Part shown: positions 1-64,000 of the stretch, one piece after another
Position numbering within the stretch: position 1 is the stretch's first letter
Layout of the letters: every line of letters begins with the position of its first letter
Source of the DNA: Blastomussa wellsi
Taxonomy: Eukaryota > Cnidaria > Anthozoa > Scleractinia > Plerogyridae
DNA length: 64,000 nt
Assembly (NCBI GenBank): GCA_947652115.1
Contig: OX393569.1
Location: forward strand, 10,401,144-10,465,143
Reading direction: 5' to 3'
Notes under the pieces: model-generated
The model's input: only the letters and a program-made list of their open reading frames with translations
Database searches by the model: none
What the model was told of the DNA's origin: nothing
Program-made: the position numbers and the translations under genes

Positions 1-160
1 ATGTATTTCTTTCATTGCTCTCTTGGAAGGTGGAATAAAGAAGCCTGAAAAAATTAAGGGCTTTAATTCAACGGGATTCGAACCCGTGACCTCCCGTGAG
101 TAGTGAAATGACGTAAAGCATATGAAATAAATCATGTATGAATTGCGGATGTAGATGAAA
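1..160 (-). repeat. tRNA-derived SINE, 3' portion
   Basis: Read on the minus strand, about 100-60 holds a tRNA-like B box (GGTTCGAATCCC) followed by a CAGGCTTCTT segment. The same B box and tail pattern recurs at 36936-37105 and, diverged, at 38915-38995. The A-box half is not recognisable here. I infer a decayed SINE rather than a working tRNA gene. Confidence 0.45.
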
Positions 161-179
161 ATGGAAATGATCATCGCAG

Positions 180-497
180 TGAATAATTGGATGAAGGATT
201 CATCTATTCTCTTTCCGACATGAAGACTGAAAGGCCGTTTACACGACAGCAAAATTTGGGCTTCCTGAATTTATTGTGTTTGAAATACAGGAAATGCAGG
301 TTGTCAAAACATTTGGAAACAAAATGGTAAATGTACTTTATTGTTTAGTATTTGGGAGGATGTTTTAGGTTATTGGTAACATCAGTGAAAGAAAATTAAC
401 TGAAAAAAGCAGTCCACTAAATTAAATAATTTCACTAAAAGCTTGAACGTGTGAATAGTTAATTCTGTATGCAGAATTGCATGGCTTTGACATTATT
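180..497 (+). repeat. Left part of an old interspersed repeat, split by later insertions
   Basis: This stretch matches, with many differences, the 51120-51440 part of the piggyBac-like element at 50686-52266. Shared landmarks are GAAGGATTCATCTAT, ACAAAATGGTAA and GCAGAATTGCA. The homology resumes at 9827, so everything from about 498 to 9826 was inserted into this older copy. Confidence 0.55.
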
Positions 498-603
498 TAA
501 CAATTATTCGCCGAAGGCGAAGTGAATATTGGTGAATATTCCCCGAGACGAAGTTGAGGGGAATATTCACCAATGTTCACGAGCCTGAGGCGAATAATTG
601 TTT
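498..603. mobile_element. Foldback (hairpin) MITE
   Basis: AACAATTATTCGCC at the left edge returns as GGCGAATAATTGTT at the right edge. The inner arms GGTGAATATTCCCC and GGGGAATATTCACC also pair around a short loop. It is a noncoding palindrome of about 105 bp that directly abuts the TA-flanked MITE to its right. Confidence 0.65.
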
Positions 604-854
604 TAGTATAATTACTCAGGTGATTATAGAAAAACTCGCGGACAACAGACTATTTCTCTTGTACTAAGTCCCGTCTTTCCTCCTGACCGAGACGTAAACC
701 TTTGACAAGCATTTATTCATCTCGTTGACCTCCATTGTCTCAAAGTCAGTGGTAAATTCGGTTTGTTGTTGAAACAATTCTGTTAGATAAATAAAGTGTT
801 GCGAAAATTTAATAGTTGTTTTGATTTACTCATGCATGTCGACGTAATTAAGCG

Positions 855-859
855 AAACG
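855..859. repeat. Target-site duplication, left side of E1 (AAACG)
   Basis: The five bases AAACG directly precede the terminal AGTAGTAGAGCC of E1 and recur directly after the opposite terminus at 9544-9548. This indicates that the whole 860-9543 block entered as one unit. Confidence 0.7.
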
Positions 860-1026
860 AGTAGTAGAGCCGGCATGAAACAAATACCACCTGCGTCGTG
901 CACCGATTGTCACAACTTCGCCGAAGTGGAACCAAGCTCGCCAAATGCTCGCATGGTTCCACTTCGGCGAAGTTGTGACAACGGTGCACTCCTTGGTAGT
1001 ATTTGTTTCATGCCGGCTCTACTACT
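860..1026. repeat. E1 left terminal hairpin
   Basis: This 167-bp imperfect palindrome has an outer stem of about 28 bp (AGTAGTAGAGCCGGCATGAA pairing with its complement before 1026). An asymmetric internal loop follows, with different sequences on the two strands. Then come a short GTGCACCG/CGGTGCAC stem with a bulged A, an inner stem of about 28 bp (TTGTCACAACTTCGCCGAAG and its complement), and a loop of about 19 nt. The asymmetric bubble recalls parvovirus-type telomeres in shape only; I see no sequence relation. Confidence 0.8.
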
Positions 1027-1082
1027 TGGCAGAAGAACATTGGCACGTTCAATCAATTAGACAGAAGAGGCGGAGGCCAAAA

Positions 1083-1475
1083 ATGGTTCGCGGAGAAAAC
1101 AACTGCGAGTGGTTGCTAAGAAACCGGCGCAAGAACTGCGGCAAAAAGTGCAGCGGAAAATATTGTTATCAGCAAAAATGGCAAGAGAAAAAAGGAATGC
1201 AGCAGCCGTCGCCATGTCGCAGCTGCGGAATAGGAGTAATAACAGACCACCGGTTATGTGTGAATTGCGGAGGGGACACGTTGCAAAAGCGGTTAAAACG
1301 AATAGAGAAAAAAGCCAAGAAAAATTTTGAACTTGTTTTGAGTGAGCTCCAAAAGAGACCACCGACAATGCGTGAATTGCGGAGGGGACACATGCAAAAG
1401 CGGTTAAAACGAATTGAGAAAAAAGCCAAGAAAAATTTTGAACTTGTTTTGCGTGAGCTCCAAAAAACCAATTAG
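1083..1475 (+). CDS. Small Cys-rich, Lys-rich basic protein (E1 left arm)
   Basis: The 130-residue ORF starts at MVRGENNCEWLL, the first ATG after the terminal hairpin. Cysteines sit in two clusters: NCEWLLRNRRKNCGKKCSG near residues 7-25 and PCRSCG...LCVNCGGD near residues 40-60. The spacing resembles zinc-binding modules. The C-terminal half is lysine-rich and helical (KRLKRIEKKAKKNFELVL) and occurs twice because of a tandem DNA duplication. Its role is unknown; nucleic-acid binding is an inference from the zinc-like and basic composition. In the right arm only the first 30 or so codons survive, fused to the replication gene. The pre-duplication protein may have been shorter. Confidence 0.55.
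   Translation: MVRGENNCEWLLRNRRKNCGKKCSGKYCYQQKWQEKKGMQQPSPCRSCGIGVITDHRLCVNCGGDTLQKRLKRIEKKAKKNFELVLSELQKRPPTMRELRRGHMQKRLKRIEKKAKKNFELVLRELQKTN
1260..1471 (+). repeat. Tandem duplication of about 112 bp inside the Cys-rich gene
   Basis: GTGAATTGCGGAGGGGACAC begins at 1260 and again at 1372, and both copies run through GAACTTGTTTTG. The period is not a multiple of three, so the second copy opens in another frame (MRELRRGHM versus CVNCGGDTL). A 1-bp length difference then restores the shared KRLKRIEKKAKKNFELVL reading. Confidence 0.7.
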
Positions 1476-1618
1476 AGAAAACCACCATTTAGAGAAAAGC
1501 CCCAAAAGAAAATGAACCAATTAGAGAAAAGCAACAAAAGCAAAATGGCAGAGCAAATGACGAAGCAGGAAATTGAGGAACTAGAAGAAATCTTCGAAAT
1601 GGACTTTGCGGGAATTTA

Positions 1619-1986
1619 GGAGAGCGCATTTTTTTTTTCCGCACCCAAATTTTCGGCAACTTTTTTCTTGCCACAAGCCAGACAAATACCACTTTTTTCT
1701 TGCCACAAGCCAAACTTGGAGAGCGCATTTTTTTTTTCGGCACCCAAATTTTCGGCAACTTTTTTGTTGCCACAAGCCAGACAAATACCACTTTTTTCTT
1801 GCCACAAGCCAAACTTGGAGAGCGCATTTTTTTTTCGGCACCCAAATTTTCGGCAACTTTTTTTTTCTTCCAAACGCGCATGCACACAAGAACAGCGGAT
1901 ATTTTCTCTTGGAGAGCGCATTTTTTCGGCACCCAAATTTTCGGCAACTTTATTCTTGCCACAATCCAACCACTTTTCCAGCAAGC
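1619..1986 (+). repeat. Four tandem repeats with T-tracts in the E1 leader region
   Basis: The units start with GGAGAGCGCATTTTTT at 1619, 1718, 1817 and 1911. The first two are 99 bp, the third is about 94 bp and partly diverged, and the fourth is shortened. Each carries a CGGCACCCAAATTTTCGGCA core and long T runs. The array lies between the Cys-rich ORF and the putative replication gene, where an origin or promoter would fit. An ORF runs through it by chance. The whole array is missing from the right arm. Confidence 0.75.
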
Positions 1987-4870
1987 ATGCAAAAGGTGCA
2001 AACAAAGGCGCCAGCACAAAAAACAAACAAACGGGTTGCCAAAATCCCCCAATTGAACAAATACGTTGCCGGAAGTATACAAAAAATGTCTTCGCAACCG
2101 CTAGTGAATTTCGACAACGAAACAGTGGTTGTGCAACCTTCCAATGCTTTGTTTTTCTCCGGGGCCAACGCAACACCCGCTGCAAACGACGAAGTTGCAG
2201 TGACAAACGTCGACGACGCAACAACCGCTGCAAACGACGAAGAAGAAAAACAGGACGTTGCAGCAACACCCACTGCAAACGACGAAGAAGAAAAACAGGA
2301 AGTTGCAGCAACACCCGCTGCAAACGACGTTGCAGCGACGAACGACGCGACAAGAAAAACCTTCGAAAGCATGGGACTGCGGTACGAGAAATCTGTTGCC
2401 TACCACCTGCTACTCGAAAACGCCTGGGACAGCAATCTCCTGGCCGACATCGCCAAGGTTGACTATCTGGCAGGGAACCAAGGTCGCACGAATCTGCGGC
2501 CATTGGCTGGTCTTCCGCCTTTCGTCGACGACATCTTCGTATTTGGCTATCTTTCCAGAGAGCAGTGCGTCTACAAGAGAGGAAACATCTCCTGCACCGA
2601 GGGCCCAGAAGGCGCGGCAAAAACTGTCGTGGCAAACATAGCAATAGCTTTGCAAAATGTCCTGGGGAAACGCCAGACCACAAACATCGTCCACACAGTG
2701 GGGCAAGGGAAAGCGGAAAACAGCGCAATCCGAGCCACCATCGAGAGAATCGAGAAAAACACCTGGAGCAGGGCAAAAAGCAGCTGGTTTCTGCTACACC
2801 CCGAGGAAAAGATCGCCGGCTATTTCGTAGCGAAAATCGACGTTTCCGAAGTCCATATGGAAGAGTTGCACCAGGTGCTGCCGGTTTTCGCAAATCGTCT
2901 GGTCTCCATCGACTACACACAAGACTTTTCGAGCACTTTGGATCGCAAAGCTCTTGTGGCCCACCTTGGGTTCGAAACGGCAGGGAGTTTGTCCGCCGCA
3001 ATGGGAGAAACCACCCCCCTGCTCTTGGACAACACCAACAGCGTCGGGGAGCACTGCTGCACCTGGCTCGAGACCACAGAAGAAACCACAACCACCCGAA
3101 ACAAGATCTACAACAAAGTTGTTTCGAATTTCGAGGCAGGAGAAATCCACGAGCCTGTTGGCGGGCACCTGGCAGAATACGCCAACTGCCCCAACCAGTG
3201 GCTCCGCCGAACCTTCTTCCACCCAGACGTGCAAGCCCGAGGTTGTACTCGAATCGAAACCACTATCTATGGCCTCCCACTCGACGAACTATCGAACGAG
3301 AAAGCTTCCACCTGCATCGAGAAAGTCTTGGCGCAGGTTTCTGTCCACGGCGACGAACAAGCTCTTTGTGGTCCAACCGCCCAGCAAGCAGTGACAAAAC
3401 CTCGCCGCGACCCTCGACAGGTGCCTTGTTCTCGCGGACAGACCACAAGGCCACATCTTCGTCACGTGGGGCGGCCACACAACAACAGGCCGGATCTTTG
3501 GAGTCCACGTGCGCCCCACCCAAGCGAACATCCAAGACCCAGCCAAGTGGGAAAAAGCAGTGCAGTGGGCGGCAGGGGACTTCGGCTTCCGGGGTTGCCC
3601 GATTTTCCGGGTCGACATTCTGGCCGCCGCCGACGAAGGTGTGGAGCTCGGTCCGCTCCGCTGTTTTCGGAAAGACGAAAACGCCCGCACCATCCTCGCA
3701 GCGAGCAAAAAACCGACGCAGCTCCACCCGAACGGAGGCAACCTGCCAACACTTCTGCCGCCAACAGACAAGATCGTGTGGGAATGGCGGACCAAAAAAT
3801 GCCACGCCATCGGAAACGATTCTTCGAAATACGAGCTCCAAGAAGTGCCAGAAATCGCCCAACAGCGGAAAATATCTGCGCTTTCGACAAGAAACCGAGA
3901 GAAAGTTCTCGAGGAGCTTTGCTGGGCCCGCACAGCCGAGGAGTGGAAACGAGCCCACTGGGAAAGAGAAGAAAATCGGCGCAAAAAAGAGGAAGAAAAC
4001 ACAAAGATTCGCCAAGCGGAAATAGAGACCCTTGGCGTCTATGCCGAGACAAAGGAAAAAATAGAAAGAAAAAGCCGAGGGACCCGCGCAAAAATCTTGC
4101 TCGCTCTTGCGGAGGGCACAAAAAAAGTTTCGGAGCTGGCCGCAAACAAGATATGGAAAGTTCTTGGTTTTCGCGTGAAAGAAGAGCAATATCAGGTTGT
4201 CTTGCAGGAAACAAGTTCTTCGGACTGTGTTTCTGTTTGGGCGACGAAAGGTCTGCGAAAAATCCTCCACGAATGTGCGGCCTTCTTCCGCAAGGAGGAA
4301 GACAAATTTGGTCGGAAACTTTTCTGGCTTGTGGCTTTCGACGGTGTCGGCACGCTTGGAGGGTTGGAGTTGCAAATCGAATCCCCGAAAACCTTTGTGT
4401 CCAACGAGGGCAAAACAATTGTGTGGAATCCAATACAAGTTCTCAAAGCCCCAGACCCTGGTCGACTCCCAATCTTGCGGGCTCTTGGGGCGAAATGCGA
4501 AGAATACGACAAACTTTGCGCAGATCTCGCCAAAACCAAAACCAATTTTTCCGAAGTCTCTGCGCCAGCAAACAAAGACATGAAAAAAACAACAGACCTG
4601 CTGGCAGGAGAGTACATAGCCAAACGTTTCGCAGCGACAATCTTCCGAAACTCTCCGCGGACCATTCTATTCCTGCTCTCGCTCGGCGAAGACGGGGAAC
4701 CGAAAACAGACGAAGAAACCCCAACGCACGGATACTTCCTGGAAAGAGAGATCGAGGCAATGGGAGGCCTCCACGCGTTGGAAAAAAGAAAAACCCCATT
4801 GCATTGCCGGCTTGGGGAGGAGAAAACGACACCGAGCAAGAAAAAAAGCCGCCGGGTTGCCCTGGCGTAG
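1987..4870 (+). pseudogene. Large putative replication protein of E1, left copy, frameshifted
   Basis: The likely start is MQKVQTKAPAQK at 1987; the full frame would be about 960 codons. Residues of roughly 55-120 form an acidic low-complexity repeat (variants of ANDEEEKQ.VAATP). A conserved-looking middle part follows (TIERIEKNTWSRAKSSWF, AKIDVSEVHMEELHQ, SIDYTQDF, TRNKIYNKV, ARGCTRIETT). The D-x-T-x-DF, YNK and R-x-E pattern vaguely recalls Rep_trans-type replication initiators; this is a weak inference. The C-terminal part has a charged coiled coil (REENRRKKEEENTKIRQ) and a basic tail (KKKSRRVALA). A 2-bp loss in a CT run near 3361-3366, seen against the right arm, shifts the frame, and 24 bp near 2909 is also missing, in frame. 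No Walker A motif is visible. Confidence 0.55.
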
Positions 4871-4875
4871 ACAAA

Positions 4876-5166
4876 CTATATCGCAACAACCAATCCTCCT
4901 TCGGTGCAGAAAACAAAACTGCCCCGGCAAGCAAAAACAAAAAGCTCTCCCAATCCCCAGTCCAACCATTTTTCTGCAGTCTCTGCATCGATATGTCCAA
5001 CAATGTTGGCCGGATTGTCTTCCATCGAGGTGCAGAACTTGCGAAGAGCTCTCCAATCCTTCCAGCGGACTTTGTCTTCTTGCTGCTCCCATTCTTTCTT
5101 TCGGGCGTGGAATCGGCGGAAAGGAAAATGCGGCACACAACCAGGTGGCAGAACCACAAGATCCAT
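4876..5166 (-). CDS. Small convergent ORF of E1, left copy (96 aa)
   Basis: The ORF starts MDLVVLPPGCVPHFPF and ends GLVVAI just 5 bp beyond the stop of the large gene on the other strand. The middle is charged (HARKKEWEQQEDKVRWKDW) and the last 25 residues are hydrophobic (ELFVFACRGSFVFCTEGG), so membrane association is possible. The two arms differ at only a few residues, the ORF is open in both, and it follows the coiled-coil gene in the same direction. It is not recognised as any known family. Confidence 0.5.
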   Translation of the reverse strand: MDLVVLPPGCVPHFPFRRFHARKKEWEQQEDKVRWKDWRALRKFCTSMEDNPANIVGHIDAETAEKWLDWGLGELFVFACRGSFVFCTEGGLVVAI

Positions 5167-5306
5167 TGTATATTGCATTGCATTGCAGCTATCCAATTGG
5201 ATGCACTCTAGTCCATTGGACGAATTCTTTTGTGCGAAGGCTGCTGTGGATGGTTGGGCAACTGCACATTTTCGGGTGGCGTGGCATTCCGTTGTTTCCA
5301 CTCTTC

Positions 5307-5727
5307 CTATTTCAGCCGCAGTATTGCATGCAGAAAAAAGAGGGCAGAGGCAATCCCGCCAACAATCCCAACAACCTCCACAACACCCCAAGCAGCAGAC
5401 GTTGCGGCATTGGCGGCACGCACCACCCTGTCTGTTTCTGCACGCAGGGCATTGCTGTTTTTTTCTATGCTCTCCAGGATTCCTTTGCTATTTTCTTCCA
5501 ATTCCGCTTCCAGCCCTTGCAAACCTTTCCCAATCTCCTCCACATCTTCGAAGTGGCTTTCTTGGGTCTGCAACAACAAATCCATATTTTTCTGCAGGTC
5601 CTGCACGCCGGCCAGGATCTGCGGCAGAAGAACATCCTGCCACTTTTCGGTTTCTGCGGGCTTTGCAGCCACGGTTTCTGCTGTTGCAGCCGCTGTTTCG
5701 GTTTTTCTATCGAGAACGCCTGCTTCT
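5307..5727 (-). pseudogene. HTH/coiled-coil/TM protein of E1, left copy, truncated
   Basis: The N-terminal part lies in the assembly gap. What remains begins at EAGVLDRKTE and includes the coiled coil (LPQILAGVQDLQKNMDLLLQ) and the hydrophobic segment (AAWGVVEVVGIVGGIASALF). A TAC-to-TAG change ends the frame at 5307, about 30 codons earlier than the right-arm copy. A short insertion of TVA-type residues in the Ala/Thr linker also distinguishes the two copies. Confidence 0.6.
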
Positions 5728-5927
5728 NNNNNNNNNNNNNNNNNNNNNNNNNNNNNNNNNNNNNNNNNNNNNNNNNNNNNNNNNNNNNNNNNNNNNNNNN
5801 NNNNNNNNNNNNNNNNNNNNNNNNNNNNNNNNNNNNNNNNNNNNNNNNNNNNNNNNNNNNNNNNNNNNNNNNNNNNNNNNNNNNNNNNNNNNNNNNNNNN
5901 NNNNNNNNNNNNNNNNNNNNNNNNNNN
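5728..5927. other. Assembly gap (200 N) at the centre of the E1 inverted repeat
   Basis: The gap is exactly 200 N, so it is probably a placeholder rather than a measured length. The left arm stops inside the coiled-coil gene. The right arm continues about 185 bp further inward, to about 55 bp upstream of that gene's start. The unseen sequence must contain the junction of the two arms. Confidence 0.95.
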
Positions 5928-5982
5928 AAAAACACCAATTTGGAGGCGGTGTCCCCAAAAATATCTGCAAAAAATATATGCA

Positions 5983-6618
5983 ATGCCGCCTGCAAAAGTG
6001 CTTTCCCCCGAAGAAACACGAGAAATTGTCGCGACAAGAGGCGAACTTGCACCCAGGGAGATACAAAAGAAATTCGGCATTGGCACAACAAGGCTCTACA
6101 GAATATGGAGAGAAGCAGGCGTTCTCGATAGAAAAACCGAAACAGCAGAAACCGCAGCTGCAAAGCCCGCAGAAACCGAAAAGTGGCAGGATGTTCTTCT
6201 GCCGCAGATCCTGGCCGGCGTGCAGGACCTGCAGAAAAATATGGATTTGTTGCTGGAGACCCAAGAAAGCCACTTCAAAGATGTGGAGGAGATTGGGGAA
6301 GGTTTGCAAGGACTGGAAGCGGAATTGGAAGAAAATAGCGAAGGAATCCTGGAGAGCATAGAAAAAAACAGCAATGCCCTGCGTGCAGAAACAGACAGGG
6401 TGGTGCGTGCCGCCAATGCCGCAACGTCTGCTGCTTGGGGTGTTGTGGAGGTTGTTGGGATTGTTGGCGGGATTGCCTCTGCCCTCTTTTTTCTGCATGC
6501 AATACTGCGGCCGAAATACGAAGAGTGGAAACAACGGAATGCCACGCCACCCGAAAATGTGCAGTTGCCCAGCCATCCACAGCAGCCTTCGCACAAAAGA
6601 ATTCGTCCAATGGACTAG
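5983..6618 (+). CDS. HTH/coiled-coil/transmembrane protein of E1 (211 aa, intact copy)
   Basis: The start is MPPAKVLSPEETREIV, the first ATG in this frame after the gap. Residues of about 8-42 look like a helix-turn-helix of the homeodomain-like/transposase-HTH sort (PREIQKKFGIGTTRLYRIWR). An Ala/Thr/Lys linker follows, then a long coiled coil at about 65-135 (DVEEIGEGLQGLEAELEE, SIEKNSNALRAETDRVV). A Gly-rich transmembrane segment (VVEVVGIVGGIASALFFLHA) lies near 145-170, with a polar tail ending HKRIRPMD. The mix of an apparent DNA-binding head and a membrane anchor is unusual. A role tethering the element's DNA to a membrane is only speculation. The small ORF at 6660 follows in the same direction. 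Confidence 0.65.
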   Translation: MPPAKVLSPEETREIVATRGELAPREIQKKFGIGTTRLYRIWREAGVLDRKTETAETAAAKPAETEKWQDVLLPQILAGVQDLQKNMDLLLETQESHFKDVEEIGEGLQGLEAELEENSEGILESIEKNSNALRAETDRVVRAANAATSAAWGVVEVVGIVGGIASALFFLHAILRPKYEEWKQRNATPPENVQLPSHPQQPSHKRIRPMD

Positions 6619-6659
6619 AGTGCATCCAATTGGATAGCTGCAATGCAATGCAATATACA

Positions 6660-6950
6660 ATGGATCTTGTGGTTCTGCCACCTGGTTGTGTGCCGCATTT
6701 TCCTTTCCGCCGATTCCACGCCCGAAAGAAAGAATGGGAGCAGCAAGAAGACAAAGTCCGCTGGAAGGATTGGAGAGCTCTTCGCAAGTTCTGCACCTCG
6801 ATGGAAGACAATCCAGCCAACATTGTCGGACATATCGATGCAGAGACTGCAGAAAAATGGTTGGACTGGGGATTGGGAGAGCTTTTTGTTGTTGCTTGCC
6901 GGGGCAGTTTTGTTTTCTGCACCGAAGGAGGATTGGTTGTTGCGATATAG
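6660..6950 (+). CDS. Small convergent ORF of E1, right copy (96 aa)
   Basis: It is the inverted partner of 4876-5166 and is open throughout. It starts 41 bp after the stop of the coiled-coil gene, so the two could share a transcript. Its TAG stop is 5 bp from the stop codon of the oppositely oriented large gene. It has a charged middle and a hydrophobic C-terminus (ELFVVACRGSFVFCTEGG). No family is recognised. Confidence 0.5.
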   Translation: MDLVVLPPGCVPHFPFRRFHARKKEWEQQEDKVRWKDWRALRKFCTSMEDNPANIVGHIDAETAEKWLDWGLGELFVVACRGSFVFCTEGGLVVAI

Positions 6951-6955
6951 TTTGT

Positions 6956-9319
6956 CTACGCCAGGGCAACCCGGCGGCTTTTTTTCTTGCTCTGTGTCGT
7001 TTTCTCCTCCCCAAGCCGGCAATGCAATGGGGTTTTTCTTTTTTCCAACGCGTGGAGGCCTCCCATTGCCTCGATCTCTCTTTCCAGGAAGTATCCGTGC
7101 GTTGGGGTTTCTTCGTCTGTTTTCGGTTCCCCGTCTTCGCCGAGCGAGAGCAGGAATAGAATGGTCCGCGGAGAGTTTCGGAAGATTGTTGCTGCGAAAC
7201 GTTTGGCTATGTACTCTCCTGCCAGCAGGTCTGTTGTTTTTTTCGTGTCTTTGTTTGCTGGCGCAGAGACTTCGGAAAAATTGGTTTTGGTTTTGGCGAG
7301 ATCTGCGCAAAGTTTGTCGTATTCTTCGCATTTCGCCCCAAGAGCCCGCAAGATTGGGAGTCGACCAGGGTATGCGGCTTCGAGAACTTGTATTGAATTC
7401 CACACAATTGTTTTGCCCTCGTTGGACACGAAGGTTTTCGGGGATTCGATTTGCAACTCTAACCCTCCAAGCGTGCCGACACCGTCGAAAGCCACAAGCC
7501 AGAAAAGTTTCCGACCAAATTTGTCTTCCTCCTTGCGGAAGAAGGCCGCGCATTCATGGAGGATTTTTCGCAGACCTTTCGTCGCCCAAACAGAAACACA
7601 GTCCGAAGAACTTGTTTCCTGCAAGACAACCCGATATTGCTCTTCTTTCGCGCGAAAACCAAGAACTTTGCATATCTTGTTTGCGGCCAGCTCCGAAACT
7701 TATTTTGTGCCCTCCGCAAGAGCGAGCAAGATTTTTGCGCGGGTCCCTCGGCTTTTTCTTTCTATTTTTTCCTTTGTCTCGGCATAGACGCGAAAGGTCT
7801 CTATTTCCGCTTGGCGAATCTTTGTGTTTTCTTCCTCTTTTTTGCGCAGATTTTCTTCTCTTTCCCAGTGGGCTCGTTTCCACTCCTCAGCTGTGCAGGC
7901 CCAGCAAAGCTCCTTGAGAACTTTCTCTCGGTTTCTTGTCGAAAGTGCAGATATTTTCCGCTGTTGGGCGATTTCTGGCACTTCTTGGAGCTCGTATTTC
8001 AAAGAATCGTTTCCGAAGGCGTGGCATTTTTTGGTCCGCCATTCCCACACGATTTTGTCTGTTGGCGGCAGAAGTGTTGGCAGGTTGCCTCCGTTCGGGT
8101 GGAGCTGCGTCGGTTTTTTGCTCGCTGCGAGGATGGTGCGGGCGTTTTCGTCTTTCTGAAAACAGCGGAGCGGACCGAGCTCCACCCCTTCGTCGTCTGC
8201 GGCCAGAATGTCGTCCCGGAAAATAGGGCAACACCGGAAGCCGAAGTCCCCTGCCGCCCACTGCACTGCTTTTTCCCACTTGGCTGGGTCTTGGATGTTC
8301 GCTTGGGTGGGGCACACGTGGACTCCAAAGATCCGGCCTGTTGTTGTGTGGCCGCCCCACGCGACGAAGATGTGGCCTTGTGGTCTGTCCGCAAGAACAA
8401 GGCACCTGTCGAGGGTCGCGGCGAGGTTTTGCCACTGCTTGCTGGGAGGTTGGACCACAAAGAGAGCTTGTTCGTCGCCGTGGACAGAAACCTGCGCCAA
8501 GACTTTCTTGATGCAGGTGGAAGCTTTCTCGTTCGATAGTTCGTCGAGTGGGAGGCCATAGAGAGTGGTTTTGATTCGAGTACAACCTCGGGCTTGCACG
8601 TCTGGGTGGAAGAATGAATGGCGGAGCCGCTGGTTGGGGCAGTCGGCGTATTCTGCCAGGTGCCCGCCAACAGGCTCGCGGATTTCTCCTGCCTCGAAAT
8701 TCGAAACGACTTTGTTGTAGATCTTGTTTCGGGTGGTTGTGGTTTCTTCTGTGGTCTCGAGCCAGGTGCAGCAGTGCTCCCCGACGCTGTCGGTGTTGTC
8801 CAAGAGCAGGGGGGTGGTTTCTCCCATTGCGGCGGACAAACTCCCTGCCGTTTCAAACCCAAGGTGGGCCACAAGAGCTTTGCGATCCAAAGTGCCCGAA
8901 AAGTCTTGTGTGTAGTCGATGGAGTAGATATCATAGCCGAAGCCCCCGACCAGACGATTTGCGAAAACCAGCAGCGCCTGGTGCAACTCTTCCATTGGGA
9001 CTTCGGAAACGTCGATTTTCGCTACGAAATAGCTGGCGATCTTTTCCTCGGGGTGTAGCAGAAACCAGCTGCTTTTTGCCCTGCTCCAGGTGTTTTTCTT
9101 GATTCTCTCGATGGTGGCTCGGATTGCGCTGTTTTCCGCTTTCCCTTGCCCCACTGTGTGGACGATGTTTGTGGTCTGGCATTTCCCCAGGACATTTTGC
9201 AAAGCTATTGCTATGTTTGCCACGACAGTTTGATAACAATATTTTCCGCTGCACTTTTTGCCGCAGTTCTTGCGCCGGTTTCTTAGCAACCACTCGCAGT
9301 TGTTTTCTCCGCGAACCAT
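6956..9319 (-). pseudogene. Fused remnant of the Cys-rich gene and large replication gene, E1 right copy
   Basis: The frame opens at MVRGENNCEWLL (9319) and runs about 30 codons of the Cys-rich gene to GKYCYQ. It then jumps directly into the middle of the replication gene (TVVANIAIALQNV) because about 1.45 kb is deleted, with roughly 1 bp of microhomology. The deletion leaves the two parts in frame. It keeps GGFGYDIY, which the left copy lost, and the CT run is intact here. A change that turns an AAA codon into TAA stops the frame near 7698, after LALAEGTK. The remainder (to 6956) stays open and ends SRRVALA. Conserved-looking segments (SIDYTQDFSGTLDRKAL, RNKIYNKVVSNFEAG, ARGCTRIKTTLYG) are the same as in the left copy. 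Confidence 0.6.
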
Positions 9320-9375
9320 TTTTGGCCTCCGCCTCTTCTGTCTAATTGATTGAACGTGCCAATGTTCTTCTGCCA

Positions 9376-9543
9376 AGTAGTAGAGCCGGCATGAAACAAA
9401 TACTACCAAGGAGTGCACCATTGTCACAACTTCGCCATAGTGGAACCATGTGAGCATTTGGCGAGCCTTGGTTCCACTTCGGCGAAGTTGTGACAATCGG
9501 TGCACGACGCAGGTGGTATTTGTTTCATGCCGGCTCTACTACT
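9376..9543. repeat. E1 right terminal hairpin
   Basis: This 168-bp imperfect palindrome is the inverted copy of 860-1026, with the same outer stem, asymmetric loop, inner stem and loop. The CCACCTGCGTC side of the asymmetric bubble is outermost at both ends, so the two telomeres are in the same flip/flop state. Confidence 0.8.
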
Positions 9544-9548
9544 AAACG
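9544..9548. repeat. Target-site duplication, right side of E1 (AAACG)
   Basis: It directly follows the terminal CTCTACTACT of E1 and is identical to 855-859. Confidence 0.7.
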
Positions 9549-9826
9549 GGAATTTAAATGGTTTCACATTTAGCACAATTTTCACATCTTTCCTTTGAAG
9601 AGTGTAATTCCGAACTTTGTGGCGTGTTTGGTATTCCTCAGAATGGCATTTTCTTTCATTAAATTAATTTCCTCTTCAGACACATTGACAAAACGCAAGG
9701 CGGCCATTTTGAAAATTCGTCCTCCCGCTATAATCACCTCACCGGAGGTGATTATAACAGAATATGTTGCCATTCTCAGCCAATGAAAGCGCGAGAATTT
9801 CTATAATCACCTGAGTAATTATACTA

Positions 9827-10240
9827 ATGTCTGATATTATGATAATTTGGTACATGAAATGAAAATTCAGTAAATTAAATGAAATTTAATTCCAACAAGG
9901 TCTATTTCAACATTCTTTCACATTACAGTCAACAGTTCAGAATTTTACGCTTCTGAAGCAAACATATTTCTATCAAAAACTGGCACGCTGTTATCGGGCA
10001 TACACCTTGCTGAGACCTTTCTTTGTGCTTGGTTTTTGTACATTAATGACTACACAATGTAAAATGCTTCAAAAATACGAAGGGGGATTTTTTTCAAAAC
10101 AAAGCAAAGAGAGAATTGCTAGTGTTCATTTAGGGCAAGAAATTTTTCCGTTTTGTGAAGGGTATCAGGCTGTACTATGCTGTAGTTTTGATTGAACATC
10201 CTTACTGTGCATAATCTTATGTGTGATTAGCGTGCGCATA
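9827..10240 (+). repeat. Right part of the old repeat interrupted at 498-9826
   Basis: Homology with the 51460-51800 part of the piggyBac-like element resumes here. Shared landmarks are TTGCTAGTGTTCATTTAG and CGTTTTGTGAA with small changes. Together with 180-497 it brackets the nested insertions. No gene is seen. Confidence 0.5.
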
Positions 10241-10333
10241 GGCGAGATAAATCGTTGTTATTCTCATAAACAAGCACAGCGACCTATAATTTTTATCGTA
10301 GAATTTTGGTGTACAAATCATCATCTTTAAGTT

Positions 10334-10345
<12 letters not shown>

Positions 10346-10372
<27 letters not shown>

Positions 10373-10417
10373 ATTTACAATTGCGAGCCGATAGGCGAGC
10401 AATTGTAAAGCCCATAC

Positions 10418-10440
<23 letters not shown>
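10346..10440. mobile_element. Foldback element
   Basis: GATCTGTATGGGC...TTTACAATTGC at the left pairs with GCAATTGTAAA...GCCCATACAGATC at the right around a short GAGCCGATAGGCGA loop. The next 320 bp to 10760 shows nothing I recognise. Confidence 0.6.
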
Positions 10441-10457
<17 letters not shown>

Positions 10458-10761
10458 ACAATAAATTGAATGCAAAGTATTGTTATTCGATTCCATTGTG
10501 CTTTGCATTTTAATCAGTAAAGATCTGTATCAAAAGTTAATTCTACTCTTGATTTGTATTGGGGTTTACAGAGCATTCATGTGACCTAAATAGTACCTTT
10601 GCATTGGATCTACTCCTTATGAATTATTAATGAATTTTACAACTAAAATTAAAAAGAGGAACTTATGGGAAGTGTCCCAAGTAAACCACACCAACTAACT
10701 GTCTTCATTTACCATATGTTTTGTTTTTAAGTCATGTTTTGCAGTCGAATGCAGTCAGTTA

Positions 10762-11146
10762 GGCCCGGGTCAAATGCCGTACTTCACATGAGCCCAACCC
10801 AATTCAACCAATTAGGCTCACGGGAAGTTCGACGTTTGACCCAATTAAATTTCATTTGGAGCGGCTGAGGCGTTATTCACGCCTGGCCAGCCGTGAACAA
10901 CGCCTGAAGATCGACTTTGGGTCAAACGCCGATCTTCACATGACCCGAACCATACGCATAATCCAAGTCAAAGGCGCCATTTTGACTTAACCTTGAAAAA
11001 CCACTGACCAACAAGACTGCTTTTGTTATTTGTTTGGTGTAGCAGTTCGGTACGACTGAATAAGTTCAACGTTCTTTTAATTATTTGAGTCGAGCCAAAC
11101 TTTCATTAGGTTTGGCACATGTGACGTACAGCGTTTGACCCGGGCC
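10762..11146. mobile_element. Harbinger-like MITE with TTA duplications
   Basis: Its ends are GGCCCGGGTCAAA and the matching reverse complement, flanked on both sides by TTA (10759-10761 and 11147-11149). A 3-bp TTA/TWA duplication is typical of PIF/Harbinger elements. Internally it carries further copies of the GGGTCAAACG motif and an imperfect palindrome around the GGCGTTATTCACGCC region. It has no coding capacity. Confidence 0.65.
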
Positions 11147-11264
11147 TTATACTTCAGCATATTTATATATGGGCAGCACTGTGCACATGCATTTATTTAG
11201 ACTTGCCCCAAGTCGCTCGATATTTCTTTGTATTGATGGACACGGTAGAGTTAGTTGAAAAAGG

Positions 11265-11420
11265 ATAGAGGTTTCTAAAGATGCGTCGGTGGGAAGTATA
11301 ACAATATAATTTGGTTTCATCACCTGGGTTGATAATGTGAATTGGCCACCGTAAAGAGATTCAAGAGCTGACGTTTCGAGCGTTAGCCCTTCGTTGGAGC
11401 GAATCTGAAAAAGATCGTTC
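11265..11420 (-). mobile_element. Penelope-like retroelement fragment
   Basis: It shares GCGTCGGTGGGAAGTATAAC and the following AATATAATTTGGTTT with the insertion at 54470-54616, so this is a dispersed family. It ends with a hammerhead-like motif on the minus strand. Hammerhead ribozymes in dispersed animal repeats are known from Penelope-like elements, which is why I favour that family. No reverse transcriptase is present. Confidence 0.45.
11370..11397 (-). ncRNA. Hammerhead-ribozyme-like motif (degenerate core)
   Basis: On the minus strand CCAACGA (for the CUGANGA box) is followed by A, a GGGC-UAAC-GCUC stem-loop, GAAAC and GUC. Flanking GATTC (upstream) and GAATC (downstream) can form the far part of stem I, and GCU/AGC its near part. 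Two changes in the CUGA box should abolish cleavage. The short ACGU stem III resembles minimal hammerheads thought to act as dimers. Confidence 0.5.
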
Positions 11421-12114
11421 TGAAATCGTGCGCGAGAACATCGCAGAACGTACGAATGGCTCAGAACGAGCGACTTGTGTGACTTGCAAGAAATCGCTTC
11501 TGGCATCATTTCATTGGGACTGGTTTCTTTTTTCTTACTGGCGTCATTGTCATATGCCGTGTACAGTTTGGCGCGCACCATGGCGTGTGTTGAGATTGCG
11601 ATTATCGATTGTTTAGATTTTCTTCAAAGCTTTGATGAAACCAATTCTTCCGACCCCATAACTAACTAGCTTATCTAATAAGACTAATAATTTATTGTGG
11701 ACAATCTTGTTTGCTTTTTATCTGGACAAATCTGCTGAAAAGACTAGCAAACAAACAGAAAAGTACCAGCGTCACGTGAGCAGAGCGCGCTAACCTCGCA
11801 AGTTTTGCCAACAGAGCGCGCGCTTACGTTCGCGCGCGCACTATTTTGATTGACAGCCAAATGTGGCGTCACCGGTGGAAAAATCCACCGGTGGCGTCAC
11901 ATTTTCAGTAGTGGCGTGCTGTTCGGCGCGCTGCAAGTCGCTTGTTCCGCGCCGCCATTTTGATTGTCAAGCCAGCGCGACCTCCATATCCAGCGGTTTC
12001 CCTCGCCATTTTAATTCAGGCCCCTCCGCGAAGCGAATCAAACGAGCGACTTGGAGCAAGTCTAGCATTTATTATAATATGCTTCAAGGACACTGGCCTG
12101 CAGTGTACACCTAC

Positions 12115-12191
12115 CAATACGCATGGCTACACTGTCTGGCAGCTGATTCATACTGATCCACCCAGCTGCTTTGTGCATCAGAGTCTGTCAC
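12115..12191 (-). CDS. SBNO: SBNO exon 18 of those found ([14 protein letters not shown]...CSHAYW)
   Basis: It encodes [17 protein letters not shown] followed by RQCSHAYW, matching the SBNO stretch that precedes the HAYWRG motif. The acceptor is TGGTAAAG and the donor is G|GTAGGT. The following exon (the RGNC part and beyond) was not located between 9.8 and 12.1 kb. Confidence 0.75.
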
Positions 12192-15100
12192 CTTTACCAA
12201 ACAGAAAAAAACTTTTATCACTTACACATCTCAATAGCTAAACTACAAACTTGAAATAACTTATTCGACTTCCTTGACATTTTACTTGGCCTATCTGGGT
12301 TGAATACCACTAACAAACAATGGGCCAGTTAGTGAGGGCGAGGGACACTCGAAACAACAACATCAATGAAAGTTCGAGGTAAAGCAAGGAGCCCCTGGGA
12401 AACGAGTCTTGCCACAGGGTCCCAGACTCACAATACAACCACTCTATCAAACTGGTGGAGGCAAAATTGTAAGGATTTCTATGGAAATTTGTTGGTAAAA
12501 TTGATATTGAAACAAAATACAATAAATGGCTATTTAAAGTTTGCATTTCACATGACAGTTGTAAATTTTATTTTCACTCTGAACACAATGCTTTACACAC
12601 TCAACCTTCCAACAAGTTCGAACTTGGTAATCCACTTGCTCCAAAACTTTGCATGGGAGTGTAATTCAAAGAACAAACTTTGAATGTCCACTTTCGCCTA
12701 AGATGCTTTGCGGACCACAGTCACTGATAATGAATTGTGTGTAACACGGAATAGCTCAAGACTTTAATCGCCTTTTAATTTCATTTTGTAATACATTCTT
12801 CGCTTTCCTTTGAATGGTTTTCCTCAAGTATTTAGCATTTATTTGGTAAAAATTTGAAAATGTAGTCATTTGAATTGAACGAGTTTTCAGGAACAAGGCA
12901 GCGACTTCGCACCATCGTGTTAAAATGACCAAAGCTATTGGGTTGTTTGAAGAAGATTATATTCGTCTCAGAAAATCGACTTTATAAACCTCTGAAGAGG
13001 TCAAAAACATGGTACATGGCTTCGAAAAAAGCACAGACAAAACAATAGCAGACTTCGCCCAGTACAAATACTTCGGAAACATCACCTACTGACTCGTCCT
13101 CCATAAGGGACCGTTAATTCTTTATGACAGGAGGGATGGGTGAAAAAATGGGAAGACACGAAATTTTAGTCACTGCAAAAAGGGGGATCCTGGGATAATT
13201 TATTTCTTATGGAGGGGGCCTGAAAAGTTTAAAGAAATCATGGCTTAAATTAAACAAAAACATAACTATAATGTTCCAATAAGAGCTGGATACCCCAGAT
13301 TTCATGGAGGGCTCCCATGATTCTTCTAAGAGCACAGCCTTGCACAGTATTTCGTTGTAATCTTGGAATGTGATTTATTCACTGAGCTGAAAATTTACTA
13401 TCTATCATAGCTGTTGCTTCGACATTGCTGATCCTAGCAGTATGCAGGACGCGTGTCATATATGAACCTAGTAAATGGCCTTAGCTCACCAGGAGTTCTC
13501 CTAGCTCAGCTGGTTAGAGCACCCAACCGGTAATCTGGGAGGTGATGGGTTCCATTGCAGAGCAAGCTGCAGTAAAACGTTTCCACCAGTAAACTTCGAA
13601 TTCTCGCCCCTTCTCAAAAAGTAATAAACAAATCAAATAAAAAACCCACCTATATCAAAAGGCTTTTAGAGTAGAGAACTGTTGAAATATTCGTTTCCTT
13701 GTTGTTAGGAATTTTGGGCTGAAAATCCAGGAGCACGTTGATGCATATTTACTTAGGAAATGGTTGTGAAATATTTAAAACATACATGTACCAGAGCTGG
13801 CATGTCGGTGATAAAAAGCTGGTTCTTCGAAACTACCGTACCATTTTGATCAAGCGAGTTTTCACTGGAAAAATCATTTTTGAGGAAGTGACCAATTTAA
13901 TATTCAGTACACAAGTCTTTGAAGTTTCAACTTCAACTTCATTCCCAGAGCCTGCATTCCTGTAGACCAGCGGTTGATTAACGTGGAGCTCTTTGAAATA
14001 ACCAAATTCTGCCCTTCCATTCCCACTGTGCACTCGTAGTATTGGAAAAGGGATTTTGAACCTTATCGACCGTGAAGTTATTTGAAACTAAATTTCTTGG
14101 TTCAAAATACGAACCACTTTGACCTCGGAATTGTCCCAGAGATCGGGCGGTAAAACTATCCAGTGACGTCACTGTGTTTGACAAGTTTCTTAGGAACTAA
14201 CTGCTAAATCACTCTCACAACTGAAGCTGTGTGAAGAAAAAATAAACAGAAGGCATCAGCAAAGGCCGCAAAAAGCATCCATTGTTTTTGTAAATTCAAA
14301 ATCATTTTTCGTTTATGACATATACCAAGGAAGGAAAATGCACCAAAATAAATTTTAGTGTCATATACACTTTAAAAGTAATCACGTTTTAGAGAGAAAA
14401 ACTCGGTTACCTGAATCAGAAATTAAGAAAAGAACAATGTGATGCTTGTTGGAGATATTATTATTGACAAGTAAGATGTGCTAAACTGGGTAAGAGTTAA
14501 GTAAGTACCTTTTTATACTTCTTCTTGATGTCTTCCAGCGTGTCATTTTTTGTTTGAAGGCCAGTGTTTGGTCTGTACACACTAAAAACATTCTTCTTCT
14601 TGTTCCTCGATTGCCAAATAACCAAGACAGCAGTTTTCTTGTCATTTCGTGTCTGGTAAAAAAACAAAAGAAGCTAGCATAAAAAAACAGCTCAAAATAC
14701 GAATACACAATATATCTTTATTTATTGCTCATTTATTTACCCCATTAACAGCATAAGGCAAATAATGTCCAGTTGCTCACGGCCAAAAAATTGTGGAATT
14801 GTTCACTTTTTAATAAAAAAACATGAAACTGCCAGATTACTAACATCCCTGTGAGGAACATCTTTACGACCAAATTATTGTAGCCAGTGCCAGATCACTC
14901 GGTTGGGTTGAATCCCACTGGGCATCTGTATACAGCTGACAAGTTGGGCTGACAATACTGTACTCGAGGTGGTACTTGAGAAGGGTGTCGAGAATCTCAA
15001 AAGGGACGAAGCTATGTTTCTCTTCTGAGTTTAGCGTAAGTGTCTTACAACCTATTGACAATTAAATCCGTTTTGACATATAAAGCTGTAGGTGCGTGGA

Positions 15101-18100
15101 CAATCGATCAATCTTATTATAGTAACCAGGAGTGAAGAAACCAAAGTACTGCTAGTGTTAATGTTGCCGTGGTTCCATGATTACAAGAAAATTAAAAGAT
15201 TTTTGATTTATACTATTAGCCTACATTTCAGCTGAATCCATCTGTTTCGTATTATATCACTTTACAATTATTTAAAAAATCCATTACTTTCACTCTTCAA
15301 TTCTTCTACTTTCCAATGCATATACGACAGATGCATTTAGCATTTTATTAGCACCCCAGAAAGAAAAAGGAAACAAAAAGAGAAAAGACAAGAAAAGAAC
15401 AAAGGAGGAAATATCATATTAGCATTCCACAAGCATCGAACCTTCGTTTTCCGATCTCAAGTTCAGAAATGTTCCAAAGCACAAACCTGGCATTCACATT
15501 CACAAATGTAAGACAGACTAAACAATAAACAAAAGTTACATTTGAAGTATACCGGTAAGTCACAAGACAAGTTTAAAACACAAAATTCCCACGCGTCAAA
15601 TGTTTAGTCTCAAATAATCAGGTGTTATTACGCAGAAAAATCAATCACTCAATCAATCAAGCAAGCAAGCAAGTTATCCACGGGATCCTTATCACTAAAA
15701 AAGTGGTCTTCTTAAGAGCCGTGCGCATTAACCTTGAATATATTACCTAGTACTTAACTAGTGAGACAATCTCAGATAGTGCAGAGTGTTATCTACAACT
15801 GAACATGGTGGCAAGAAATATTTTTTGTGTTCTCGGGAAAACAGGTAAACAATTTTGCACGGGAAACGTTTCTTCATTTGCCACGGCCTTTAGGAGGGTC
15901 ATCTACATAGGTGTCAGTACTCATGCAGGTCTGACTTCCCCCCGCCCACTCCGAGAGTTTACCACACTAGTGAAAACAAATGCCTCAGACACTAATTAAA
16001 TTTATTTGCGGTTTCGGAAGGCGCCACGGAGTCTGCAGCAATATTTGGGAAGCTTTCTTGCTTCAAACTCGAAAAAATATTGTCCAAACATCAATGTTTT
16101 CACACTCCTTTTTCAGTGGACTACCCATTATTGCCAAAGATTAAACCCTGGCAGAGGCTTAAGTTCTGGAGGCACCAGGCAGTGTGCAAAAATAACTTCA
16201 AATTTAAAAAAGTTTACCGTAAAGCCCCAAAGTCGGCGGAAAGCTTGAAGTTTAAACTCTGAACGTTTTGGCTCTTCTTCGTGTCCATTAAAGGGAGAAA
16301 TAGACAAGCCGCTGGAGATTAGTAATACGTTTCTTCTCTTTATTTGAACCATGACAAGTACATTACAACTGCACTTTCAAAACTGTAGAAAAACTCTCTG
16401 AAACATATATATACCTTGTGATATTCAAGAAGCAGTAGCGCAGATGTGCACGTTTTACATGGTGCAGTGCACACAGGTTCCTACCAACCCTCCATCCCCT
16501 CTGCAAGACTAATTAATTAATTGATATTAATTAACTAAACTAGTATACTTAAAAGGTAAAAATGCTGCCAAAGGGGAGGACGAAATAACTGTGCTCGCAG
16601 TAACTTTATGAACTGTACTATCTTGTCTGCTTGGAACAATGAAGAGATGTGAGATTCCATTCTTACAACTATGCTAATTCGAAGTCACATTTGAAGCGTA
16701 AGGCACAATTACTGTCAAGCTCCCCATCTTATACCACCCGTCTTCCACAAAAATTTGAACGGCCCCCCAAGTATCAACATTCTGCAAAGGACAGTACAGA
16801 AAAAGCTCTTTAATAAAACTATAAAACAAGCATTTGTTGTCAGCTATTAACATTGTAAGATCAACTGATGCCTCTTAACAGTAACTATCAATGTTGTAAA
16901 ACTACAAACTGTGATCATGAGAGACTCAATGAAACGGAAATTTTGGCATATATTACGGGAAAAATTATCTTGTGAAAAAGATAAAATTTCTCGAGAGTGT
17001 TTTCACTGGTTATTCAACAAAAGTTCAAAGATTTAGTCGAGTAATTTAGTATAGTAACTTGTGATAAAATTTTCGTTTTGCATTTGAGCTGACAGAGAGC
17101 GCATTGAATTTGCTGGCTTTGCGTGCGAGCAAACATGAATCGAAACTTATTAGACTTTATTGCGTTCGTCACAAATACGAAACGTGAATGAATTGAAAAT
17201 AAAGACACCAGGAAAAAGCGCTTGTGTAAAGCGCTGCACGGGATATTTTGACTTCACAACAGACAGTGCGTTGAATTTGCACGTTGTTATGTTTTTCAGG
17301 CTTGTGTGCGAGCGGCCGAACGAACTCAAAATTGCTTTTAACCGCTAAAATTTATTACTTCCATTACAAATACAAAACTTGAGTTAAAGCATTATCAAAA
17401 ATCTAAAATAAAGACACCAGCAAAGGTGAACACTTTCTTCCTTTCGTTAATAACAGCGCAATGATCACGTAAATTTGCATGTTGTGTGCGTGAAAGAAAT
17501 TATCACAAGACAGCTTCTACAGTAAATCGAAACTCGCATCGCCAGAAGCGATTAAACAAGGTTGTAAAAACCCAAGGTTTTACGGACAACTTTCGACAGC
17601 AGCGTTTTTGTCGTGCTTTTGTGACCTTTGCTCATGCTCTCCTCTGAACCCAAGAATCTCGTCTACATTTATATTTAAAAGGCACTTTTACCCAGCAAAT
17701 ATCTGGATAGTTTTTGTTTCTTTCAGTTTTCAAAAATCCAAAACAAAATAAGTTCATATCACCAAGTTGTTTTCAAGCATAACACATGTCTGGGATGCCA
17801 AGCCCGGAATGCATGTGTTATGTTCTTTCCCTCCGGCAATCAGCCAATCGATCAAGAACGAAACGTAAAATTTGGACTTGACAAAAGAAAGGTACATTTC
17901 ATCTGATAAACTTATTTCTTAACTGCAAAAGAAACCAAAATTCAAGCTGAACGACAAATAACCATTGGTTAGAAAGAGCCGACAAAAATAGTCCGATAAC
18001 GAAGCCGATATTTGCATAACCTACTTTGGTGTAATCGACTGCACACGCTAAGTCATTGTCTCACACAAAAACCACTGCGCATCCTAAATCTTCCATTTGT

Positions 18101-21100
18101 GCATAACCACAATTCCTTGCGCCTTTGATCTTACTGCCGACCAGAATTCCTTGCATTTCGTAAAAAAAGTGATTGCAAGCCCCAAGAATGTAATCTTTTG
18201 CCGATTAGAGAGCTGCCTCGCTCGTTCGCTTCATGCTCACTCGCTGCGGCAGCAACAAACATTAAAGTTTACACATTAGTGCCTTAGTGGCTTAGAAGAA
18301 GACAGCCCACCACACATCGTCCCAATAGTGCACTCTGCACTAAAAATAGGTCCGCAATGCGTACTTGTGTGGGATTTCGTTGATGATTAGATGAGACGAA
18401 TTGTTTTGTTTTGTTGTCATTCAGTTCCTTTTGCCGAGTAAGGTATTACAGTTATATGATTCGCCTTGTAAACTTCCAGAAATTTAAGTTGTCAAAGAAG
18501 TCAGGAAATACTAATTTGAAGGGTTGTTAATAGTAATGATTGACATTACAAGCACAAATCATTTTGTAAGAACTAAAACTCACATTTATTTCAAATTTTC
18601 ACATGTACTTCACATCTGGTTAACAATAGTCTAGATATCTGGGCTGTTAAAACAGCTAGTGTACATTTTAAACTAAAAAGAAACATGGTATTTATAAATC
18701 TTTTAACACAAAAAAATTGCCACAAGGAAAGTAACCTGCACACTCAAGCCGACAAATATTGGCTTGCGAAAGTACAATGACTCCTTGATTATATAAAGCT
18801 GGGACAACTTGCACCAAAACGAAAGGTCCAAGGCGATAACTGTTGGCTTGTGAATAACGCCAAACAGCTCCTTTGACAAAAGAATCCTCTGTTATAAACA
18901 CCTGAAGAAATAACGGAAGAAAAGTCTCAGATTAGGAAAAACGCAGGTCAAAAAACGAACGCGAACGTAATCTGCTTTCAATTAGGATATTTTGAAGCCA
19001 AAATATCACCTTACATAGGAAATTAAGACCTAGAGATACTCAAAGAAAATGTTAAAAAGGAAAGCGACTTCTACTTACCTTCTGTACTAAAAGTAAAACG
19101 CGAAAATATTCGAAATCGGTGAAAAAACCAACAGCTGAAAGAAGAAATGGCCGCCCAGGACTCATAAACACAATAAACTGGAACCCAGTCTTCTCACTTC
19201 GACACATCCAAACTAGAAAACACGTGACTAGCACTTCACTCTCGTATACAGATAAATAAATAAATAAATAAATAAATATCGCTGGCGCTGACTTTGTGTG
19301 GGAGAAATCCCACACAAAAACTAAGACTTGAAAATTACTAACCAATTAGAAGAAAAAATATTAAGTGAAGTTATTACTAACATACAATAGCGGAATAAAA
19401 ACTATTCACAGTAGTGGCCTGCTTAGCCTCCACTGACAGACTGTTCCACGTTAATGCGCCCCAAATTGAAAACTCTTCTTGAGGGCCTCAGTTTTCGGCC
19501 GCTGAATAAACAGGTTATGTTGGGCGCCCCGAAGATTATGTCTGTGGATGGTATTTATGCTGGTGAATTTATCAGACAGATATTCGGGTACAAGGTTATT
19601 AGCGTCTATCAGCGAGGCTTTCCAATTTGAGGGCACGAAGAATCTGGGCAGATCTGACATCCCAACCAGACCCTGTTTTGTAGTTTCTCTAGTTTTTGGT
19701 GGAGGCCATTACCGATACATCCCCACACAGCGCTGCAATAATCGAGATGTGGGAGAATCAGTGTCTTATAAATTGTAACTAGGGTACTCTGGGGACATAT
19801 CGGTCTTAGCCTCTTCAGGGTCGTTGAAGGCAAACGTGAGATTAGTGTCATCGGTGTCCATCCTCACATCTGATAAGAGGTTACAGTTTGGAAGATCATT
19901 AATGTACAATAGGAATAGCAGGGTGCCGAGGATTGAGCCATGGGGCACCCCGCAACGTATGCGACTAGTTTCAGAATTTACATTATTAATAACTGTAACC
20001 TGAGTTCTGTTAGAGAGGTAGTCTCGAAAAGACTTATACTTGCACCTTTAAACCCATACAGCTCCAACTTTGACAGAAGGATCTCATGGACAATAGTGTC
20101 AAATGCCTTTTTTAGATCTATAAACAGAATGGCATTCGTCAAACCATCGCCGATGTTAGGATACCAATTGTCTGTGACATCAATGAGAGCATGGGTCTAA
20201 AGCCAGACTGATATTTAGAAAGTACGTTATTCTTATTTAAATATGTATGTACCTGATTAAAAATGGCTTTTTCAAAGAGTTTGACAACAGTTAACATACT
20301 GTAGTAATTTCCAAAGTCAGTTGACATAATCCATTTTTGATCCATTTGAAGCTTTCTGTGTTCGCAAGTGCTGTTTGTCGCTTTATAACATCGATTTCCT
20401 CTTTTTCTGTGGTCGAGTGTCCTTTGGGGTTGCCTCCTCTATTTTGAACCCCCAAATGGTGTTTCGTATTTGCAAGAGAAGAGAAATATCGTCTTGAAAA
20501 TTCAGGAGGATAGCCGCGTCAGACGCCATTACACTTTTTAAATTCTTCATAAAAGCAAGCCTATGATTGTACAACATTGAGTTCCTCAAAGAAAACGGTC
20601 GCTGATTGGCTACCACTAGAATATCCCGAATATCTGAACCATGGAACCAAATGGAACCAAAATTCTCAAATGCTTCCAGAATATGTCTGCTGCCTAATGG
20701 CAGCAATAGACTGCAGGCTCAAACAGGTTCCCAGTGAGGTTCGATGGGAAGGAATCAGAAGTTTGTTGATCTGGAAGTGGCTTGATTTTTGGTTGATGGT
20801 TTTTTAATGGTTATACGTCTGTATGCCGAGAAATCAAAAGAAAAATTTTTTGTTCTTCTGATGCGTGAGAAGTTTCCTGAATGGAAGGCAGAAATCGACT
20901 TCTGCAGTGACCCAAGAATAGTGTGGGACTGGATTAAGCACAAAACTCGCCAAGAAACTATTTCATATAGTAAACAAAAAGCGCGCCTGAGAAAAGACAA
21001 CATGAAATTAACTGAGACCAAATTAAAGACATGCGAAGAAGCGGTAGCTGTGTCCCCAACAAGAGAGAATTTAGATAATTACATTAAAGTTTACACATTA

Positions 21101-24100
21101 GTGCCTTAGTGGCTTAGAAGAAGACAGCCCACCACACATCGTCCCAATAGTGCACTCTGCACTAAAAATAGGTCCGCAATGCGTACTTGTGTGGGATTTC
21201 GTTGATGATTAGATGAGACGAATTGTTTTGTTTTGTTGTCATTCAGTTCCTTTTGCCGAGTAAGGTATTACAGTTATATGATTCGCCTTGTAAACTTCCA
21301 GAAATTTAAGTTGTCAAAGAAGTCAGGAAATACTAATTTGAAGGGTTGTTAATAGTAATGATTGACATTACAAGCACAAATCATTTTGTAAGAACTAAAA
21401 CTCACATTTATTTCAAATTTTCACATGTACTTCACATCTGGTTAACAATAGTCTAGATATCTGGGCTGTTAAAACAGCTAGTGTACATTTTAAACTAAAA
21501 AGAAACATGGTATTTATAAATCTTTTAACACAAAAAAATTGCCACAAGGAAAGTAACCTGCACACTCAAGCCGACAAATATTGGCTTGCGAAAGTACAAT
21601 GACTCCTTGATTATATAAAGCTGGGACAACTTGCACCAAAACGAAAGGTCCAAGGCGATAACTGTTGGCTTGTGAATAACGCCAAACAGCTCCTTTGACA
21701 AAAGAATCCTCTGTTATAAACACCTGAAGAAATAACGGAAGAAAAGTCTCAGATTAGGAAAAACGCAGGTCAAAAAACGAACGCGAACGTAATCTGCTTT
21801 CAATTAGGATATTTTGAAGCCAAAATATCACCTTACATAGGAAATTAAGACCTAGAGATACTCAAAGAAAATGTTAAAAAGGAAAGCGACTTCTACTTAC
21901 CTTCTGTACTAAAAGTAAAACGCGAAAATATTCGAAATCGGTGAAAAAACCAACAGCTGAAAGAAGAAATGGCCGCCCAGGACTCATAAACACAATAAAC
22001 TGGAACCCAGTCTTCTCACTTCGACACATCCAAACTAGAAAACACGTGACTAGCACTTCACTCTCGTATACAGATAAATAAATAAATAAATAAATAAATA
22101 TCGCTGGCGCTGACTTTGTGTGGGAGAAATCCCACACAAAAACTAAGACTTGAAAATTACTAACCAATTAGAAGAAAAAATATTAAGTGAAGTTATTACT
22201 AACATACAATAGCGGAATAAAAACTATTCACAGTAGTGGCCTGCTTAGCCTCCACTGACAGACTGTTCCACGTTAATGCGCCCCAAATTGAAAACTCTTC
22301 TTGAGGGCCTCAGTTTTCGGCCGCTGAATAAACAGGTTATGTTGGGCGCCCCGAAGATTATGTCTGTGGATGGTATTTATGCTGGTGAATTTATCAGACA
22401 GATATTCGGGTACAAGGTTATTAGCGTCTATCAGCGAGGCTTTCCAATTTGAGGGCACGAAGAATCTGGGCAGATCTGACATCCCAACCAGACCCTGTTT
22501 TGTAGTTTCTCTAGTTTTTGGTGGAGGCCATTACCGATACATCCCCACACAGCGCTGCAATAATCGAGATGTGGGAGAATCAGTGTCTTATAAATTGTAA
22601 CTAGGGTACTCTGGGGACATATCGGTCTTAGCCTCTTCAGGGTCGTTGAAGGCAAACGTGAGATTAGTGTCATCGGTGTCCATCCTCACATCTGATAAGA
22701 GGTTACAGTTTGGAAGATCATTAATGTACAATAGGAATAGCAGGGTGCCGAGGATTGAGCCATGGGGCACCCCGCAACGTATGCGACTAGTTTCAGAATT
22801 TACATTATTAATAACTGTAACCTGAGTTCTGTTAGAGAGGTAGTCTCGAAAAGACTTATACTTGCACCTTTAAACCCATACAGCTCCAACTTTGACAGAA
22901 GGATCTCATGGACAATAGTGTCAAATGCCTTTTTTAGATCTATAAACAGAATGGCATTCGTCAAACCATCGCCGATGTTAGGATACCAATTGTCTGTGAC
23001 ATCAATGAGAGCATGGGTCTAAAGCCAGACTGATATTTAGAAAGTACGTTATTCTTATTTAAATATGTATGTACCTGATTAAAAATGGCTTTTTCAAAGA
23101 GTTTGACAACAGTTAACATACTGTAGTAATTTCCAAAGTCAGTTGACATAATCCATTTTTGATCCATTTGAAGCTTTCTGTGTTCGCAAGTGCTGTTTGT
23201 CGCTTTATAACATCGATTTCCTCTTTTTCTGTGGTCGAGTGTCCTTTGGGGTTGCCTCCTCTATTTTGAACCCCCAAATGGTGTTTCGTATTTGCAAGAG
23301 AAGAGAAATATCGTCTTGAAAATTCAGGAGGATAGCCGCGTCAGACGCCATTACACTTTTTAAATTCTTCATAAAAGCAAGCCTATGATTGTACAACATT
23401 GAGTTCCTCAAAGAAAACGGTCGCTGATTGGCTACCACTAGAATATCCCGAATATCTGAACCATGGAACCAAATGGAACCAAAATTCTCAAATGCTTCCA
23501 GAATATGTCTGCTGCCTAATGGCAGCAATAGACTGCAGGCTCAAACAGGTTCCCAGTGAGGTTCGATGGGAAGGAATCAGAAGTTTGTTGATCTGGAAGT
23601 GGCTTGATTTTTGGTTGATGGTTTTTTAATGGTTATACGTCTGTATGCCGAGAAATCAAAAGAAAAATTTTTTGTTCTTCTGATGCGTGAGAAGTTTCCT
23701 GAATGGAAGGCAGAAATCGACTTCTGCAGTGACCCAAGAATAGTGTGGGACTGGATTAAGCACAAAACTCGCCAAGAAACTATTTCATATAGTAAACAAA
23801 AAGCGCGCCTGAGAAAAGACAACATGAAATTAACTGAGACCAAATTAAAGACATGCGAAGAAGCGGTAGCTGTGTCCCCAACAAGAGAGAATTTAGATAA
23901 TTTAGAAAGGCTGAAAGTAGAATATGAAAGAGAATACAGTTACATAACAATGGGCTCAATAATCCGTTCACGTGCCACGTGGTACGAAAAAGGTGAAAGA
24001 AATACCAAGTATTTTTTAAACCTTGAAAATAATAAGAAGAAAAAGAGCTCTGTAAGAAAGCTTCTTCAGTCAGATGGAAAAGAAACCACCAATCCTGACA

Positions 24101-27100
24101 AAATTGCGAAGGAAATCTATTCTTTTTATGCAAATCTCTATGCTGAAAAAACAGATGGCACTATTGACCAATCGTCTTGCCCTTTCCTAAACTCCGCCCA
24201 CATTCCTAAACTACGCTGGAAATGCGCGACACGTGTGAAGGCGAACTAACGCATGCAGAATGTTTTAATGTACTTTCTTCGTTCAAAAATAACAAATCCC
24301 CAGGAAACGACGGTCTGTCTGTGGAATTTTATAAAGCATTCTGGCCCAAAATCGGGAGGAACTTGGTCGATTCCCTAAATTTCTCCTATCATCATGGCGA
24401 ACTCTCTACTTCTCAAAAAGAAGCTGTAATAACTCTTATAGAAAAGAAAAACCGAGATAGGAGGCTGATTAAGAACTGGAGGCCAATTTCCTTAGTCAAC
24501 GTAGATGCGAAGATTGGTTCAAAGGCGATTGCTAAAAGATTGGAGAAAGTGCTCCCCCACATTATTCACTTTGATCAAAACGCATTCGTAAAGGGCCGAA
24601 CTATTTTTGACGCCGTTCGCACTATTAGTGATGTAATTGACTTCACAAGACTAAAACGCTATAGAGGTATCGTGACTGCTATTGACTTTGAAAAAGCTTT
24701 TGATTCACTTAACTGGAACTTTCTTTTTAAATCTTTGGAAACCTTTGGTTTTGGGAAATCTTTTATTGCCTGGATAAAAACATTTTACAATAATGCATCG
24801 AGTTGTGTTATGAATAACGGTTTTGCCACATCTTTTTTCCAACTTAAGCAAGGTGTTCGCCAAGGAGATCCACTCTCTCCGTTCCTTTTTATTATCGCTC
24901 TTGAGATCTTGGCAATTCACATACGCAACAACAATCAGATAAAGGGCATTACCGTCGATGGAAAAGAATTGAAGTTAACAATTTTTGCGGACGACATGAC
25001 AACGCTTGTTAGTGACAAGCCCAATTTCTTTTTCCTGATGAACAGCATAGACCAATTTGGCAGATACGCTGGTTTGAAAATGAACCATGAAAAAACTGAA
25101 ATTCTGCCATTAGGTAGCATAGTGTTACACCCTCACGAATTTGGGGTGGAAGAGATTAACAATTTTGTTAAAATCCTAGGTGTTTACTTTACAAATGATC
25201 ATGTGCTTTTTGACAAAAAAATTTTGAATCTATCGAAACATCCATCAAAGAATACTTGTTGGGTCGGGGTTGGAGTTGGAGAGGCCTAACACTAATCGGC
25301 AGAATACAAGTAATTAAATCGTTTGTTATCCCAAAAATCCTATACCGCGCAGCTTTGGTCTCTTGTAAAAAAGATTTCATTAAAAACCTCAATTCACTCC
25401 TCTACTCTTTTGTTTGGAAAGGTAAAGACAAAATAAAACGGACGGCACTGATAAATCCAATTGAGAAAGGGGGACTTAATATGCCTGATATAGAGTTAAT
25501 GATCTCTACACAAAGAATAATGTGTATTAAAAGATATTTAGATCCCTACAGTGCTGGCTGGAAATTTTTCTTAGATTCGTATCCCAAAAACATAGGAGGA
25601 AAATTTTTGTTTCACTGTAATTTTGATTTCGGGAAACTGTCTATACCTGTTCCCAATTTTTACAAGGAATGTCTTATTTTATGGTCCTCTCTGAATAAAA
25701 CCGATCCTTCCTCACTTGAAGAAGTTACCAATGAAGTCATATGGAATAACAAATATATCTGCATCGGAGGAAAATCCGTATTCAGCTCCAAAATATTGGG
25801 ACATGGCTTATACAGAGTTGGCGACCTCTATGACAATGCAGGGGAGTTGGTGATGGGAGGGGAATCTTTGAGATCGGCTCTTTCACCCACCAACTCTTCT
25901 TACTATTCAGTATATACAAGGCGCTTCCATTAAAATGGAGAAATATCTTAAACACAAACCGACGCCTTATACCTCTTCACTCACACCAATTAAACTTAAC
26001 CACCTTTTTTATTTACATAAACAATGAAGAAATCAATGTAGAGAAAATGTGATCAAAATCTCTGTATGGCAGCCTAATCTCTAATGTAGCAAATGCACCT
26101 ACCGCCTTGAAGAAATACGAAGATCTCTTCAATACCGAGTCTTTTCAGTTAAATTGGAAAGACATCTTTCTATTACCACTAAAGGTAACGTTGAGTACTA
26201 AATTGCGTGAATTCCAATACAAAATATTAAATAGGATTCTCTACACAAACAACATGCTTCACAAGTTCAAAAAAGCTGACTCTCCCTTATGCTACCTATG
26301 TAAAACGGAAATAGAAACTCTAGAACACTTCTTTTTCTACTGCTTGCACGTAAATACGTACTGGAAAGAAGTAGTTAATTTGTTCAGAGACCAACTAAAG
26401 ATCTCTAAGGACTTTGAAATCACAGATGTTATTTTCGGACTCAATAATAAAGAAATTTACAACCACTTAATTAACTATATCATCCTTGAAGGCAAATACC
26501 TCCTTTATCTCTTTAAATTAAATGACAGGTTCTTATCTCCACGACTGCTACTAGAGAGAATCAAGAGTACCTACAAATTAGAACACTTCATTGCGAGAGA
26601 GAGAAATAATCTTAACTATCATTACACGAAGTGAGAGCCTCTGCTTCCCCTTGTTTCATCTTAGTTTGAAGTTTTTCTAAATGTATTTTGTGTCACTTTC
26701 CCTTTTGTGACAGGTAAACAAAAACCTGTAAGGGCAACTGTTTGGAGGTGGTTTTTTTTATTTATTTCTTTTCTTTTTATTTATTTATTTATGTATTTAT
26801 TTCTAGTGTATTGTATTGTATTGTATTATAAAATGTAAATAGGCATTGTAATGATAAGTATTGTAAGTGTTGCTTGATAAGTAAGTTGTAAGTAGTAACT
26901 TGTAAGTTGTTAGCAGTCATGTAATTTGTTGTAAGTAATTGAACTGTAGTCTTGGTCAAAAAATCTTAATAAATAAAAAAAACAAGGGTTTTTACCCTAA
27001 AAAAAAAAAGAAAAATTTTGTTTCAAAAAATTCAGTCATGGCTCATCACAGAGCTCTTTGTTTAGATATGGAGCCAGCCCAAATAAGCTCCTTGAGCTTC

Positions 27101-27194
27101 ATGCTGTGCATGACCCAAACTGCCAACTGATTAGCTCAGTTGGTACATGTAGAGCGCTGGATTGCTGTGGGGCAGGTCTCGGGTTCGAGCCCCA

Positions 27195-27225
<31 letters not shown>

Positions 27226-30200
27226 TTGAGGAGAATGTGCTGCCTTTGTGATGATATCTGCCAATGGTTAGACATTCTTGTCTTCTCGGATAAGGGCGAA
27301 AGACCATAGGTCCCGTCTCCTGCATCTTTAGTGTTACGGTAAGAACCCACACACTCCTCACAGAGTAGGGCACGGAGTCCCAGGTGTTGTGGTCTGGCCT
27401 AGGGTTGGTGCATAGTATAGGGGATAACCTGTTCGAACCTTCCCCCTTGGACGGACTTGTCCAAGAAATCAAAGGCTCGTATGATCCCATTCATGGATGA
27501 ATGTAGAAAAGTTAGTTAAATGAAAGGAGAGGAGGAATTGATCGAGTTCTTCTTGGTACAGCAGTAAAACACTAGAAAATAAACATCTTTTTGATGCATG
27601 AATTCTGATGTCAAATGCTTGCTTATTGACACCCTTGAGGTGGCTGAATGTGTTCTTTTATAAATTATCAACAATTATTTATTACATAGCTTAATTACAT
27701 GAAGGTGTCACTTCTGTAAGATATGTATCTTTAGACCTCTTAAGCTTCGTTTGTTTGTTGTCCCATTTCAGACCACGTGATGTTACCCTTGATAATTGTT
27801 GCTTTCAAATTAAAAAAATCCACGTGAAAATGAATGAATAATTTGCAGATAAACAAAGGAAAAATTCTCTAGAGAGCATCACATGATCTGAAATGGGCAA
27901 TTTACATACGAAGCTAAAGAGGTCTATTGGTCTACTACAAAATAGCATAAAATATTATGCAAATCAATGTGTCAGGAAAGTATCAGACACGAGTAACTAG
28001 CAGAATCCCTGTAGCTCAACTGTGCATTTAGCACTACACGAGGAACTGATTCAGCGATTAGTTGGTTGTTACGTTAACTTTAAAGAGGTTTGATTAAATA
28101 GCACCAAAAACGTGAGTTGCTGTCTCTCTTCGCAAACATGGGCCAACTTGTACAGTGGTTACTAAAATGAAGTATTTATTATGCTTTTGGGTTTGCCTTT
28201 AGTCTTTATTAGAGTAACCTGAAAACACTAAAATAATGGTCTAGTAATATTAGCACAAAAGATATTGACCGTGTTGAAACATTCTAATGAAACGAGACCA
28301 GACTATAAAATTTGGTTATTCAACTGAGCCTCATTCTCGTGCAGTAGTACTTTTGGACATAGCACAAAGTTCTAGCAGCTAAATAAGGCGTGCTCTCTAC
28401 TTTATAGTGTTTGTCTTGGTGATGTAAGTAATTCCCCCCAGAAAACCAAACTACTATTTCATTCATTAACAGCTGGACCTTTCATGGCGAGTCACGTGCA
28501 TGTCACATGATATACAGGTCACATAACTGACATAAAATATTGCGAATGCAATATTGCCCCAGTTCAACCTCAAAAGAGTAGTTATATATAGAAATGGCAC
28601 TGCAAAATACGATCATTTGGCTGAGATCCGTTTTCATGCAGTCACAAATTGTGACATGCGCAGCACAAAGCGGAGGCAGCTAATTTGGGCTGGCTCAATA
28701 TCCGAAAATTTTCGTCACAGGGATGTTAATAATCTAATGATTTTGTCTGTCCTCCATTTGTTCATCAATTTCAGGCATTCATTCCGAGCATCAGTGACAA
28801 AATATGTCATTACAACACCCACCACAGTCACTGTCAACAAGTCATTAACTTACACCATTACTTTGTTCCCTAAAAATATGAATGAATGAAAATTTAAAAT
28901 GAACGAGAAATATGTTGCATAGTGGACAATTTAGCAGCAGATGACTCACTTGGTTGGAGAGATAATAGCCATCATCAGGGTGTGTATGACTTCTCCTCAT
29001 CTCAAATGACTCTTTCCAAGACATTCCACGCTCCACACTTACCTAATCAAGCAACAAAACAAACACTTATACACAACCTAGCCTAAGTAGCACATAAATG
29101 ATAAGTGACCGATGGAGCAACTTCTGTGAGCCGTGTGTCACATAAAAAGGTTAAAAGTTCTAAATGTTTGGGGCTTAGCCCTTCCTCAGTGGAAAGTCAA
29201 GTGATTCCCATTAAAAAACTGGCTATTGTTTTGTTTAAGTAGCACATACACTGAAGCGAGAGCATGACACAATAATACAGGAAATATAAATAGTAATAGT
29301 AGCTTACCGTGTGAAGCTCTGTAGTAGCTGTGCCGAATGTTGAATTGCCCACAAATGTTTCAACACTGAGGTTATTCACCTCTTCACCGTGAGCACCAAG
29401 ATCTAAAACAACACAACATGGACTTCACTCTGGCTGTTTCGTGTGTTATTTACTTTTAAAATACCTGTCCACATGACAAAAATTTTCTGATATAATAAAA
29501 TTCTAACTTGGCTCTTAGGCTTAGGGGAATAAAATAAAAATATATCACATAAAGGGCCCTTTCTTGATATATCAATGACCATTGTTTAGCATTCTAGAAG
29601 ATGACTGACCACAAAAGAAAATATTATCCAAACAATGCATTTCTGTATTTCAGTTCGTTGTTGATATATCAAGGCAAGCTGCCACATCAAGGTTGAGGTG
29701 TACATAAATTATTGCTGTTGTTTATTCCCAAAAAGTTAGTCCAGGGTAAAAGATAAAATACCACTCTGTTACTTCTGTCAATTTTATAGTCAATTTTAAC
29801 TATAAAATCTATCTTTCACTTCTTGCACAATTGCTGTCGTCAAACACATGGCAGTTTCCAAAACGCAAACCACAGGACAAGTTTTTATGATCACACCACA
29901 GTTAACTATGATTACACATGTTATGAATTGAGCCACTTTGAATAAATTTTTCTAACAGTACGCCATCGCGAGGTGACTTCTTATTTAATTGTCAAATGAA
30001 TGCAGAATAATTAACCCCTGTGAACAGAAACTGTTTTCAAGTTCTTACCCAGAATTCCCTCGTCCCAGCGTCCACTCTTCTTGGCTTGTTGTACCACAAC
30101 TGATAGTGTTTTCACAAAGTATGCAAACAAACGATTTTGAAGTTCCACTTCTATGCCAAGAATTCTATTCAGAAACCGTGACATATTGGTATAATCTAAC

Positions 30201-30556
30201 AAAGAGAAGGCAACAACAGTTATATTAACAGAAAAAACTTTATATTGACCTTTGCAGCTGTCACTTAGGGGCCAATTACATGACAAATTTCAGCTTGTAA
30301 GCCACGTTAGGATTCCAGCTCAGCTTCCAAAACAAATCTTCTTAAAAAGGCATTTGCAGTTCAAGAGCACTTCAGCCTGGACTGAAATTCCCAGCCCAGG
30401 CTGTAAAACCTCATGTAATCATTGCTGGGTAAAGTAATAATTAGTAAAATTCTTTAACCTTGTAAATTATTATAACAAGACTTTTCCCGTCATCTCGCTT
30501 TTAGTACTGTAGGCTTTTTTAATTTTTATTTGATTGTTACTCAATAGTTTCTTTGA

Positions 30557-30595
<39 letters not shown>

Positions 30596-33500
30596 TATTA
30601 TATTATACCTCACCTTTATCCAAAATGGTCAAGCCACTCTTGTCATCCTTTATTACAAGGCCAACACCAATAAGTGCTGTGCATACATCTGTTAAAACAA
30701 CAGAAGCAAAACTAAACATGGATGATATCACAATTAACTAACAATAACAGGGTTAGACATTAGCACTCGCCCGCTTGCCCAGATCACTCGCCCGTTTGGC
30801 GCATACAACTTTCATTGCCAAGAAATTATATAAATTGCAAAATAAACAATGTTTTTACACTCTATTTTGAAGAAGAAAAATTTACCATTTCTATTTTACA
30901 AAGTTTTATATTCAGAACTGTCCAATAAATTGGCGCTGAAACGCAACATTGGGATCGTAAAAAGACAATTATGGCTTCGATAATTACATAACGCATGTTC
31001 TTGTACAAAGTGATACTGCTAGTCACTATCAAGCCATCGTGATCAGGTAAACATGACACCCAAGGACAGCTCCTGAGATGGACAGACATGTTTGTTTGCA
31101 AATCGCAGGGGTCTCCTGAAGATGCATCAATAAAAAACCTATTTGAAATATAAAGTAAGCGCCTCAATTGTGATTTCTTGGGGTTTAAGGTCTTTATCTA
31201 GACTTATTCATTAAAGTCATAACCCTCGGTTCACCACTTTTTTTGCATATTTTACCAGCACTGTAGTCAATGCAGTTTCTCCTGGTAAGTTTAAAAATGG
31301 TGTGAACTGATCGCGGCCAGCATGTGGAAATAGATGTACGGAGTTTCTAAATTTCTTGATGAGAAAAAGAACAAAAAACATTGAAAGCCACCCATGATAC
31401 GAGGGAATACAAGAAGACAAGGACGAGGGGCGATTGAAAACTAATCCGGGCAAGTGCATTTTGAGGGTTACTGCCCGAATTGCAAGTGCTCTCAAAATTA
31501 AGTGTCCAACCCTGATAATAATCTGAAATGACACTGCGTTCTGCCACAGAGAAAACGTTTACGATATACAGTGAAGTAGGAAAGACATGGCCAGATGCAT
31601 TTATTGGAGTGAAGCAATCGAATTTACAAGAGATCGTTAACCTAAGAGACTGAAAAATGAAATATTAGAAAAATTATACTCAACTAGATGCGAGCGAAAA
31701 CTGGTTCGCCGAGCAATTAGTGCGTGAAGCAACAAGCATTAAATAGCAAACATGACAAAGAAAAGTCCTAGAAGGACACCAAGACGATAATTGCAAATTC
31801 CAGATTTCACGGATGGATCTTTTCATAGACTCAAAAATATATTCTGGGGAGCAGGTATGGGGCAGTGGTGAGAGCACTCGCCTCCCACCAATGTGGCCCT
31901 GGTTCGATTCCCGGACCTGGGATCACACATGGGTTGAGTTTGTTATTGGTTATCATCCTTGCTCCAAGGGTTTTTCTAGTTTTCTTCCCTCCACACAAAC
32001 CAACACTTCTAAATTCCAATTCTATCTGGGATTCAAGGGTCACAGGTTTGGCAGGCGCAAGACTGTTACAAGCTACCCTTGTTAAGCAAGTTGATTAGAC
32101 TAAAACAGATTTTTTGTTACTCAGATGCACACACTGGTACTTGACAGCATGCACAAAATAAGCTGCAGTGGTGATGTTTGAGCAATGCAGGATATTTCAT
32201 TTCATAAATTAAAGCCATATACTACCATCCTCAAGCCTGACGAGTGTTTCTTTTTGCTTTTAAAAAGGTGTAAAAATAATCTGAGGGAAACTGCAACATA
32301 TTAAAAATATTTTCATCTCCTTACAGCTTCGATCATCAGTAACATCTAGAAGATTATATCGGCTGTAAAGCTACCACAAACTTTAAAATAATATTTGTTG
32401 GCTAACTGTCAGTGACCTATTGGTAGACTGCTGGTAAGCTGTCAGTCAACAATAATTTACTGACAGGCTGTTATGGGAGCTATTGTTCATAAACGCCAAA
32501 TTTAATATTCCTTCAATTTATGGTGGTATCAAGAAAATAATTAATAACACAAAAACAGATGTAAAATATATCACCCAAAATATCAACAACACCTTGGAAA
32601 AAGTTTCCTTTGTAGTCTTGTGGTGGTGGAATCATCGGTGAAGCTTGCCCACTGACAGCTTTTAAAACGGCTTCCAAAGCAGCTCTACCATACTGCAAAA
32701 CAAAAGACATCAGTGGTCAGTTCGTAGTTACACAAGGCAACAAGAATTACATCTTGATCATATAACTACACTCTTCTGCAGCTAATGTACCTTGTTGTCA
32801 AAGTTGTATCTACTTAAATCTTGAGATTCTGTGGCTCGTCTGTCTCCATGTGTAAGTGCTCCCTGTAACCAAACAAGCAAACACTTGTTGTACAAATTAT
32901 TTAAAACTATCCACTCTGATTGCCATCAAATAAACTGCCTGTTCAAACTAATGCACAATAAATGAGACACAGCTGAGTAGATTATCACAAATAAAAACCA
33001 AGAAAGGGAGAGTGGACTAACAGTACTGTTTTAGTACATGCTGTAAATAGTAACAGTTAGAAACCTAGGTATTTTAACAGCAAGGGTTGTCAAGTTTTGA
33101 GATTATTGGAAAGAAACGTTCCCGTGGGTAATACACGATGCAGACAACGACGCAATGTTCTGTTCCGTAATGTATGCATGTGAAGTATCCTGATCTCGCC
33201 GATAAAATAAGTATCTTCAACTGTGACTGTTATTATGTACATTGGAACGAGCCTGTTATTTCAGTTTCAAATAAAAGCTTTTGTATGTACATGTACCATG
33301 ATTATTATTTTTGGAATCTCAAAGGACATCTAGATCTTGTTTGGACAAGTAAACTAAAATCACACTTGTTCATTGGTCAAGTGCATGTCAAAATTTATTT
33401 TGGCCTTATCAAGTAAACAAAAGTGTGTCTAGAATGTTTAGATCAGTTTCAGAAAATGGCTTTGCCACTAAAATCTTTAAAAAGTCACAAAAAAACCTGC

Positions 33501-36500
33501 CACATCAACATGACAATCTTTTGCACAGAAGGCTTGTAAGTTCTTTTGGACAGAATTTTATGATTCTATGATTAATTCTCAAACATACTTGGATTTTTTT
33601 TTATTCCCTCTAAAATCGCAAATTTTAGTTGTTTTAGTTAACTGTACTGGTCGCAGTTTTAAGCCCTGTATGTAAACCAGCTGCTTCATGTTTTACAAAA
33701 AACTGATCTTTGAAAATCACTTACCAAACTCTCAAGTCTCTTGGCTACAATGGAAGCAAAACGCCTCTCTCCTGCCAGTTCAGATATCAGAAACAAGTAT
33801 TCAGGAGCACTGACTTGATTGGATCGATGAGACCGACCTGTGGCCAAACCAACCAAATGCTGCTATTAATAATAGCAAATACATATATAATCCTACAAAT
33901 ACAAATATTTTCAAATTTCTTTCAGAACTGGCAATAAAAAGATTTAGTTCTTTCATTCAACCTTAATTAAACCAGTACAATTAATTCCTGGTATACACTA
34001 CAGGTTGTGTAGCAAGACTGACTCCATATCTCCTACCAAACTGTTGAATGGCTTTGTCTGCACTCCAAGGTAATTCAAGGGTTATGTGAACACGTCTACG
34101 TTGATTCTGAAGCGAAAAACAATGGAAGCAATTAGTAACACCCCGTCAACACACCTTTTTCAGATTTTTCGATCTAAATATGACAATAAAAAACAAAGCA
34201 AAAACAAAACTCAGTCTTCAATGAAATAGAGGTTTTTGTCAACAGTTAGAAATTGATACTTTTTGTGTCCAAACAATCAATCCAGTATAGGCTGTGAAAA
34301 ACATGATCATGTTACATGCAGACTGAATTACAAATTTGTGTGTTATGTAAGACAAACTGTTTTCTACATACTTATCCTCAATATTCTGCCCAATTAAAGG
34401 GAACTTCTACTGTTATGACAAGTGGACGTTGAACCTGTTTGAAATAGTGTCTAAATTTCAACTTTTGCAGGATGGGGAGAAGTATCATTTACTAGCAACA
34501 AAAATGGACAGGATTATCACTTTTAAATTCCCTACACGCTGCCATTTTGGATTTGATGACATGCAATGGTTGCTTATTGTTTCACACAGGATGCTCCGCT
34601 TCGTACAAATAGTGGCAACCATTACACGTCACAATATCCAAAAATTGTATTTCTCTTTGTTTGGCAAATTTGTAATTTAGACATTATTGGAAACAACTTA
34701 ACATCAATATGTCAGAAGAGTGGAGCTTCCCTTTAAAATAAGATTGTTTCCTTTAACATATCCATTGCATAAAATGGTGACAGTGAATGAATCATACAAA
34801 TGCATTGTTAATACCTTGGCCCTTCTGTCTGCCTGCAGGGAAATGCCTGAACTTGCAGCTTCTGATATGATAGCAATATTCTGAAAAGCAGAGTTTAGCT
34901 GGGAATGTCTTTAAATGGAAAATTAAGTAACACTATCATTCAAAGCCTAAGAGAAAAATTCAATAATTCAAGACTGATGATTTCTCAGGCAATCACCAAT
35001 CCAATCTACCATATTGTATTTATTTTTGTGGGAGATAATTTTCCCAATTCACAATTTCAGTATATTGCAGCAAAACGTCAATTCACATGGTTATCCAGTT
35101 CATGCTCTCTTTCTTACAGTTACACAGCAGAGACACATCATAAATTCTGCAATACCTGTGTAGGTTGAAGATTGTAGTTTCATATAATAGCTATATTTAC
35201 CCAAGAGATTTGATCTGAAACCTTGCCAACAAACAGATCGCACGAAGGGAAATTGTTCAAAAACATCAGAAGACTTCCATGTTACAGACAGTGGAGATCA
35301 TGTATTGTTGTACTGAATATCTTTTCTTTTTGTTCTTCACTTTGTATCTAATGGACTGTCCTGACTTAATCAACCTTCAAGAATTCTTAAGCAAAGTAGT
35401 GTTCCCAGCATCACGCTTTGATTAAAGTTTGTCAAGATTTACATATTTCAATGTCCACAAAAATTTTGTCTTTGCATGACACTTGAAAAATCTTTTGATG
35501 GAGCAGGGAAATCTGATTCATTCATGTGCGTAAACCTTTCATGTTTGTTGTGTGTAATCAAAGATCAGCTCATGTTGCTCACTCGTGGAAAAATAATGTG
35601 CTCAATGTGTTCCACAAATTAACTTTAATTGAACACTGGCAGAAAATGATAAAAATTAATAACTGCCAGTGCGAAATTTAACTTGACAGGTACAATGTGA
35701 CATTGATGAAAAGCGTGCCGCGTGTCTGTTAGTAATTGTGAAAAGGTTATTGTGTCGGTGTTTCGTCCATTTGACCACAGTCAATTTTCAACCTCTGTTT
35801 TTATTTGTAGACCGCTCGGTTTCATCTCGTTCCTCCTGTGTTCCTTCCTGCTTTGGGCCCTTGTGGTTCATGCGTGCCGATGTGCATATGATTCCAGGCG
35901 GTAATGTGTCACTCGACCTCTTGTCCATAATAAAAATGGAGTTTCCTTTAAGGAGATGTTCAACAACAGTTTAAAGGTTAAAATGAACAATATATACCTG
36001 AAACAACATACCTTCTCGCCATCCATGAATCTTTTTTTCTCTGCAATATTGAGTAGCTCCAATGGAACATCTTGTTTGCTTCTGGATTGATAGCTAACAG
36101 TTCCATCACCATTACTTACAATTCGGCCTTTTCTCCCTGTCATCTAATGGATAATGAAAATGCTGATTAGCTTTTCTTCTCCGTGTTGTGTGTGTGTGTG
36201 TGTTTTTAGCAGCAGGTTTGTATGATTCTAAAGAAACTTTAAACAAATAATCTTGGACATGTATAATTTGGCGAGACTCCTGGACAGTTCTCAGAAAGTT
36301 TTAATGGAAAATCAATACACTAATGGGCAGATATTATTTACACGAAGGAAAAGATACCACACAAGGTACAAAGCAATGAGTACAAGTGTTTTCTTCAGCT
36401 GTGAAGCCGTTGATAGCGGGGAGCTCGTTTTTTATGGAGCCATTCGAAACAAGCCATTGAAAAAGTTATCTTAGATATTGGCATTCTGCTGCTCGACTTC

Positions 36501-39500
36501 ATCAAATCAAAACTTTTCTTCAGCTGTTCAGCCCTTCCACTTGACCCATTATCTGCCGATCTTGTATTTTTTGGCAGTCTAATGCTTCAATTTTGAGCTA
36601 AAAAATTGATTTCAACAAAGGTGCATGATTATCAAAGAAAAAATTATGTGGTTTCTCGCCCTCTATTACTGTTGACCAAGACCTCACATAGCAAATTATA
36701 TGCAAGCTGTGCAAGTGCTATGGCAATAGTCATTGGTTCACTTAAAATTGTCATGCGGGAAAGTGACTGGAGAGGGTGAAAACAGGCTCACTCCAATAAC
36801 TTGAAAATGCTTTGCCACTTTCCGAGTTAAAAATCCATTAAAAAGCATACCTTCCTAATCAAAAAGTGTGACCTTAATTTATCAGATAAGCATTGAAAAT
36901 AGCTTTTCCCTTTCCCCAGTCTTTCACTTCATACAGTAGCTCAGTTGGTAGAGCATCGCACCGGCATTTTGCAGAGGGCACCAGGTCAAATCCCGTTGAA
37001 GCCCCGCTTTTTTCAGGCTTCTTCTTTCCAATTGCTTAAATTGGAAATTCACTGCGATGATCATTCCTCACTTTCACCTATATTCCCAGTTCAAATACAT
37101 GTATGAATTATTTCTATTGCTCTAACACCAGAGCATTCCTAACTTACTGATTATATTATTAAGAGGGAAAATATAGTTATGGGGGTGTAGAAGAAATAAA
37201 GAACTTCCAAAGTGTACCGTTTCATGAGGCTGTAAATTCAAAGTAAACAAAACTGAAATATGTTCTGTACCAAACACAATAATTAAGAAACAATTAACGC
37301 AAAATAAGCAAAAAATAAAATTATTATTATCAGAAAGGGTTAGGCCCATAGGGGTGTGATCAGTGATGCTTCCTTTTCACTGGTAGTACTCAGAAGTTTA
37401 AGAGGGCTCAAAAAATGTGAACACTACGAATCATTATATAGCCAGTTGTTTGGATCTCAAATGTGATTGACGTCACTATACCATTCATAGAAAAAATTTC
37501 AACTGCTCCCTGTTATTCAAAACTAGATTTTTAAACATAGCTATCCCATAGTAAATTACATGCAACATGTACTTATGCTACATATCACACATGATCAGCA
37601 CGCGAGTGCATTGAAAAATGGCTGATTTTTCTTGATGTTTGGAGCTTGTCAGAGAAATAAATTGTCATTTTCTCATAAACAAGTATGTGATCTATCATTT
37701 TTTTGTTTCGAATTAAGCAATAACTTTCTTTCTATAAAACAAATATAGACCAATTCCCAGTGTTGACAAATAAACAATAGTTGGAAATGTGAATTTTTTA
37801 AGCAATAGAAAATAAAATCATTGAAATATCATGAGGAATTACTGTGTACATGTATGAGCGAGGTGCTGTCACTCCTAAATAAGCATGGGGACCCCCCATT
37901 TTTATTTCAAAATTAAGGTTCCAATAACACCAACAATCAACAGGCAAAGTTTGAATATAATTTCAGTGTAGGTTGTATTTCTGTTGAATGACCGTAAGGT
38001 GATTCCTCAGAAATAGAAGTTATCCAACGATTTTTTTTAACTTTCCCTGAATGTTCCCTTCCAAGCACTGTTTCGAAAAATACAATAAAAAAGGTAGGTC
38101 ACCACGCTCACAAAAGAGATATGATGGGCCAATCTTGCCCCCATTTATGCTAATCATGCGCAATTACCATCACACACCACGAAAGACACAAGGGAGAGAC
38201 TGGCTGGGCAAATAAACAAATCTTTAATGATAACGTACCGCTAAAGAAAGAGACCCGTGGGTAGGGCGGGTTGGGTTCTTTCTTAACACTACTGACACGC
38301 GATTGCTATAATGACTAGCTGACAAGGTACACGCTATACATATAATACAAATGCGGACGACCGCTGACAGGGTGAGCACAGTAATTACTATCTTTGATCC
38401 AAGTATCAAAACCCTCGGTATTTTATCGTTTTACGGTAAATTTTGCAGTAGCTGAAAGGACAGATTATTAACTGAATACTTGGCAAAAAACTTGATAGCT
38501 AGCAAGTCTCGATTATAAAGAACAATTTAACATATGATTTATGGCAAAAATCAGACAAATTTAAAAGATACCGACACAAAACGTACCTCGAGTCGTTATT
38601 CCCAAGGCTATAATTGGCATCTGCGAGTAACGATTTTCTGAGAGGTCTTAACTATATCTTTTTCTTATCTATATCTTTTTCCTATCCAAACATTTTTATT
38701 TTTTTTAACTTAAAGATGATAATTAGTACACCTGCAACAAAAAATATAGGTCACCGTGCTTGTTTACGAGAATAACAACGATTTATCTCGCTCGTGAGCA
38801 AATCCCTATAGAAAAAGCTGCCACATTGTTCATGAGAGCGTGCTGTGCTCGCTAATTGCAGATAAAATGCTGTGCAGTAAAGATGCGCAATGCAATACTG
38901 AGGAATCACCTTAAGCAATTGGAATGAAGAAGCTTGAAAAATATTCATGGCTTTAATGGCATTCGAACCTGTGACCTCCAGGTTCCAATGTTCAGTGCTT
39001 ACTTAACTTGTAATAATATAGCTGCCAAGCAACCCTACAAGCTAGATCAGACATATGGTGCTAACAATCCTATGTTTGCTTACAGAGGATCAGATAATAA
39101 AAGTGCCAATGAGACCATTTTAGAGAGCACGGAAATCCTCACACTGAAAGAATTAGTTGACTTTCTCACCTCTGCAACATTGTCTGGTCCTCCAAGGTCA
39201 TCAATTAGTTCATCTAAAGTGTTTGGAGGTAAAGCTTGGGAGAGAATCTCCAGCTTTTCTAACAGTTGTTTTTTCATAGTGCTGCACATGTCAGCAGCAG
39301 AGTTTGAAGGCCCTGCTGGGCTAGTTGTGGTTGGCATTAAACTAGAAAGGGCCGGAGCACTGGAAGAGTGGTGAAGACATTTTAGGGGACCTGAAAGTCA
39401 AGACCGAATATCAGCAAAATAAAATAATTTTTACAATGCAGCAAGAGAGCACGGGTGGTGCCTTTTTGGTGGTGCCCTTTTGGGTTAGTTACATTTTTGT

Positions 39501-42500
39501 AACACCCAATAAAGCTGTAAAAATAAATATTAAATGAATAAAATTTCTCCAGCATACACAAATCAGTAATCCTGAGAAAAAATTATATTTCCAAGTTCAC
39601 CTCCAGGGAGATACAGTGAGTCCCATTAATGAGCTGAAAATTCACCATTTTCAATCCATTTGTCTTTTGAACTTGTTTGGTGCAGAAAGGTTTAAATTCT
39701 TCCAAATTATTATATGACTATTCCTTATCCAAACAATCATACATTTTATAAGTAATTAATAGTTATCTTTAATGGTACAAAAAAAAAACAAGCAAGAGTA
39801 TCCTAAGCAAGATTGACGAAAGCACTGAGTATCATTTTGAGAAAGCCTACAATGGGAATTGGCTTGCTTTTACTTTATTTCATTTCCATACTCAACGTTA
39901 GATTTTGCCTAACCAAATGGAGCCCATCAAACATTTCTGTAAAGTTATAAAAGTGAGTAAGATACTATTGGTGACAACAAATAAAGTTGGTTACCAAGAG
40001 CTGGCCATGAATCCCTGGTTTCCAGTCCATTTGGTTGTTTAGATTTGCCCCATACAAGGTTACCTATTTTAAGCCCAGCAGCAGCCAGGGCACTGTTGCT
40101 TGGGTCAGCTGTTATGTCAGGACTTCCTGTTTGAGATTTGCTTTTTGAATTTTTCTTGATGCGATGCAGCCATGGGTCTAAAAAAAGAATAATTATATAA
40201 ATTTTTATATTAGGAAGGGTGGAAACCCTGTTAACATTAATCTGGAGAAAACCTTAAGGGCACTTTTTTAACTGCAAGGGGGCACCTTTGCAATGTTTAG
40301 GGATGTTTGGCTTATGTTTGCTTGCCAGCTGGTGATTTTGACAATGGCTAAAACCAAAATTATTTATTCTTCGCACAAATTTAACCCATTGACGCCTGGA
40401 GATTTTTGAAAAATAAAACACATTTTAAGACATTTTGGACATTTTCTAGTCAGGTAGGTTAAATCTGCTTCAAATCTCTCCAAAATGCATTTGCAAAATA
40501 AAGACATGCCAGGTTTTTCACTAGCATTCCATTTAACAACATTTTAGCTCGTGCATGCACGCAAAATCACCTCTTTAGGCTTCTCGACTTCTTTATTTTT
40601 TCCACTTTTCCTTTCTCCTTTTCTTGTATCTTTTTATGCATTTGTTGGCCTTTTACAGGGCTTGCTTTCGGTTCAATAATTGCCACGAAAGCATCAACAA
40701 GACGGGAAATACATAACATGGAGTAGCCAAGGGTAAGTAAGGGAAATTTTCCTCCTAGTTTTTGACGGCAATTTCTAAGCATTTTCATGCATATTTCAAG
40801 CCCCATTAGCCTAATCAATATCATCTGGGTATCAATGGAAAGCTCTTTCCCTCGGGTAAACGGGATTCCTATTTTGGTCAAAGCTGATGACCTCAAAAGC
40901 GAAACAAAGGTCAAGGACTGAAACGGCCGGTTTTAAGTCAATGGGTTAAAAATGGTGTACAGTGGATTTCTGTTTGACTCAGTCTAACTGAAACCAGACT
41001 TGCAAGGATTAAATTAAGATCAACTTAGAACTGTCAGTCTTGTACTTTAGTGTCCTGAATATCAGCCCAATAACTGTAGTTTTCAAAATGAAAATCCTGC
41101 TTGCTCTGAACTTCTGTAAGTTCTAATTCCAAGGACATATTTAACTCATAATTATTTGGAATCAAATGGCAGGAGGCAATGACGTCAAGTTTCTTATCCC
41201 TGAACTATGTAGCATTTTTTCTTACCTTGGTAAATCACACGTGCACGTGTAACCATTGGTTAACGTGGTAAACTAAAACCCAAGTGTGATGTACCATGGG
41301 GTGTGTAAACACACCTTATAATAATTATGTCAGATCGGTGCTACCTTTCACATCCCTTTCACACAAATTGAGTTTACCAAACCCATGAAATAGTTGCTAT
41401 AGTATTAGATAATATAAAACACTAATTTCATTGTTTTCTTTTGTTTATTCGTTTCACACAGGGATATTAACTGTCCATAGTTCATAAGCATTTCTGGTGA
41501 AATCATGCACCATTAATTACACTATAAAGCAGAACTAATTAGAATTATCAGTTGTTGAGAATGTTCGCCAAGAAACATTGAAAGGCCCACCTACATGTAA
41601 GAATCCCTGCCTGCTGCTCTTTGCTCTCTTGGAAAACCCTCATGAGTTTTGCTAGTCAGGGGTCACTACTCAACACATACATGTAATGCAGAGTTATGGT
41701 TGGAAACAATATGTGAAGTAAGAAGAATGGGTTGAAAAATTGACATTTTTATATTACTATGGTTTATGGCAGGACTCTGCCCCAAAGCATTTGGAACACA
41801 AATTGTGCATTGAGACCTTGTCCTGGATGCCCTAACTTTTAAGTGACAAAATATAGTAAAATATAACCTTCATCTTCTGATCCTGACATTTTAAAAGGAT
41901 TGAAATCATCTTCATCTTCCGCAGCTGAACTGTTACCAGACTCGGCAGCCTCACCCTTGCCACTTTGTTTGCTAACGTTGAGAAAGTCACTCTCAGCATT
42001 ATCCTTCTCACTGTTGCCAGAGTCACTGTCTGAGCCACTACTCACTGAATGAAATAAATACCATCAAACTATAAGCACAGCTTCTGTGTACCAGCTATGA
42101 AGAGCAATAACACAAAACAACACAGCAAAAGCTAGATTCTGCAAAAAACCTACAGTTATAGATCCTCTCAAGTGCAGTCTTGACTTTCTTGGGATTTGGA
42201 GCATTGAAAGCTGGAAAATATCATGAGAATACAGAAATGTTATCAAACAACAGAATTGGAGAACTGTATGTATTTTATGGTACATATAATTATGGTGTGA
42301 GATTCCCATTGGTTGCTGAGAAAATCTATTTAAAACTTGGCTAACAGACTTTTTGCCAATCTTCATCATGTATTAGAATATAGCCTGGTATGTTCGCCAC
42401 GGAATCTCAGTGGGCTTTATTTTTAATAGAACATGGGGAAAAACTATAGAAGCCCGGTACCCCGGATGTAGTTTATGTTGCGTTGCGAATTGAAAAAACG

Positions 42501-45500
42501 ATGGCGGTGACTATCTTTTAAAGTTGTCTTTTTATTTCCTTTATTATGGCTGCTAAAACAACTATCGATGAAATAAGTTCAGGTGTCTAGGGAGACGAAA
42601 ATGTGGACGAGCTATCGAGCAGCGAGTCCTAGAAATGCGAACAAGGAGGCCACCCACGCGCGTACATTCAGTGATTTTTAGGTTTTTTAATTCTATATTC
42701 TAAACCAGCTAGAAGATAGGTTTTCCCGATGAAAACAATGCCCTTTTGAGGTCTAGAAAAGCAGTTGAATGCCCTTGCCTAACGGCTCGGGCATCCACTA
42801 GCAGCTTTTCTAGACTTCAAGCGGGCATTATTTTCTTATAGAACATGGATACCTATCTTCTAGTAGGTAAATAACGTGTAAGAGAAAAAGAATTTGAAAT
42901 ACCACAGAAGCCTCAAACACTTCAATAACCAAGGAACATTTCAGAACATTTTTGTAAAAATCCATCAAAATATTTGTATCCTATTAATTCCCTTGAAGCA
43001 AAGTCATCAAAGTGGATGTTAATGCAGCTATGGTGACAACCAACAAAATTCAAGTTTGGGACCTGAAAGACTTCACCAAAATAGTCCACTAATTTGAGGA
43101 AATATTTATTTCGCACTCAGATAATAGTCAAATTGATTTTGATTCTGATTTCCATAGCATTTGATTTTTTAAAAAATAATATCAGGGTGATGCGGGGCAT
43201 CACCCTGACATTATGTTCTCACACTGATTAACTGTTGTCTGACCTTGCTGCCTCCTCTTTTTGGGGGTATCTTGTCCTAGTGCAGGTGATGATCTATCAG
43301 CCTGTTTGTCACAAGCATAACTTTCAATACCAAACAGATCAGCCACTCTTCTTCTATCTGCTGCTGGGAACTGCTTTTCAACTAAGGCTTGTAACACTCC
43401 TCTAGAACAGAAAAATGTGCAGTGAGAAAAGCTGCCCTAGCCTCTTGCACATGTTTTTAGATAGTCCGGTGCCTTAGCTCTCTACTTGTGCAATTTTTTA
43501 TACAAGCACCAAATTTTGCTTGAATAGAAACATTCCCATACTGGTCATTTCAGTGCCAAGTCAAATTTTCCAATTCCAGATAGTTAGCGGTAAATGGCTC
43601 CCCGCAAAAAAACCTCTTTCATTTTTACAATTTAAAGCATGTATTATTTCGAAATAAAAATATATGTTTAGGCCATTTCTCTTTGTAATAACCTTACTGT
43701 CAACTGATTTTCTAACTTCAAACTATCTTTTATATCAAGGAAATTAAGTTTTACAGTCCACTAACTTAGATGGATCCAATATAGTGACTATTTCAATATT
43801 TAAGATGTCATATAAAATTATGAAGTCAATGATATTGCTCATGACAACCAAAGTCTTGAAAGTAAAAAGAATCTTTCCAGGCAAATTGCTAAGGGTTTGT
43901 AGTTATTTGTTAAAATAATTGTCAAGGATAACCAGATGATATTGATTGGGCTATTGGAACTTGAAATATGCATGAAAACACTTAGAAATTTCAGTCAAAA
44001 ACTAGGAGGAAAATTTCCATCACTTACCCTTGGCAATTCTTGGCAACTCTTGAACCAAAAGCTAGCCCAGTAAAAGGCCAACAAAAGCATAAATCTCGAA
44101 ATTTTGACTTGTGCGCACCGCCTAGCTAAAATGGCATTAAATGCAATGCTAGTAAAAAACCTGACCTGTCTTTATGTTGGAAATGCATTTTGGAGATATT
44201 TGAAGCAGATTTAGCCACACGCATGGACGGTGAGGGTTCTGTGACCACCAGGAAACAAAAACCTCGGAGCCCTTCAGGACCTCGGTTTTTGTTTCCTGGT
44301 GTTCACAGAACTCTCACCATCCATGTGCGTTGGGAAGCAATAATAATAATGCAAACAGCCTTAAAGAAGATCTCATCATATGTGTTGGGAAGCAATAATA
44401 TAACGCAACAGCCTTCACAAAGATCTAACATGTGTGAGGAGAGCAAAAATATAACGCAAACAGCCAAAACGAAACGCCTGACTTCACGTTCCAGTGAAGA
44501 TGCAATCTATATGCATGATTTGTGGTCCAGTGGTATAAAAACGGATGTGTGTCATAGAAAATTTTCCATGGATGACGGATGGCCACGGGCAACAAACACA
44601 TCAAAAATTTCCAAGTTAATTCAAAAGTTGATTCAAAAGTTAATATTGCCACAAAACAGAGGCAGCGATTTGATCTTGGCTGGAAGAAACTGCATTGGGA
44701 GCTGAAGAGGATACCTTTGGAGCTTCAGCAGTTGATTCTCAAGAAATATATTGCCACAGCAATGAAGCAGCGAGAAGATCACGACTGGGACGATGTACTT
44801 TATGAACTGGATAAGGTGCCTTTTTGCCAAAAACTTGGACGAATTACGAAAACAATTTGTTGCAGAAAATGTGGCAATTGCAAGAGAAATAGCTTATGCA
44901 CCACTTGTTTCGAAATGGGAAAGTATCACTACATTGACCCATGTTACTGGCTACAAGAAACATTTATAATGTATGCGAGAGAGGAAGCCACCTTCTTGTT
45001 TTGAATTCTGCGAAGCGTAAACGTTGCGCGACCTCTTTCTAGGAAACCTTGAAGCCAATGTTTTTGTCCTCAGACCACCCAAGACAGGAAGGAAAAAATA
45101 TGGCGACAGAGTCAGCATTTTTGTGTTTGGCAAGAAAATGGCCAGAATTCACAGAAAATTTACACTCAGTTTACAAACTGTAAGTTTTTTTCTGCCACAG
45201 AACCAAGTGGCACGATGCGAAAAGGAGGAAGCGAGAAAATAACAAGATTTACTCAAAGCAAAAGATCGATCCCAGCTGCCATAAGGCCAAGAACAAGCAG
45301 CTAATCCTGGCTAGTCTCAGCATTTCCTGCCTCTTGCAAAGCCTCCAAGACTTCACGTGTTATTTGTCTTACATCCTTTTGCCAAACGGGTGTGAAAAGT
45401 TCGGCGAGAATACAGCAAATCGCATGGAACAAAACAAGCATTTTGCCCTTCTCAAGCTGTTTATATGTGAGTTGTAATTTTTTATTCAGCCAGTTTTTAA

Positions 45501-48500
45501 TTAAGCCTTACATCATCTTGCGGCCCTCGAAAGTGCATGTGTATGACCCCAATATTATGCAATTTTGCTAAAGGACAGAAAAAAAGCACCACAAGGGAAA
45601 GGCACACAACTCCAAGCATTATCTATAGGTGAAGTGAGCCAATGGCTTATTATTTCACAAATTCTGGTGGATCCTAGGGTGGTGAAAGTTGGCCACTTTC
45701 TGAAACATGTGAATGATGGTGAATTACGGAGTAGTGGGGGATGTCTTCGAGTAGGACAATACCTCATGGTGAACCAGCTCCAGCCCATACTGATAACAGG
45801 GGGTGCTCAGCTATCCCTTGGGATTTCAAACCTAGCTCCCAGAGGTAAAATGGGAACTGACAGCTGCCTTGTCAGTGGCAGGCAAAAGTCCTAGCCGGGG
45901 CTAGGCAAGAACAGCCAAGAGCACCCCCGACCAGTGTTTTGTGACACATCACCCAACATCACGTGTGACACGTCACTGTAACGCATTCATTCACTTTTTA
46001 TCACACTCTGATAAAACCGCGAGTTTATTTTCTCAGATCTAGCTTCGAATCGGCCGATTTTTTTGATGTCCAGCAGGAAATCATTTTTATGAAATGGAAA
46101 AATATTCTTTTGGACTGAACTTTTATTTTGAGACGCCGCTTTTGCTGCCTAGCAACTTTTTTTTGTAAACGAACTCTCTCTTCTAGTTTGATCTTCTCCC
46201 TTAATTTTTCAATGTCAACCTCGCTACGGGCATCATTTTGATCTTGTCAACATCAGGCAAGTTTTTTCTCGAAGTTTTTCACACACTCTATCCTTTAGCG
46301 CGTTGTACTGGGGGGCGGGCAGTCTGCAAAGCGTCTTCGGCTCAGACAGAAAAGATTGGAGCCTGTGGATGAAAAGTGCGCTGGGTCTGGGTGGAGTTGG
46401 TGGCTTCCCTTACCAGTTATTGCCACGCTCAGTAAGAAGTTTGCTGCCGGTTCCAGTGGTCGAATTTCAAGACACAGCACCCAGTTTGAAGAAAATATTC
46501 AACAAGTCAATCGATATTTACGTAACGTCCAACCATCATATCACAACAAAGTTCAGGGAGATCTTCCAAAACGAGCAGATAAACTACGAAACGTCAAAGC
46601 CTGCCAAAAAGTGGCTGGCAGGGCATAACCTTGCCTTCTGGCTGCAGTAGATGAACTTCGCAGAGTGGTGCGCGACAACAGGTTGCGGAATCGTGCGAGA
46701 AATATTCGATGGAAATCACTTAAAACTTTCCTTGCCCCCACAAGGTGTAGACATTTTCCACGTCTATTTCACCGTCAGGCAGATCCTGTACCAGTTGGGC
46801 AGAATTCAGAGCAAAAGCACGCTGCTGGGGGACCCGACATGCAGCCAGTTTGACAACCATTACGATGTGGCTTCTTACAGAATATTATGTGCAGAGTTTG
46901 GCGTTGCCCTGTCAACTGATTTCCGCTTTGTGGGCGGTGCAAACCACGGGCTGGGGAGTGTTAACATTTATTGCCACAATCCTTTCATCCTTGCCGTGGC
47001 CTATCTGTCAGAGCGCGTAGAGTTTGACAACGAGGATCCAAAGGCAACTGAAAAAGGAACCTCAATTAGCTTAATAAGGATCGACCTCCTGCAAAGCCAG
47101 TTTGACTGGTTTTGCCCAAACACATCATCCGGTCTGACGCAGGCGGGCTTGGCGCACGTGAACGCATCGATTGAAGCCTTTGTGTAGTGCATACTTGGCG
47201 CGCAGGTCAACGTGTGGAGCAGCATTCTCGGCTTTGGAGGCAGAGCAAAGAAGGCGCAAACAGAGTTTATCATCTTTGTGGAAGACGCCATCAGGCAACC
47301 GGATCTCGCAAAGAGCATTCAGCGCTACCAGCTGGCGGTGGACGAGGCAAAGGTCAGGCTCAATCTCGCTGTGTGCCTGGGTGCCTGGTTGATGCCGGCA
47401 AAAATGATAATAAACACAGAAAGAACCGTGGGTTATAACAACTGACTGAAGGAGGCTGTGCCAGGATGAAGCTCAAAGTCAACAATGCTGTGAACCAAAG
47501 CACAAAAAAGCGGGCTTTCGCTTTATGGATGGTGGGGAGTCAAGGGTCACAAAGCCGCAATAGCAGAATTAAAGCCTGCAAACCAAACAAAAAATCTGGC
47601 TACCTCAGCTCCAGAGGCCAAGCTCCCCGCACAGCAAACAGAAGAACCAATGCCAAAGGTTGGGTATGGCAGTGAGTCACATGATGTGAACAGAATAGCT
47701 GTCGCTGTTGGCGCTGTTGCAGTTGCAGGCCTGTTGTTCTTGGCACTCCGTTAACACCGCTTCTTTACGTACGTCTCGACCAGAAATGCCACCACACCCA
47801 AATCAGCCAGAAAACCGATGGCCTGACCAGTGGCTTTGAAGAGGAAGCTCACAATCGAGCCAATGAGACCTGTGAGAAGCGAGGCAGTTTTTTTTGCCAA
47901 TCTCCTTCAGCCCGTTTCCAAGCCCTTTGCCCATTTTTTTCAGAGTTGGTAATTGTGCCAATAACAGCACCAATTGTGACACCTGCAGCAAGAAAGAATG
48001 CTGTAACTGTCACAAAGTCAAAGCGCTCTTTTTCTTTCTTTGATCTCCTTTTGCAAACATGCGAGCTCTTCAGTTCTTTCCGCAAATCTTGCCTAACCTT
48101 AGCAAGCACAAGGTCCTTGTGCCCGGCTTGCTCGCGCACGAATAACTACAAACCCTAAGCAATTTGCCTGGCAAGATTCTTGGTTGTCATGAGCAATATC
48201 ATTGACATCATAATTTTATATGACGTCTAAATATTGAAATAGTCACTATATTGGATCCGTCTAAGTTTTCATTAAGGCTGTTTGCATTATATTATTGCTT
48301 CCTAACACATATGGACGGTGAGGGTTCTGTGAGCACCAGGAAACAAAAACCGAAGTCCCGAAGGGCTCCGAGGTTTTTGTTTCCTGGTAGTCACAGAACC
48401 CTCACCGTCCATGTGTGTTAGCCAATAACTAGACTAGAAAATGTTCAGAATGTCTAAAAAACAAAAATCTCCAGGAGTCAATGGGTTAATGTGTTTCCTT

Positions 48501-51500
48501 TGTTGGAATAAAAAGGTCACAGTCAAAACACTCAGCATTCAGGAACTGTAGTTCTTATCGTACAGCCGACAGATTGAATCATTTGTTTCAAACGTTCATG
48601 GTGACCAACTGCAAATGGCAAAAAATAAAAAAATAGACGCTATGCATAAATGGCTGCCAACTTAAAATTCTTTTGTATGTACTCAAATTAGCCTCACTAA
48701 CCTCGTTTAAAAGTAAAAATTCTTTTGAATTACCAACTCAAAACCGAGGTTAGTAAGGCTAATTTAAATGAATACAAAAGAATTTTAAAGTGGCAGCCAT
48801 TTATGCATAGGGTCTATAAAATGAAAGACTGCAAACGGCATTGCAGAGATCGTTTTTCTTTACTCCACTTTTCAATAGGGTTGTCTACGCCCAAAAACTC
48901 ACGGTTTAGAGCACTTTTGCTAACGGGGCTTGAGACTTGCATTTTAGCTCACTAGCATATTTTACCATAAGTACAGAAATTCTTGCACGCTCATTGGCTA
49001 ATATTTATGGTCAAAAATGCATGGAAACATGATCATGTAGTATGATGCCATAACATAAACAACAACTTCAATCGTTCAAACTGAATACTGTCTTTGGTGT
49101 TGTTAGTTCTCAGAAATAAGCAACAAATTGCACCCAAAGAGATTCCTTTAAAGAGGAAATCACCAAATTCGTTTTCAAGATGAATATGGATCTGGATTGA
49201 ATTAATCTGTGAAGGGAAAACGGCAAAGTTTGACATGAAACTCGTTGCATGGGATCGTTTATTTTTGCCGTGCTCTGCTGAGGCACCACTGGAGGACTCA
49301 TTCATTAATTCATTTGGTTTTCGTTAATTTCCAAATGGAATTAAGGTTAGCTGTTAAAATTCTGTTTCTACATTTTGGTTTTGAGTTACTTTACATAGTT
49401 TGAAGTCTGTGATTCAGGTTTCAAATCATTTTTAGAATTTCAGGTCCACTTGTACTTTTACTTGAATTGTGGAAGCGAGTCTTCGCTACACTACACTACT
49501 GGAGCAACCACGCTGGGCATTTCTCAGAACAGTTTTCTCAAAAGAAATTTTTCTCAAAAGGAATGGCCGATGTGCGATACTAATCACTTCATAAAGCATC
49601 CACGTTCCCAGTGCGGTTGCTGCAGCAGTGTAGTGGTCATCACGCCTGTCTAGTAACCAGGGGAATGTCCATTAGATTCCAACTTGGGGCAAAAAAAGCT
49701 TTTCTTTCATTTGAGATGTGTGTCGAAAGCTGAATAGCAAACTGTGTCTGAGTGGTTCGGGAAGTAGTTATTGGTGTAATTCTGCCTTTGGACTATACAT
49801 GAAAATGCTTGTATTGGTGACTATTATCAGTGTGCCAAGTTTCATGTAAGATATCAAACATGAGAGACAGTGTTTCATCGGGGTATCCAAACCCTGAGAA
49901 GAGAGTTGAAAATTCGACACTAAGGAGTAAACAGAAATAAAATCGTCAAAATCTATGCTAATTAAGATCAGGTATCCAAACCACGGTCACGGTTATGATT
50001 TTCTTTGTTTTAACTCAATGAATTATTAAAGAGTTTGAGAAGCTTGTATCTAAAATGTGCACAATTCACCTGAAATTTTAAGCTATGCCACCAGACTACA
50101 AGACATTTTAACCATTCAAACTTTAAATATACTGATGTTTTGATCTCTTTTGTACACTAGTTGCATATTCTTGACCAAATGGTTCTTGACTTCTGCTTAG
50201 AGAGAGACAAAAAACTCCTACTCATACTTTTTAACACAGTAAATCTATACATGTATCTAGGTTTCCTGTGTTTACACCACAGGTGTTCAACATACTCTAG
50301 TAACTAGTGTATTCTAACTTACTTAGCAGTGGAAACAAAGTCAGTTAGTTCTCCTCCTGCCTCTTCAAGTTGCTCCATGGTTCTAGCTTCCCCTGTTGAC
50401 TGCAAACCTATGATAACACACTGAAAGAGAAACAAGGGATCAATTTAAAATGGTAAAAACAAACTTAATCGAGGAAAATGTATCAGATCATGCAAGTTAC
50501 AGCATTTAAAGCGATTTTAGCGCGAAGAATTAACATACCAAGGGGCGAAGATTATGAAAATATTTTTGCACAAATGGAGTCTGATTGCATAATAATAATA
50601 ATAATAATAATAATAATAGCAGCATTTATTTAAACACAATTAAAAAGTTCAGCAATGCTGATGTGGTCGTGTAGAATCAATATTATTAACCCTTTGGCGC
50701 CTGTGCCGCCCGTAACTGCCCATGCGAAAAACATCCCTAAAATGCCTGTGCCGCCCGTAACCGCCCGTAAAAACCGCATGGTGGCAAATGTCCGTTCCCT
50801 CCCTCCCTGGAGGTTTTTTGGTTTCCCTATTGTTCTAGAGATAATAAGGGCAAATAAACCAGTCAGAATCTGTTTTCTGCGCATATTTTTAGGGTTTTCT
50901 TGGGGTCCTAGAGAGAAGGTTTTTTGTCTTTACTCGTGCGCTCAAAAGAACAAGAACATGATGGTGCATCACGGCACGTATTTACAAACTTCCAAGGCCA
51001 TGTTTTCATTCTGAATACGAAAAATTTCCTCTTTAGAGTTAAAAATGAGGAGGAGAAACACAGATTGATTTTTTAGTGGTTTTGAAATGGAAAATCATGA
51101 AGAATAGACTGCTTAAACCTCGCCGATGAAGGATTCATCTATCCTTTTACGGCCTTGAAGACATGATGTCATGGCGCTTACAAACGTGTTTTGAATTCGA
51201 ATCATGGACCTGTACCCGAAGTTAATGAGGCTTTTCAAGACTTTTGAACACAAAATGGTAATGTACAATGTTGCTTCGAATTTGTATGGAAGTTTTAGAA
51301 AGATCGGTAAAGCCACTGAATTATGAATTGAATGCAAAAGCCGTCTGCTAAAATTTGAACTTTCCACTTTTAGCATGAAGCCGAGTGAAATGTGAATAAA
51401 CTAATTACGCATGCAGAATTGCACAGCTTTGAAATTTTCGATATTTTGATATTTTGAGTACATTTCTTGGGTTCATCTTCAATGACATTTAATTTGAAGT

Positions 51501-54475
51501 AAAGTTTATTTGAAGTTTCTATCATATTTCAATCTTTTGTTCAAAATTTTAGCCTTTTTGGAGCGAACAGATTTGGCACTTGCACGCACATGCTTATCTG
51601 ATTGAGACTTCCCGTTTTCGTGTTTAGGCTTTCATTTATTTAAGCGCTTTCAGTCATGAAAGGTGTTTAAAGATTTATAGTCATTGCTTAAGAAAATACA
51701 AAGGAACATTTTTAGTATGATTTGAGCTAAAGGAAGCGTAGAAAGCGTTGCTAGTGTTCGTTTAGTGGAAGGAACTTTGCAGTTTTGTGACCGACACTAG
51801 ACTGTTTCACGCAACCATGATATGTAAATAAATTTACCATCTCAAATTACCGCTTCACTGCAGCGAGAAAATACTTCAGTACTATTGGAATAATGGCAGT
51901 GATATTTTTATAGAATAAAAACCTACCTTTTTCCAAAGTATTTCAAATTGTTTTTAAGATTTTGTACAAACTTTCCGTGTTTTTCTGTGCTCGAAAATTT
52001 CGCGCAGAAGTGGAGAAAATTTTATTGCTGTTTGTAAGTCGTGTTTGGGATCAGTTTATCACGGCTGATAAGCTCTTTACTTCATAAATTAGTCTTCCAG
52101 CATATCTAGTTGAAATAAAAGTTAACTTTAGAAAGAATTCATTTCTCTGAATTTACTGCGCATATGGTTTATTTTTTCCACCCGGGCGTGTCCACTGAAT
52201 GCTGCAAAAGAGCCAGGCATTTGGGGGTGGGTGCGCGCTGAAAACCTTCAGGCGTCAATTGGTTAAACTTCCTAACTAATCACACTAAAACTAATATCAG
52301 AATTATACGTATTTACAATGTATGTGGCTTAAAAATACACCTAAGTGACTTTAAAAGCGCAAGATTTGGCTTTAGGGCTCTTATAAAAGGAATTCCATGC
52401 ATCAAACAGTCAAATTTGTTTCTGCATTTCTTAAGCACTTCGAAACCTGAGGGCTTAATTGTTAAAGGATGGACAACACTATCCCAAATGGGAAAAAAAG
52501 GCCAGGTGTGGGATTAGGGTTCAGGTCCTAGTCTCTGTAAAATGCCCTCACAGGACTGCGTCTCACCACAGCCTCTGTTAGTAAAGTTCCCACCAGAAGT
52601 GTTCACATCACGGGGTAGTTTGTAGCTAATTCTGGTAGTGCAGGGGAAGAGTTTGGCACTCAAAAACCAACCAGCTCCGGGTTAATGAGCTCGTCTAGGA
52701 GAATGGAATACTCTAATTTTAAAACTAGGGGAAGAAACCCCAGAAGAAAAACCTGACCATTCAGGGAGTACATTGAGTGCAAGGCCAATCACCTAGACTT
52801 GTGAAAAGTAGTTGATTGCAGAAAACAGAACCTTTGAAAAAAATTTACACATGTAGCAGCAAAACGACCTGCCAGACTGATCCTAATGACTTAAATGGCG
52901 GAGAATGGCAGTGTGGTGTCACAACAAAAGAAGACAGAGTAGGCCATTAGCTCTCCCCAAAGACAGTGTGAGGGTTGGGTGCTGGAATGTGTGAGAACGA
53001 TGTTTAGTGTGCGGAAAACATCACAAATTGTAAAGGAGGCAGCAAAGTACAAAGTGTGTGTACTCAACATCAGTGAATGCAGATGGCCAGGCTTTGGAAG
53101 ATTAAAAACAGCAACAAGCAAAACAATACTTCTGGCAGGGACGCTGATATTCCTCAAAGTGGAGTAGCACTACTCCTAGAAGTCTGATTGAATAGAACCC
53201 ATTTAGTGACCGAATCATAACAGCAAGATTTAACTCAAATCACGTCAAGACAATGACTGTGCTTGTGATGGACAACTTGAATGCTAAGGTTAATCAAGTA
53301 GAAGAGCTCAAGCAAGCAACCATTGCTAAAAACACCCACAAAGTGGTGGGGTTAGGAACAATAATGGAGTATGGCTTATCAATTTTTGTGCCATGATCTT
53401 GTAATAACATCAACTGTATTCCCACATAAGGTTATACACAAAATTAATATACATGGACGTCACCAGATGCCAGTTATAAAAACCAGATTGACCACCATCA
53501 ACAACAAATTACAGGTGAGTCACCAGTGTTCTTGCCACAATCAAGCTTAAGCTAAGCTGTGCAGAGTGGTCAGACCAAAGGGTATGAAAGTGAGATATGA
53601 TGAGATGTCAACAAATTAAAGAATCCAGAAATCAGAAGAGAATTTGTTTTAGAACTTAGGAACACATTCAGTTGCCTGACAGAGGAAGAGATGGAGAATG
53701 GCACAATGATACTCTGGACAACTGAGATGCCAAAAGAATGGAAGGATGCTGGAACAATATCAAAACAGCTTATAGCTTGCACAACTACCAAAAGGTGTTA
53801 GGCTACAGGGAGAGGAATACTGAAACCTGGATTAGCATGGACAGCTGGAAAGAAATAGAGGGAGGAAACTCAAGAAGAAGATCAATGATGCAAAGTCGGA
53901 AAGACTGAGGATGCAGTTGCTGGAGTAATACAGAAAAGACGATAAGCTGGTCAAGAGATCCCAAGAAAAGATAAAAGAATGGCCTTATGAAATTGAAAAA
54001 GATGCAGAAATCGCCACAAACCTGAGAAACATGAAAGCCTATGATTCAAGAAAGAAGCTTTGGAACAGGCCAAAGAAAATCACTATGGTAAAACATAAAG
54101 GCAGGCTATTAACAAAAGATGATGACATACAGGTTGTAAGGAAAAGGTGGAGAGATCATTTTGATGATGTACTAAACAGACAAGAACCGACAGATAGAAC
54201 TACGACATACCAACCAGGACATATCAACCATTCAGGCGATTGAAACCAGTTATATCACAAAAGAAGAGATTAGAAAGGCTGTTAGAAATATGAATGGAAA
54301 AGCAGCACGAAGAGATTCGGTCACTGTGGAGATGTTAAAAGCAGAGGCAGACACAACCACCAATGTGTGTCATGAGTTATTCCAAAAAATCTGGATCAGC
54401 AGGAGACACTGGATGATTGGAGTAGGAGTTTGATTGTTAAATTACTCAAGAAAAGTGATTTAACAATATAGGGAT

Positions 54476-54522
<47 letters not shown>

Positions 54523-57500
54523 GTATAACAATATAATTTGGTTTTATCAACTGGGTTGAATCTCTTTACAGCGGCCAATTCACATTATCAACCCAGTTGA
54601 TAAAACCAAATTATAATGATTTAACAATATGTCGACACTATGGCACTTGTTGGAGAGCTATAGAATTCAAATCAAGCTGGTGAACATGGTGAAAGCTTTG
54701 TACAAGAATTGCAGATGTGCTGTGAAATAAGGGATGAGAAATCTTGAGTTGTTTGAGGGGTAAATCAAGGATGTGTTATGTCCTGTTTCTTGTTTCTCAT
54801 TGTCATTGATTGGGTTATAAAGAGATCTGTGGAGAACAGCAGGAATGGAATCAGATGGAAACTGAGGATAACCCTTGATGGCCTTGATTTTGCTCATGAT
54901 GTAGCACTTTGTTCCAGTAGATGGAGTCATGCACAGAAAGAAACTGAACCGAACATCTGAGATTTGAAGCACTGATGGTAATAGAGATTTCAGCCAGGAA
55001 CAGGGTAACTTGGAGGAGGAGGATCAATGGCCCGATTCTCCATGAAGAGAGAATTGACAGTTGAGTGTAGTCTGGTTTGTCAACAACTATCCACTGGATA
55101 GTGATTTATCTGGTTGATATACAGAGAATTCTTCCCTTGAAATATCTATTGAAATGAAAAACATTTTCAACACCATTTTCTAAAGATTACCAGTAGATTT
55201 TTTAAAGCTTTCACGGCAAATCTACTGTGCCATATGAAAAATAATCATTATTTTCTTTAAGACTCTCTCTCTGCTAGAATGCATGCATACATTTGCCTTA
55301 GGTACCGTGCGATACAAAACCTCCAATTGATTAGAAGATCATTTCGCTATTCAATCTGTTACAATCTGAGGCATCCATCTGGATAGTTCAACATCTATTG
55401 TTTTAAAGACAACATTTATAGACTCTACGGCTACCAGCGTGCTTTGTTTTTGTTTTGATTCTGACGTTGAAGAAAATTGAACAGATTTGGGGTGATTGAT
55501 ACAATTTGGCTAAGAACTACAGATAAACTGTATTTAAAAAGAAATGGTGGCCTTGTGCCACAGTCACAATTAACTGAAAGCTCCTGCCACACACCCAAAG
55601 CATCATGCAACAATTTGAAAACAAGTTGCTTTTATTTGCTTTCACAATCTCATATACAGTATACAAAATACTTACTACACTTAAAATGCTGTCCAAGCGA
55701 TCCCCGTTCGCCCATTGGTTTTTCAGTATAAATAAAGCTATTATTATTATTATTATTATTTTTATTTAAAATATAACAAACCTTTATTTACACTTCAAAG
55801 AAACTATTTTCATTAAATTTAGTAACAGTTGATTAAAAAATTAAAAAGACTATAACGACAAAAGTCTTGTAATTGAATAAAGTTTATTATTACACTAGCA
55901 GAGTTGATTGCTATCAAGAAAGGAGAGGACTACGCTAAAACAATCTCATGGATACGAGCAAGAACCTCCTTTGAACTTCTGAGATCCGCATTAATCTGTC
56001 TCAGAGGAACTACAACCACTGTAAGGAAATCTTGGAACTTACGCAACACTGATATAGAAATTGAGAACACTGAAGGAGCTATTTATTGATGATTTTAAAG
56101 GGACATCTAGGGATTCATATGTTTTTAATAGCTTTCTTTGTTTACAGTTTCTTTTCTTTTTTCTTAGCACTTTTTACAATGCATTCTTAATTACTGTAAA
56201 TAGTTTTAAGTTTTGCAAATGTGTATAAAATTTCCATAGTTTTCATTTTAATTCAATATTGTAATCTCGAGTGAATTTGAATTTTGATTAAAAATTTTGA
56301 TTAGGATTCTCAAATTTTTATATACATGAGTCAAGAAGCGTTTTGATTGAGAATAATATGTAATACTTTTTATGGTTTTCATTTAATTTAATATTTCTAA
56401 TCTTGAGAGTGAATTTTGAATAAAATGATTATTATTATTACGTAGAATGCGAGCAATGAAAATTATTTTTTCCCTTACCATGGTCCAAAATCCCCTTCGG
56501 AGTTTTATCGACAAACGGACACGTATGGATACTCAAACATTTTCAGCTTGTGATCCTTTACCAGAAATCAAACGTAGAAGAGAAAGCACTTACTATAGTA
56601 ATAAATTTCAAGTAATCTCACCAAAATTGACTTAATACGGGAAGAATCTACAAGCAATGCGATAGCCTGTTCTCAGCTGTTCTGCAAGCGAGCAATGTGA
56701 GGGAAATCAGTATCACTTACTACAACAAATGGGAATTTTTTTTTCCTTTTTCATGTATCTGAGGACATCTTCTTTGTTCCACCTCGGATCCTGCACAGAG
56801 TTTCTGAAATGTTTCTTTGAAAGAGCCTGTCGGCCTTCCAAAGGGTTCTTTGCTTCCGCCATGGACAAAACCACACTGAGTACCAGGAGTTGTTTAGCTT
56901 CTCAAATATGTACTTTAAAGGAACAATTTACGGGCAAATAATCTTGTCAATGTCAAGAATGATATTAAATCTGGTCATTAAAGCAACAGCAGTCGAACAA
57001 TCTAGATGGATGCCTCGGATTATAAAGGATTGAAGAGCAAAATGATCTTCCAATCTAATCTGGTCCCTTGTATTGTACCGTCTGAAAGGATTGCTGCCAG
57101 CCATGGGAACAGTACTCAGCCTAGGGCCTGGCTAGCCAGCCTCCAGGGGACACACTTGGACAACCTAGGCACCCAACCACCATTTATGACAAATTACAAC
57201 AAGATTTCCAACATAAATTCATTCCTTTCTTTATACCATTTTTCTTGTTTTTGCATCTAGCACTTAATTTAAATAAATAGTCCTCCCATATGTTTATAGT
57301 AGCTTTCAGGCTTGAATAGTCACTCCCTTAATTTAGTTTATTGAAATTCAGCTCTTTGGCTGCTGTTGTTTTCAAAACTTATCAAATAAAGTATGCACTT
57401 ATGCAATGACCAAAAATGCTAAAGATAACAATAAAAAAGATAACAATGGCAATAGCATAGATGCAAGTAAAATACATGTAATTAAACCTACTTTTCCATC

Positions 57501-57572
57501 GCTAATGGCATCTTTGGCAATACTAACAACATGGCTCACTTTGGATGCAATACACAAGTATTTGAAAAATCT
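12115..57572 (-). CDS. SBNO: Strawberry notch homologue (SBNO), partial gene, 18 exons found
   Basis: Strawberry notch proteins are nuclear DExD/H helicase-like transcription regulators, linked to Notch signalling in Drosophila. The recognised exons, from 5' to 3', are 57572-57492, 50420-50323, 43401-43244, 42044-41868, 40177-40064, 39390-39170, 36143-36012, 34880-34815, 34106-34037, 33837-33725, 32862-32791, 32692-32593, 30688-30614, 30195-30049, 29402-29308, 29042-28950, 14652-14509 and 12191-12115. All junctions are GT/AG and phases join without a break. They cover the end of the N-terminal helicase part, an acidic linker, the Helicase_C_4 domain and the downstream domain. The N-terminal ATPase exons and the last C-terminal exons were not found and may lie outside the window. 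Introns range from about 0.1 kb to 14.3 kb and house most mobile DNA here. SBNO1 versus SBNO2 cannot be decided. Confidence 0.88.
12192..14508 (-). other. SBNO intron between the last two exons found
   Basis: It contains a tRNA-like SINE near 13490-13630. The rest is AT-rich, with no gene or clear repeat that I recognise. Confidence 0.6.
13490..13630 (+). repeat. tRNA-derived SINE
   Basis: CTAGCTCAGCTGGTTAGAGC is a good A box and GATGGGTTCCATTGCAG a damaged B box. The 3' part does not continue as a tRNA acceptor stem, so this is a SINE head rather than a gene. Confidence 0.5.
14509..14652 (-). CDS. SBNO: SBNO exon 17 ([11 protein letters not shown]...VYRPNTG)
   Basis: It encodes [16 protein letters not shown], then [14 protein letters not shown] and DIKKKYKK, closely following the SBNO segment RNNKKTAILVKEV...VYRPNTG. 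The acceptor TTTACCAG and donor AAG|GTACTT are good. It lies 14.3 kb from the preceding exon. Confidence 0.85.
14653..18258. other. Intronic, no gene recognised
   Basis: This AT-rich stretch lies in the long SBNO intron. It holds a (CAAG/CAAT)-rich simple tract near 15645-15675 and a small palindrome at about 17779-17822 (CATAACACATG...CATGTGTTATG). It also has weak internal repeats near 17100-17290 (GCGTTGAATTTGC). Nothing coding is supported. Confidence 0.5.
18692..19212 (-). CDS. Unrecognised two-exon candidate (copy 1)
   Basis: Exon 19212-19079 has an acceptor-like TTTTCTAG before it and donor AAG|GTAAG. Exon 18901-18692 follows acceptor TTCTTCAG and ends at a stop. The phases agree: ...FRVLLLVQK joins [16 protein letters not shown]. 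The product is hydrophobic and matches nothing I know. It could be a real small host exon pair, an old element fragment, or chance. Confidence 0.25.
19451..20345 (-). pseudogene. CR1/jockey-like LINE reverse transcriptase fragment (copy 1)
   Basis: Minus-strand pieces in broken frames read in the correct RT order: [16 protein letters not shown]...YQSGFRP, then [19 protein letters not shown], then [20 protein letters not shown], then DTDDTNLTF (degenerate ADD box), then [18 protein letters not shown]. It is 5' truncated and frameshifted. The clade call rests on the KLFEK and INDLP motifs. Confidence 0.7.
20789..21080 (+). pseudogene. L1-like LINE ORF2 fragment cut by the duplication junction
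   Basis: It encodes [18 protein letters not shown] to SPTRENLDN, identical to the start of the LINE at 23611. It stops abruptly at 21080, where the second duplication copy begins. Confidence 0.7.
21514..22034 (-). CDS. Unrecognised two-exon candidate (copy 2)
   Basis: This is the identical second copy of the candidate at 18692-19212, offset by 2822 bp. Confidence 0.25.
22273..23167 (-). pseudogene. CR1/jockey-like LINE reverse transcriptase fragment (copy 2)
   Basis: It is the second, identical copy of the fragment at 19451-20345, with the same frame breaks. Confidence 0.7.
23611..26990 (+). mobile_element. L1/Tx1-like LINE, 5' truncated, frameshifted
   Basis: The RT domain includes [81 protein letters not shown] and the catalytic FADDMT. 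A C-terminal zinc-knuckle-like segment ([18 protein letters not shown]) is near 26290-26340. Frames change near 24210 and 25260 and again between 25933 and 26107, so no intact product is possible. The endonuclease domain is missing. The last ORF stops at 26634, and a 3' UTR of about 350 bp ends in AATAAATAAAAAAAA, an L1-style poly(A) tail. Confidence 0.85.
26991..28949. other. Intronic stretch with one SINE, otherwise unrecognised
   Basis: A tRNA-derived SINE occupies about 27121-27500. The remaining sequence to 28949 is AT-rich, with no coding exon or named repeat that I can support. Confidence 0.5.
27121..27500 (+). repeat. tRNA-derived SINE
   Basis: The A box region TTAGCTCAGTTGGTACATG and B box GGGTTCGAGCCCCAGACC lie about 45 bp apart. 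They are followed by about 280 bp of unrelated tail that ends near a CCCATTCATGG segment. No mature tRNA can be folded past the acceptor stem. Confidence 0.6.
28950..29042 (-). CDS. SBNO: SBNO exon 16 ([14 protein letters not shown]...[11 protein letters not shown])
   Basis: It encodes [18 protein letters not shown] then [10 protein letters not shown], matching the SBNO signature [11 protein letters not shown]...GPDDGFYLS. The acceptor is TTGATTAG and the donor CAA|GTGAGT. Confidence 0.88.
29164..29189 (-). ncRNA. Second hammerhead-ribozyme-like motif
   Basis: The minus strand reads CTGAGGA (a valid CUGANGA box), A, then a GGGC-UAA-GCCC hairpin, CAAAC in place of GAAAC, and AUU at the cleavage position. 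The architecture equals that at 11370-11397, and the two copies have decayed at different positions. It lies in the intron between SBNO exons 15 and 16. Confidence 0.45.
29308..29402 (-). CDS. SBNO: SBNO exon 15 ([17 protein letters not shown]...)
   Basis: It encodes [18 protein letters not shown] then [13 protein letters not shown]. It joins the upstream exon through a G|AT codon and continues the GILDLG motif of SBNO. The acceptor is GTTTTAG and the donor ACG|GTAAGC. Confidence 0.85.
30049..30195 (-). CDS. SBNO: SBNO exon 14 ([17 protein letters not shown]...)
   Basis: It encodes [36 protein letters not shown] and [11 protein letters not shown], very close to the SBNO segment KFLNRILGMEV.QN.LFQYF. 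The acceptor is TTTGTTAG and the donor G|GTAAGA. Confidence 0.9.
30557..30606. repeat. (ATT)n microsatellite
   Basis: About 12 ATT units lie in the intron between SBNO exons 13 and 14. Confidence 0.9.
30614..30688 (-). CDS. SBNO: SBNO exon 13 ([19 protein letters not shown]...)
   Basis: It encodes [18 protein letters not shown] then LTILDK. It corresponds to the SBNO stretch GLIGVGLI....SG.LTLDK. The acceptor is TTTTAACAG and the donor G|GTGAGG. Confidence 0.87.
30689..32592. other. SBNO intron with one SINE
   Basis: A tRNA-related SINE lies at 31855-32095. Nothing else is recognised in this intron. Confidence 0.6.
31855..32095 (+). repeat. tRNA-derived SINE
   Basis: GGGGCAGTGGTGAGAGCACT forms the A-box region and CTGGTTCGATTCCCGGACC the B box. 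A unique tail follows, with GGTTGAGTTTGTTATTGG and CAAGGGTTTTTCTAG. It ends before the TAGACTAAAACAG segment near 32095. Confidence 0.65.
32593..32692 (-). CDS. SBNO: SBNO exon 12 ([13 protein letters not shown]...PPPQDY)
   Basis: It encodes [18 protein letters not shown] then [15 protein letters not shown], matching SBNO NKYGRNALEIVMKSI...SPMV.PPPDY. The acceptor is GTTTTGCAG and the donor CAAG|GTGTTG. Confidence 0.92.
32791..32862 (-). CDS. SBNO: SBNO exon 11 ([24 protein letters not shown])
   Basis: It encodes [18 protein letters not shown] then YNFDNK, a near-invariant SBNO stretch. The acceptor is TTACAG and the donor AAG|GTACAT. Confidence 0.93.
33725..33837 (-). CDS. SBNO: SBNO exon 10 ([14 protein letters not shown]...)
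   Basis: It encodes [36 protein letters not shown] and L. It completes helicase motif VI begun in the previous exon (QQFG + RSHRSNQ). The acceptor is GGCCACAG and the donor TTTG|GTAAGT. Confidence 0.93.
34037..34106 (-). CDS. SBNO: SBNO exon 9 ([23 protein letters not shown])
   Basis: It encodes [18 protein letters not shown] then AIQQF, the conserved end of the SBNO helicase C domain. The acceptor is CGCTTCAG and the donor TTTG|GTAGGA. Confidence 0.93.
34815..34880 (-). CDS. SBNO: SBNO exon 8 ([22 protein letters not shown])
   Basis: It encodes [20 protein letters not shown] and AK, one of the most conserved SBNO motifs. The acceptor is CTTTTCAG and the donor AAG|GTATTA. The stretch to exon 7 (34881-36011) is AT-rich intron without recognised content. 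Confidence 0.94.
36012..36143 (-). CDS. SBNO: SBNO exon 7 ([18 protein letters not shown]...FMDGEK)
   Basis: It encodes [20 protein letters not shown], then [20 protein letters not shown] and EK. It matches SBNO VAEMTGRKGRVV...Y..R...DVP.E.LN..EK.RFMDG. The acceptor is ATCCATTAG and the donor AAG|GTATGT. The internal Met is not a start; the frame joins GAE from exon 6. Confidence 0.94.
36936..37105 (+). repeat. tRNA-derived SINE
   Basis: AGTAGCTCAGTTGGTAGAGC is an A box and AGGTCAAATCCCGTTGAAGC a mutated B box. The tail CAGGCTTCTTCTTTCCAATT is the same as in the minus-strand copies at 1-160 and 38915-38995. Confidence 0.6.
38915..38995 (-). repeat. SINE fragment
   Basis: The minus strand reads GGTCACAGGTTCGAATGCCA followed by AAGCTTCTTCATTCCAATTG. 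This is the B box and tail of the family at 36936-37105. Confidence 0.5.
39170..39390 (-). CDS. SBNO: SBNO exon 6 ([29 protein letters not shown]...)
   Basis: After a Ser/Pro/Thr-rich linker ([20 protein letters not shown]) it encodes [18 protein letters not shown], then [17 protein letters not shown], the SBNO LP.NTLDQLIDELGG motif. The acceptor that keeps frame is CTTTCAG at 39391, not the nearer CTTCCAG. The donor is GAG|GTGAGA. Confidence 0.9.
40064..40177 (-). CDS. SBNO: SBNO exon 5 ([18 protein letters not shown]...)
   Basis: It encodes [18 protein letters not shown] then [19 protein letters not shown]. It follows the acidic DDFNPF segment as in other SBNO proteins, where DPW often occurs. 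The acceptor is TTTTTTTAG and the donor G|GTAACC. Confidence 0.75.
40381..40949. mobile_element. piggyBac-like MITE with TTAA ends
   Basis: It starts TTAACCCATTGAC and ends with GTCAATGGGTTAA; TTAA at both ends fits piggyBac target preference. A relative interrupted by E2 lies at 43912-48489 in the opposite orientation. This copy preserves the uninterrupted sequence corresponding to the E2 insertion point (40457-40461). The following stretch to 41867 is unremarkable intron. Confidence 0.65.
41868..42044 (-). CDS. SBNO: SBNO exon 4 ([23 protein letters not shown]...[15 protein letters not shown])
   Basis: It encodes an acidic, Ser-rich linker: [18 protein letters not shown], then [18 protein letters not shown] and [20 protein letters not shown] proteins have such a linker ending DDFNPF. 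The acceptor is TTCATTCAG and the donor GAAG|GTTATA. Confidence 0.82.
42709..42863. mobile_element. Foldback MITE
   Basis: CTAGAAGATAGG at the left matches CCTATCTTCTAG at the right. Inner arms (AATGCCC...TCTAGAAAAGC and GCTTTTCTAGA...GGGCATT) also pair. It lies in the intron between SBNO exons 3 and 4. Confidence 0.65.
43244..43401 (-). CDS. SBNO: SBNO exon 3 ([26 protein letters not shown]...KKRR)
   Basis: It encodes [36 protein letters not shown] and [16 protein letters not shown], matching SBNO KGVLQ.LIEKHFPAPD...LFG and a basic, probably nuclear-localising, KKRR segment. The acceptor is TGTTCTAG. The donor G|GTCAGA is less typical but keeps the frame. Confidence 0.9.
43765..43911 (+). 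repeat. Inverted partner of the E2 right subterminal region
   Basis: CTTAGATGGATCCAATATAG through AGGGTTTGTAGTTATT is inverted at 48144-48265. The latter lies inside E2 between the membrane-protein gene and the right hairpin, but this copy lies outside E2, just left of the piggyBac-like MITE. It has a small insertion near 43850. It may be a relic of another E2-like element. Confidence 0.65.
44212..44216. repeat. Target-site duplication, left side of E2 (TAGCC)
   Basis: TAGCC at 44212-44216 recurs at 48419-48423. The paralogous MITE has a single TAACC at the corresponding place (minus strand, 40461-40457). Confidence 0.75.
44217..44330. repeat. E2 left terminal hairpin
   Basis: The outer stem is ACACGCATGGACGGTGAGGG and its complement before 44330. 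The inner stem is CCAGGAAACAAAAACC with GGTTTTTGTTTCCTGG, with a small asymmetric junction and a GGAGCCCTTCAGGACC loop. Confidence 0.8.
44579..45004 (+). CDS. Cys-rich ORF of E2 (up to 141 aa)
   Basis: The frame from [16 protein letters not shown] is open to 45004. A charged helical part ([33 protein letters not shown]) is followed by a Cys cluster ([17 protein letters not shown]) and CYW. The cluster is zinc-ribbon-like. Its place just inside the left hairpin parallels the Cys-rich ORF of E1. The start is uncertain and the function unknown. Confidence 0.5.
   Translation: MATGNKHIKNFQVNSKVDSKVNIATKQRQRFDLGWKKLHWELKRIPLELQQLILKKYIATAMKQREDHDWDDVLYELDKVPFCQKLGRITKTICCRKCGNCKRNSLCTTCFEMGKYHYIDPCYWLQETFIMYAREEATFLF
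46303..47445 (+). pseudogene. Broken E2 gene with in-frame stops, unknown product
   Basis: One frame reads coherent protein for most of its length but contains TAG at 46648-46650 and 47185-47187 and ends TGA at 47443. Recognisable segments are [58 protein letters not shown] and [17 protein letters not shown]. Upstream of about 46440 the correct frame is unclear. A structural (capsid-like) role would fit a virus-like element but no fold or motif shows it. Confidence 0.45.
47494..47754 (+). pseudogene. E2 membrane-anchored protein, 3' part
   Basis: The frame is open after TGA codons at 47467 and 47491. It encodes a polar, Ala/Lys/Gln-rich region ([19 protein letters not shown]) and then [20 protein letters not shown]-terminal hydrophobic helix of about 18 residues ends LFLALR. 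The TAA stop (47752-47754) overlaps the TAA of the opposite gene in a TTAA. Confidence 0.45.
47751..48139 (-). pseudogene. E2 multi-span membrane protein, frameshifted
   Basis: It starts [18 protein letters not shown]. After a basic stretch ([11 protein letters not shown]) comes a first membrane segment ([20 protein letters not shown]). Two frameshifts near 47945 and 47895 separate it from Gly-rich and then hydrophobic segments ([36 protein letters not shown]). It is transcribed inward from the right hairpin, as the coiled-coil/TM gene of E1 is from the E1 centre. Confidence 0.5.
48144..48265 (-). repeat. E2 right subterminal repeat, inverted copy of 43765-43911
   Basis: AATAACTACAAACCCTAAGC through TTGGATCCGTCTAAG is the reverse complement of 43765-43911, with about 10% differences and one indel. 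Confidence 0.65.
48305..48418. repeat. E2 right terminal hairpin
   Basis: This is a 114-bp imperfect palindrome, the inverted counterpart of 44217-44330, with the outer stem ACACATATGGACGGTGAGGG and the same AGGAAACAAAAACC inner stem. The asymmetric side is oriented as at the left end. Confidence 0.8.
48419..48423. repeat. Target-site duplication, right side of E2 (TAGCC)
   Basis: It is identical to 44212-44216 and directly abuts the terminal ATGTGTGT. Confidence 0.75.
48633..48817. mobile_element. Foldback MITE
   Basis: ATAGACGCTATGCATAAATG at the left returns as CATTTATGCATAGGGTCTAT at the right. The arms continue inward through AAAATTCTTTTGTAT and TAGCCT.ACTAACCTCG. The unpaired centre is about 40 bp and there is no ORF. 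Confidence 0.75.
48818..50322. other. SBNO intron, no feature recognised
   Basis: This is AT-rich sequence between the foldback and SBNO exon 2, with nothing coding or repetitive that I can support. Confidence 0.5.
50323..50420 (-). CDS. SBNO: SBNO exon 2 ([32 protein letters not shown])
   Basis: It encodes [18 protein letters not shown] and [14 protein letters not shown], an unmistakable SBNO signature. The acceptor is TCTTTCAG and the donor GCTAA|GTAAGT. Confidence 0.94.
50588..50621. repeat. (ATA)n microsatellite
   Basis: About 11 AAT/ATA units lie in the intron between SBNO exons 1 and 2. Confidence 0.9.
50686..52266. mobile_element. piggyBac-like element with TTAA ends (1.58 kb)
   Basis: Its ends are TTAACCCTTTGGCGCC and GGCGTCAATTGGTTAA. 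No transposase remains. An inverted, partly diverged relative is at 58737-60025 and a more distant one flanks the E1 region (180-497, 9827-10240). Near the left end CCTGTGCCGCCCGTAAC is repeated. Confidence 0.65.
52960..54960 (+). pseudogene. Decayed RTE-like LINE (endonuclease and RT remnants)
   Basis: Pieces in shifting frames follow LINE order: [18 protein letters not shown]...[11 protein letters not shown] (endonuclease N-terminus), [58 protein letters not shown] and [14 protein letters not shown] (mutated ADD box). The order and motifs resemble the intact ORF at 61352-64000. It is interrupted at 54470-54616 by another insertion and has several internal deletions. Confidence 0.7.
54470..54616. 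mobile_element. Short insertion (Penelope-like fragment) with 14-bp duplications
   Basis: TGATTTAACAATAT occurs at 54456-54469 and 54617-54630, bracketing 147 bp. The insert shares GCGTCGGTGGGAAGTATAAC with the 11.3-kb fragment and contains inverted arms (ATAATTTGGTTTTATCAACT and its complement). The long duplication fits retroposition. Confidence 0.65.
55737..55761. repeat. (ATT)n microsatellite
   Basis: A short run of ATT units ends in ATTTTTATTT. Confidence 0.8.
55904..56089 (+). pseudogene. Fragment of a repetitive-element ORF
   Basis: The frame encodes [20 protein letters not shown] and [14 protein letters not shown], then a stop. Short tails of this kind recur in animal repetitive ORFs in my experience, but I cannot name the family. 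The surrounding 56.1-57.4 kb is intron without recognised genes. Confidence 0.35.
57492..57572 (-). CDS. SBNO: SBNO exon 1 of those found ([27 protein letters not shown])
   Basis: It encodes [18 protein letters not shown] and AKDAISDGK, the SBNO stretch [14 protein letters not shown] that directly precedes [14 protein letters not shown]. The acceptor is TATTGCAG and the donor AAA|GTAGGT. Upstream exons with MWGQFW and the ATPase domain were not found up to 61.3 kb. Confidence 0.9.
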
Positions 57573-60500
57573 CTGCAATAAAACCCCATGAGAAAAAGCA
57601 TTGGATTAGATCACATCACTTGAATCACTTGTACAGTATCCACACTAAAATAATTTGTTAAATTAATTGCAATCTGTTAAGTCACATATAACAATAAACA
57701 AACATACTTATACCTATTTATACATAAAATAGCAAAAGCATTTCACAAAGGCCTTTGTACAACCCAGTGAACATCAAAAAAATCTCTGCCACAGTAGATC
57801 AGCTACAAGTACCTCACAGAATTACTTGTTATGCTAGGACTGAAAGATTAACTGGAGGGCTAAAAAAGGTTAACTTAAAAACACGATGGAACCTTGTTCC
57901 AATGAACCTCTGATAACAATGTTCCTGGTTTAACAAACAATATTCTCTGTCCCAGTAATAATTTTCGATCCAGAACACCGAGTTGTTCTACAAGGATGCC
58001 AGTTAGATTCTTGAAAGGAGCCACAATTCCACAAAAAATCCTGCCTGGGAAGCAGTTTCCCCACCGGGACCTGTGGCAGGAGTTTCCCTGTGTCGGATCC
58101 TATGCTTTTTCAAAGATGAGGTGGTACAAGTGAAAAAGGTTTTTTTGCAATCATTTTGTTTTTAAGATTTAACAATAACAGAAGAAAGGCTAACTTTGAA
58201 ATAATTTTGCGGGAGTGCGCATGACTCCGTGCAGGTAGCGTGGCTTTTCGGAGCTCTATAAGTTTCTTCAAATTTTCCTGCCATTAATTGCAAATGCTTT
58301 AGTTTCTACTGAAGAAAATTTGCTACATGAGTATAAAAACAAGGTCTAAAGCATGAAAACAAGAGATGTTGAGTGACTCTGCCTTGAACAAATTAGCTGA
58401 TATCCTCGATGATATCCAAGATGGATGTACTCTTAACTACCAAGAATGAAATACTAAGTTAACTAAATTAACTAAACTAGAGGCAGTGTGAGGCACTATT
58501 ATCAAAGATGTAGAAGACCTCCAGAGACGGGTTTACAAATCCAGGAGACGAAGGACGAGACTGACAACTTGGAAACCGCACGAAAAGAAACAACGTACTT
58601 AGTTACTTGGGGGATTCCAGAAGGCAGTGAATAGGATTCCACATTGATGAAAGAATTTATTGAAGTTGAATTAACTGTTTGGAAGTCACATGAATTTTGA
58701 GATGAATTGAAGTGAAGGGGGTGCACAGAAGCAGTCTTAACCTATTGACGCCTGAAGCTTTTAAGCGCGCACCCACCCCCAAGTACCTGGATCTTTTGCG
58801 GCATCCAATGCTTTAGTGCAAGTGGAAAAAATAAACCATATGCGCAGTAAATTCAGACAAATAATTAGTTTCTGAAGTAAACTTTTATTTAAGCTAGACA
58901 TGTTGAACGACTAATTTATAAATTAAAGAGCTCATCAACCATAATAAACTGATTTCACATCAAACTTGAAAACAGCAATAAAATTTTTTCCAGCTTTGCG
59001 CGTCATTTTATCAGCAAAAAAAAAAAAACGCCGAAACTTTGTACAAATCTTTAGAACAACTTGAAATACTTTGGTAAAAGGTAGGTTTTCATTCTGTACA
59101 GCTGCCAATGTCAATATTTCAATAGCACTGTAGTATTTTCTCTCGACAGTGAAGCAGTAATTTGAGATGATAAATTCCTTTACAAATCATGGTTGCGTGA
59201 AATAGCCCAATCTCCGCCAGAAAGCTGCAGAATTCCTTCCACTAATTGAAAACAGTCAACGCTTTCTACGCTTTCCTTTACATTAAATCTTAACAAAAAT
59301 GCTCCTTTGTATTTTCTGAAGCAATGAAACTAAAGCTTAAACAACTCTCAAGACTGCAAGCATCTAAATAAATACAACTTTTAAACACCAAAGATGGGGA
59401 GTCTTGATCAGATAAGCACGTGTGTAAATGTGCCAAATCTGTTTGCTCCAAAAAGCATAAAATTCCGAACTCAAGATTGAAATATGAAAGAAACTTGAGA
59501 TAAACACTGCTTCAAATTAAATTTCACTTATGAAGAAGTAGAGAAATGCACTCAAAATCATCAAATATCGCAAATTTCAAAGCCGTGCAATTCTTCATGC
59601 GTAGCTTATTCACATTTCACTCGGCTTCACACTAAAAGCGGAAAGTTCTAATTTTAGCTGACAGCTTTCGCAGTCAATTTATAACTCAATGGCTTTACCA
59701 ATCCTTCTAAAACTTCTATCCAAATTTAAAACAATATTGTACATTACCATTCTGTTTTCAAAAGTCTTGAGAAACCTCATGTGCATGATTTGAATTCAAA
59801 ACACATTTCTAAGCGCCATAACATGTCTTCACGGCTGTGGAAGACAAGATGGATCCTTCAGCAAGGTTTTAGCACTCTGTACTCCATATTTTTCTATTTA
59901 GAGCCACTTAAAAATTAATCTGTCTCTTCTTTTCATTTCAAGTGCCAAAGAAAGAATTTTCCGTGTTTAGAATGAAAAACATGGCCTTGGAAGTTTGTAG
60001 AAGCCTTCTTTCTAGGACCCCTAAAGGCAGGGGTTTCAATAGAAGCCAGCAACCGGCAAAATTCGCCGGCTACTTCCCGAATCATCGCCGCCTACTTTCC
60101 GATGTTAAATCCTCGAGTTTCTTGAGACATCTTACATCAAATTTATAATAAAAAGAAACCATTTTCTCGGCTTTGTCAGTCTCATGTTAGCATAATTACC
60201 TCCCAAAGATTTCGAACACTGATGAACACACACATACAGCTGTAGTCGGCCATGTTTGATAATACGGAGGAGAAAGACTGGTGCCCAATCTCGCCTCGAC
60301 CACATTCCTTCTTTATTTCTGGTTTTCCCTTGTGAAAAAAAGGCGATGGATGCGAACCAAAAATGTAAGGAAGCACCGGTATTTTATCATATTTTAGGAA
60401 AAAGTTATGACCGGAAACAGAAACATGTATATAAACTTAATAATTAGCATTGTTCTCCCATTCATAGGTTTGTCCGGTCCTCGCGCACACGAGTTCTAAG

Positions 60501-61335
60501 AAAATGTGAATATTATTGACTGAATCTATTGTCACATCATTTGTGCTTTCAGTTGCTTTAAAACTACAATGCATTTTGGAAAGATGTTCTGTTGAATTTT
60601 GTAGTTAATTTTCGTAAACACTTGCTCAAATAAATATTCTCAAATATAATTTGACTGAACCAGGACTACTTTGGCATGTAGTGAAATTGACATAAGGTTA
60701 ATTGTCTTGTTGGCTGATGCAAAGTGTGGCTGCAAGTGCAAATTTTACTCTGCGATAAGGCGTGATTTACATTAGCCGAGTTTACGGTGTTGAGCCACCA
60801 CAGATGTGTATAAATCTCTTTGGTGTGCTCAGTTACAAAGTCAAAACCCTAGAATTTTTAGTTTGGTTTGTAATATAAAATTGCCGGGCATTTAAGCAGA
60901 TCTAAGAACCATTAGAAGTATAGTCTGTGCATGCATGTGACTTGCGACACCTTTGTTTGTGTATATTTTATTGCTCAACAATAAGTATTGAGACCTGTAC
61001 GTGTGTACATGTCATAGGTGCAACCTCTAATGAGAGTGGGCAAACAAGTACATCATCTGCTGAGTCATTAGTCATTGGTAGAAATGAAAGTCCTCAACTG
61101 CTGGAAAATATATGCAACACTCAACAAGGCCTCAGTAAGTCTGACACTAAACAACACTCCAGAAGACTGCAAAGCCTTTACAGAGAAAGAGTTTAATGAC
61201 GTTTCCATAGTCCCTAGCAAATATACTTGCTTGCAGAAAAACTGCTTTAATCTAAGCTCCCAGGAAATGCAGCGAATTAAAAGCTGTGGAACTGGGAAGG
61301 ATTACTTTAATCATCAGTGGCTCCTTGATCCAAAT
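57573..61335. other. Upstream intron or flank, no exon recognised
   Basis: It holds the piggyBac-like relative at 58737-60025. Otherwise it is AT-rich sequence in which I searched by eye, without success, for further SBNO exons. Confidence 0.5.
58737..60025. mobile_element. piggyBac-like element copy, inverted relative to 50686-52266
   Basis: It begins TTAACCTATTGACGCCTGAA at 58737. The sequence then follows the reverse complement of 50900-52266, for example GAATGAAAAACATGGCCTTG at its right end. The right terminus appears truncated near the TCTAGGACCCC segment. Confidence 0.6.
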
Positions 61336-61354
61336 ATAGTTAGTTAGTTAGTTA
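61336..61354 (-). repeat. (CTAA)n tail of the RTE-like LINE
   Basis: On the minus strand the ORF's TAA stop is the first unit of a CTAACTAACTAACTA run. Microsatellite tails with almost no 3' UTR are typical of RTE-clade elements. Confidence 0.75.
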
Positions 61355-64000
61355 GCCCTCTTCGTCCCGAGCGGGACATAAGGCGTCAATAATCTGCTTC
61401 CATCTGGACCGGTCCTTTGCTGCATGCTGTGCCTCGCCCCAGGACAAGCCCATCTCACTCAGCTCGGCCATCACAGTACGTCTCCAAGTTATCTTGGGTC
61501 GCCCTCGCCTCCTTTTTCCAGGTGGTGTCCATCTAAGGGCGGTCTTGGGGATACGATCTAGGCCCATTCTGAGGACATGCCCAAGCCATCGGATCCGGCG
61601 GCGCTTGATCTCAAGTATCACACTCTGGCTCTTTGTCTTCTTATAGAGTTCTTTGTTCGAGATCTTATTGGGCCAGAAGATGCGACATATTCTCCTGAGG
61701 CATCCGTTGTGGAAGGCATTGATCTTGTTCATGTCGCTCTTTATCACTCTCCAGCACTCTGCGCCATATAGCAGAACTGGCTTGACAACACTGTTGTAGA
61801 GTCTCAGCTTCGTTCCAAGGCTGAATTGCTTCGATTTCCAGACAGGCTGGAGTCGTGCAAAAGCACCGCGAGCTTTCCTAAGTCTTGCCTTAATGTCCTT
61901 ATGTGCTGCATTGTCCTTGGCGACAAGACTACCGAGGTAGGTGAATTCCTCGACAAAGTCAAGTTGTTCACCCTCTGCTGTAATTGGTGCATCGGGAGTG
62001 GCGTTGATGCACATTACCTTGGTCTTAAAGGTGTTAATGTTCAAGCCTGCCTGCTTGGCAAACTTACTGAGCCTGTCGGTTTTCTCCTGTAGGTGGCAAC
62101 GTGTTGTGGAGAGAGCAGCAATGTCATCCGCAAAATCAAGATCTTCAAGTTGGGAAAAGAGTGACCACTGAATGCCCCGGGGTCTGTCAGCCGTTGTTCT
62201 GCACATGATCCAGTCAATGGCAAGCAAGAAGAGGATGGGAGAGATGATACATCCCTGACGTACACCTGACTCCACGGAAAACCATTCTGACAGGTTGTTA
62301 TCTATGATGACACTGCACTCGAACTGGTCGTAGAACAGACCCATGAGTGTGACCATCTTTGGAGGGACACCATATGTTTTCAAGATCTTCCATAGGGTGT
62401 CCCGGTGCACACTATCGAAAGCCTTCCTGAAGTCTATAAAGTTAATGTAGAGAGGGGTGTTCCACTCGATGCACTGCTCGATGATGTTTCTCAGAGCAAA
62501 GATCTGATCCATGCACCCCCGACCTCTTCTAAAACCCGCCTGTTCCTGTCTCAGAACAGTGTCAATAGCTGCATCAATTCTAGCCAGAAGAATCCTGCAG
62601 AAAACCTTTGATGGAATTGAGAGCAGTGTGATGCCCCGCCAATTGTGGCAATCTCGGAGGTTACCTTTCTTGGGGATCTTGACAATTAGGCCTTTGGTCC
62701 AGTCGTCCGGTAATGTGTCAGTCTCCCAGATGTCTCTGAAGAGGTCCGTGAGAACCTTGGTTGAAGTACCAAGGTCAGCTTTCAGCATTTCAGCATGGAT
62801 GGAGTCAATGCCTGGAGCTTTCCCACTCTTCAAAGCTTTGATGGCACACCTGACTTCCGCTTCAGTTGGGGGACTGGTGTTGATGTTCAAAACATCCTCG
62901 GCTGGTGGAGGGTCAGCAGGATCATCAGGTTCTGGGCGGTTTAGTACCTCACGGAAGTGTTGTACCCATCTGGCTGCTTGATCACGCTCTGTTGTGAGGT
63001 TGTTGCCATCCTTGTCATTGACAGGGGCAGACTGGCTGGTGTTTTTGCCACAGAGTTGTTTTGTGATCTTATAAACAGTGCTTATCTCACCTCTTGCAGC
63101 AGCACGCTCGGCTTCACCTGCTAGCTCCTCAGCAAAGGCTCTTTTGTCATTCCCAGCGCTCTTCTTCACCTCTTTGTCCTTTATCTTGTAGGCTTCTTGA
63201 GCCTGCTCTCGGAGTCTGAGTGACTTTGTGCTCAATATCTTGGCCTTCAGCTGTTTCCTTTCTTCTATCTTCTGCCAAGTACCAGCTGTTATCCATTCCT
63301 TGTTCTTTTTCCGTCTGTAGCCCAAGACATTGGTGGCTGTCTCGACATATGTCTTCTTGATGGTTTCCCACTTGGTGTTAACGCTGGGATCCTCATCGTT
63401 GTCAGCCAGGGCAGCAAAGCGGTTTTTCAGTCTCAGTGCAAACTCTTTGATGATGTTAGGGCACTTCAGTTTGGCAACATCTAGATGTCTTCTGGACTGG
63501 TTCTGCTTGGCCACTTTCCTGAGTTTCAGCTTAATGGTTGCTGTAACTAGGTAGTGGTCGCTGTTGACATCGGCACCACGACAAACTCGAACATCTTGAA
63601 GAGACCTGCGCCACTTTCCATTGATCAGGATATGGTCGATCTGGTTGACAGTGGAGCCATCAGGAGACTTCCATGTGAGCTTGTGGATGTTTCTGTGTGG
63701 AAAGATGGTACCACCGATTACACAGTTATTCTCCAGGCAGAAACCAATCAGACGTTCTCCGTTGTCGTTCATCACACCGCAACCGTGTTTCCCCATAGCT
63801 CTATCGCAGTCGGTATTATCAGCTCCGACCTTGGCATTCATATCACCCATGATCAGCAGCATATCATGCTGAGGGACTTTGGAGACTGCTTGTTGTAATT
63901 CCTCATACCAGTCGTCCTTATCTTCCTCATCAGCTTCGTTTGTTGGAGCGTAGCACTGCAAGATGGTAAGTTTGCAGTGCTTAGAGTTGAACCGTGCTCT
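61352..64000 (-). CDS. RTE-like LINE ORF, open, runs off the window
   Basis: At least 880 codons are uninterrupted from the window edge. The N-terminal part carries the end of an APE-type endonuclease (LIMGDMNAKVGADN, WKSPDGSTVNQIDHILI, DVNSDHYLVTATIKLK). Next come a charged linker and the RT (KALKSGKAPGIDSIHAEML, NLRDCHNWRGITLLSIPSK, QEQAGFRRGRGCMDQIFALR, FIDFRKAFDSVHRDTLW, GVRQGCIISPILFLLAID, LDFADDIAALS). The C-terminal RIRWLGHVLRM...GRPKITWRRTV block is typical of RTE/BovB-related proteins. The N-terminal endonuclease residues lie outside. The lack of stops suggests recent or current activity. Confidence 0.88.
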   Translation of the reverse strand, partial: RARFNSKHCKLTILQCYAPTNEADEEDKDDWYEELQQAVSKVPQHDMLLIMGDMNAKVGADNTDCDRAMGKHGCGVMNDNGERLIGFCLENNCVIGGTIFPHRNIHKLTWKSPDGSTVNQIDHILINGKWRRSLQDVRVCRGADVNSDHYLVTATIKLKLRKVAKQNQSRRHLDVAKLKCPNIIKEFALRLKNRFAALADNDEDPSVNTKWETIKKTYVETATNVLGYRRKKNKEWITAGTWQKIEERKQLKAKILSTKSLRLREQAQEAYKIKDKEVKKSAGNDKRAFAEELAGEAERAAARGEISTVYKITKQLCGKNTSQSAPVNDKDGNNLTTERDQAARWVQHFREVLNRPEPDDPADPPPAEDVLNINTSPPTEAEVRCAIKALKSGKAPGIDSIHAEMLKADLGTSTKVLTDLFRDIWETDTLPDDWTKGLIVKIPKKGNLRDCHNWRGITLLSIPSKVFCRILLARIDAAIDTVLRQEQAGFRRGRGCMDQIFALRNIIEQCIEWNTPLYINFIDFRKAFDSVHRDTLWKILKTYGVPPKMVTLMGLFYDQFECSVIIDNNLSEWFSVESGVRQGCIISPILFLLAIDWIMCRTTADRPRGIQWSLFSQLEDLDFADDIAALSTTRCHLQEKTDRLSKFAKQAGLNINTFKTKVMCINATPDAPITAEGEQLDFVEEFTYLGSLVAKDNAAHKDIKARLRKARGAFARLQPVWKSKQFSLGTKLRLYNSVVKPVLLYGAECWRVIKSDMNKINAFHNGCLRRICRIFWPNKISNKELYKKTKSQSVILEIKRRRIRWLGHVLRMGLDRIPKTALRWTPPGKRRRGRPKITWRRTVMAELSEMGLSWGEAQHAAKDRSRWKQIIDALCPARDEEG

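Follow-up and report, generated by a model that had tools for sequence, protein, structure and literature searches.

A probable head-to-head dimer of a hairpin-ended element, with a predicted Rep_trans-type nickase, in a Blastomussa wellsi contig

The window analyzed here is a stretch of 64,000 nucleotides from a contig of Blastomussa wellsi. Sequence self-comparison showed that the element E1 occupies positions 860 to 9543 and consists of two inverted arms, 860 to 5727 and 5928 to 9543, arranged head to head. The features of E1 and its borders are as follows, with the basis of each in parentheses.

603 to 859, no strand: likely the left half of a split repeat, with a 38-bp terminal inverted repeat (TIR) at 603 to 640 (inverted-repeat search, core search)
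855 to 859, no strand: AAACG, left flanking direct repeat, a likely target-site duplication (read from the sequence)
860 to 1026, plus: left outer hairpin, 167 nt, with an outer stem, an asymmetric internal loop, and an inner stem (folding)
1083 to 1475, plus: Cys-rich ORF of arm 1, zinc binding predicted by eye (ORF list)
1171 to 2620, plus: arm 1 segment absent from arm 2, 1,450 bases, edges within a base or two (arm alignment)
1619 to 1968, plus: tandem repeats of about 99 bp (families D1 and D2) between the Cys-rich and large genes (self-comparison)
2086 to 3360, plus: first open piece of the arm 1 large gene, with the predicted Rep_trans-type domain (ORF open from 1987)
3395 to 4870, plus: second open piece of the arm 1 large gene, downstream of an in-frame stop at 3392 to 3394 (in relatives, this part carries the long helix and the C-terminal domains)
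4876 to 5178, minus: 100-aa ORF of arm 1, convergent (ORF list)
5208 to 5727, minus: HTH-coiled coil-TM gene of arm 1, truncated at the gap and interrupted by a stop near 5309 (arm comparison)
5728 to 5927, no strand: 200 N at the center of E1
5983 to 6618, plus: arm 2 gene for a 211-aa protein with predicted HTH, coiled coil, and TM features (ORF list)
6648 to 6950, plus: 100-aa ORF of arm 2 (ORF list)
6962 to 7699, minus: second open piece of the arm 2 large gene, beyond a stop at 7700 to 7702
7703 to 9319, minus: 539-aa first open piece of the arm 2 large gene, which a deletion has joined to the beginning of the Cys-rich gene
9376 to 9543, plus: right outer hairpin, 168 nt, a mirror of the left one (folding)
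9544 to 9548, no strand: AAACG, right flanking direct repeat (read from the sequence)
9549 to 9827, no strand: likely the right half of the split repeat listed at 603, with its TIR at 9790 to 9827 (inverted-repeat search, core search)

In one alignment, the two arms were found to be 97.8% identical (76 mismatches in 3,406 paired bases), and the five long complementary blocks between them matched at 97 to 100%. The first-pass annotation had described two inverted arms with the same gene set and a gap at their center, and this description holds, the gap being exactly 200 N and the only N run in the window. The description needs correction in that arm 2 has no counterpart of 1171 to 2620 and has its Cys-rich and large reading frames fused. 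Arm 1 has two short deletions relative to arm 2 (24 and 2 bases), and the arms further differ by one stretch of 12 bases and one of 1 base. The G+C content is 51.0% in E1, 36.0% in the left flank, and 38.5% in the right flank.

The gene copies in both arms are now broken and decayed. The large gene of arm 1, the start of which (2086) was inferred from the homolog P0003, loses its frame near 3361 and is missing 24 bases internally, and the arm 2 copy has a Lys at the position of the predicted metal-ligand Glu. The differences between the arms comprise 15 silent, 38 replacement, and 2 stop changes, and the neutral expectation is 15.7, 37.3, and 2.0, respectively. Because these numbers match neutral decay, the arms appear to have been identical at or near the time of insertion.

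The left outer hairpin folds with −82.4 kcal/mol (z −21.3) and the right one with −74.8 kcal/mol (z −19.3), and in each case 0 of 200 shuffles was as good. Terminal hairpins, a feature of the Parvoviridae, are thus present at the two outer ends of E1. The AAACG copies directly abut these hairpins, as in the target-site duplications of cut-and-paste DNA transposons, and two random 5-mers sampled from 9600 to 63990 agreed with a frequency of 0.0015. Both the hairpins and the 5-bp duplications reported earlier were therefore confirmed. Outside the AAACG copies, we found a 38-bp inverted repeat (603 to 640 and 9790 to 9827, 95% identity), the 23-base core of which has no other site in the window when up to 3 mismatches are allowed. 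It looks as if E1 has split one repeat of about 536 bp with 38-bp TIRs, which gives added support for E1 as one insertion.

These borders bear on two other explanations of the inverted arms. Two separate loci might have been scaffolded over an arbitrary gap, and the gap length of exactly 200 N and its place at the center of the palindrome speak for this; such an artefact is highly improbable, however, given that the flanks share the 5-bp repeat and carry complementary ends of one repeat with a core unique in the window. Alternatively, a monomer may have been inserted first and later been duplicated in inverted orientation by a host event (palindromic amplification). The near-identity and neutral decay of the arms agree with this sequence of events, as they do not date the duplication against the insertion, but the duplication would need to end exactly at the hairpins and AAACG, with the likely halves of the 38-bp-TIR repeat beyond, and we regard it as very unlikely.

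The whole palindrome might instead be the natural unit, that is, a fold-back or long-TIR DNA transposon in which the inverted repeats make up nearly the whole element. The clean 5-bp duplication of the entire block is what cut-and-paste insertion typically leaves, the inner junction lies in the N gap, and the homolog P0036 is on a contig of 8,682 bases compared to 8,684 for E1, a weak agreement because E1 has a deletion and an unmeasured gap. Against this, no confident transposase match was obtained for the E1 pieces (Pfam and PHROGs) or for 8 homologs (NCBIfam), a lone DDE_Tnp_4 match (9.5e-4) occurred in 1 of 47 homologs, and each arm is complete in gene content, an initiator-like protein included. 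Furthermore, the window contains the monomeric element E2, which has a hairpin inverted terminal repeat (ITR) of about 152 bp at each end and for which a paralogous empty site was found. We therefore consider the palindrome unlikely to be the unit. The earlier proposal that one arm has the same plan as E2 stands for the layout, but no kinship of the two elements was found: the Cys-rich products of E1 and E2 did not match each other, the large-protein family profiles did not match (hhalign probability 0.1), and among the 120 + 120 homologs listed, no contig of equal size was common to the two elements.

The family of the large protein has at least 173 members, and none of the 120 listed has a precomputed Pfam domain. 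The 47 relatives aligned here are 789 to 943 aa long and gave no confident Pfam match, nor did the E1 pieces in Pfam or PHROGs, where TnpV at 0.0083 was below its cut-off. Of the 29 families matched by the 47 members at E ≤ 1, the 25 listed include neither PF02486 nor PF25227 (DUF7845), and neither was found for 8 members at E ≤ 10. A conserved HUH motif was absent from the 47 relatives: no column had His in at least 45, and His-U-His was found anywhere in 11 and at one shared column in 7. The SF3 helicase Walker A motif (GxxxxGK[ST]) was found in 1 of 47, as was Phage_capsid_3 at E 0.17. No jelly-roll capsid was matched by Pfam on the E1 pieces searched, the small ORFs being covered by sequence search. 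On the HUH, Walker A, and Pfam results, the parvovirus kinship implied earlier is thus not borne out at the protein level; the initiator looks Rep_trans-like instead. An origin of E1 as an integrated and since degraded parvovirus or bidnavirus would fit its hairpin ends, its roughly 5 kb per arm, and its head-to-head arrangement, but is strongly contradicted by the HUH and Walker A results and by the lack of a confident parvoviral, PolB, or capsid match in Pfam, and is scarcely credible.

The large gene is predicted to encode a DNA-nicking endonuclease of the Rep_trans type, the catalytic domain of which would have a TBP-like saddle fold. In P0003, the candidate catalytic residues are Tyr296, Asp93 or 94, Asp230, Glu345, and Lys294/Lys298. 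The residues of a metal-dependent Tyr transesterase are kept in 46 to 47 of the 47 relatives, on matching strands and in matching order, and the family has the Rep_trans set of N′ Asp, motif I Asp, motif III Y-x-K, and motif IV R-x-E in strand order, the N′ Asp (D46) of Rep_trans being assigned to strand 1 from its chain position. The exceptions are that the motif I Arg and motif III Glu are not kept and that K298 lies just beyond the strand. The protein could alternatively be a TBP-like DNA binder with no nuclease activity, the hairpin ends being processed by a host enzyme, as TBP chains outrank Rep_trans chains in both structural comparisons and a PF02486 sequence match is absent. The near-complete retention of the transesterase residues in the expected places argues otherwise, and we judge this alternative rather improbable.

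Regarding the small genes, no family scored above its cut-off in Pfam or PHROGs for the Cys-rich ORF of arm 1. The HTH-coiled coil-TM protein has 27 homologs, and 8 of their contig sizes recur among the contigs of the large-protein homologs.

Taken together, the best-supported reading of E1 is a head-to-head dimer, favored by the same hairpin at both outer ends, the single pair of flanking repeats, and the neutrally decaying copies. The earlier suggestion that a dimer replicative form was inserted is thus supported in part and loses its parvoviral connection at the protein level. We consider it fairly likely that E1 is the dimeric replicative form of a hairpin-ended element with a Rep_trans-type initiator, inserted whole and later decayed. 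The monomer, of about 5 kb, would consist of a hairpin, the Cys-rich gene, the large gene (Rep), the convergent 100-aa and HTH-membrane genes, and an inner telomere predicted to fall within the gap. In the TBP-like saddle, the Tyr (296 of P0003) would attack the DNA, with a metal held by Asp93 or 94, Asp230, and Glu345 and with assistance from Lys294/Lys298. The large protein would nick beside the hairpin, a host polymerase would elongate the strand from its 3′ end, and the hairpin would fold back to re-prime copying, as in rolling-hairpin replication. An unresolved inner telomere would then yield a dimer joined by the right ends, which is the form seen at E1. The long helix (555 to 629) and the C-terminal, possibly OB-like, domains may serve in ssDNA binding or protein assembly, and helicase and polymerase would be supplied by the host.

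More tentatively, and with somewhat less than even confidence, we suggest that an entire class of hairpin-ended replicators in marine animals (cnidarians and molluscs) uses a Rep_trans-driven rolling hairpin, that this mode has arisen twice from unrelated nickases, that E1 is a fossil dimeric intermediate, and that E2-type elements are perhaps capsid or partner segments. Rep_trans-type enzymes have so far been reported solely from bacteria, with an archaeal cousin, and E1 would extend them to animals. If this is true, animals have another lineage of Tyr-nickase replicons beside the HUH-based CRESS viruses/parvoviruses and Helitrons, and the combination of hairpin telomeres and an unrelated initiator represents convergence, a parvovirus-like DNA copying of separate origin. 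It would also provide a predicted mechanism for the family of large proteins and indicate that elements of this kind are able to insert into chromosomes in dimeric form.

Among known systems, the Parvoviridae have head-to-head dimers as replicative forms. Their replication is by a rolling-hairpin mechanism with an HUH Rep (PMC5714925, PMC6668415). E1 resembles them in its terminal hairpins, unit of about 5 kb, and probable head-to-head dimer, whereas it lacks a conserved HUH, an SF3 Walker A, and a recognized capsid gene, its initiator has another predicted fold, and it is flanked by a 5-bp duplication. The Bidnaviridae, Polinton-Mavericks, and Helitrons are mobile DNAs of eukaryotes, and some of them have terminal repeats or initiators of the rolling-circle type. 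E1 differs from these in that no PolB, integrase, HUH, or helicase was recognized in its pieces and in that neither HUH nor Walker A is conserved in the 47 relatives.

The Rep_trans family (PF02486: pT181-family Rep, RepSTK1, and MOBT relaxases) shares with the E1 family the strand order and the Asp/Asp/Glu and K-x-Y-x-K / R-x-E residues, and the TBP-like saddle predicted for the E1 family would be a further likeness. In contrast to Rep_trans, the E1 family has no Pfam match and no motif I Arg, is 789 to 943 aa long, including a long helix and additional domains at the C terminus, and has relatives in animals, and the E1 replicon would be linear and hairpin-ended whereas Rep_trans replicons are circular. 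Rep-Arvir (PMC13107129, 2026) comprises initiators of archaeal viruses and plasmids with a distant Rep_trans-like TBP fold that was recognized by structure, acting at a hairpin origin and carrying a C-terminal MarR-like wHTH. It differs from E1 in being archaeal and may differ in its MarR-like wHTH, and its PF25227 is absent among the families shown for the E1 relatives, but it is like the predicted E1 protein in being a distant Rep_trans-like initiator of TBP fold with a hairpin as its site of action.

The element E1 (860-9543) was found to consist of two mutually inverted arms, each with the following gene order from the outer end inward: a Cys-rich ORF and a large gene, followed on the opposite strand by an ORF of 100 aa and the gene of a predicted helix-turn-helix, coiled-coil and transmembrane protein (HTH-TM). 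The features located in E1 and in E2, the second hairpin-ended element of the window, are as follows.

860-5727: arm 1 of E1
5928-9543: arm 2 of E1, inverted relative to arm 1
1083-1475: Cys-rich ORF in arm 1, of which only the start remains in arm 2
5983-6618: HTH-TM gene in arm 2, with a predicted HTH, a coiled coil and one membrane segment
44217-48421: E2, a degraded element

Alignment, folding and the sequence itself bore out the build of E1 described in the first-pass annotation, namely inverted arms, outer hairpins, an AAACG pair (855-859 and 9544-9548) and a central gap of 200 N, with no other stretch of N in the window. The arms had 76 mismatches in 3,406 aligned bases (97.8% identity). 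The left (860-1026; z -21.3) and right (9376-9543; z -19.3) hairpins were each matched in stability by 0 of 200 shuffles; they share one orientation and one layout, with an asymmetric internal loop between a ~32-bp outer stem and an inner stem. The AAACG duplication points to a staggered cut during insertion. Outside it lies a 38-bp inverted repeat (603-640 and 9790-9827), the 23-base core of which has no further copy within the window, and this arrangement suggests that E1 split one pre-existing repeat of ~536 bp. The G+C content was 51.0% in E1, 36.0% in the left flank and 38.5% in the next 10 kb rightward.

The large gene is broken in both arms. Arm 1 is missing two short stretches, has lost a reading frame and contains stops, whereas arm 2 carries a separate stop of its own. 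Arm 2 also lacks 1,450 bases (1171-2620 of arm 1), a loss that fuses the Cys-rich and large genes. Between the arms, 55 of 777 comparable codons of the large gene differ (15 silent, 38 replacement and 2 stop), compared to 15.7, 37.3 and 2.0 expected under random change in the same codons, assuming 2:1 transitions to transversions. The corresponding values were 2, 7 and 1 (expected 2.8, 6.8 and 0.4) over 169 codons of the HTH-TM gene, and 2, 1 and 0 (expected 0.8, 2.0 and 0.2) over 101 codons of the 100-aa ORF. Judged against nine close relatives, with 18 artefact rows left out, the 38 large-gene replacement sites were derived in arm 1 at 11 and in arm 2 at 17, with both residues present in relatives at 6 and neither at 4. 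These neutral-like differences rule out a meeting of two copies each long kept by selection; their match to random change indicates that the doubling of a single sequence took place at or close to insertion, after which both arms decayed. This pattern is the strongest evidence that E1 is a dimer, and the proposed insertion of a head-to-head dimer is likely, although the parvovirus kinship implied with it was not supported at protein level.

E2, the element to which one arm had been likened, is real: each of its ends bears a ~152-bp ITR with a hairpin. It also has a paralogous empty site, on the other strand, in which the match to the left flank of E2 (40582-40457) directly adjoins that to the right flank (40456-40364). 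The interrupted repeat (43900-44216 and 48422-48520) has a second copy, in inverted order, at 40364-40582, and TTAGCCA is present at both junctions. On this sequence evidence, a hairpin-ended monomer did insert in the window. In E2, a Cys-rich ORF and a large ORF are accompanied by small membrane-like ORFs, which occur on both strands. A 178-aa piece of this large ORF had 222 homologs; among the 120 listed, a single one carries a species name, that of the coral Oculina patagonica. Those tested showed no known family or domain, and comparison found no sequence kinship between E1 and E2. Just past E2 is a MITE-like palindrome (48633-48817; 76-bp arms, 88%, 33-base loop). Elsewhere, a ~1-kb inverted repeat (51225-52266 and 58737-59780; 81-88% complementary, ~6.5 kb apart) is probably another TIR element, and ORFs at 23629-25933 and 61352-63862 resemble, by eye, non-LTR retrotransposon reverse transcriptases, as is typical in an animal genome.

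With a 539-aa open piece of the arm 2 large gene as query, one database search scored 7,998 candidates, of which 173 were homologs at E<=0.01, with identity up to 74%. Among the 120 listed, 45 were on contigs of at least 100 kb and 58 on contigs of at most 10 kb; named sources were the sea slug Elysia crispata (two proteins), the sea anemone Actinostola and a MAG of the clam symbiont Candidatus Thiodiazotropha endolucinida, whose homolog is perhaps host DNA, since its contig has just 2,023 bases. These names, together with the ORFs that look LINE-like by eye, suggest that the host of E1 would be a cnidarian or an animal of similar kind. The HTH-TM protein had 27 homologs, and eight contigs equal in size to those of large-protein homologs make it likely that the gene set travels together elsewhere. 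Two pairs of HTH-TM homologs lie on same-sized contigs (P0129/P0134, 2,614,759 bases; P0135/P0139, 153,662 bases), possibly as second dimers or multiple insertions.

Sequence searches of Pfam, PHROG, NCBIfam and PDB gave no confident family match for the large protein, and no relatives were found in phage records as far as searched. Among 47 aligned members (789-943 residues), there was no conserved HUH, and Walker A was present in 1. Therefore, judged by protein, E1 belongs with neither the parvoviruses nor the CRESS viruses nor the Helitrons. The large protein is instead predicted to be an initiator of the Rep_trans (PF02486) type, a more surprising result than the dimer; no description of a eukaryotic one was found in the portions of the literature searched, including those of PMC4797284, PMC5714925, PMC13107129 and PMC6668415.

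The hairpin end, together with the predicted non-HUH Tyr-nickase, suggests rolling-hairpin replication driven by an engine other than HUH. The nickase would cut on the hairpin's inner flank, the 5′ end would stay attached to the enzyme, the 3′ end would be lengthened by a host polymerase, and the refolded hairpin would prime the next round. In E1, the Rep-side ends are outside and the HTH-TM-side ends face the central gap. Rolling-hairpin schemes normally pass through dimers held together by an inner telomere that has yet to be resolved, as established for parvoviruses.
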